Both the position numbers and the translations under genes were made by a program. From Candidatus Terraquivivens tikiterensis (GTDB taxonomy: Archaea > Thermoproteota > Nitrososphaeria_A > Caldarchaeales > Wolframiiraptoraceae): a stretch of DNA of 40,691 nt. The notes beneath the pieces are model-generated. The model ran no database searches. It was not told where the DNA came from and saw only the letters and a list, made by a program, of their open reading frames with translations. Below, in pieces: positions 1-40,691 of this stretch (position 1 is the stretch's first letter; each line of letters opens with the position of its first letter). The stretch spans positions 1-40,691 of the forward strand of contig NDWU01000014.1 of the NCBI GenBank assembly GCA_003056285.1, written 5' to 3'.

Positions 1-1146
1 GATGAATCCTTCCGCTTGGATAAACACCCTCGCCGCTTCAAAGACAGCTTTCTCATCCCTAGGATAGGCTACTGCCTCGACTAATCCCTTGCTCTTAAGG
101 TAGCTTATGATGGGTGCGGCCATGTGGTATCTGAGCCCCTCAGCCCATATGCTCGGCATCTTGTATTCGTGCGTCAACGTGTACCCTTTAATCCTGGGGA
201 GTATCTGGGCTGCGTCTGGAAAATCATACTGATACTTTCCCTCAACCAAGTTTGGTGCAGCCTCTGACTGGGCTGCCAAGAACCTTATTTTTTTCTTTAC
301 TTCCCCCCTTAGGACTTTTCCGACCATAGGCAATATGAAGCCCCCGAAGTTGCTCCCCCCGCCAAGGCATCCGATCATCACATCAGGCTCCTCATCCACG
401 GCCTCCAGCTGCTTTATCACCTCAAGCCCTATGACCGTCTGATGGAGCAGGACGTAGTTTAATACGCTTCCGACGACGTACGTCGTATCTGGATTCTTAA
501 GGGAATCCTCGGCGGCCTCTGAGATGGCTATCCCCAGCGTGCCCTTGCTGTCAGCCCCTCCTCTAAGAAGCCTCCTTCCGTACTCCGTCTTCTCGGAGGG
601 CGAAGCAAGCACCTCCGCTCCGTACAACCTCATAAGCCTCCTCCTTTCAGGCTTCCACTCGTAAGCCTCCCTAACCCAGTATACGGTAGAACTAAGGTTC
701 ATCAAGGATGCGGCGTAGGCCACAGCAGTACCCCACTGACCAGCTCCCGTCTCGGTCACAACCCTGCTGTACCCGGCATCTGCTGCGTAGTACACTTGGG
801 CTAGGGCCGTGTTCACCTTGTGGCTACCGGTGGGGGATAGATCCTCTCTTTTGTAGTACAGGCGCGCTGGGGTTTTAAGCCTCCTCTCCAAACCTACTGC
901 TCTATGGAGGGGTCTGGGCCTCCCTGCCCTCAGATACAGTTCCCTGACCTCTTCAGGAATCTTAACCAGGCGCTCAGCGGAAGACTCTTGCTTAATACAC
1001 TCTTGGAGGATTATGTCTCCCAACCTCTCCAACCTCCCGTCCTCGTTTAAGGGCTCGGGAAGTTTCTCGGGAAGCTCTGCCAATACGTTATACCAGTATT
1101 TTGGGAGGTCGTCAACTGAAAGCGTAATCTGGATGCCGGTCCGCAT
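1..1146 (-). CDS. trpB: Tryptophan synthase beta chain, TrpB2-type (3' end truncated by window edge)
   Basis: Own minus-strand translation from ATG at 1146, open to position 1 (382 codons): MRTGIQITLSVDDLPKYWYNVLAELPEKLPEPL...RPRPLHRAVGLERRLKTPARLYYKREDLSPTGSHKVNTALAQ...ETGAGQWGTA; PLP-lysine motif GSHKVN and ETGAGQWG are TrpB signatures. Confidence 0.93.
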   Translation of the reverse strand, partial: MRTGIQITLSVDDLPKYWYNVLAELPEKLPEPLNEDGRLERLGDIILQECIKQESSAERLVKIPEEVRELYLRAGRPRPLHRAVGLERRLKTPARLYYKREDLSPTGSHKVNTALAQVYYAADAGYSRVVTETGAGQWGTAVAYAASLMNLSSTVYWVREAYEWKPERRRLMRLYGAEVLASPSEKTEYGRRLLRGGADSKGTLGIAISEAAEDSLKNPDTTYVVGSVLNYVLLHQTVIGLEVIKQLEAVDEEPDVMIGCLGGGSNFGGFILPMVGKVLRGEVKKKIRFLAAQSEAAPNLVEGKYQYDFPDAAQILPRIKGYTLTHEYKMPSIWAEGLRYHMAAPIISYLKSKGLVEAVAYPRDEKAVFEAARVFIQAEGFI

Positions 1147-1199
1147 CCCCGATCGCTAAAATTGTATAGATGGATGTTAATCTACTTTACGAATCGGGT

Positions 1200-1898
1200 T
1201 CAAGTTCGCTTTAACTCTTCTGTTGCCAAACGATGAGCGGCAAGGATCGGTGATGGTAACCGGCTACCCTTCGTTAGCTTCTTAACGATTTCCACGGCAG
1301 TGTTTAAGGATATTTTATGGCCAACGCTGACGTATACGTTCTTGGAGACCTCCTCACCAACCACGTCACCGTATAGCACAACGACCCTTCTCCCATGCAT
1401 TGTTTTAATTTGGCCGCAAAGGAGCTTTTTCGCCACGCCTATCGTGGGTTTATCCAGCACGATTCCGATGTAGCATGCAATCCCAAACTTTCTAGGGTGG
1501 AGTCTTCCGTTACCGTCAACGAGCAGCACGTCAAAATCGCCCCTCAAGCTTCTGACAGCATCGATCATAGGGGGCGCCTCACGAAGGAAGAGAAGGCCCG
1601 GTACATAGGCATGCCGAACTGCGCATCTATGCTTAACAGCCTCGAGTGTGTTCCCATCCTGATCCTGTACGACGGCAGCGGCTACAGCCTGTTGATTAGA
1701 GTAGGCCACGTCAACTCCACAAAACAGCCTGTATTCCTTCAGAAAGTCAAACTCGGATACCATGCTTGCCATGTTCAGCTGGAGCTGGACCGCCTCCTCG
1801 TAGGATAGCGGCTCAAGGCTCCAAAACACGTCAACACCTCCCGTAGCCATGACCTGCTCGAACCAAAATAATAATCCTACATGAAGCCGTGACGTCAT
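1200..1898 (-). CDS. nfi: Endonuclease V (deoxyinosine 3'-endonuclease)
   Basis: GVDVAY, YVPGLLFLREAPP, LLVDGNGRLHPRKFGIACYIGIVLDKPTIGVAKK are endonuclease V motifs. True start may be internal (MATGGVDV...). Confidence 0.92.
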   Translation of the reverse strand: MTSRLHVGLLFWFEQVMATGGVDVFWSLEPLSYEEAVQLQLNMASMVSEFDFLKEYRLFCGVDVAYSNQQAVAAAVVQDQDGNTLEAVKHRCAVRHAYVPGLLFLREAPPMIDAVRSLRGDFDVLLVDGNGRLHPRKFGIACYIGIVLDKPTIGVAKKLLCGQIKTMHGRRVVVLYGDVVGEEVSKNVYVSVGHKISLNTAVEIVKKLTKGSRLPSPILAAHRLATEELKRT

Positions 1899-2402
1899 AG
1901 AAGCTGCTAGCCTATCCAGCAGTCTTGTGACCTATGCATGATGAGGGCTCCAGACGTTGAGTTTCCCATACGGATGGTCTCGGGACTGGAAACGTTTGAG
2001 GGCTGACTTACGGGCGGGTTTGAGAACCCCGAGGACGAGGCCGACCCCTTGAAAAGAGGGCAGGCTTGATGACGAACTCGCCGTACATGGACTTTAACGT
2101 CGAAAGATAATCTGAGGGCTATCCTTTGGCCGGTGCGAAACGGATATTAATAAATTAGGTTGTACTAGACCTAGGTACCACGGCCACCCTCTAAATGAGC
2201 CTCTTCAAAGTTTTTATAAATTGGCAGGGCGATTTTTGCAGTTTTCGAAAAAGTATAGAGGGGCTTGAAGCATCGTTAAACCTTTATAACGCTACTTAAA
2301 TTAGATATTAAAATTCTTTAACAATTCTCTTAAAGCAAATTAAATTTATATTAAGCGTTATAAAAGCACATCTTAAGGAATTGAGGTAGTGGAGCCAAAA
2401 AA

Positions 2403-3263
2403 TTGTCGCGCGGTAAGGCGTCCAACTCCAACGTAGAGGTTCTGTACGACATTCCGAGGTTAGAAGAGAAGTTGATAGTCAGGGCGCTGACGAGCTTAGG
2501 GATCAAACCCAAGTTAACGACAGTTAAGGAGAAGCCCTTGCTCTTCAAAGAGAACGCGCCGAGCGTGTGCTTGATCAGGCCCATGTCCATGTACAGGGCG
2601 GCGTACTCGGCTGCCGTAAGGGAGTCATCCGGAAGTTTTACGATAAATAGCTCCGAAGCCATAATCGCTTGCGGCGACAAGGTTCTGACGCTCGCCAAGC
2701 TAGCATCGGCAGGGCTAAGGATACCGAAGAGCATGGTGGCGCTGACCATGCAATCTGCGGAAGAGGCATACAGGTTGATGGGTTTTCCGCTGGTCGATAA
2801 ACCGCCAATCGGTGGGTGGGGTAGGCTGGTCTCCCTAATATCTGATGAGGCCGCTTACAGAAGCCTGTTGGAACACCGTGAGATGATGACGACGCAGCAG
2901 CTTAGGACACACATAATCCAAGAATACATAAGGACGCCCGGAAGGGATGTAAGGATAATAGTTTTGGACAACGAAGTCCTAGGCGCTATGTACAGGTACA
3001 AACAGGAAAACGAGTGGAGGTCAAACGTAGCGCTCGGAGCAAAGGCTGTTGGCTTTAAGCCAGACGAAGAGCTGTCAGAGATATGCATAAAGGCAGCGAA
3101 CGCTGTTAAGGGTGTGTTCGTCTCAGTGGACGTACTCGAATCTGATGGGTATTTTCTGAACGAGGTGAACGGTGTGCCAGAGTTTAAAGCTTTCATAGAA
3201 GCGACCAAAAGAAACGTAGCCATGGACCTGGCTGAGTACGTGCTCAGGGTGCTCAAGCGATGA
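2403..3263 (+). CDS. LysX/ArgX-type ATP-grasp ligase, paralogue 1 (LysW-aminoadipate or LysW-glutamate ligase)
   Basis: RimK/LysX-like ATP-grasp: SSEAIIACGDKVLTLAKLASAGLRIPKS, IIQEYIRTPGRDVRIIVLDNEVLGAMYR, FLNEVNGVPEFK; overlaps argC/lysY by 4 nt. Confidence 0.85.
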   Translation: MSRGKASNSNVEVLYDIPRLEEKLIVRALTSLGIKPKLTTVKEKPLLFKENAPSVCLIRPMSMYRAAYSAAVRESSGSFTINSSEAIIACGDKVLTLAKLASAGLRIPKSMVALTMQSAEEAYRLMGFPLVDKPPIGGWGRLVSLISDEAAYRSLLEHREMMTTQQLRTHIIQEYIRTPGRDVRIIVLDNEVLGAMYRYKQENEWRSNVALGAKAVGFKPDEELSEICIKAANAVKGVFVSVDVLESDGYFLNEVNGVPEFKAFIEATKRNVAMDLAEYVLRVLKR

Positions 3264-4318
3264 CCGTTAAAGTATCGATAATAGGTGCCTCAGGCTACAC
3301 CGGAGGCGAGCTCCTTAGGCTACTGGCAAACCATGATAAGATAGAGCTAGTCTGTGCGACTTCAAGGGAATATGCAGGAAAGCCCCTGACGATAGTCCAT
3401 CCAAACTTGAGGGGCTTCTTCTCTGGCATGAAGTTCTCGGACGTGAACCTAGACAGGATCTCCTCGGACTCTGACATAGTGTTCGTGAACACGCCAGCAG
3501 GAACGTCAGTAAACTATACGCCGAAGTTATTGGAAACGGGCTTAAGGGTCATAGACCTAAGCCCGGACTTTAGGTTAAAGAGACCTGAGGATTACGAGTT
3601 GTGGTATGGGATGAAGCATCCAAGACCCGAGCTACTTAAGGAGGCGGTATTCGGTCTACCAGAACTCCACAGGAAAGAAATAAAATCCGCAAAGCTGGTA
3701 GCCTGTCCTGGTTGCAACTCGACGGCTGCCCTGCTTTCCCTAATACCTGCCGTCAAGGCCCGTATAATAGACTTGGACCATATAGCCATCGACGTAAAGG
3801 TTGGGAGCAGCGAGGCAGGAAGAATGCCTACCGCTGGCACCCACCATCCAGAAAGGGCCAACGTGATAAGACCGTATGAGGCATCCGGCCATAGGCACGT
3901 GGCCGAGGTGGAACAAGAGCTCTCGCAAATAGCCGGTAAGGAATTAAAGATGGCGTTCGTCCCGCATGCCGTCGGAAGTATAAGGGGCGCGCTGGCTACT
4001 TCGCACGTTTGGCTTCTCGATCCTGGCATGGACGAACAGGATGTTTGGAAAGTTTACGCTGCTGAGTATGGAAAGGAACCCTTCGTCAGAATAGTAAGGG
4101 GTAAGCCGTACCAGTATCCTGACCCAAAGCACATCATAGGCAGCAACTTTGCGGATGTAGGTTTTGCCGTCGAGAAAAGGGTTGGTAGAGCGGCTTTGAT
4201 GGCCGCCATTGACAATCTGGTAAAGGGCGCGGCGGGTCAGGCCATACAGTGCATGAACATAATGCTGGGATTTGACGAGAAAACCGGCCTCAACTTTCCA
4301 GCACTTAGGCCTGCCTGA
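3260..4318 (+). CDS. argC/lysY: LysW/N-acetyl-gamma-glutamyl(aminoadipyl)-phosphate reductase
   Basis: N-terminal GASGYTGGELLRLL, catalytic VACPGCNSTAALL, HPERANV; full length. Confidence 0.95.
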   Translation: MTVKVSIIGASGYTGGELLRLLANHDKIELVCATSREYAGKPLTIVHPNLRGFFSGMKFSDVNLDRISSDSDIVFVNTPAGTSVNYTPKLLETGLRVIDLSPDFRLKRPEDYELWYGMKHPRPELLKEAVFGLPELHRKEIKSAKLVACPGCNSTAALLSLIPAVKARIIDLDHIAIDVKVGSSEAGRMPTAGTHHPERANVIRPYEASGHRHVAEVEQELSQIAGKELKMAFVPHAVGSIRGALATSHVWLLDPGMDEQDVWKVYAAEYGKEPFVRIVRGKPYQYPDPKHIIGSNFADVGFAVEKRVGRAALMAAIDNLVKGAAGQAIQCMNIMLGFDEKTGLNFPALRPA

Positions 4319-4375
4319 TAGATAAAGATGCGTAAAAAATTAATAGCAGGTATGAGACACGTCTAGCGAGACGTA

Positions 4376-5236
4376 ATGAAATTATTTTGAACGAGGGATG
4401 AAAAAGGTAAAACAAATGTATACATTCAGATAAACGACAAAATCTTTAGGGCTGTAGATGAACCATTGGGCGTTCTGTTAACCCTCAAGAAAGAAGGCAA
4501 GGTGAACCTTTACGAGGAAATAGGTCTGACGGCAGAAGAGCTGCTCGGGAGGGAGAGGCTAATACTCCCTTACGACCCACCAGAGATATGGGGTGCAGGA
4601 ATAGTTTACGAAAGGGCCAGAGTTAGGTATGCCGAGGAAGATGTTGCGACGATTAAGGGCATGAACATTTACGAAATAGCATACGTATCCGAAAGGCCTG
4701 AGCTATTCTTAAAAGATGTTGGCGGGAGACGGTCTGTCGGACATGAAGACTTCATCAATATCCGAAGCGACTCGGCTTGGACGCTACCCGAGCCCGAGCT
4801 GGGTGTTGTGTTGGATGCTGATGGGTCTGTTCTTGGTTACACGGTATGTAACGACGTTACAGCACGGGACATAGAGGCTCAGAACCCTCTATACCTGCCC
4901 CAGGCAAAAATCTATAAGGGCTGCTTCTCCTTTGGGCCATTCATAACTACCCCCGACGAAATCGTAGACCCGCATAACCTCCTCATAAGAATGAGGATAC
5001 TCAGGAACGATGGCGTGGTGTTCGTTGGCGAAACGAGCACCTCGAAGATGAAGAAAAGAATAGAAACTATAGTATCTTACTTGTTGAGGGATAACGTCAT
5101 ACCCTCCGGGACGTTGGTTTCAACGGGTACGGGCATAATTCCGGGCAGGGATGTACAGCTTAAAGATAACGACAGAGTAGAAATATACATCGAGAAAATA
5201 GGGACGTTGGTGAATTGCGTAAGAAAGCTCAAATAA
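4376..5236 (+). pseudogene. FAH-family protein resembling 2-keto-3-deoxy-D-arabinonate dehydratase; full frame from ATG 4376 has an in-frame TGA at 4388-4390 (codon 5), ORF track starts at TTG 4466
   Basis: Same frame from 4376: MKLF*TRDEKGKTNVYIQINDKIFRAVDEPLGVLL...PPEIWGAGIVYERARVRY...SDSAWTLPEPELGVVLDADG...TVCNDVTARDIEAQNPLYLPQAKIYKGCFSFGP; body is intact FAH fold. Confidence 0.75.
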
Positions 5237-5320
5237 CGTTTAAATCTGCTCCAACCCCAGCAAATTTTAACGCGCATACGGAAAATCGGCATGCTACCGG
5301 GCATGAACCAACGCTCACAG

Positions 5321-6109
5321 CTATAGGTATCTTACCATCTGCCTTACCTTCTCGACGTTGTAACGATAAATCCTTGTCAAATCAAATATGTCGTAGCCTA
5401 TCGATACGAACCTAAAGCCCTTCTTGATGGCATCCACGGCATCGTTAACAGAAAGAGCAGCAATTCCGGGCGCAACGCCCCTCCTTTTGCACGCCTCTAA
5501 AACTTTCTCGATAGCAGACTTAAACTTTGGATGCTCGAAATTTCCGAATATCCCCAGATTTGCGGATAGATCGTAGGGTCCTACGAACGCTACGTCGATG
5601 CCGCTGACCGAAAGTATCTCATCGACGTTGCTGATAGCATCCTCCGTCTCTATTTGTGTAATTACTAGAATTTCATCCCAAACACCCCTGAAGTACTCCT
5701 CGTTCGATTCCAGTCCGTAATATACGGCCCTCCTAGGACCAAAACCCCTGATGCCCCTCGGAGGATACGTTGTAGCTTTGATAACCGCCTCTGCCTCTTC
5801 ACGCGTGTTGACCCATGGGACCATGATGCCGTATGCACCTACGTCAAGAACCCTTTTGATGGTCACAAAGTCGTTCCATGGAACCCTAACGATCGGGGCG
5901 GTGTCCGTGCCGTTGGTTGCAGGCAAAAGTCTTTGTAAGTCGTTTATCTCTAAAGAGCTGTGCTCCATATCGAACAAAAGCCAATCGAGGCCTACTCTTG
6001 AGAGCGCCTCGACGACGTCTACGCTGTTGATCGTAACCCAAGCACCTATAGCCGGCCTTCCATCGCGTAACAATTGCTTAACTTTGTTCCTAAACATATC
6101 GTGCATCAC
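5321..6109 (-). CDS. HpcH/HpaI-family 2-oxo acid aldolase
   Basis: GAWVTINSVDVVEALSRVGLDWLLFDMEHSSLEINDLQ, VPWVNTREEAEAVIKATTYPPRGIRGFGPRRA, QIETEDAISNVDEIL, DVAFVGPYDLSANLG. Confidence 0.92.
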   Translation of the reverse strand: MMHDMFRNKVKQLLRDGRPAIGAWVTINSVDVVEALSRVGLDWLLFDMEHSSLEINDLQRLLPATNGTDTAPIVRVPWNDFVTIKRVLDVGAYGIMVPWVNTREEAEAVIKATTYPPRGIRGFGPRRAVYYGLESNEEYFRGVWDEILVITQIETEDAISNVDEILSVSGIDVAFVGPYDLSANLGIFGNFEHPKFKSAIEKVLEACKRRGVAPGIAALSVNDAVDAIKKGFRFVSIGYDIFDLTRIYRYNVEKVRQMVRYL

Positions 6110-6229
6110 TGTTAGGTTAAATGCGCTGATACGTATGCCCGCTTGCCGGAAACTTATAAGTTTTGGCGTAGTGTATTAACTCTCCACATAAAAGGAAATA
6201 TATCGTTTTAGCGACGCTTTTACGAGCCC

Positions 6230-7042
6230 GTGAGAATTATGATGGTGGTTAAGGCTGGCGGAAGAGCCCTGGCCCAGAATAGGGACAGGATACTGAACAG
6301 CATAGCCTCAAGGGCAAGCAGGGGGATAATCTTTGTGCACGGGGGTGGCGACCTAGTCTCAGAGTATTCTAAGAGAATGGGCATAGAGCCCAAATTTGTC
6401 ACATCGCCGCAGGGCATAAGGAGCAGGTATACCGACGAGAAGGAGATTGAGGTGTACAACATGGTCATGTCTGGTAAGCTGAACAAAGAGATAGTTTCGT
6501 ATCTAGAAAAGCAGGGCGTTAGAGCAGTCGGCATAAGCGGCGTTGACGCTGGCGTGCTGAAAGCCGAGAGGAAGAAGAAGATAGTCGTGGTCGATGAGCG
6601 CGGAAGGAAGAGAATCATGGACGGTGGTTACACGGGAACGATAGTTTCTGTGAACGCTGAATTGCCCAGAACGCTCGTGGAGCAAGGATACGTCGTTGTG
6701 CTCTCACCGGTCGCCATAGGTTCCGAGGGCGAGCTCCTCAACGTCGACGGTGACCAGGCTGCTGCGGCTATAGCGAGAGCCCTAAGGGTCGAACTCTTGG
6801 TAATGCTGACGGACGTGGACGGTCTGATCTTAGACGGCCAGCTCATACGCGAGATAACCCCTCGAGAGGCACGGGAGCTCTTGCCGAGGATAGGCGCCGG
6901 CATGAACAGAAAGGTTATGCTTGCGGCCGAGGCCGTTGAGGCGGGCGTCGAACGCTGCGTCATCTGCTCAGGGCTTTCCGAAGAACCGCTCTCGGCGCTG
7001 GAGCAAGGATACGGCACAGTGATAAGGATGCGCGCTTTTTAG
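6230..7042 (+). CDS. lysZ: LysW-aminoadipate/glutamate kinase (ArgB-like amino acid kinase)
   Basis: VVKAGGRAL, IIFVHGGGDLVSEYSKRMG, VNVDGDQAAAAIARAL-type amino acid kinase motifs; next to lysW. Alternative start ATG 6239. Confidence 0.92.
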   Translation: MRIMMVVKAGGRALAQNRDRILNSIASRASRGIIFVHGGGDLVSEYSKRMGIEPKFVTSPQGIRSRYTDEKEIEVYNMVMSGKLNKEIVSYLEKQGVRAVGISGVDAGVLKAERKKKIVVVDERGRKRIMDGGYTGTIVSVNAELPRTLVEQGYVVVLSPVAIGSEGELLNVDGDQAAAAIARALRVELLVMLTDVDGLILDGQLIREITPREARELLPRIGAGMNRKVMLAAEAVEAGVERCVICSGLSEEPLSALEQGYGTVIRMRAF

Positions 7043-7175
7043 CAATCGTAGAAATCGGTTACGACTTATGTCGAAAATATGTCCGAAAATCGTAGTATTA
7101 ATCCGAAATATTGCCATTTATACACCAAGTTAAAACATTTATATTACGTATGACTACGAAAAATGTAGTGGTGGT

Positions 7176-7361
7176 GTGGCGCAGCACATGGTAAAGGTTA
7201 CGTGTCCGATATGCGGCGGTAAGCTGGATATACCAGAAGACTCGCTACCGGGCGAGCTGTTCGAGCACGAAGAGTGCGGCGCTCACTTAGAACTGGTTAT
7301 AACCGGGGGAAAGTTTGAGCTAAAGCTAGCCGAGGAGATAGCCGAAGACTGGGGACAGTGA
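7176..7361 (+). CDS. lysW: LysW amino-group carrier protein, C-terminus EDWGQ
   Basis: VTCPICGGKLDIPEDSLPGELFEHEECGAHLELV...LAEEIAEDWGQ*; Zn-ligand pattern C-x2-C...H-x2-C and acidic C-tail. Alternative start at ATG 7188-7190 region (MVKVTCP). Confidence 0.95.
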   Translation: MAQHMVKVTCPICGGKLDIPEDSLPGELFEHEECGAHLELVITGGKFELKLAEEIAEDWGQ

Positions 7362-7368
7362 AACTCGG

Positions 7369-8214
7369 TTGAGGATTGGGCTGGCCTATGACCTCTTAAG
7401 ATGGGAAGAGAAATCTCTTGCGTACGCCATCAAAGATTTAGGCTACACGCTGGAGCTCATACGCGTTCCAGAATCCGTCTTCCAACTAACGGAGCCAGGA
7501 AACAACGAGCTCGATTTGGTCTTCGAGAGGTGCGTAAGCTTCTACAGGGCCTTAGCATCTTCGCTTGCTCTACAAGAGCAGGGGATACCCGTCGTGAACA
7601 GCTTCGATGTCATAAGGAACTGCGGCGACAAAATGTTTACTACGATGGTTTTGGCGAAGAAAGGTATACCCGTGCCAAGGACTATGATAGCGTTTGATAG
7701 AGAGAGGGCGCTTGACGCTGCAAAGAAGATCGGATACCCCGTCGTTGTAAAACCGATACACGGGAGCTGGGGTAGGATGATAGCTAAGGCCGACGATGAA
7801 TCCTCGCTGCTGGACATCATCGATTTTAGGGAGAACATGCCGTCGCCCCACTTTCAGATACACTACATCCAAGAGTTCATAAGGAAGCCCGGAAGGGACA
7901 TTAGGGCCTACTACGTATGGGGAGAGGTTCCTGTTGCCATCTACAGGGTTAGCCAGAACTGGAAGACGAACACAGCCCTCGGCGCAAGGGCAGAACCAGC
8001 CAGCTTGGACGAGAACCTGAAGGAACTTGTCATAAAGGCCGGCGATGCGTTGGGCGGTGGTGTTCTGGGTGTGGACCTGATGGAGGGCGAAGACGGTAGG
8101 GTATTGGTGTCCGAGGTGAACGCCGTAGTCGAGTTTAAGAATACCGTTAGGGTTACGGGTTACGACCTACCCCGCAAGATAGTATCTTCGACGGTAGAAG
8201 CGCTAAGGAGATGA
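7369..8214 (+). CDS. lysX: LysX-type ligase, paralogue 2 (LysW--L-2-aminoadipate ligase or ArgX)
   Basis: Directly downstream of lysW; SFDVIRNCGDKMFTTMVLAKKGIPVPRT, PVVVKPIHGSWGRMIAKADDE, YIQEFIRKPGRDIRAYYVWGEVPVAIYR, VSEVNAVVEFKN. TTG start. Confidence 0.92.
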   Translation: MRIGLAYDLLRWEEKSLAYAIKDLGYTLELIRVPESVFQLTEPGNNELDLVFERCVSFYRALASSLALQEQGIPVVNSFDVIRNCGDKMFTTMVLAKKGIPVPRTMIAFDRERALDAAKKIGYPVVVKPIHGSWGRMIAKADDESSLLDIIDFRENMPSPHFQIHYIQEFIRKPGRDIRAYYVWGEVPVAIYRVSQNWKTNTALGARAEPASLDENLKELVIKAGDALGGGVLGVDLMEGEDGRVLVSEVNAVVEFKNTVRVTGYDLPRKIVSSTVEALRR

Positions 8215-9407
8215 ACGCTTTAGAGAAAAGTTTAAGGATAATACCGTTCGCTAAGCCACGGCTTCTTAGGTTATCTAGAGCTTACGGACAGTACGTATGG
8301 GACGAAGCGGGAAGGAAGTATCTGGACTGTCACACAGGACACGGTGCGGCCTTTCTTGGCCATAGGAACCCCAAGGTAGTAGAAAGTATTAAGCATCAGA
8401 TGGACGTCATCATGACTGCCACGCCAGCTTTCCAGACGGACATCGCCGACGAAGTTCTATCGAAGCTTTCGAGGATACTCCCTAGCGGCATGGGTTACGT
8501 ATACTTTCTGAACAGCGGGAGCGAGGCAGTAGAGCTGGCGATGAAGATCGCACGTAAGGTAACCGGAAGGAAAAGGTTCGTAGCTTTCAGGAACTCCTTT
8601 CACGGTAGGACGATGGGTGCCCTATCCGTCACCTGGAACCCAAGGTATAGGGAAGGCTACGAGCCTTTTCCGTGGGAGACGAGGTTCATCCCTTACAACG
8701 ATGCCGACGCAGTAACCTCAGCTGTAGACGAGAGCGTTGCGGCTGTGCTGCTCGAACCCGTCCAGGGCGAGGGTGGGTTGACGCCTGCCACGCAAGGTTT
8801 TGCGAGAGCGTTGGCGGAGGCCTGCGAAGGGGCCGGAGCGTTTTTAATAGTCGATGAGGTTCAAGCTGGCTTCGGTAGGACTGGCAGGGTATGGGCGCAT
8901 GAGCATCTGAATATAAAGCCGGACATACTAGTTGCGGGCAAGTCTATCGGCGGAGGTTTTCCGGTAAGCATGGTTGCTGTTAGGAGCTCGATAGGTGAGA
9001 GGCTACGCGAAGCCGAGCACGGCTCTACGCACGGCGGAAACCCGTTGGCCCTGGCTGCCGTATCAGGGGGCATAGATGTCCTCATCGGCGACTCGGTTCC
9101 GTCAAAAAGCTCGCTTTTGGGGGAGAAGCTGTCGGCAGAGCTAAAAAAGGTGGTGGAGCGTTGTACGCATGCAGCGCGTGGTGTAAAGGGGATGGGGCTA
9201 ATGTTGGGAATAGAGTTAAGGTTCAGCCCTGAGGAGGTTATACGTGAATTGCAGACGAAAGGTTTGCTGTGCCTTAAGGCCGGAGCCACGGTCCTAAGGC
9301 TGCTACCTCCCTACTTGATAAACGATGAGGACATAAGGCTTTGCTCTGAGCTCATCGAAGAGGTTCTTTCCTCTTGGAAACCTGAGAAGGGGGGTTCTGG
9401 AGCATGA
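8211..9407 (+). CDS. lysJ: LysW-gamma-lysine/ornithine aminotransferase (ArgD/LysJ)
   Basis: Class III aminotransferase: YLDCHTGHGAAFLGHRNP, NSGSEAVELAMKIARK, FLIVDEVQAGFGRTGRVWAHEH, ILVAGKSIGGGFPVS. Confidence 0.95.
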   Translation: MNALEKSLRIIPFAKPRLLRLSRAYGQYVWDEAGRKYLDCHTGHGAAFLGHRNPKVVESIKHQMDVIMTATPAFQTDIADEVLSKLSRILPSGMGYVYFLNSGSEAVELAMKIARKVTGRKRFVAFRNSFHGRTMGALSVTWNPRYREGYEPFPWETRFIPYNDADAVTSAVDESVAAVLLEPVQGEGGLTPATQGFARALAEACEGAGAFLIVDEVQAGFGRTGRVWAHEHLNIKPDILVAGKSIGGGFPVSMVAVRSSIGERLREAEHGSTHGGNPLALAAVSGGIDVLIGDSVPSKSSLLGEKLSAELKKVVERCTHAARGVKGMGLMLGIELRFSPEEVIRELQTKGLLCLKAGATVLRLLPPYLINDEDIRLCSELIEEVLSSWKPEKGGSGA

Positions 9408-10468
9408 CTTCCGTCAACGAGGTAAGGGATATGCTTATTCGGATTTTAGATACGTACACACCTTCTGGCGAAGAGTGGAGGCTTCACGAGCCGCTCCGGG
9501 AAATATGCTCGCGCCTGGGTTATGAAAGCTACGGTGTGGATGAGGTAGGTAGCTTCATAGCAGAATACGGATCTGGCAAGACGATCCTGCTCGCCACCCA
9601 CATGGATACTGTTCCTGGCAGGCTCGAGGTGAAGGCCTCAAACGACGAGGTCTGGGGCAGGGGTGCAGTCGATGCCAAAGGGCCGCTCATGGCCATGCTA
9701 ATAGGCGCGGCCAAGGCTAAGAGCAGCGTCAAGGGCGCAAGGGTAGTCGTAGCGTGCCTTATCGATGAGGAAAGGGAGGGCAAGGGTGCGAACCACCTGG
9801 TAAACTCTGGCTTTAGGGCTGACCATATAATAATCGGCGAGCCTACCGGGACCACGGGCGTTGCGATAGGCTACAGGGGGAGCTTGACTGTTAAGGTTAG
9901 CGCATCGGCAAGCGGTGGTCATAGCAGCGCACCATACATGGGAGAGTCGGCGCTGGAGAAGCTCTTCGCTCTTTGGGAGGAGATAAAGCACAACTTCTCA
10001 GGCAGGGGTTATGAGGAGACGTCTGTATGCATAACCGTTTTAGAAGCCGGAGACTGGCCGACTAAGCTTCCAGAGTTTGCAAGGGCCATAATCAACGTAA
10101 GGATTCCGTATAATGTTCTATCTAAACAAATCTTGAGCAAGCTCGAGGAGCTTTGCTGGGAACACGGCTGCGAGCTCTCTGTGCTGGAGAGAACGGAGCC
10201 TGTCAAGGTTAGCCTGTCCAGCCCCGTCCCGAGGTCCCTGATTAGGAGCATACTGAGGGTTGGCTTGAAGCCAAAAGTAGTTATGAAGACAGGAACGAGC
10301 GACATGAACGTGATGTACAGGATATCCTCTGATATAGCAGCTTACGGCCCTGGGGATTCCCTCTTGGCACATACGACGCTAGAGAAAATATCCATAAGGG
10401 ACGTCATGACAGCGGCAGAAGTTTACAAGAATTGCATCGTCGAGCTTGCATCTGCCAGCCAAGCATAG
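9404..10468 (+). CDS. lysK: LysW-lysine/ornithine hydrolase (ArgE/DapE M20 family)
   Basis: YTPSGEEWRL, LLATHMDTVPG, WGRGAVDAKGPLMAM, CLIDEEREGKGANHLV, IIGEPTG; terminates with TAG. Confidence 0.93.
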   Translation: MTSVNEVRDMLIRILDTYTPSGEEWRLHEPLREICSRLGYESYGVDEVGSFIAEYGSGKTILLATHMDTVPGRLEVKASNDEVWGRGAVDAKGPLMAMLIGAAKAKSSVKGARVVVACLIDEEREGKGANHLVNSGFRADHIIIGEPTGTTGVAIGYRGSLTVKVSASASGGHSSAPYMGESALEKLFALWEEIKHNFSGRGYEETSVCITVLEAGDWPTKLPEFARAIINVRIPYNVLSKQILSKLEELCWEHGCELSVLERTEPVKVSLSSPVPRSLIRSILRVGLKPKVVMKTGTSDMNVMYRISSDIAAYGPGDSLLAHTTLEKISIRDVMTAAEVYKNCIVELASASQA

Positions 10469-10542
10469 TGGCCGAGAGTTTATGCACAAGGCTTTTTAGA
10501 GGGAGTGCCCCTCCGTTACTGGATCGGCAGGTTTCTAGCGGG

Positions 10543-11991
10543 ATGGCTCGTATGCACAGAAGGGGAAGGATGGAACGGGAGCTTGACGTAGATGCTGCCA
10601 AATACACTTCTTCGCTCCACTTCGACAAGGAGATACTAGAAAGCGTGATTTTGGTAAACATAGCGCACGTAAAGCTTCTGGAAAAGGCGGGAATAATACC
10701 ATCGGATCTGGCCGAGAGGGCAGAGAAGCACCTCCAAGGGATGCTGAAAAACCCGCCGAGCCTTGACGACCCAAGGTACGAGGATGTGCACATGGTGATC
10801 GAGGCAGAGCTAACGAAGCACGTTCCCCAAATAGGCGCATCCCTCGCCCTCGGTAAGAGCAGGAACGATGCGGTCGTTACGGCCATAAAGCTTAGGCTCA
10901 AAGAAAGGCTTTTGAGGTTGCATGAAGTTTGTTTGGCGTTTTGCGACGCCCTTCTGAGAAAAGCGCTCGCAGAGTCCGATACAATATTCCCTGTTTATAC
11001 GCACTTGCAGAGGGCTGCGCCAGCAACTTTTGGATTCGTCATGCACTCCTACGCCATCAGGGTCCTCAAAGCGCTCCAGCATGTAAAGATGCTCTATGAG
11101 TTGGTTGACGAGTCACCGCTCGGCTCGGCGGCGGTTGCGGGAACTAGCGTACCCTTGGACAGGGAGTACTCGGCATCGCTCTTGGGCTTCAGCAGGGTAA
11201 GCCAAAATGCTCTTGAGTCCACGGCATCAAGGGACTTTATAGTAGAGGCGCTATCGTGCTTGACTTTGATAATGCTCATACTCTCTTCCTTATCCGAAGA
11301 GTTGGTGATCTTCAGCTCGGAAGAGTTTGCCCTCATAGAGTTTCCAGAGGAGTTCTCGGCTACGAGTAGCATCATGCCCCAAAAACGAAACCCGGTAGTC
11401 GCGGAGATCTCAAGGACCAAGCTTGGAGAGTTGTTGGGCCTACTAACGTCCGCTACAGTGATCGCTGCGAGGCAGGCAAGCGGTTACAACCTAGACCTCC
11501 AGCAGATAACGCCAAAGCTATGGCAGGCGCTCGAGGTTGTTGAGGAAACCTTACAAATGATGACAAAGCTCGTACCCAGCTTGAAGGTCAATAAAGACAG
11601 ATGCATGAGAGCATGCAACCCGCCGACTGGGGTTGTAGAGGTCGCGAACTACCTTTCCCTAGAGCATAAAATACCTTTCCGTGATGCGCACGCATTCGCT
11701 GGTAGAATTAGTAAGCTTTTATACGATGGAAAACTCGATGAGGCCTCTCTCCGAAAAACAAAAGCTGAGTTCAACATAGACGTCCCCCTAGAGCTCGACG
11801 ACCTCATGGTTTTGATGGAGCCGACGAGGGTCGTGCACTCCTACAGGACGGTAGGATCTGCAAACCCTGCTTTGGTAAGGCGTGCCGTAGAGGATAGCAT
11901 GGTGTGCCTTGAGGATGAGAGAAGGTGGGTCCGGGACAAAAGGGTAAAGCTTGAATACGCCCTGAACAAATTAAAGGGGCAAAAAAGCTAA
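10543..11991 (+). CDS. argH: Argininosuccinate lyase
   Basis: GRMERELDVDAAKYTSSLHFDKE, VHMVIEAELTK, SRNDAVVTAIKLRL, TSSIMPQKRNPVVAEISRTKLG signature. ORF track extends to 10432; likely start ATG 10543 or 10552. Confidence 0.94.
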   Translation: MARMHRRGRMERELDVDAAKYTSSLHFDKEILESVILVNIAHVKLLEKAGIIPSDLAERAEKHLQGMLKNPPSLDDPRYEDVHMVIEAELTKHVPQIGASLALGKSRNDAVVTAIKLRLKERLLRLHEVCLAFCDALLRKALAESDTIFPVYTHLQRAAPATFGFVMHSYAIRVLKALQHVKMLYELVDESPLGSAAVAGTSVPLDREYSASLLGFSRVSQNALESTASRDFIVEALSCLTLIMLILSSLSEELVIFSSEEFALIEFPEEFSATSSIMPQKRNPVVAEISRTKLGELLGLLTSATVIAARQASGYNLDLQQITPKLWQALEVVEETLQMMTKLVPSLKVNKDRCMRACNPPTGVVEVANYLSLEHKIPFRDAHAFAGRISKLLYDGKLDEASLRKTKAEFNIDVPLELDDLMVLMEPTRVVHSYRTVGSANPALVRRAVEDSMVCLEDERRWVRDKRVKLEYALNKLKGQKS

Positions 11992-12067
11992 AGCCGAGGG
12001 ATTCCGGATAAAGTTCGTTGAAGATTTATTAATAACCTAATCGGTTTCCAGACTCGGATTTGGTATA

Positions 12068-12376
12068 GTGAACGTCTATATTTTTGGAGGAACGTCAAGT
12101 ATGGCCGACAAAGCTAAACCCTCGGAGCAGGAGAGAGCCCAAGCGTTCTCCCCGAGCAAGCACGTTTTGGTTCCGAGGCATGAGATAATGACGAAGGAAG
12201 AAGTGGAGGAGCTGCTGAAAAGGTATCGTATAAAACCGCAACAGCTCCCTTATATTCTGGCCTCGGACCCCATCGTTAAGGAAATCGGCGCGAAGCCGGG
12301 TGACGTTATAAGGATCATAAGGCAGACGGAAACCGCAGGAAGGACGGTTTATTACAGGCTGGTAGTGAGGGAGTGA
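12068..12376 (+). CDS. rpoH: DNA-directed RNA polymerase subunit H (RPB5 C-terminal domain-like)
   Basis: [70 protein letters not shown]; immediately before rpoB. Confidence 0.95.
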
Positions 12377-12379
12377 GCT

Positions 12380-15300
12380 ATGCAAAAAGACTATAAGCTT
12401 ACAGCGGAAGATCTTTGGTATGTAGCTAAAAGCTTCATAGAAGAAGAAGGGCTCGTTCAGCATCAAATCAGGTCATACAACTATTTTATCAGAAAGGGTC
12501 TACAGGAACTCGTCAATTCTTTGGACGTGCAGGAGATTAAAACGAAACACGGAACGCTAACCTTTAAGTTTGGGACGATCGAGGTAGATAAACCGCGGGT
12601 CATCGAGATAGATGGCACGGTCAACGAGAACATAACGCCTGCCGAGTGCCGGCTCAGGAAGCTCACGTACGCCGCGCCGTTGTATGCCAAGATGAACCTG
12701 TACTTGGATGGAAGGCTCCTATCCTCAGAGCGCGTAGAGGTTGGAATAATACCGGTGATGGTGAAGAGCGACATATGCCCGCTATCGAAGATGACGCATG
12801 ACGAGCTACTGGCCATAGGCGAGGACCCCATGGACCCAGGGGGATACTTCATAATCAACGGCTCCGAACGCGTAATAGTTGCCATAGAGGATTTGGCGCC
12901 TAACAAGATACTCGTAACGGAAAAGGACGTCGGTGGTAAGCCACAGTATACTGCGGTCGTGCTATCCTCTGCGTTCGGTAGGCAAGCTAAGGTCGAGGTT
13001 ACTTACAAGGAAGGCGGCCCGATAAGGGTTTTCTTCTCAAGGATCTACAAAGGCATACCGGCCATAATCCTTCTCAGGGCCTTGGGCATGACGAACGACA
13101 GGGAGATCGTAAGCTTCATATCGCCAGTGAAAGAAGTCCAAGAGTTGCTGGAGGCTCCCTTCAAGGAAGCGGAGGGCGTAGAGACAGTCGAGGACGCTCT
13201 AAAGTACATAGGCAACAAGATAGCTTTCGGGTATGCTGAGGAATATAGGGTACAAAGGGCCGAGCAGCTGATAGATAACGTTCTCCTACCGCATATAGGG
13301 ACCGATAAGGCCTCGAGATATCTTAAGGCGGTATTCTTATGCGAGATGATAGGTAGGGTATTGGAGACAAGCCTGGGCCTCAGGAAGCCCAGCGACAAGG
13401 ACCACTATGCCAACAAGCGCGTGAAGCTGGCAACACCCTTGCTGATGGAGCTTTACAGGATGGCATTCTTGAAACTCATAAGGGATGTGAGGTACCAACT
13501 GGAAAGGTTATTGACAATAAGGCAGCCAACGTCCATATCTACGTTCGTCAGGCCAGGGATAGTCGCAGATTTTGTCAAGCATGCGTTCGCTACAGGGAAC
13601 TGGCCCGGTGGTAGGGTTGGCGTAACCCAGCTGCTGAACAGAACCAACTACCTGGCAACGCTGAGCCATCTAAGGAGGGTGCAGTCACCCTTGAGCAGGA
13701 GCCAGCCACACTTCGAGGCAAGGGACCTTCATGGAACGCACTGGGGCAGGATATGTCCCGCCGAGACACCAGAGGGTAGCAACTGCGGTCTGGTTAAGAA
13801 CCTAGCGCTCTCGGCGGAGTTCTCGTTCCCTATGAATAGGCGCGAAGTCTTGGATAAGCTCTACGTGCTTGGGGTCATGCCCTTAAGCGAGGCCATAAGT
13901 CGAAAAAGGTTCTTGTCGACGAAGGTGTTCGTGGACGGTCTACTGGTAGGTTTCCATCCAAACGGGCAAGAGCTCGTTACGGAGCTAAGAAACCTGAGAA
14001 GGAACGGTGAGATAAACAACAACATGAACGTTGCGCTGTATAGCTACAAGCACATCCAAGAGGTCTGGATAAACACAGATGAGGGCAGGGTCAGAAGGCC
14101 TTTAATAATCGTCGAGAGGGGCTTGCCAAGATTAAACCGCAACCACGTAGAGGCAATAAAGAATAGAATATCCAGGTTTAGAGACCTTGTTTCCATGGGA
14201 ATCATTGAGTTTTTGGATGCTGAAGAGGAGGAGAACGCGTACGTTGCCCTAACGCCGGAGACGGTCACGCCCGAGCATACGCACGTGGAAATATCTCCAT
14301 ACATGATGCTTGGGGCTGTCACCTCGATAATCCCTTACGCTGAGCACAACCAATCTCCAAGGAATGTATACGAGGGTGCTATGGCCAAACAGGCCTTGGG
14401 CTTCTTCGCCTCGAATTATGAGATAAGGACGGACTCAAGGATGCACCTTCTCGTCTATCCCCAGAAACCCATCGTCACGACAAAATCAATCGAGCTGATA
14501 GGCCTTAACAGCAGGCCGATAGGCCAGAATATGGTCGTCGCAATACTCTCAGCTCAAGGGTATAATATGGAGGACGCTGTTGTACTTAACAAATCATCCG
14601 TCGAGAGAGGACTTGGCCTTTCCCTTAGCTACAGGACTTACGAGGTAGAGTCAAGACAGTACCTTGGAGGCCAGAGGGATAGGTTTGGGATACCAGAACC
14701 CAGCATAAGAGGCTACAAGGGCGAGCAATATTATAGGATACTGGATGCGGATGGGTTGGCCCATATAGAATCCGACGTGAGCGGAAATATGGTAATAGTC
14801 GGCGTTATGAGCCCGCCGAGGTTCATAGAAGAGTACACGCGTACGCCGGCAAGGGAGATGGTGTGGAGGGACGCGTCAGAAGTAGTCAGACAGTCCGAGA
14901 GCGGCGTCGTTGACCAAATATTCATAACTAGGACGGACGAGGGCAACAAGCTCGTAAAGGCAAGGGTTAGGACTACGTGCTTCGTCGAGATAGGCGACAA
15001 GTTCTCGTCGAGACACGGACAGAAGGGCGTTGTAGGTGCGCTCTTCCCGCAGGAGGACATGCCCTACACGGAGGATGGCATAGTCCCAGACCTGATAATA
15101 AACCCGCACGCATTCCCCTCAAGGATGACGATCGGCCAGCTCATCGAGAGCATAGCCGGAAAGGTCGCGGCCATAAAGGCTGAGCCTGTTGACGGAACGC
15201 CGTTCTTTGGCAAGAGTCTTGAAGAATTAAGGGCAGAGCTTGAAGCGCTGGGCTTCAAGAGCTCGGGGACATCGGTAATGTACGACGGCTTGACCGGCAA

Positions 15301-15730
15301 GAAATTCGAGGCGGAAATCTTCATCGGTGTAGTTTACTACCAGAGGCTACACCACCTAGTCAGGGACAAAATACATGCCAGGGCACGTGGGCAGGTACAG
15401 ATGCTAACCCGGCAGCCGACCGAAGGGAGAGCCAGGGGTGGCGGCCTGAAGTTTGGGGAGATGGAGCGCGACTGCTTGGTTGCGCACGGGGCCGCTTACC
15501 TGCTTTTGGACAGGCTACTCGAGCAGTCCGATAAGTACGTCGCGTACTTCTGCGAAAAGTGTGGCTTACCGGCATACTACGACCTCAAACAGGAGCGTAT
15601 GGTTTGTAGGGTGTGCGGGAAGGAGGCGAGCATAAAGCCCGTCGTCATGTCCTATGCATTCTACCTCCTACTGAACGAGTTGTTGAGCATGTGCATCTAC
15701 CCGAAAGTAAAGTTGGAGGAGCTGGTTTGA
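12380..15730 (+). CDS. rpoB: DNA-directed RNA polymerase subunit B, unsplit
   Basis: 1116 aa; GRICPAETPEGSNCGLVKNLAL, GYNMEDAVVLNKSS, GDKFSSRHGQKGVVG, C-terminal Zn ribbon CEKCGLPAYYDLKQERMVCRVCG. Confidence 0.98.
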   Translation: MQKDYKLTAEDLWYVAKSFIEEEGLVQHQIRSYNYFIRKGLQELVNSLDVQEIKTKHGTLTFKFGTIEVDKPRVIEIDGTVNENITPAECRLRKLTYAAPLYAKMNLYLDGRLLSSERVEVGIIPVMVKSDICPLSKMTHDELLAIGEDPMDPGGYFIINGSERVIVAIEDLAPNKILVTEKDVGGKPQYTAVVLSSAFGRQAKVEVTYKEGGPIRVFFSRIYKGIPAIILLRALGMTNDREIVSFISPVKEVQELLEAPFKEAEGVETVEDALKYIGNKIAFGYAEEYRVQRAEQLIDNVLLPHIGTDKASRYLKAVFLCEMIGRVLETSLGLRKPSDKDHYANKRVKLATPLLMELYRMAFLKLIRDVRYQLERLLTIRQPTSISTFVRPGIVADFVKHAFATGNWPGGRVGVTQLLNRTNYLATLSHLRRVQSPLSRSQPHFEARDLHGTHWGRICPAETPEGSNCGLVKNLALSAEFSFPMNRREVLDKLYVLGVMPLSEAISRKRFLSTKVFVDGLLVGFHPNGQELVTELRNLRRNGEINNNMNVALYSYKHIQEVWINTDEGRVRRPLIIVERGLPRLNRNHVEAIKNRISRFRDLVSMGIIEFLDAEEEENAYVALTPETVTPEHTHVEISPYMMLGAVTSIIPYAEHNQSPRNVYEGAMAKQALGFFASNYEIRTDSRMHLLVYPQKPIVTTKSIELIGLNSRPIGQNMVVAILSAQGYNMEDAVVLNKSSVERGLGLSLSYRTYEVESRQYLGGQRDRFGIPEPSIRGYKGEQYYRILDADGLAHIESDVSGNMVIVGVMSPPRFIEEYTRTPAREMVWRDASEVVRQSESGVVDQIFITRTDEGNKLVKARVRTTCFVEIGDKFSSRHGQKGVVGALFPQEDMPYTEDGIVPDLIINPHAFPSRMTIGQLIESIAGKVAAIKAEPVDGTPFFGKSLEELRAELEALGFKSSGTSVMYDGLTGKKFEAEIFIGVVYYQRLHHLVRDKIHARARGQVQMLTRQPTEGRARGGGLKFGEMERDCLVAHGAAYLLLDRLLEQSDKYVAYFCEKCGLPAYYDLKQERMVCRVCGKEASIKPVVMSYAFYLLLNELLSMCIYPKVKLEELV

Positions 15731-15731
15731 T

Positions 15732-18700
15732 ATGTCGTACAGGGGCTCTGTTGCGGCCATAAAATTCGGCATACTCTCGCCTGACCTAATCAGGAAGATG
15801 TCCGTGGCCGAGATACAAAACCCAGATACGTACGGCGACGACGGCCTCCCGATACCGACGGGCGTTATGGACCCGAGGCTGGGGACGTTGGAACCAGGCC
15901 AGCGTTGTAAGACATGCGGCAACACATACCTCGGATGTCCAGGACATTTCGGACACATAGAATTACCTGTGCCCGTCATACACGTTGGGTTCGCTAAGAC
16001 CATACACATGCTTTTAAAAGCTACCTGCAGGTCATGCGGCAGGATACTCCTGGACGATGAGCAGATAAAGAGCTTCAGGGAGGAGTTGGAGAGGGAGAAG
16101 CAATCCGGAAGACCGTACAGGCACATCTACTTTAAGATAATGCAAAAGGCCACGTCGACGCAGACATGTCCGCACTGCGGCGAGAAGCAGGTGAGGATCG
16201 AGCTGGAGAAGCCGACGACTTTCATAGAGGCCTCGGAGTCGGAGCTGGTAAGGCTTCCAGCTAGCGTGGTAAGAACTAGGCTCGAGAGGATACCCGACGA
16301 GGACCTAGTGTTGCTGGATATAGATCCTACGAGCGCAAGGCCAGAATGGATGGTGCTCACGGTATTGCCCGTGCCCCCAGTATACGTAAGACCATCCATC
16401 ACGCTAGAATCCGGCTTCAGGTCAGAGGACGACCTAACGCACAAGCTGGTGGACATACTCAGGGTCGCCCAGAGGCTTAGGGAAAATATAGCGGCAGGGT
16501 CACCCTCGCCCGTCATAATGGAGCTATCCGACCTTCTCCAGTACCATGTAACGACCTACATCAACAACGAGGCGGTAGGGACGTCACCATCCGTTCATAG
16601 GTCCGGCCGTGTGCTAAAAACGTTGGCGCAAAGGTTGAAGGGCAAAGAAGGTAGGTTCAGGTTAAACCTTTCCGGAAAGAGGGTAGACTTCTCTGCCAGG
16701 ACCGTTATATCCCCAGACCCCAACATAGGGATAAACGAGGTCGGCGTCCCCTTAGAGATAGCGATGCAGCTTACCGTACCGGAAAAAGTTAACGCCTGGA
16801 ACATCGAAAGGCTAAGAGAATACGTAAGGAATGGCCCGGACAAGTATCCTGGTGCAAAATACATAATCAGGCCGGACGGTAGAGCCATCAGGCTGAAGCT
16901 TGCTCATGACCTGAATGAGCTAGCAAACGCTCTCGAACCAGGCTACATAGTCGAGCGGCACCTGATAGATGGGGACATCGTCCTGTTTAACAGGCAGCCG
17001 TCGCTACACAGGATGTCCATAATGGCCCATATAGTAAAGGTCCTTCCCTACAAGACGTTCCGTCTTAACCTTGCAGTTTGCACACCATACAACGCGGACT
17101 TTGACGGCGACGAGATGAACCTGCACGTTCCGCAGAGCGAGGAAGCTCAAACGGAAGCTAGGATATTGCTTCTGGTACAAAACAACATAATATCACCGCG
17201 CCATGGTGCACCAATAATCGGAGCGATCAGGGACTTCCTAACGGCAGCATACCTGCTGACAAAGGACGATACGCTTCTCAGCTTAAAAGAGGTCTCCTAC
17301 CTGCTCTCTGCGATAGGGTACGACGGTGAGTTACCAGAGCCCGTAGTAAGCGAGCCGCAACCGCTATGGAGCGGCAAGCAGATATTTAGCCTGCTGCTTC
17401 CAAAGGACTTCAATCACAAATTCAGGTCCAGCTTCTCGCCCGAGGAGACAGTCATAATACAGGACGGCAAGCTCGTAAAGGGTGTGATAGATAAGAACGG
17501 TATAGGTGTAGAAAAAGCAAACAATATAATACACAGGTTAGTGAGAGATTACGGGTACGACGTAGCCAGGGAGTTCTTAGACAAGGTAGTGAAGCTTACC
17601 AACACGTACCTTCGCATCAGAGGCTTTACGTTCACCGTAGACGACTTAACGGTGCCGTCCGAAGTCTACAAGGATATATCCAAACTCTTTGTAAAGATGG
17701 ACGAGGAGTTTGTTAAGCTTAAAACGGATTACGAAAAGGGTAAGGCCCCCGTCTATCCCGGTGAGACTCCTGAGCAATCGTTCGAGTCTGCCGTCCTTTC
17801 CCTGCTATCGAGGACTAGGGACATGGCCGGCAAGATCGTGAGGCAGAACATCCCGCCCTCGAATAACGCGATAATCATGATAAAGACAGGAGCTAGGGGG
17901 ACCTCGCTTAACATCGACCAAATGATAGCGGTAGTCGGTCAGCAGGCCGTTAGAAGGGAAAGGATAAAGAGGGGCTATACCGACAGGGTCCTTACCTTCT
18001 TCAAGCCCGGAGACCTATCGCCTAGGGCAAGGGGCTTCGTTTACAACTCGTTCATGAGCGGCTTGGACCCGGTAGAATTCTTCTTCCACATGGTAGGCGG
18101 AAGGGATGGGCTGGTCGATACGGCAGTGAGAACTCAGCAGAGTGGTTACATGCAACGCCGGCTTATAAACGCCCTAGAATCCTTGTACGTTGAATACGAC
18201 GGCACGGTAAGGACGACGGATGAAAAAAGGATAATCCAATTCCAGTACGGTGAGGATGGTGTCGACCCAGCTAAGAGCGAACACGGACAACCGGTTAACC
18301 CAGCCGTTGTTGTGGAGAGGGTGATGAGCTCTCTGCCGGCCGATAAACCTGCCTCATACGATTATCTGGTGTCCAAAGCTGAACTGTATAGGAAGCTCAT
18401 GCCCGAGAAGATCGTCGAGGAGTTAATGAACGAGCTCACAAAGGTAAAGGCATCGGAGCGGGTGATCGACAAATCGTTCGAGGAGGCATACAGGGTATAC
18501 TTGAACTCTAGGGTAGAGCCTGGCGATGCCGTGGGCGTCGTAACGGCCCAATCGATAGGTGAGCCTGGAACCCAGCTTACACTCAGAACGTTCCACTTTG
18601 CTGGCGTTAGGGAGCAGAGCATACTGCTCGGCTTGCCGAGGTTAATCGAGATCGTCGATGCCCGCAAGGTCCCCTCCACGCCTATAATGAGGATATACCT

Positions 18701-19550
18701 TCAGAAGGAGTTTGCAAAGGATAGGGCTAAAGCCCAGAAGATTGCAAACCAGATACTGCACACGCCCCTCAAGGACATAGTTTCCGAAGTCACGATAAAC
18801 TACAAACGTGGAACCCTGACCGTTAAGTTGGAAACTGATACGATGCACGAAAGGGGTGTTACGTTGAACGACGTGAAGAACGCCCTGAAAGCCTATAAGC
18901 CAGAAGTGAAGGACACTGACACGATAATCCTAAAACCATCCGAGGATACAGTGCAAGCGCTGGAAAGGCTCAGGGATAGGATTCTGCTAGATGATAAGAT
19001 GACTGTCAAAGGTATCAAAAGAATAACTAAGGCTATAGTCTCGCAAGAGGGTGATGAGTATATAATCCTCACGGAGGGCTCAAACTTAAGGGAGGTGGTG
19101 AAGGTGCCAGGCGTCGATGCCACTAGGGTTATTACGAACGACATACACGAGATCGCAGAGGTCTTGGGAATAGAGGCCGCGAGGAACGCCATAATAAACG
19201 AAGCGAAGAACGTCCTCCGCGAGCAGGGGCTAGACGTTGACGTTAGACACCTTACCCTGTTGGCAGACATGATGACCGTAAGCGGTAGCGTGAAGCAGGT
19301 GGGTAGGCATGGTGTGATTAAGCTGAAGGAGAGCGTGCTTGCCAGGGCAGCGTTCGAGATAAGCGTCCAGGTGTTGCTCGACGCGGCGACAAGGGGAGAG
19401 GTAGATTACTTGAAGGGCAACGTTGAGAGGATACTGATGGGGAAGGAGATACCGGTAGGCACGGGAATGGTCTCGTTGTTGATGCTTCACCAGGCTGCGT
19501 CGTCTGGTAACAGGTCGGGTGGCGGGGATGAACATAAGGAAGGAGCTTGA
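15732..19550 (+). CDS. rpoA: DNA-directed RNA polymerase subunit A, single chain (A' and A'' fused)
   Basis: 1272 aa containing both A' (catalytic [15 protein letters not shown]) and A'' ([31 protein letters not shown] ... [18 protein letters not shown]) in one continuous frame. Confidence 0.98.
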   Translation: [1272 protein letters not shown]

Positions 19551-19836
19551 GGTAATAAGCAGAACGGGCAAGGTGGCTCTTGGTTTTAGGCAGTCCTATT
19601 TATCGCTGCTAAACGGCAAATCTAAGCTCGTGCTGCTGGCAAAGAACTGCCCGTCGAATGTGGAAAAGAGGATCTACATGGCCTCCAGGATGGTGGGCGT
19701 GCCGATGATAAAGACGGAGCTGAGCTCAAACGAGATAGGCTACATCGTGGGGAAACCATTCAGGGTCTCAACACTCTCCGTCCTAGATCCAGGCAGCTCA
19801 AACATACTAGAGGAGGTTGCACCGGAAGTTGAATGA
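19528..19836 (+). CDS. rpl30e: Ribosomal protein L30e
   Basis: MNIRKELEVISRTGKVALGFRQSYLSLLNGKSKLVLLAKNCPSNVEKRIYMASRMVGVPM; between rpoA and nusA. ORF track start is 19519. Confidence 0.93.
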   Translation: MNIRKELEVISRTGKVALGFRQSYLSLLNGKSKLVLLAKNCPSNVEKRIYMASRMVGVPMIKTELSSNEIGYIVGKPFRVSTLSVLDPGSSNILEEVAPEVE

Positions 19837-20263
19837 AGGGTTCAAGCTAACGGAAAAGGAGATGAAATACATATCGCTGTTCGAGGCAGCAACTGGCGTA
19901 GCTGCCGTAGATTGTGTTGAGTCCGGTGATTTGGTAGTGTTCGTCGTAAGGGAAGGTGACCTTAGGAAGGCCTTGAGCAAAGGCGGTAGCAAAATACAGG
20001 AGTTCTCAAGAATAATTAAGAAGCGCGTCAAGGTAATCGAGCTCTCAGAAGACCCTGGTAAATTCGTCAGGAATGCGTTCATGCCAGCAAAGCTATCGGG
20101 TCCCGTTAGGATAGCGTCAAGGCCCGACGGCAAAAAGATAGCGATAGCGTCGGTGGAGCCAAAGGATAAGGGGCTTGCCATCGGAAAAAACGGAAAGACC
20201 ATAGAGCTTGTCAGGCTGCTAGCCAAGAGGCATTATAGCATAGACCATGTTACCGTCCAGTAA
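19817..20263 (+). CDS. nusA: NusA-like transcription/RNA-binding KH protein
   Basis: GARP-type KH domain: VEPKDKGLAIGKNGKTIELVRLLAKRHYSIDHVTV; gene order. Confidence 0.92.
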   Translation: MHRKLNEGFKLTEKEMKYISLFEAATGVAAVDCVESGDLVVFVVREGDLRKALSKGGSKIQEFSRIIKKRVKVIELSEDPGKFVRNAFMPAKLSGPVRIASRPDGKKIAIASVEPKDKGLAIGKNGKTIELVRLLAKRHYSIDHVTVQ

Positions 20264-20347
20264 AAGGTCACAAGACCTCGTAAGGGTTGAAAAGCTTAGG
20301 GTAAAAGGCTTTAAAGCCGCATTGGTCTAAGAAAAAGCAAAAGTAGC

Positions 20348-20626
20348 GTGTTTGTGGACGCTCGCTATAGTGCTTCCTATACAACCGTTTCCGACCGTTC
20401 TGAGAATAATAGTCGGTGGTCTTGGAATATCGCTGCGGTGAGGAATCTAGAAGCCCACGTGCCTCCAAACATTTTCTTAACAGTGTTATATAAAGCCATA
20501 ATTAATAAGTATTTTTCGCCGAAAGACATAAAACAGGCAATAGGTCTTGATTCTGTGGCAAAAAGCGCGAACATTGTGGATGATGCGGTTAAGCTTGAGA
20601 TGCGGGGAATTTCCCTGTACGGATGA
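20348..20626 (+). CDS. Small orphan ORF (92 aa), unknown
   Basis: Open frame only; sits in the nusA-rps12 gap; no recognised motif. Confidence 0.3.
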   Translation: MFVDARYSASYTTVSDRSENNSRWSWNIAAVRNLEAHVPPNIFLTVLYKAIINKYFSPKDIKQAIGLDSVAKSANIVDDAVKLEMRGISLYG

Positions 20627-20838
20627 CCCTAGGTTCGAAAGGGTTGGAGGGCGATGCCGGCCTCCCATGAGCCCGGAGGAGGACAAGGCCTGATGATGGT
20701 CAAGGCCTATGTAGAGGCCAGGAACCCGAGAATCCTACGCCCTCGGCCTTTTGGTGTGCCGATAGTAAAGAAACCCGTAATAAAGAGAAGAGTTTTTAAG
20801 TTGCTTACCAGACCTCCCATCTCAGCCGAGGATGAACC

Positions 20839-21267
20839 ATGGGCAATGGGCTGTTCGCGGCTAGGAAGCTCGTCCAAAACAGGAAGAAGTTTAGGTGGAG
20901 TCAGCGAAAATACCGCATCAGGATGCTCCAGCTCAAGCTAAAGACAGACCCGCTCGAGGGTGCGCCCATGGCCCGTGGTATAGTCCTTCAGAAGATTGGG
21001 ATAGAGTCTAGGCAACCGAACTCAGCCGTCAGGAAGGCCGTCAGGGTTCAGCTGATCAAGAACGGCAAGGTCGTCACGGCATTCCTACCAGGAGATGGTG
21101 CCCTAAACGTCGTTGACGAGCATGATGAGGTGATAATCAGCGGCATAGGTGGCTCGATGGGCAAGAGCTACGGCGACCTTCCGGGCGTTAGGTACAAAGT
21201 AGAGTTGGTGAACGGCGTTCCGCTTAACCTGTTAATTACTGGTAAGGTCAAAAAGCCGAAGAGGTAA
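20839..21267 (+). CDS. rps12: Ribosomal protein S12 (uS12)
   Basis: [64 protein letters not shown]. Confidence 0.97.
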
Positions 21268-21833
21268 TGCCTTTGGTAGGCTTTAAAATATTCGACAAAT
21301 GGGATACGGAGGGCATCGAGGTAAAAGACCCAGGTCTACAGCGTTACATCTGCTTAAAGCCGATGGTGCACTCTGGTGGAAGGCACGAGCACAGGAGGTT
21401 CGGAAAGGCTCAGGTCTGCATAGTCGAACGCCTGGCGAACATGCTTATGAGACCCGGAAGGAATGGCGGAAAAAAGTCCAAAGCTCTTAAGATAGTTCGT
21501 AACGCTCTAGAGATAATACATTTGAGAACCGGTATGAACCCTGTGGAGGTCTTGGTGAGGGCGCTCGAGAATGCCGCGCCGAGGGAGGACGTAACAAGGC
21601 TAAGCTACGGAGGTATCGTGTACTTCAAGGCCGTTGACATATCGCCCCAGAGGAGGTTAGACTTGGCGCTCAGGTACATAACCACTGCCGCACGCGAGGC
21701 TAGTTTCAGGAACAGGAAAACGGTTGACGAGTGTCTAGCCGATGAGATAATATTGGCCTCGCAAAACGACAGCAAAAGTTATGCCATTAAGAAGAAGCTC
21801 GAGCTGGAGAGAATCGCTTTATCGTCAAGATAA
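21267..21833 (+). CDS. rps7: Ribosomal protein S7 (uS7)
   Basis: [59 protein letters not shown]. Confidence 0.97.
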
Positions 21834-22194
21834 GGCCCATCCTGCTGTCCGAAACGTCATAATGCTATGGTGCTGATGGTGTTAGGTCTTGGGCATCACT
21901 GTAGAGGATGATCGACAGCCAATAGGCCCCTCATGGGATGATGGGCTGGTGACATGATCCCTACACCTTAATGTTGGACAAAGTATTAGCATAAAGGGGT
22001 TCTGGCCTACGTCGCCATAAGTAGGCCATCCATAAAGCCGAAGGTACAATTAGAGGGACAGGGACGGCCGAAAGAGCCAGTTTAAAGCCCTGACCGCCAT
22101 AAAAGCGGTAGCTCAGAGGGTTAGCGGGCAGTCATGGTGCGGGAAGCCGATGGGCTTATAGCCTTGGGTATCTTATGGATAAGTCCCCTACAAG

Positions 22195-22206
22195 CTTATA
22201 TATACC
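22195..22206 (+). promoter_or_regulatory. Probable TATA box for the EF1A gene
   Basis: AGCTTATATATACC ~45-55 nt upstream of the EF1A start codon at 22251. Confidence 0.6.
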
Positions 22207-22250
22207 CAATCTAGAAGCGATGAACGTAAGCAGTAAGCGGTGGAAGTAGA

Positions 22251-23546
22251 ATGTCTGCTAAACCGCACCTAAACCTAGTAGTCATAGGTCACGTGGACCA
22301 TGGAAAGTCGACGACGATGGGCCATCTACTGTACAAGCTGGGTGCCATCGACGAGAGGACTATTCAGGAATACGAGGAAGAGGCGAAGAAGCTCGGAAAG
22401 GAGACATTCAAGTACGCATGGGTACTCGACAGGATTAAGGAGGAGCGGGAAAGGGGGCTGACGATAGACCTTGCCTTCCAAAAGTTCGAGACTAAGAAAT
22501 ACTATTTCACGCTGATCGACGCACCCGGTCACAGGGACTTCGTGAAGAACATGATAACCGGTGCAAGCCAGGCCGACGCCGCCATATTAGTCGTTTCAGC
22601 AAAGAAGGGCGAGTACGAGGTTGGTATAGCGCACGGAGGACAGACGAGGGAGCATGCCTTCTTAGCGTTTATGCTAGGCATAAAGCAGCTGGTAGTCGCT
22701 ATCAACAAGATGGATGATAGCACTGTAAACTGGTCTCAGGCCAGGTACAATGAGGTAAAGCAAGGCGTACAGGACTTGCTGAAGTTGATCGGCTACGACG
22801 TCTCAAAGATACACTTCGTACCGATATCCGGATGGCTGGGAGACAACCTGGTAGAACGGAGCAAGAACATGCCGTGGTACAACGGACCGACCTTGGTAGA
22901 GGCCCTGGACACGTTCCAGGAGCCGCCGAAGCCAATAGACAAGCCCCTGAGAATTCCGTTGCAGGCTGTTTACTCCATAAAGGGTGTAGGGACCGTGCCC
23001 GTTGGAAGGGTCGAGACGGGCGTTCTGAAACCCGGCGACACGGTCGTTATCATGCCGCCCAACATAAAGGCCGAGGTCAAGAGCATAGAGATGCACCACC
23101 AGCCTTTGCAGCAGGCTATACCGGGCGACAACATAGGCTTCAACCTGAAGGGTGTAGAGAGGAGCCAGCTCGCGAGGGGTATGGTTGCCAGCCACCCGGA
23201 CAATCCCTGTAGCGTAGCTAAGGAGTTCATTGGCCAAATAGTGGTGATATATCACCCGACGGCTATAGCAGCCGGTTACACGCCGGTCATGCACATACAC
23301 ACGGCGCAGGTAGCCGTAAAGTTCGTCGAGCTCATAGCGAAAATCGATCCAAGGACTGGACAGGTTGTTGAAAAGAACCCTCAGTTCCTGAAGACTGGGG
23401 ACATAGCGCTCGTAAGGTTTATGCCGTTACAGCCGACGGCGCTTGAACCGTATTCCCAATTCCCCGAGCTTGGTAGGTTCGCCATCAGAGATAGCGGCAT
23501 GACTATAGCTGCAGGCATCGTTAAGGAGATAACCCAGAAGGCTTAA
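22251..23546 (+). CDS. tef1A: Translation elongation factor 1-alpha
   Basis: GHVDHGKSTTMGHLLYKLG, RGLTIDLAF, DAPGHRDFVKNMITGASQADAAILVVSA, NKMDD. Confidence 0.98.
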   Translation: MSAKPHLNLVVIGHVDHGKSTTMGHLLYKLGAIDERTIQEYEEEAKKLGKETFKYAWVLDRIKEERERGLTIDLAFQKFETKKYYFTLIDAPGHRDFVKNMITGASQADAAILVVSAKKGEYEVGIAHGGQTREHAFLAFMLGIKQLVVAINKMDDSTVNWSQARYNEVKQGVQDLLKLIGYDVSKIHFVPISGWLGDNLVERSKNMPWYNGPTLVEALDTFQEPPKPIDKPLRIPLQAVYSIKGVGTVPVGRVETGVLKPGDTVVIMPPNIKAEVKSIEMHHQPLQQAIPGDNIGFNLKGVERSQLARGMVASHPDNPCSVAKEFIGQIVVIYHPTAIAAGYTPVMHIHTAQVAVKFVELIAKIDPRTGQVVEKNPQFLKTGDIALVRFMPLQPTALEPYSQFPELGRFAIRDSGMTIAAGIVKEITQKA

Positions 23547-23565
23547 ACGCCCGACAGGGGTAGGG

Positions 23566-23886
23566 GTGCATCCGTTGCCCCAGATGATACGTGTTAAACT
23601 TACGAGCACTGACCTGGAGAAGTTGGAGAGGGTCTGCGAAGAGATAAAGGATATAGCGAATAAGACGGGCACGAAGATATCCGGCCCCATACCCCTGCCT
23701 AGGAAAAGGCTCGTTCTCCCAGTAAGGAAATCCCCATGCGGCGAAGGAACGAAGACCTGGCGAAAGCACGAGCTAAGGATTCATAGGAGATTAATAGACA
23801 TGAGTATAAGCGACCAGAGAGTTCTTCGACAGATAATGAGGATTCAGATACCGGACGAAGTAAGCGTTGAGATGACTGTCAAGTAA
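23566..23886 (+). CDS. rps10: Ribosomal protein S10 (uS10)
   Basis: RVKLTSTDLEKLERVCEEIKDIANKTGTKISGPIPLPRKRLVLPVRKSPCGEGTKTWRKHELRIHRRLIDM. Confidence 0.97.
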   Translation: MHPLPQMIRVKLTSTDLEKLERVCEEIKDIANKTGTKISGPIPLPRKRLVLPVRKSPCGEGTKTWRKHELRIHRRLIDMSISDQRVLRQIMRIQIPDEVSVEMTVK

Positions 23887-23889
23887 AAG

Positions 23890-24813
23890 TCATACAAATC
23901 CCATAACTTTATTTACGAAGAACGAAAAGTAAAGTAGCGAAAAGCTAACCATAGCAGCACCCTGCCACTTGACGTTTTTAGCATAAGATATGCCAGCGAT
24001 CATTAAAACGATGGTTATGCCCTGCGATACCAATAAGAGTACGTCCCTGACTACAAAGTAGCTCCCAGTACCAGCAGGCGGTATCGCGTTGAGCTTGAAG
24101 AGCCTGTCTATCGTTATAACCCCTGGAAGTATCGAGAGGGGTAGGAGGGAGAGTAGCAAACACGCTAGGAACTTGATGTGTTCTGCATAGTTGTTCTTTA
24201 ACCAACCCTTAATGGAAGGCAGGAGTTCTCTTCTGTTGGGTATCCTAAGAGTTTTCGCCCTACCTGCGGCAATCCAGCTCATGATCGAAGTGTAGATATA
24301 TATGATAAAGACGCTAATAAGAAAATTCGTCCCAAACTCAAGGACGGTAAAGCGGGGTCTTTCTAGCACATGTAGTATGAACGGGATAAACTTTGCGTAG
24401 ATCATTAAGGCACTTATAACAGATATCGAGAGTAATGGGAGGAAGATCCTCATGGCTACGCTCTCATAAATCGGGGTAAAAAGGCTGATTGGGAAAAATA
24501 TGCTTGAAAGTATCGTAAACAATTTTCCAGGCGGCTCCTTGCTAAGCAACCCCTCAGACCCTGCCTGCTCCGTCAAAGCCTTGTAAACTCTCTGCCCTTC
24601 AGGGGTTAGCATGTAGTTCCTCTTTTGGTCTTGCTGAACCAGCCCTCCCAACTGACGCAGGTTGTAGTAGAGTGAACCGGTGCTTATTCCCAGCTTGTCG
24701 CGGAGGGCCGTGGCACTTATCTTACCCGCCTCGCCTATAGCCAATATTATCCTGCGCCTGCTCTTGTGTCTGAGGAGCCACATTATGTCTTCTTCCAATG
24801 TTAATGCCCCCAC
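23890..24813 (-). CDS. Winged-helix DNA-binding domain fused to a multi-pass membrane domain
   Basis: N-term SRRRIILAIGEAGKISATALRDKLGISTGSLYYNLRQLGGLVQQDQKRNYMLTPEG (ArsR/PadR-like wHTH), then five or more hydrophobic segments. Confidence 0.8.
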   Translation of the reverse strand: MGALTLEEDIMWLLRHKSRRRIILAIGEAGKISATALRDKLGISTGSLYYNLRQLGGLVQQDQKRNYMLTPEGQRVYKALTEQAGSEGLLSKEPPGKLFTILSSIFFPISLFTPIYESVAMRIFLPLLSISVISALMIYAKFIPFILHVLERPRFTVLEFGTNFLISVFIIYIYTSIMSWIAAGRAKTLRIPNRRELLPSIKGWLKNNYAEHIKFLACLLLSLLPLSILPGVITIDRLFKLNAIPPAGTGSYFVVRDVLLLVSQGITIVLMIAGISYAKNVKWQGAAMVSFSLLYFSFFVNKVMGFV

Positions 24814-24901
24814 GCGTTTAAGTTAAGGTCATCATGACAATATATAAGCAGATTCAATTTAATGGTGTACTACGATTTAAATTTAATTTTTAACTCTGCG
24901 G

Positions 24902-24933
24902 GCGGGAAATCCTGCACCGTTCATGGGTTGTAT
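24902..24933 (+). repeat. IS200/IS605-like end fragment, copy A (homologous to 37182-37213)
   Basis: GCGGGAAATCCTGCACCGTTCATGGGTTGTAT matches 25/32 positions of the segment at 37182. Confidence 0.45.
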
Positions 24934-24989
24934 GAAAACGAAAAGGGAATTATATTTTTCCCTTCCAGAGTTATTTTTGGCGTAAGGGC

Positions 24990-25135
24990 TGGAGCGGCCG
25001 AAGTTACGCTTGCGGAGACCTCCGTAATCGCCTTCCGGGCGTGCTTCCGGAAACGGCTTCGCCGAAGGAAACCTGCGCTCTGGGTGTACGGGATCGGTCC
25101 GGTCGCTGGGGCAGGAAGCCGCTGGGTAGCTCACG
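24990..25135 (+). mobile_element. Possible tnpB 3'-end / omega-RNA-like relic
   Basis: GC-rich structured stretch; one frame reads SGRASGNGFAEGNLRSGCTGSVRSLGQEAAG* ending in GCAGGAAGCCGCTGGGTAGCTCAC, resembling the GAAGCC...GGGTAG-TTCAC pattern of IS605-family tnpB 3' ends (from memory). Confidence 0.35.
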
Positions 25136-25225
25136 CGTACCCTTCAGACCTGTATAGGAAGGATGGACGATGCTCTCCCGAAAGCGTAAATAGGACGAAA
25201 GGAACTTGAGTGTTGTGCCGTAAAC

Positions 25226-26518
25226 TTGAGGGTTTATGCAGACCTGCACATACACAGTTATTATTCTGGCGCAACCTCTAGGAACATGAACCTAGAAGAA
25301 ATCTCTCGGTATGCTGTAATAAAGGGGTTAGGGTTACTCGGAACAGGCGATGCCCTCCATCCAGGATGGTTTAAGGAGCTAAGCGAGCGCTTAGAGGATG
25401 CATGGGATACGGGAATCTATAGGTTGAAGTTTTCCGAAAGCCCGGTCCACTTCATCTTTCAGACTGAAGTTGCTACCGTGCACCGTTACAAAGAAAAGGT
25501 CAGAAAGATACACCATGTGATCCTCATGCCCTCGGGGGATGTATCCGTGCAGCTTGCGGATAGGCTCTCGGCATACGGCGACCTAGCATCCGATGGTAGG
25601 CCAGTCCTTTCGATTACGCCCGCGGAACTCGTCGACATAATCTTGGAAACCGAAAGGAGGAATTTGATATTTCCAGCACATGCTTGGACGCCATGGTGGT
25701 CCGTGTTCGGAAGCTTCAGCGGCGTAGATTCTTTAGAGGAAGCTTACGAAGACAGGGCCAAAGATATCTGTGCTCTGGAGACCGGACTGAGCAGCGACCC
25801 TCCAATGAACTGGAGGGTTAGCAGCTTGGACAGACTTACGTTGATAAGCGCTAGCGATGCACATAGCCCTTATCCATTCAGGCTAGGAAGGGAGGCCGTT
25901 GTTTTCGATCTGGAAAGGCTGACCTACGATGAGGTTGCGGACGCCATCAGAAAGAAGGACAGAAACAGAGTAATTATGACCATAGAGGTTCCACCAGCTT
26001 ACGGGAAGTACCATTGGTCAGGACATAGGAACTGTAACGTGGGACCCATACCGCCAGAGGACGCAAAGAACATGGGTTACAGGTGTGCTGTTTGTGGAAG
26101 AAAGTTAACGAAGGGTGTTGACGACAGGGTGAATGAGCTTGCGGATAGGCCTCTTGGCTACGTTCCGGAAGGTTCGATAGGTTTCAAGTACGCGCTGCCC
26201 CTTCAGGAACTCATAGCCGTCTCGGAGGGTGTGAGCTCAGAGTCCGAGCATAGGCTCATGTCAGGTAGGGTTTGGAATGAGTACAGCAGGCTGATATCGC
26301 TCTTGGGCAACGAGTTTAAGATAATGTTTGAGACTTCGGAAGAAGAGTTAACGAATGCGATGGGGCCCCAGCTGGCAAACCTCATCTTGGCTGTGAGACA
26401 GAACAAAATCAAGATAATTCCTGGGTTCGATGGTGTGTACGGCCGAATAATCTTCGGCGCGGAAGGGAAGGTGGACGAGCAAAAGCGTACGAGTAAGAGG
26501 TTGGAAGAGTTTTTCTGA
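25226..26518 (+). CDS. PHP-domain endonuclease Q (EndoQ)-like protein
   Basis: YADLHIHSYYSGATSRNMNLEEISRYAVIKGLGLLGTGDALHPGWFKEL, FPAHAWTPWWSVFGS, LISASDAHSP, RNCNV...YRCAVCGRKLTKGVDDRVNELADRP (Zn site); pattern of the TIGR00375/EndoQ family. Confidence 0.82.
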   Translation: MRVYADLHIHSYYSGATSRNMNLEEISRYAVIKGLGLLGTGDALHPGWFKELSERLEDAWDTGIYRLKFSESPVHFIFQTEVATVHRYKEKVRKIHHVILMPSGDVSVQLADRLSAYGDLASDGRPVLSITPAELVDIILETERRNLIFPAHAWTPWWSVFGSFSGVDSLEEAYEDRAKDICALETGLSSDPPMNWRVSSLDRLTLISASDAHSPYPFRLGREAVVFDLERLTYDEVADAIRKKDRNRVIMTIEVPPAYGKYHWSGHRNCNVGPIPPEDAKNMGYRCAVCGRKLTKGVDDRVNELADRPLGYVPEGSIGFKYALPLQELIAVSEGVSSESEHRLMSGRVWNEYSRLISLLGNEFKIMFETSEEELTNAMGPQLANLILAVRQNKIKIIPGFDGVYGRIIFGAEGKVDEQKRTSKRLEEFF

Positions 26519-26524
26519 TAAGAA

Positions 26525-27409
26525 TTAGTATTTCAATCCTAAGAACCTTGCAGCGTTTTTCCACAAAATCCCCTCGATTTCTTCATCCGTTAGTGTTGGC
26601 CATCCTACCCTTTCTGCAACTTGGTTGACGTTCCTTCTAATAAGTTCTACCAAGTTCTTCCGAGGGCCGAAAAGTGGGTAGTCGCTACCGAACATCAGCT
26701 TATGTACCATACCGTATTCCTTTGCTTTGACGAGATTCCATGCAAGAATCGTTGGTCTGATCATCGCGCTCAGATCCATGTACATATTCGGCACCTTTCG
26801 CACCAACAATAATGCCTCCTCCGTCTATGGGAATGACATGTGGGATATGCAGATCTTTAGCTTAGGGAAATCCATCACAACGTCTTCTAAGTACATAGGA
26901 TGGCCGTACTTCATACGCGCTGCTGTGCTTCCGACCGCTGCTGAATGAAACATAACAGGAACGTTCAGCTCTAGAGCTTTTTCGTAGAATGGATACGCTC
27001 TTCTGTCGTTAGGAAAGAAGAAGTTGTAAACGGGTAAGAACTTCAGCCCTTTGAACCCATATTTGGTGACGGCCACCTAAAACTCCAAAAGACCCTTTGC
27101 GTTGAACTCATCCCTGCTGTCTACTGGTTGCATGCAAGAAAAACCTATGAGCCTGTCCGGGTAGTTCTTAACAAAGTTGTAAACGTATTCGTCGGGAACA
27201 AGCGTTGACGTCGAGTAGTGGACGAAACCCATAACTACTGATATATCGACGCCCGCCTCATCCATATCTGCCAAAAATTTCTCCTCGATGGGGAAATATT
27301 GCAAAACCGATTTCAGCGGGTCGCCCACAAGGTGTGAATAAGAATCGAACAATTCCCGAGTCCATTGCCTCGGAAACTCTCCAACGTGGGCATGCACATC
27401 TATTATCAT
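26525..27409 (-). pseudogene. Amidohydrolase_2-type TIM-barrel protein with two in-frame TAG codons (27077-27079 and 26825-26827)
   Basis: One continuous minus frame: MIIDVHAHVGEFPRQWTRELFD...AKGLLEF*VAVTKYGFKGLKFLPVYNFFFPNDRRAYPFYEKALELNVPVMFHSAAV...ISHMSFP*TEEALLLVRKVPNMYMDLSAMIRP...MFGSDYPLFGP...NAARFLGLKY; no frameshift. Confidence 0.85.
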
Positions 27410-27532
27410 ACGTACACCACTAACACAATTTTTATCTTTAAAAATATTGCGGCTAAATTTTTTCAGAATAAATACGTATACTCCGACAAACCATCGTAAA
27501 GTATACATGTACGGTCGGTGAGCTAATCTACG

Positions 27533-27611
27533 GGGCCCGTAGCCTAGCAAGGATAGGGCGCTGGCCTCCGGAGCCAGTATTGCCTGGGTTCAAATCCCAG
27601 CGGGCCCGCCA
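27533..27611 (+). tRNA. tRNA-Arg (anticodon CCG) with encoded CCA
   Basis: GGGCCCG/CGGGCCC acceptor, anticodon stem CTGGC-CTCCGGA-GCCAG (loop anticodon CCG), T arm CTGGG-TTCAAAT-CCCAG, discriminator G, CCA 27609-27611. Confidence 0.95.
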
Positions 27612-27951
27612 TTTTTGTTTTCGGGTTTTTATTATATGGGTTCTTTTCTTTTATTTTTAGTGACTGGTTTTGCTGGACAGGAAGCTTCAAACTTCAAGTT
27701 GAGGAATTGGCTTTATAACGCGCGGCACAAAATGTATCGTTTCAGAGCGGGCTTCCAGCTGACGCCTCAGCGCAATATACTCTACAACATACAACATTCT
27801 ATGTACATAGTGTTCTTCCAGTTAGCATGTCATCGCACAAGGCTCTGCAACCGATAGTTTATATCGCCTGTACTTTAAGCGAAAGCTGCGCTTCTGCTGA
27901 CAACGTTTATATATTCTAATGGCGTTTTCTGAAAAGCGGTGATCAGGTTGT

Positions 27952-27990
27952 CCCGCCCTTAAACCGTCGAGGAAGGGCGGGGTGGAGTGA
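27952..27990 (+). mobile_element. IS200/IS605-like end hairpin
   Basis: CCCGCCCTT (27952-27960) pairs perfectly with AAGGGCGGG (27973-27981), followed by GTGGAGTGA; resembles IS605-family right ends. Confidence 0.4.
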
Positions 27991-28232
27991 TTGAACATAG
28001 AGTGGCGGTGGTGGCCGGAACCAAGGAATTTGAAGTACAGCAGGAAAAGCCAACACTTACTTCGCTTATAATAAGACCTAAGGTTGCACCCAAACCATTC
28101 ATAAGGACAATTAATGTTGGCAATAGGGTTGGGAAGGCTATAAGGAACGCCAGCTTCAATTGGAGGCCATACGTTTTAATGGTGTTCTTTGACACGCAGT
28201 TAATGATAGCCGAGTCCAGTTGTAGAGCATAG
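27987..28232 (+). pseudogene. Fragment of archaeal tyrosine recombinase/integrase
   Basis: GNRVGKAIRNASFNWRPYVLMVFFDTQLMIAESSCRA* resembles the (K/R)WRPYVLR-x2-F-x-TQL-x-IAES block of archaeal SSV/pNOB8-type integrases; truncated on both sides. Confidence 0.6.
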
Positions 28233-28274
28233 GCGAGGATGTTCTTAGACATTTAACCTTACAGTTTGCGTAGA

Positions 28275-29666
28275 TTAGAATTTAGCTCCTAACCGCTTCG
28301 CGATGTAGTTTCGCAGCTTAATGTACTTATATATAGAGGCCATGGCTGCAGCAGCTCTTTCGGGTGTTGGATATGCAGGTATCTTATTCTTAGTTAGGTA
28401 TTTTATTGCCTCAAAAGATTCGACGCCGCCAATCATAGCAACAGTCTTCGGTTTCCTAATACCGGAATCTCTAACAGCATCTACTATTGACTGAGCAACC
28501 TTCATCGGATCTGTTACGGCTGTTTGACAATAAAGAACAGTTATGGCATGTACATCTGGGTTCTTCAAAGCGGCTAGCAGAGTTTCATAGTACCATTCAT
28601 CAAGGGCCATACCCGTGAGGTCTATCGGATTTGTGAATGATGCAAATGGAGGTGTGAACTTCTTTATCTTTTCGACAAGCTCCTGAGGTGGCTTTGTCAG
28701 ACTAATCCCGTTTTCAGCCAACGTGTCTGTTGCTTGGACTCCTGCACCACCTCCATTAGTTATTATAATAAGCCTATCACCAGTCTGCATTGGATTCCAT
28801 GAAAGGGCTTTGACCCAATCAAAGGCCTCTTCAACACTTTTGGCGAAGAGTATGCCCGACTGCCTAAAGGCCGCTTCCCATATTGCAGGTCCGCCAGCAA
28901 GGGCACCAGTATGACTTACGGCTGCTCGAGCACCCGCCTCGGTTCTACCCGACTTTATCGCTACTATCGGCTTCTTTAGGCTTACCCGACTGGCCACCTC
29001 TACGAACCTCTTTCCGTCTTTGGCCCCCTCGATGTATAACAATATGACTGAAGTGTTGGGGTCATCTTCAAAGAACTCCAAAAAGTCAGAATCCTCAAGA
29101 TCTGCTTTGTTTCCTATGCTTATCATCGCTGATATGCCTATGTTTTCGAGTATTGTCATGCCCATGAGGGCTATTCCCAGCGCACCACTCTGTGATACAA
29201 ATGCTACATTTCCCGGTATAACGTTGCAGGGGCCGAATGTTGCATTTATCTTGGATGGAGTATAAACGTATCCGAAGATATTAGGCCCCAGAACCCTCAT
29301 ACCGTATTTATTGGCCCTTCTAACGACCTCCTCCTCCAACTCTACATTTCCGACCTCTTTGAATCCAGACGTTATTACTACAGCATGCTTTACCCCAACC
29401 TTACCCGCATCATCAATTATGTCCAGCACGTGCTTGGCTGGCACAGAAACTACGACAACATCTACGGGTCCATCTATTGATGAAACAGATGGATAGGCTT
29501 TAAGCCCCATTATCTCGTTTACATTGGGATTAACAGGATACGTCCTACCTTGATAACCGTACTCTATCAAGTTCTTCAAGATCCTGCTTCCTATTTTGCT
29601 TGGATCTCTGGACGCCCCTACAACTGCTATGCCTCTAGGATAGAATAGATATTTAAGATAAGCCAT
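28275..29666 (-). CDS. acdA: Acetyl-CoA synthetase (ADP-forming) alpha subunit
   Basis: CoA-binding PRGIAVVGASRDPSKIGSRILKNLIEYGYQGRTYPVNP, VSHTGALAGG, IITNGGGAGVQATDTLAENGI. Confidence 0.94.
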   Translation of the reverse strand: MAYLKYLFYPRGIAVVGASRDPSKIGSRILKNLIEYGYQGRTYPVNPNVNEIMGLKAYPSVSSIDGPVDVVVVSVPAKHVLDIIDDAGKVGVKHAVVITSGFKEVGNVELEEEVVRRANKYGMRVLGPNIFGYVYTPSKINATFGPCNVIPGNVAFVSQSGALGIALMGMTILENIGISAMISIGNKADLEDSDFLEFFEDDPNTSVILLYIEGAKDGKRFVEVASRVSLKKPIVAIKSGRTEAGARAAVSHTGALAGGPAIWEAAFRQSGILFAKSVEEAFDWVKALSWNPMQTGDRLIIITNGGGAGVQATDTLAENGISLTKPPQELVEKIKKFTPPFASFTNPIDLTGMALDEWYYETLLAALKNPDVHAITVLYCQTAVTDPMKVAQSIVDAVRDSGIRKPKTVAMIGGVESFEAIKYLTKNKIPAYPTPERAAAAMASIYKYIKLRNYIAKRLGAKF

Positions 29667-29673
29667 AGCCCTC

Positions 29674-30372
29674 TCACCTAAGGATTATCCTTGCATCAGC
29701 AACCTTAGCTCCCTTACCCTGTGTAAACACCATTATAGGGTTTAGATCTACATCCTGGATTTCTTCAACTTCGAGCATAAGTTTTGAGACCTTCAATAGA
29801 ATATCTTTTATTGCTTCCAGATCTCTGGGCGGCATGCCTCTATAGCCTTCGAGTATTCTGCAAGCCTTTATCTCACGAATCATCTCATCGGCATCCACCG
29901 GAGTTAATGGGGTCACTCTAAAACTCACATCCTTAAGAACCTCAACGAAGATCCCGCCTAACCCAAACGTTACTACAGAACCGAATGTAGGATCTCTCGT
30001 TGAACCTACAATCACCTCGAGCTCTGAGGGCACCATCTCTTGAACTAATACACCTTCAATTTTGGCATTTGGAGTTCTTTTTTTGACGTTCAGCATAATC
30101 TTCTTGAACCCTTCTTTAACATCGTCGGAACTCGTGAGGTTAAGTATTACACCGCCAACATCACTCTTATGAACTATATCCGGGCTTACAATCTTCAACA
30201 CAACCGGGTATCCTATTGAGTCGGCGATCTTTATAACCTCTTCCTCGTTTTTAGCTAGGCCAAACTTTAGTACAGGGAACTTGTATTCAGCGAGCACCTC
30301 AAATGCTTCATGTTCTAGAAGTTTCTTTCTACCTTTGCTTTTAGCATTCAGTATTATTGATCCCGCATCCAT
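29674..30372 (-). CDS. acdB: Acetyl-CoA synthetase (ADP-forming) beta subunit
   Basis: ATP-grasp_5: YPVVLKIVSPDIVHKSDVGGVILNL, VQEMVPSELEVIVGSTRDPTFGSVVTFGLGGIFVEVLKDVSFRVTPL, DVDLNPIMV. Confidence 0.94.
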   Translation of the reverse strand: MDAGSIILNAKSKGRKKLLEHEAFEVLAEYKFPVLKFGLAKNEEEVIKIADSIGYPVVLKIVSPDIVHKSDVGGVILNLTSSDDVKEGFKKIMLNVKKRTPNAKIEGVLVQEMVPSELEVIVGSTRDPTFGSVVTFGLGGIFVEVLKDVSFRVTPLTPVDADEMIREIKACRILEGYRGMPPRDLEAIKDILLKVSKLMLEVEEIQDVDLNPIMVFTQGKGAKVADARIILR

Positions 30373-30446
30373 TTTGTGTCAATAATTATTAGTTTATGTA
30401 TGTAAGAAAAAAATTTACGTATAACTTTAAAACCAACTATAATTTC

Positions 30447-30983
30447 CTATAATTTCCGGAATCCAAACCCTAAAACCATCTTTCTCCTTCGATCACCAAA
30501 GATATCCATAAAGCTTACACGTATCTCATGTTTATCCAAAAGCGCGTTAACACAGTTTTTAACCCTAGTCCTAGCCTGGACAAAGCTTATATGGTAGCAG
30601 AGCAAAGCCTTACGATCCCTAACACGCTTAGGTAGAACATAGCTTTTAGCAACCAAACCAGCCCTCAAAAGCTCAGCAAGCATTAGAGCATCAAGCCTGT
30701 TAATACGAATCTTAGCTTCAGCAATAGCTCTAGTGTTAGAAAGATTGGACAAAACAACTCTGATTCCGCGTTCTTCCAAAGCCTCATAAAGCCTAACCTA
30801 GAAGTTTCCATTGGACTAAACAGCGAACTCTAACATCCCGAAAGCCACAATGCTCTCAACAAACTCACAAATCCCACATCTATCATTCCTAAAGTGCTTA
30901 AAGTGAAATTTTCAAAAACCTTTTCCGCCATCCTTAATAACAGCAAAACCACTAGCCTTATGAATATCTACACTAACACTCAT
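30447..30983 (-). pseudogene. IS110-family (DEDD) transposase, N-terminal portion with frameshifts
   Basis: MSVSVDIHKASGFAVIKDG (start 30983, then frameshift) and downstream NTRAIAEAKIRINRLDALMLAELLRAGLVAKSYVLPKRVRDRKALLCYHISFVQARTRVKNCVNALLDKHEI; no C-terminal Transposase_20 half. Confidence 0.75.
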
Positions 30984-32380
30984 CAAAATCCTTTCGTCTC
31001 CTTACAGTTATATGTTGACCCTTATGCGGAAGGCAGTTATTCGGCTGCAAATAATGCTATGGGTTAGTGGCCCTTCTTGTCGTCTATTAACGGCATCTGC
31101 CTTTTTCTAATCTACCAAATCAGAAACGTGGCAAGAGGGCTTTTCCAAGAGGTAGCGGAGAACTTGATTCAGGCTGAAGCCGACACCTGTTTTAATATAA
31201 ACTATGATCTTAGTGGTTCCTGAGCTAATTAGGACAAAAGCTACCTTCAATACTTTTAATCAGCACATCAAACCTACCATATTCACCGCTGACTTCTTCA
31301 TGGACCGCTATAGGATCTCCACTCTTTAAGGCGCTCCTTAACGCGTGAACCTGCAGGTTCACCGCTAACTCGTGGCTCTCGCGAAAGAGGGTGTTAACCT
31401 CTACCAGTTCATGTAGCTGCGACAACATCCAATGGACATACTATGGACAGGCTTAGAGCGTCAGTACGTTAACAATATATGCCTTCTTCGGCCTGCCAAG
31501 CTCATCATAAATGCCAAACTTCTTCAGCTATTTTCTTGTATACATGGTCTAAGCTGTTCCTAAGGTAATCCATCAAGTCCTCTATCGTTTTTCACGTCAA
31601 GAAATAACGCAAACTACCCTATCCTTAGCGTTTTAGGCAGACGTCGCAAGACAATTCCTAAGCGCCTACTTCTCTGTAATTATTGTTCATTGGAAGGTAA
31701 CGGCGATAATTCCACGTTTTTGTTAGATCATGGATCCAGACTTTGCCTTCTACCTCAACCCGTGCACATCTTGTAGATGAACCTGCCGATTATATCGGTT
31801 AAACGTATCAATCGATACGATATTGCAATGATGGGGATGTACTCTCCATAAAGTAGTTCTCAAGTGAATCTAAGATCTTGATGAGTTCTCCGCTCTATAC
31901 TTTTGTGGTGTTGTTCAGGCAACAAGTGGCGACTCAGGAAACTGAATGATCCTCTACGAGGATATGTAGACGAACAAGTCTACCATGTCAAAAGCCAATA
32001 CTCGTAACAATCCACGTTGAGCTTTAGTTGTGTCAATTCAGCCTTGCTATAAGCATACAGCCCCGCTTATCCATTTGAGCCGTTTTTGACTTTCCGGCGG
32101 TCCATCCGCATATAAAGGGTAGCCTCCTCGCAGAGCTTGGTTGGGAGCATTACTATCAGTGCTGTCCATTCGCCTTTTGGACATGGCTGAACCTTGTTTG
32201 AGTTTTTAATCGTGGCACTTGATCCATAGATCTATGGTACGTTCGCTCCTTCTCTTTCGATTAAGTTTGCATCTCCAAAAATTTTTACATAAGCATGACA
32301 ATTTGCTTTTTCAATTCCCTTTCTGATACCGCTTTGTGATTATTCTAAGCTTTTACCGTTATTGCATATACTAACACCTC

Positions 32381-33143
32381 TTATTCATAAAGCACGACGA
32401 CCGCGTATCGCTCGACATAAATTCTGCCGAAGCCCGGAAATTCGTACCAACGGCCCGGTACGATCTCCTCATGGTTTTCATTCCACCAAACAGAATCCGT
32501 CTGGGCCTCGACATAGACGAGCCCCTCGGCGCAGAGTATGGCGTTGAATGCATGGCTGAACTTCTCCCCGTCCGCATCGTGTCCGAAGACTGCTACGACC
32601 CCCCATGTCCCAACCCTTGAGCTTGGCGTGGAAGGATAACATCATGGCGAAATCTCCGCAAACGAAATCAGGGTCTCTGTACTGTATGGTGTCTGTCGGG
32701 TCTTCCTTCAACCATGCCTTGAGTTCGTCTACTCTGGGTACTGTCTTGTTTTCGAGTGGCTTATAAAGCACTGTGTAAAGTACGTCGTAATCGTGCCTCA
32801 ACTTTTCGTACTTATGCATGAGCTCGACATACGATGCGTTAAGATCCTTAAACCTTGCTGAGAGCGATGTATGGTTTGCGCTCAAGGATGCGTAGGCCGA
32901 TAGAAGCTCTGAGTATGCTGATTGGAGCTCCCTGTAGTTCTCCACGAGTTGCCGATAAGACGCGTTGAGGGCATCGTAGTTTGTGACTAGCCTAGAGTAA
33001 TTCGTAAAAAGCTCATCCTGCTGCACAAGAAGCTCCGAAACTACCCCCTTGAGCCGCTCATTCGTTGATAGGACATCGGCGAGAGATACGTAAAGGAACG
33101 CTCCTAAAACTATAGAAAAAATGAAATAGGATGTAAATAACAA
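32381..33143 (-). pseudogene. Membrane-anchored coiled-coil protein with transglutaminase-like C-terminal domain; frame broken at a C6/G6 run (32599-32604)
   Basis: N-term hydrophobic segment, heptads with NYS/NAS/NHT/NAS/NKT sequons, then DFVCGDFAMMLSFHAKLKGWDMG; with 1 nt removed continues VVAVFGHDADGEKFSHAFNAILCAEGLVYVEAQTDSVWWNENHEEIVPGRWYEFPGFGRIYVERYAVVVLYE*. Confidence 0.7.
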
Positions 33144-33292
33144 TTAATGCTCTCTTCAACGAGCATGCCCCCCTACTCTACGCTCTAGGCTTTAAAAATT
33201 TCGCCTGTCAGTAAGTCTTAGTCCGACGTATCAATCTTTTTATCGAAGGTTTCCACAATAGACGAATTTGGTCTAGGGTAAGGTGGTATGCG

Positions 33293-34588
33293 TTGCGCGT
33301 AGCCGTGTTTGAGGATGAGGCTTATCAGAATTTCTTCCCCTTAACGTTAACAAGACCTACGTATGAGCTTATGGTAGGAACATCGACGATTAGGGAAAAG
33401 ATAATCAAGAAGCTTGCGAAATCGGAAAACGTGATATTTTTTTGTAGAAGGTACCTCGAAGGTGTTCAAAAAGAGAAATTACCGAAGGGTTATGTGAACG
33501 ATTTCTCAGCAGTGGATGATGACGTTCTTCTGATCAACGGCCTGGCCGTTGCGGATGAGCGTTTGGCCAGGGTGCTGCAAAAGCTTTCAAGGCCCGGTAT
33601 GGTTGCCGTGCAGGATGGGAGGGTCGTGGCGGCATACGTCAGGGGCGAATCCATCGAGCGCTCAGGAATCCAAACGGCGATAACTTCAGCCGATAACGTA
33701 ACCGAGAACATTTTAAAAATCTCATCAGAAAGGTTGCAGACCAGCGGGGTTTGTATACTAGAATACCCATGGGAAATAATAGAGCTCAACCCTAAGCTAA
33801 TCACGTCAGAGCTCGAAGGGATAGAAGAGAAAGGGTGGAAAGGCGAAACGGAACACCCTATAACGGTATACGGGAACAGAGAGAACGTATTCTTAGCAGA
33901 AGGCGCTTTCCTCGAGGCAGGCACGGTCCTTGATGCAAGGTATGGACCGATATACATCGGCGAGAACACCTACGTTCAGTCACCGACGCGCATATCCGGT
34001 CCGGCCTACATAGGAAAAGATTGCGTAATATTCGGGGGACAGATAAGGGAAGGCTGCAGCATAGGCGATGTTTGCAGGATAGGCGGTGAGGTTGAGGGGT
34101 CGATTTTTCACGGATACTCAAACAAGAGACATTACGGTTTCATCGGCCACTCTTATGTAGGCGAGTGGGTAAACCTTGGTGCCGGAACGACAAACTCCGA
34201 TTTGAAGAATACCTATGGAACGATAAGGATGAGCATCGGAGGGCAAGTACGCGATACCGGCAGGACGTTCGTTGGAATATTTGTTGGCGACCACGTGAAG
34301 ACCGCCGTTGGTACCTACGTGTTCAGTGGAAAGAAGATCGGCGTCTCCAGCCACCTATACGGTATAGTAAAAGAAGACGTACCGTCTTTTACGGCTTATG
34401 CGGAGGGGCTCGGTGCCAAGCCAACCGAAATCTACATCGAATCGGCGATAGAGACTGCTAGGAGGATGATGCGTCGCAGAAATGTTCAGCTCTCTGAGGC
34501 ATACGAGGAGATGCTCAAGAGAGTCTTCGAGCTCACCGAGCAGGAGCGGAGCAGGGCAGGGGTCGTAAAAGGTAGGCTTTCGATTTAA
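33293..34588 (+). CDS. GlmU-like sugar nucleotidyltransferase/acyltransferase with left-handed beta-helix
   Basis: N-term FEDEAYQNFFPLTLTRPTYELMVGTSTIREKI; C-term hexapeptide-type GPIYIGENTYVQSPTRISGPAYIGKDCVIFGGQIREGCSIGDVCRIGGEVEGSIFHGYSNKRHYGFIGHSYVGEWVNLGAGTTNSDLKNTYG (TIGR03991-like). Confidence 0.88.
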   Translation: MRVAVFEDEAYQNFFPLTLTRPTYELMVGTSTIREKIIKKLAKSENVIFFCRRYLEGVQKEKLPKGYVNDFSAVDDDVLLINGLAVADERLARVLQKLSRPGMVAVQDGRVVAAYVRGESIERSGIQTAITSADNVTENILKISSERLQTSGVCILEYPWEIIELNPKLITSELEGIEEKGWKGETEHPITVYGNRENVFLAEGAFLEAGTVLDARYGPIYIGENTYVQSPTRISGPAYIGKDCVIFGGQIREGCSIGDVCRIGGEVEGSIFHGYSNKRHYGFIGHSYVGEWVNLGAGTTNSDLKNTYGTIRMSIGGQVRDTGRTFVGIFVGDHVKTAVGTYVFSGKKIGVSSHLYGIVKEDVPSFTAYAEGLGAKPTEIYIESAIETARRMMRRRNVQLSEAYEEMLKRVFELTEQERSRAGVVKGRLSI

Positions 34589-34619
34589 CTAACCGTCACT
34601 TCGCGGACTGACCTATCCT

Positions 34620-34850
34620 TTAGAGTAGACCGTCCCAGAAATCTAACTCATACTGCTGGATTGTCCTGGCCACAAACCTGTACCTTTCCAAATTCCTATA
34701 CCTGTCCGCTATTCTCTCTGCCTCCCTTTCTAACGCCTCGAACGGCCCGGAGAATAACTCGAACAGCTTGACGGACTTTATATTCAAGGATTTGGCAAAA
34801 TTACCCAGCCTCTTTACATTCTCGCCCCATACGGGTAGATTAACGACCAT
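34620..34850 (-). pseudogene. Truncated hypothetical protein beside the IS607 element
   Basis: Frame continues upstream of the ATG (...TVGYGTPGDVAVAMVVNLPVWGENVKRLGNFAKSLNIKSVKLFELF...) but without a clear start; 5' end lost near the element's left side. Confidence 0.45.
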
Positions 34851-34941
34851 GGCAACCGCTACATCGCCTGGCGTGCCGTAGCCAACAGTTTCAGAATAAA
34901 ATAATTTCAGAATAATAAAATAAGCTGTAGAAAATAGTCTG

Positions 34942-35546
34942 GTGGAGAAGCTTTACACGCTTAAGGAGGCCAAAGAACTTCTCGGAGTCACGACGAGGAC
35001 TATCCAGCGTTGGGACAAGGATGGAAAGATTAGGTTGTTAGGACGATTGGCGGACGCAGGAGGATACCCGAGGGCGAGATAAAGCGGATTCTGAAGTTGA
35101 AGGAAGAGAGAGTTGTCTTTGGATACGCGAGGGTCTCCTTAACGCAGAGGGATGACTTGAAAAGACAGAAGCAGCTCGTGGTAAATTACGTTAAGGAGAG
35201 AGGTTATGGGGAAACTCAGATACTTTCAGACATCGGCTCAGGTTTAAACGAGAATAGGAAGGGCTTCCTGAAGCTCTTAGAAATGGTTTCCGAAAAGAAA
35301 GTCTCAAAGGTTATCGTCGCCTATGGTGATAGGCTTACGAGGTTCGGCCTCGAAACCCTGAGAAAGCTTTTCTCATCGTTCGGAACAGAAATAGAGGTGA
35401 TAAACCACGAGGAGAAAACGCCGCAAGAGGAGCTTGCCGAAGACCTCATAGCGATAGTTTCCCACTTTGCTAGAAGGCTCTACGGTATGAGGAGCCATAA
35501 GTGTAAAGAGGTGGTAGAGTGTGTCAAGAAGCTCGTATCAGGTTAG
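34942..35546 (+). pseudogene. tnpA: IS607-family serine recombinase TnpA, frameshifted between HTH and resolvase domain
   Basis: GTG 34942: [33 protein letters not shown], then frame change to [46 protein letters not shown] (ORF 35097-35546). Confidence 0.85.
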
Positions 35547-36891
35547 AGCATACAGCGTTAAGCACTCCTACGATATCTCTGAGTTCCTAGAGGCGTATAG
35601 GCTTATACTTCAAAGAGCCATAGACGAGATATGGGATAACATAAGGTGGATTGAGAAGTTTAACAGGAAAGGAAGGAGAAGGCTCATACCAATCATCCCA
35701 AAGGGAAATGGGTTCAAGCATCACTACCTAAGGAGCCTTCTGATGGATGGCTGGAGATATTCAAAGCACTACGTTGATTCAGCCATAAAGCAGGCGTACT
35801 CCATCATAAAGTCCTGGAGGAGGAGCCACCTAAAGGGTGAAAGGTCTAGGGAGAAGCCGATCGTTAAGAGGAGATTTATCAGAATAAAAGAAACGCTCTA
35901 CAGCTTTAGGGATGGCAAGATAAAGGTGAGCGTGAAACCTTACGAGGAACATCTTGAGTTCGATGTTTCAAGGGCATGGTTCTGGTCAAGGGTGCCAAAG
36001 GACGCCGAGATGGGTGAGCTTATCCTAAACGAGAAGCACCTAACAATCACCTTCAGGTTCAAGCAAAAGATGAAGAAGAGGTGTGAAGGCAGGATAGCGT
36101 GGGACTGCAATGAAAGGAGCCTTGATGGCTTCAACCCAAAGCTCGGATGGATAAGAGTTGACCTGTCGCAGCTATTCCACATACATAGAGCATATGAGCT
36201 TAAGAGGAAGAGGCTACAGAGCTTAGCTTCGAAGAAGCCATCGCTAAGAAGAATCCTAGCTAAGTATTCCAGAAGGGAGAGAAACAGGGCAATTGATTTT
36301 CTGCATAAGATAACAACATTCCTAAGTAGCGAATTCAAGGATTATATACATGGGTTTGAGAGGCTTGAAAAGAGGCGAATGCTCAGCAAATCGAAAAACC
36401 ATAACAGAAACATCGCCAAAAGCAACTGGAAGACCATAATAACGCTAATGGGCTATAAGGCCGACGTCAAAATCCTCAACCCATACAATTCAACTAAAAG
36501 GTGCTCCAGATGTGGGATGGTTAATACCCCGAAAGGAGCACTGTATGAGTGTAAGCGTTGTGGGTTGAGAATAGATAGACAATTGAATGGAGCAATAAAC
36601 CTATACCTTAAGATGGAGGGTCTTACTCCAAGCCCAAGGCCCTTCAATGAGCTCATGAGGGCTTGGAGCGGGTTCACCCTGACAGGGGAAGAAGCTGATG
36701 AGGGGTTCGATGAACTCGTGAGGGCCCCAAGGCTGATGAGTCCCAAGAGCTATGCTATGTTTATTAAAGACTACATAGCTCAGAACCCAAGATGCTGGTA
36801 TATATGTGGATTAACAAAATCAAGTACGAGTTTGTCCACATACTCGTGCGGATGTACGAAAACAGTGTGCTGGTTATGGAACGGGAACTGA
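35521..36891 (+). CDS. tnpB: IS607-type TnpB RNA-guided nuclease (RuvC-like, OrfB Zn ribbon)
   Basis: RuvC Asp in [15 protein letters not shown], candidate Glu in [10 protein letters not shown], Zn ribbon [21 protein letters not shown], terminal Asp in [15 protein letters not shown]; overlaps tnpA by 26 nt. Confidence 0.88.
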
Positions 36892-37136
36892 ATCCTGAGG
36901 ATGCCTCTCAAAATTTGCCCCACCCTGTTGATTTGCAATACGTCAAGGCCCACGAAACGGTAACAGTTATTGGAGGTACTTTTGTGAACTGTCTTAGGGT
37001 TGAAGCGGAACAGGAAGGGATCATCTCAAAGGTGTGGGTGCACGAGAGCGTGCCGATATTTGGTGTTGTGAAAGCCGAGATATTTGAGAACAACGTGCTA
37101 ACACAATCAATGGAGCTAACATCTTACGGCGGCTAA
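36792..37136 (+). pseudogene. C-terminal remnant of a hypothetical protein downstream of tnpB
   Basis: ...HPVDLQYVKAHETVTVIGGTFVNCLRVEAEQEGIISKVWVHESVPIFGVVKAEIFENNVLTQSMELTSYGG*; N-terminal part not found, adjacent to element right side. Confidence 0.4.
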
Positions 37137-37181
37137 AACATCTTTTATTTTTTGCCATGTTTTGAACTATTTAATGCGTGA

Positions 37182-37213
37182 GCGGGAAACCCTACACCAC
37201 TCATGCGCTGGAT
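37182..37213 (+). repeat. IS200/IS605-like end fragment, copy B (homologous to 24902-24933)
   Basis: GCGGGAAACCCTACACCACTCATGCGCTGGAT, 25/32 identical to copy A. Confidence 0.45.
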
Positions 37214-37293
37214 AAGGGCAACAGAAAGTTTATATATCAAGTTATAATAAGCAGCTCAAAAGGCTAAAAGTTAAGAAGATTGCACGCAATCTG

Positions 37294-38364
37294 ATGAGCG
37301 AAACATCTTTAGCCGTGGCCGCGAAAAAATACAAGGCCGAGGTTATCAGGCGTAAGCTCGCCTCTCTTGGAATTTTAAAAACATCCATGAAGGTATACTC
37401 TGACGAAGGGTACGTTTACTTTCCAGTCATACGGGCACCGAATCCAGATGAGTTGCCGGAATTGGTAACGGGTGATGCGCTCGTTCAAGAAACCGTTTTT
37501 GATAGGCTTGCGTCGAAACCAAAGACCCTGAAAGAAGCCTTAGCGGGATTTTTGGACGAGAAACTCATGGAGCTTGTTCCGAGCTCTTTCGACATAATAG
37601 GTAACGTGGCCGTCCTTGAGCTGGACGAGAGGCTGAGACCGTTCGCTAGCGATATAGCATCAGCGCTTAAGCTCATCCACAAGCACGTCGACACGGTACT
37701 CCTCAAAGCTGGGCCATCGACCGGTGATTACAGGACAAGGCCTTATGAGGTCATAGCCGGCTCAGGAAACACTCTGACGGAGCACAGGGAGCACGGGTGC
37801 AGGTATAGGCTTGATGTAAGGGAAGTCTTCTTCACACCAAGGCTTTCTGGCGAAAGGTTGAGAGTCGCATCCCAGGTTAGACCCTACGAGTGCGTGGCAG
37901 ACATGTTCGCAGGCGTTGGTCCGTTCTCGATAACCATTGCAAAGATGCAGCCCGCTTGTAAAGTGTATGCGTTTGAGATAAACCCTGCGGCCTTCAGGTT
38001 CCTTGAAGAGAACATAAGGCTGAATAGGGTTAGCGATAGGGTTACGGCAATATTCGGGGACGTTAGGGAGAACTATAGGATTATAGAGAAAAAGGCCGAC
38101 AGGTTGGTGATGAACCTTCCGTTCTCTGCGGAGAAGTATCTGGATGTGGCGACAAGGTTGGCCGCGCCATCTGGTGCTATCATACATTTTTATGGCTTTG
38201 CGAAGGATGAGAACGCGGTAGAGACTGTCAAGGCTAACGTCGGCTCCATCATAAATTCGTTGGGCTTTAGTGCCGAATTCCTTTGGGCTAAGGAGCTAAA
38301 GGAGGTGGCTCCAAGAAAATTCGTGGTCGCGCTGGATATCGCCATATCAGCAGTTTCAAAATAG
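37294..38364 (+). CDS. trm5: tRNA (guanine(37)-N1)-methyltransferase, Trm5 family
   Basis: VFFTPRLSGERLRVASQVRPYECVADMFAGVGPFSITIAK, YAFEINPAAFRFLEENIRLNRV, RLVMNLPFSAEKYLDVA. Confidence 0.92.
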   Translation: MSETSLAVAAKKYKAEVIRRKLASLGILKTSMKVYSDEGYVYFPVIRAPNPDELPELVTGDALVQETVFDRLASKPKTLKEALAGFLDEKLMELVPSSFDIIGNVAVLELDERLRPFASDIASALKLIHKHVDTVLLKAGPSTGDYRTRPYEVIAGSGNTLTEHREHGCRYRLDVREVFFTPRLSGERLRVASQVRPYECVADMFAGVGPFSITIAKMQPACKVYAFEINPAAFRFLEENIRLNRVSDRVTAIFGDVRENYRIIEKKADRLVMNLPFSAEKYLDVATRLAAPSGAIIHFYGFAKDENAVETVKANVGSIINSLGFSAEFLWAKELKEVAPRKFVVALDIAISAVSK

Positions 38365-38592
38365 GATCGATTCTGAAAGCAAGGTTACACGGTTAAGGAG
38401 AAGTCTATTAAAACAGCGCTTAATGCTCTTTTCTATTTCCATGAAGTTTTCTTTTAACACAGTTGTTGAGTTTCGTCGAGAAAATGTCTTCAAAACACAA
38501 CGTTGATGTTGAAAAGTATAAAAGCTGAGAGCATTCGAGAAAACTCCTAAATAAGACCCAGCGTTGGTCTCTAACATGAAGATGCCCAGTAC

Positions 38593-38681
38593 GGGCCCGT
38601 AGCTCAGCCAGGAAGAGGAAACGTTTTTAACGTTGCTCATCAAATTTGTGAGCATGTATGGAAATGGGACTCATAGTCCTA
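38593..38681 (+). pseudogene. tRNA-Met(CAT)-like broken locus: tRNA 5' portion plus separated anticodon-arm-like hairpin
   Basis: GGGCCCGTAGCTCAGCCAGGAAGAG (38593-38617) is a tRNA 5' end through the D arm; TGGGA-CTCATAG-TCCTA (38665-38681) is a 5-bp/7-nt hairpin with CAT at anticodon position; no matching T arm or CGGGCCC acceptor found downstream. Confidence 0.45.
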
Positions 38682-39063
38682 AAGCTTCCTTGAGATTTCG
38701 GTCAAGCCATCGGTAGGAACAACAATTGGCTTGTTCACCAACGCTACCCCCATCGCGAGGTCTCGCCTTCATTGAGTGCAAACTCCTTGTAGGATATTAT
38801 TAGCTCTTCCATGACCTCATGTAAACCCTGTGTGGATGAGCGATCGCCAAATCAGTATGTGGAGGGCCCGAGAACCCTGTTTCAGCCTTGCAGAAGTTCT
38901 AAGAAGTCGAAAAGTCAAAATGAGCTGAAACAGTTACTGTTTCTTGGTCAAAGCATTTATAGGGAATACATCGATAGGGTGCTCTCTAAATCTCTTCTTC
39001 AACGTCTGAACTGAGGGTTCTGGAACCAGGTATAGAGTTCGAAAGAGTTGTAAAAGCGTTAAG

Positions 39064-39657
39064 GTGTCGAGAAACGTTTATTTATTTCTTATGAAAGCTC
39101 TGATTTGTAGTAATGAGATCATGAGTTATGATGAGGTTCTCAGGAGAGCTCTTGTCGCTTTAGCTAAGAGGGCAGGCACTCTCATAAGGACCGAGGAGCT
39201 TAAAAGACAGGCGCTGTCCGCAAGCGTGCTTAGACCGTTAGCCGAAGCCCTCCTAGCCGAAGTGGAGGAGCTGCTAAAGAATATTCCGGACTACGAGCAG
39301 GCTATCAGGAGTTCAACGGAAAGAGCGATAAAGGAGGGGAGACCTATAGTTGAAACCCTCGTTCAGGATATGCTCATGAAATTCATTGAGTCTCTGCCCC
39401 TGGCTTTGGTTGGCACCTTTGAGAGGGCGAAGAGCGTTGTTGCTCGTATGAACAACGTTGTCAACTCCGTTAACAAGATCATAGAAGATATTTCGAGAGA
39501 AGGCATATCAGTACCGAAGCTAGAACTAATCAACCTTACAAAGGATGACCCTCTAACTCTATCAGTAACACTTAAGATCGGAAAGCAGAGGCTACTAACT
39601 ATAATTGACTTCCTAAAAGAATTGGAGAAATATGGCGAGGAAGCGAGGAGTCCATAG
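39064..39657 (+). CDS. Hypothetical helical protein (likely start ATG 39121)
   Basis: MSYDEVLRRALVALAKRAGTLIRTEELKRQAL... continuous ORF with codon-like composition; no recognised domain. Confidence 0.55.
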   Translation: MSRNVYLFLMKALICSNEIMSYDEVLRRALVALAKRAGTLIRTEELKRQALSASVLRPLAEALLAEVEELLKNIPDYEQAIRSSTERAIKEGRPIVETLVQDMLMKFIESLPLALVGTFERAKSVVARMNNVVNSVNKIIEDISREGISVPKLELINLTKDDPLTLSVTLKIGKQRLLTIIDFLKELEKYGEEARSP

Positions 39658-39685
39658 CTAATAAGTAGCTTGAGATGAGTGTTAT

Positions 39686-40615
39686 TCACTTTTCAATCAA
39701 CTTCATTTCTCTTAATGTAGCGTATAGGTGATTTGCGTGCTCGTTCTCCCTTCTATTCTTTTCTAAATCTTCTTTTATTCTACTTAAATCAAACAGCTCC
39801 GCTGAAAATTTCTTCATATTTATTCTATCCTTAACCTTCTCAAGAACCTTTTGTAAGAAAACCTCATGAACCCTTTTGTGGCGCTCTTGGACGGCCTCTT
39901 CATAAACTACGATGGCATAGTTTAACCCGACTTTGTGGCCCATCATGTAGCTTGAATACTCGCTTACCAGCTCCGCAACGTACTCTGCTGAAGCTTCGTA
40001 GTCCCTATAACTCTTAAAAGACTTTGATACGTTAGCCGCCCAGATTATGGGTTCTACAAAGCCCTTCTCACGGTAAAGGTCTGGAGCGCCGGCTTTTAAG
40101 CTACCCTTTTCATCGACCCTTCTTCTTCTCATGCGAAGGAGCAGGTCCGTAGGTAAAAGCTCGGGCCACCCTCTTACCTTTTCTAGATAAACCCCGGAGA
40201 GTATTTCGAGCATCCTTCCTCCTAGGATTGGGAACGCCTTTATACTCGATGCTATGGCCGGTGGGTCTACTTCGGAGATGCTACGCTGGATTTGTAATAT
40301 TATTTCTCCCGAAAGGTTACGAAGGTAGCTAAGGACATTGGCTATGCCCTCCTTATCTAGCAGCCCCAGCCTCTCAGCTACGCTTATTAATGGAGCGCCC
40401 GGTAGGATCGGCTCCTCGGGCAAGACCCTTACTAGCCAAGCGACCGGCCCTGACAGCTTGAACTCCTCGACGAACTCTTTTGCAAGCCTCCTAAGCTTCA
40501 CGACTTTTTCCCTATCAACTCTCCCCTCGAGGATTTCTAGAAGCATTGCCGATGCGTCCTCTAACTTCTGGAGCCTCTCTAAAGCATAGTTCAAACCGGT
40601 GGGCTGGGCGCTCAT
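39686..40615 (-). CDS. Hypothetical helical protein, unknown
   Basis: 309-aa ORF MSAQPTGLNYALERLQKLEDASAMLLEILEGRVDREK...; no recognised motif; convergent with 39064-39657. Confidence 0.7.
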   Translation of the reverse strand: MSAQPTGLNYALERLQKLEDASAMLLEILEGRVDREKVVKLRRLAKEFVEEFKLSGPVAWLVRVLPEEPILPGAPLISVAERLGLLDKEGIANVLSYLRNLSGEIILQIQRSISEVDPPAIASSIKAFPILGGRMLEILSGVYLEKVRGWPELLPTDLLLRMRRRRVDEKGSLKAGAPDLYREKGFVEPIIWAANVSKSFKSYRDYEASAEYVAELVSEYSSYMMGHKVGLNYAIVVYEEAVQERHKRVHEVFLQKVLEKVKDRINMKKFSAELFDLSRIKEDLEKNRRENEHANHLYATLREMKLIEK

Positions 40616-40691
40616 AACCTCATCTCGGTCGTTTGCTTTTTCCTATTTATACGGCTTTCCTTAAGGGTTCTTTACCATCTTCTTATGCGAA

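What the first reader, a model, noticed from the sequence alone, without database searches (positions are those of the whole stretch)
7176..7361. LysW carrier protein ends in Gln (EDWGQ) rather than the canonical C-terminal Glu
Sequence shows GAA GAC TGG GGA CAG TGA, so the mature C-terminus is E-D-W-G-Q. In characterised LysW proteins the conserved C-terminal Glu (EDWGE) supplies the gamma-carboxylate to which aminoadipate or glutamate is ligated. A terminal Gln cannot be used directly by LysX/ArgX. An attractive analogy is Pup, whose C-terminal Gln is deamidated to Glu by Dop before ligation; a LysW deamidase (or direct transamidation chemistry) would be a new step. The rest of the pathway is intact and adjacent, so pathway loss is unlikely.
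Basis: partly seen in the sequence, partly recalled or inferred. Interest (0 to 1): 0.72.

Follow-up and report, generated by a model that had tools for sequence, protein, structure and literature searches.

The report
LysW carrier encoded with terminal glutamine
In many archaea, including most ammonia oxidisers sampled here, the small protein that carries lysine and arginine precursors is encoded with a final glutamine where the known chemistry needs a glutamate, so either an unrecognised Pup-like activation step or a different attachment chemistry is probably at work.

Summary
Confirmed and extended. The window's LysW (ATG 7188 to stop 7361) ends EDWGQ (GGA CAG TGA). It is not an error: all six sampled genomes of the genus (Candidatus Terraquivivens) have CAG, and each has only this one LysW.

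Gln-ending LysW recurs. EDWGQ-stop occurs in 86 of 398 Thermoproteota genomes (one checked hit, G072, is spurious) and in none of 126 Thermoplasmatota genomes, where 22 Glu-type matches were found. On a tree of 128 partner LysX proteins Glu/Gln changes at least 10 times, 8 forced by well-supported branches. In a sample not chosen by last residue, all 59 LysW end in Glu or Gln. In the family of ammonia oxidisers with small genomes (Nitrosopumilaceae by inference), 59 of 62 genomes keep one Gln-carrier and at least one Glu-carrier; in the two loci read in full these sit beside homocitrate synthase and argG, with shared downstream enzymes.

No Dop/PafA homologue exists in 30 genomes, and no gene beside the cluster tracks Gln. 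My preferred reading is a Pup-like pro-form deamidated once before first loading, most economically by LysK. The main rival is ligation to the alpha-carboxylate of Gln, as in RimK. Sequence cannot decide; intact-mass measurement can. I found no report of it, but most subscription literature was not searchable.

The parts
7188..7361 (+). LysW/ArgW amino-group carrier protein, 57 aa, ending EDWGQ (the GTG at 7176 is an upstream in-frame codon)
   Evidence: PF21344 and NF041070 above their cut-offs; homologues align from this ATG
7356..7358 (+). last sense codon CAG (Gln) in place of GAA/GAG (Glu)
   Evidence: direct reading; same codon in 6 of 6 genomes of the genus
7369..8214 (+). LysX/ArgX ATP-grasp ligase, copy 2, with GSWGR motif
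   Evidence: TIGR02144 332 bits vs 275.6; best PDB matches 5k2m, 3vpd, 1uc8 and 3vpb
2403..3263 (+). LysX/ArgX ATP-grasp ligase, copy 1, with GGWGR in place of GSWGR
   Evidence: TIGR02144 292 bits vs 275.6; sequence
3260..4318 (+). ArgC/LysY, [LysW] acyl-phosphate reductase
   Evidence: TIGR01850 417 bits
6230..7042 (+). LysZ/ArgB, [LysW]-aminoadipate/glutamate kinase
   Evidence: NF010662 347 bits vs 194
8211..9407 (+). LysJ/ArgD, [LysW]-semialdehyde transaminase
   Evidence: best hit NF045491, 485 bits, below its cut-off of 700; PF00202
9404..10468 (+). LysK/ArgE, M20 hydrolase that releases Lys/Orn from LysW; proposed here, untested, as the LysW-Gln deamidase
   Evidence: NF001747 309 bits vs 288; NF003367 [LysW]-lysine hydrolase model 255 bits, below its cut-off of 363; best PDB match 5xoy [LysW]-lysine hydrolase
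10432..11991 (+). ArgH argininosuccinate lyase (true start probably downstream of this ORF start)
   Evidence: TIGR00838 387 bits vs 279.5

Best explanation
The Gln is genuine and the carrier is functional. It is most likely translated as a pro-form (LysW-Gln) whose side-chain amide is hydrolysed to Glu before, or at, first use. LysX/ArgX then forms the ordinary gamma-linked adduct. LysW is regenerated as the Glu form on each release, so only one deamidation per molecule is needed. The most economical candidate for that step is LysK, whose normal reaction already cleaves a gamma-glutamyl amide on the LysW C-terminus, as Dop does for Pup; an unlinked amidase is possible. Shown: the Gln, its conservation and recurrence, the intact pathway, a single carrier, and no Dop homologue. 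Inferred: deamidation and its agent.
For: 1) Single Gln carrier in an intact cluster; the genome also has a homocitrate-synthase-like protein whose best PDB match is homocitrate synthase 6ktq. 2) Only Glu and Gln occur: 44 Glu and 15 Gln in 59 LysW not chosen by last residue. Gln is one of the seven missense single-base neighbours of a Glu codon, and the one that plain hydrolysis turns back into Glu. 3) At least 10 Glu/Gln changes on the LysX tree, 8 forced; EDYGE to EDYGQ in a further lineage. 4) In f7 ammonia oxidisers Gln- and Glu-carriers share one LysY-LysZ-LysJ-LysK set, simplest if both end up as the same adduct. 5) No LysX residue tracks Glu/Gln across 8 independent contrasts after allowing for 1,032 tests. 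6) ArgW E54A makes Natrinema an arginine auxotroph (PMC10433800), so the side chain matters. 7) Precedent: Dop deamidates PupGln and cleaves the Pup isopeptide, and many species encode PupGlu (PMC12288473, PMC7947786).
Against: No deamidase has been identified: no Dop/PafA homologue, CheD sporadic, no Gln-specific gene beside the cluster. In f7 ammonia oxidisers the Gln and Glu carriers are both kept in 59 of 62 genomes, and in 28 lysine-side loci the codon is CAG in 27 although nearby wobble sites vary. That looks like selection for Gln itself and is not expected if Gln were merely converted to Glu. Deamidation by LysK has never been tested, to my knowledge.
Confidence: 0.45

Rival explanations
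1. LysX/ArgX ligates aminoadipate or glutamate to the alpha-carboxylate of the terminal Gln (a normal peptide bond), as RimK does on ribosomal protein S6, and LysK acts as a carboxypeptidase. No deamidation is needed and the Gln side chain is only a recognition element.
For: LysX is in the RimK family (TIGR00768, TIGR02144), and RimK structures are among its PDB relatives. LysK lies in the M20 family, with carboxypeptidase G2 among its structural relatives. Carrier peptides loaded at the C-terminal carboxylate are known in pearlin biosynthesis (PMC9303977). The model explains why Glu and Gln interchange without any consistent LysX change and allows Gln itself to be selected in f7 ammonia oxidisers.
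Against: The gamma linkage is the established one for Glu carriers (PMC10433800, PMC9303977), and f7 ammonia oxidisers process Gln- and Glu-carriers with one LysY-LysZ-LysJ-LysK set, which would then have to accept two geometries. ArgW E54A still has an alpha-carboxylate and is dead (PMC10433800). No residue other than Glu or Gln is seen at the end.
Confidence: 0.3
2. Direct exchange: the amine of aminoadipate/glutamate displaces ammonia from the Gln side chain (transamidation), giving the ordinary gamma adduct without a free Glu form.
For: It would need no separate deamidase gene, and none was found. An engineered Dop/PafA hybrid can use PupGln with ATP to pupylate (PMC7947786).
Against: LysX is an ATP-grasp enzyme that activates a carboxylate; no LysX residue tracks Gln.
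Confidence: 0.08
3. Gln-LysW is not a working carrier (regulatory or decaying copy) and another carrier does the job.
For: f7 ammonia oxidisers also have a Glu carrier.
Against: Terraquivivens, Caldarchaeum, HR01, two Geocrenenecus-type genomes and f45 genus g97 have one LysW each, ending in Gln; in f45 genomes G236 and G389 both carriers end in Gln.
Confidence: 0.05
4. Sequencing or assembly error.
For: The two codons differ by one base.
Against: Six of six genomes of the genus agree; more than 80 genomes carry the Gln form, with both CAG and CAA codons.
Confidence: 0.01

Closest known systems
LysW / ArgW amino-group carrier protein (AmCP) of Thermus, Sulfolobus, Thermococcus and Natrinema
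   Same: Zinc-ribbon domain, acidic tail, EDWG motif, operon with LysX, LysY, LysZ, LysJ and LysK
   Different: The last encoded residue is Gln, not the Glu whose gamma-carboxylate carries the load; the three LysW sequences found in the PDB end in Glu
Pup / Dop / PafA (actinobacterial pupylation)
   Same: A small protein whose C-terminal Glu gamma-carboxylate is ligated to an amine. Species encode either Gln or Glu there, and the isopeptide-cleaving enzyme (Dop) is also the deamidase
   Different: No sequence relation and no Dop/PafA homologue in these archaea; metabolic carrier rather than degradation tag
RimK / MptN / CofF alpha-glutamate ligases
   Same: Homologous ATP-grasp ligase family; add amino acids to an alpha-carboxylate
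   Different: Characterised LysX/ArgX uses the gamma-carboxylate; whether it uses the alpha-carboxylate in Gln-type archaea is untested
Pearlin carrier peptides (TglA, TmoA)
   Same: An amino acid is built while amide-linked to the C-terminus of a genetically encoded carrier and released by a protease (PMC9303977)
   Different: Loaded by aminoacyl-tRNA ligases (PEARLs); unrelated carrier

Membership tests
LysW/ArgW amino-group carrier protein | LysW zinc-ribbon domain | tested here: met
   PF21344 51.2 bits vs 27; NF041070 79 bits vs 75. The bacterial-type model TIGR01206 is below its cut-off (32.9 vs 53.2)
LysW/ArgW amino-group carrier protein | EDW(G) motif at the extreme C-terminus | tested here: met
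   EDWG invariant in the 15-row alignment
LysW/ArgW amino-group carrier protein | C-terminal Glu as encoded (gamma-carboxylate acceptor) | tested here: not met
   CAG = Gln. Filed therefore as a Gln-terminal variant, not as a canonical LysW
LysW/ArgW amino-group carrier protein | Linked genes for LysX/ArgX, kinase, reductase, transaminase and hydrolase | tested here: met
   the LysJ and LysK equivalog models are partly below cut-off
LysW/ArgW amino-group carrier protein | GSWGR motif in LysX that reads EDWGE | tested here: met
   GSWGR in copy 2, GGWGR in copy 1; motif defined in PMC10433800
LysW/ArgW amino-group carrier protein | Covalent amino-acid adduct on the C-terminus | not testable with these tools
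   needs mass spectrometry
Pup-Dop-PafA system | Dop/PafA (Pup_ligase) homologue in the genome | tested here: not met
   PF03136: 0 of 30 genomes; control rings in Corynebacterium glutamicum
Pup-Dop-PafA system | C-terminal Gln deamidated to Glu before ligation | not testable with these tools
   works-like claim only
RimK-type alpha-carboxylate ligation | Amino acid joined to the alpha-carboxylate of the carrier C-terminus | not testable with these tools
   family relation of LysX shown; linkage unknown

The most novel reading that the evidence does not exclude
Archaeal Gln-type LysW is either activated by a Pup-like Gln-to-Glu step, probably by LysK (making LysK a functional analogue of Dop), or carries its load on the alpha-carboxylate. 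In f7 ammonia-oxidising archaea the Gln/Glu difference would separate the lysine carrier from the arginine carrier.
Probability: 0.7. Interest if true: 0.72.

Novelty: new variant of a known kind. Interest (0 to 1): 0.62.

Why it matters
Glu at the LysW C-terminus is treated as the defining catalytic feature of amino-group-carrier biosynthesis. Here it is replaced by Gln in many archaea, including one carrier of nearly all 62 sampled members of a large ammonia-oxidiser family. Either lysine and arginine synthesis in these organisms includes an unrecognised deamidation step, a second independent case of the Pup trick, or LysX chemistry is more varied than thought. Both readings can be tested with small soluble proteins and cultivable organisms.

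Tried and rejected
Sequencing error: rejected by six agreeing genomes. Dop/PafA homologue: none in 30 genomes. CheD glutamine deamidase: 3 of 25 genomes, absent from Terraquivivens. Gln-specific neighbour gene: the genes flanking LysW are the same in Gln and Glu members of genus g5; an amidase-like ORF near G016's cluster (L085:14193-15578) is not shared with the other Gln member. LysX residues tracking Gln: the raw association is lineage-driven (Gln to Glu at residue 170 and Thr to Ala at 107 in the f7/f45 clade); with 8 independent contrasts and 1,032 tests nothing stands out (best is residue 270 Ala/Pro). Non-Glu/Gln endings: none among 59 LysW. G072's EDWGQ match is chance; its LysW ends in Glu. 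An overlap of the CAG codon with a GTG start of LysX as the reason for Gln: it exists in f7 but involves only the G shared by CAG and GAG, and is absent in the window. Other phyla: a second centre (G399) turned out to resample Thermoproteota; bacteria were not surveyed. A length-compensation idea (alpha-linked aminoadipate versus gamma-linked glutamate) was dropped because Terraquivivens has one carrier and two LysX copies.

Full report
Observation. The window carries a linked LysW-type lysine/arginine cluster: LysX copy 1, ArgC/LysY, LysZ, LysW, LysX copy 2, LysJ, LysK and ArgH. LysW runs from ATG 7188 to stop 7361. Its last codons are GAA GAC TGG GGA CAG TGA, so the encoded C-terminus is EDWGQ. 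The genome is that of a Candidatus Terraquivivens species (named relatives). It holds one LysW, and so does each of the five other sampled genomes of the genus. All six end in CAG TGA, which excludes a base-call error.

Both pathways probably depend on this carrier. The cluster has two LysX/ArgX copies. Elsewhere in the genome there is a 465-aa protein related to homocitrate synthase whose best PDB match is homocitrate synthase 6ktq, although it falls well below the TIGR02146 cut-off. ArgH is in the cluster.

How common it is. In 398 Thermoproteota genomes the pattern EDWG-Gln-stop occurs in 86 and EDWG-Glu-stop in 246; the reversed control rings in three or four. In 126 Thermoplasmatota genomes there are 22 Glu matches and no Gln, plus one Glu-like match that lacks a stop codon. 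Gln-only genomes include Terraquivivens, Caldarchaeum, HR01, two of the five g5 (Geocrenenecus-type) genomes, G161, and most of the sampled large-genome family f45. In the LysX tree a named Nitrososphaeraceae archaeon falls among the ammonia-oxidiser Gln partners, and from this and genome size I infer that f45 is Nitrososphaeraceae. In a sample chosen by homology alone, 59 LysW all end in Glu (44) or Gln (15), including an EDYGE group (family f13) with one EDYGQ member (G164).

On a tree of 128 LysX proteins adjacent to LysW, the Glu/Gln label needs at least 10 changes, of which supported branches force 8 (a smaller tree gave 7 and 5). Within genus g5 the two states are interleaved while LysX is 82-87% identical among four of the five members. 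One of the seven missense single-base changes of a Glu codon gives Gln. If all were tolerated equally, eight out of eight would have a probability near 2e-7 (my arithmetic).

Ammonia oxidisers. The exceptions are G115 (two Gln), G393 (Gln only) and G266 (two Glu). In the two loci read in full, the order is ArgG, LysW-Glu, ArgX-like ligase, LysY, LysZ, LysJ, homocitrate synthase, LysW-Gln, LysX-like ligase, LysK. The Glu carrier thus sits on the arginine side, the Gln carrier on the lysine side, and one set of downstream enzymes serves both. In f45 the lysine-side carrier is Gln in all six genomes examined, and the arginine-side carrier is also Gln in G236 and G389. Within f7 the lysine-side codon is CAG in 27 of 28 loci although neighbouring wobble bases vary, so Gln there appears to be kept by selection.

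Mechanism. Three facts limit the choices: (i) Gln carriers must work, because several genera have no other LysW; (ii) only Glu and Gln are tolerated; (iii) no LysX residue follows Gln across independent contrasts, and no gene beside the cluster does so in the one genus where both states could be compared closely. I prefer a pro-form deamidated once per carrier lifetime. LysK is the economical candidate because its known reaction already hydrolyses a gamma-glutamyl amide on this C-terminus. This is the logic of Dop, which deamidates PupGln and cleaves the Pup isopeptide, while many species simply encode PupGlu (PMC12288473, PMC7947786). Dop itself is absent. The LysK role is inferred and untested.

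The strongest rival is ligation to the alpha-carboxylate of Gln. LysX belongs to the RimK family, whose other members do this, and carrier peptides loaded at the C-terminal carboxylate exist (PMC9303977). Against the rival: the gamma linkage is established for Glu carriers, an E54A ArgW fails in Natrinema (PMC10433800), and f7 ammonia oxidisers pass both carrier types through one set of enzymes. In the rival's favour: Gln appears to be selected in the lysine-side carrier, which plain conversion to Glu does not explain.

Comparison with the known. The protein is a LysW by domain, motif and gene context, but it fails the defining C-terminal Glu as encoded, so I file it as a Gln-terminal variant. 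It may work like Pup/Dop but does not belong to that system. The string EDWGQ was found in no listed paper of the searchable library, and the papers read describe only EDWGE. One metabolic model assigns a LysW and an ArgX to Nitrosopumilus maritimus (Nmar_1287, Nmar_1288) with no remark on the C-terminus in the passages read (PMC6038301). Most subscription literature on LysW could not be searched, so prior knowledge of the Gln form cannot be excluded.

Noticed in passing
L081 (G046) 5484-14937 and L082 (G055): Lysine/arginine cluster of f7 ammonia oxidisers with two LysW/LysX pairs: Glu carrier next to argG, Gln carrier next to homocitrate synthase, one shared LysY-LysZ-LysJ-LysK set.
   Followed up: partly
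L188 (G158) and L189 (G098): A LysW-like zinc-ribbon ORF whose C-terminus is a long Glu/Trp-rich tail in place of EDWGE; no canonical LysW was found in those genomes.
   Followed up: no
window 4466-5236 (+) and 5321-6109 (-): A fumarylacetoacetate-hydrolase-family gene and an HpcH/HpaI-type aldolase gene lie between LysY and LysZ; the arrangement recurs in another Terraquivivens genome (L089).
   Followed up: partly
window 2403-3263: LysX copy 1 has GGWGR where other LysX/ArgX proteins have GSWGR, the motif said to read the LysW tail.
   Followed up: no
LysX residue 170 (window LysX2 numbering), f7/f45 lysine-side LysX: A Gln that is invariant in 55 Glu-carrier partners is Glu in 27 of 45 Gln-carrier partners. 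It looks lineage-bound but is a curious reciprocal swap.
   Followed up: partly
L229 (G266): An f7 genome whose lysine-side carrier ends in GAG (Glu) beside a LysX of the kind that elsewhere partners Gln carriers: a natural test case.
   Followed up: no
window 15732-19550: RNA polymerase A subunit encoded as one uninterrupted 1272-aa ORF.
   Followed up: no
window 35521-36891: TnpB-like RNA-guided endonuclease ORF (NF040570, below its cut-off).
   Followed up: no
L085 (G016) 14193-15578: An amidase-signature-like ORF near the Gln-type cluster of one genus-g5 genome, not found in the other Gln member's locus.
   Followed up: partly
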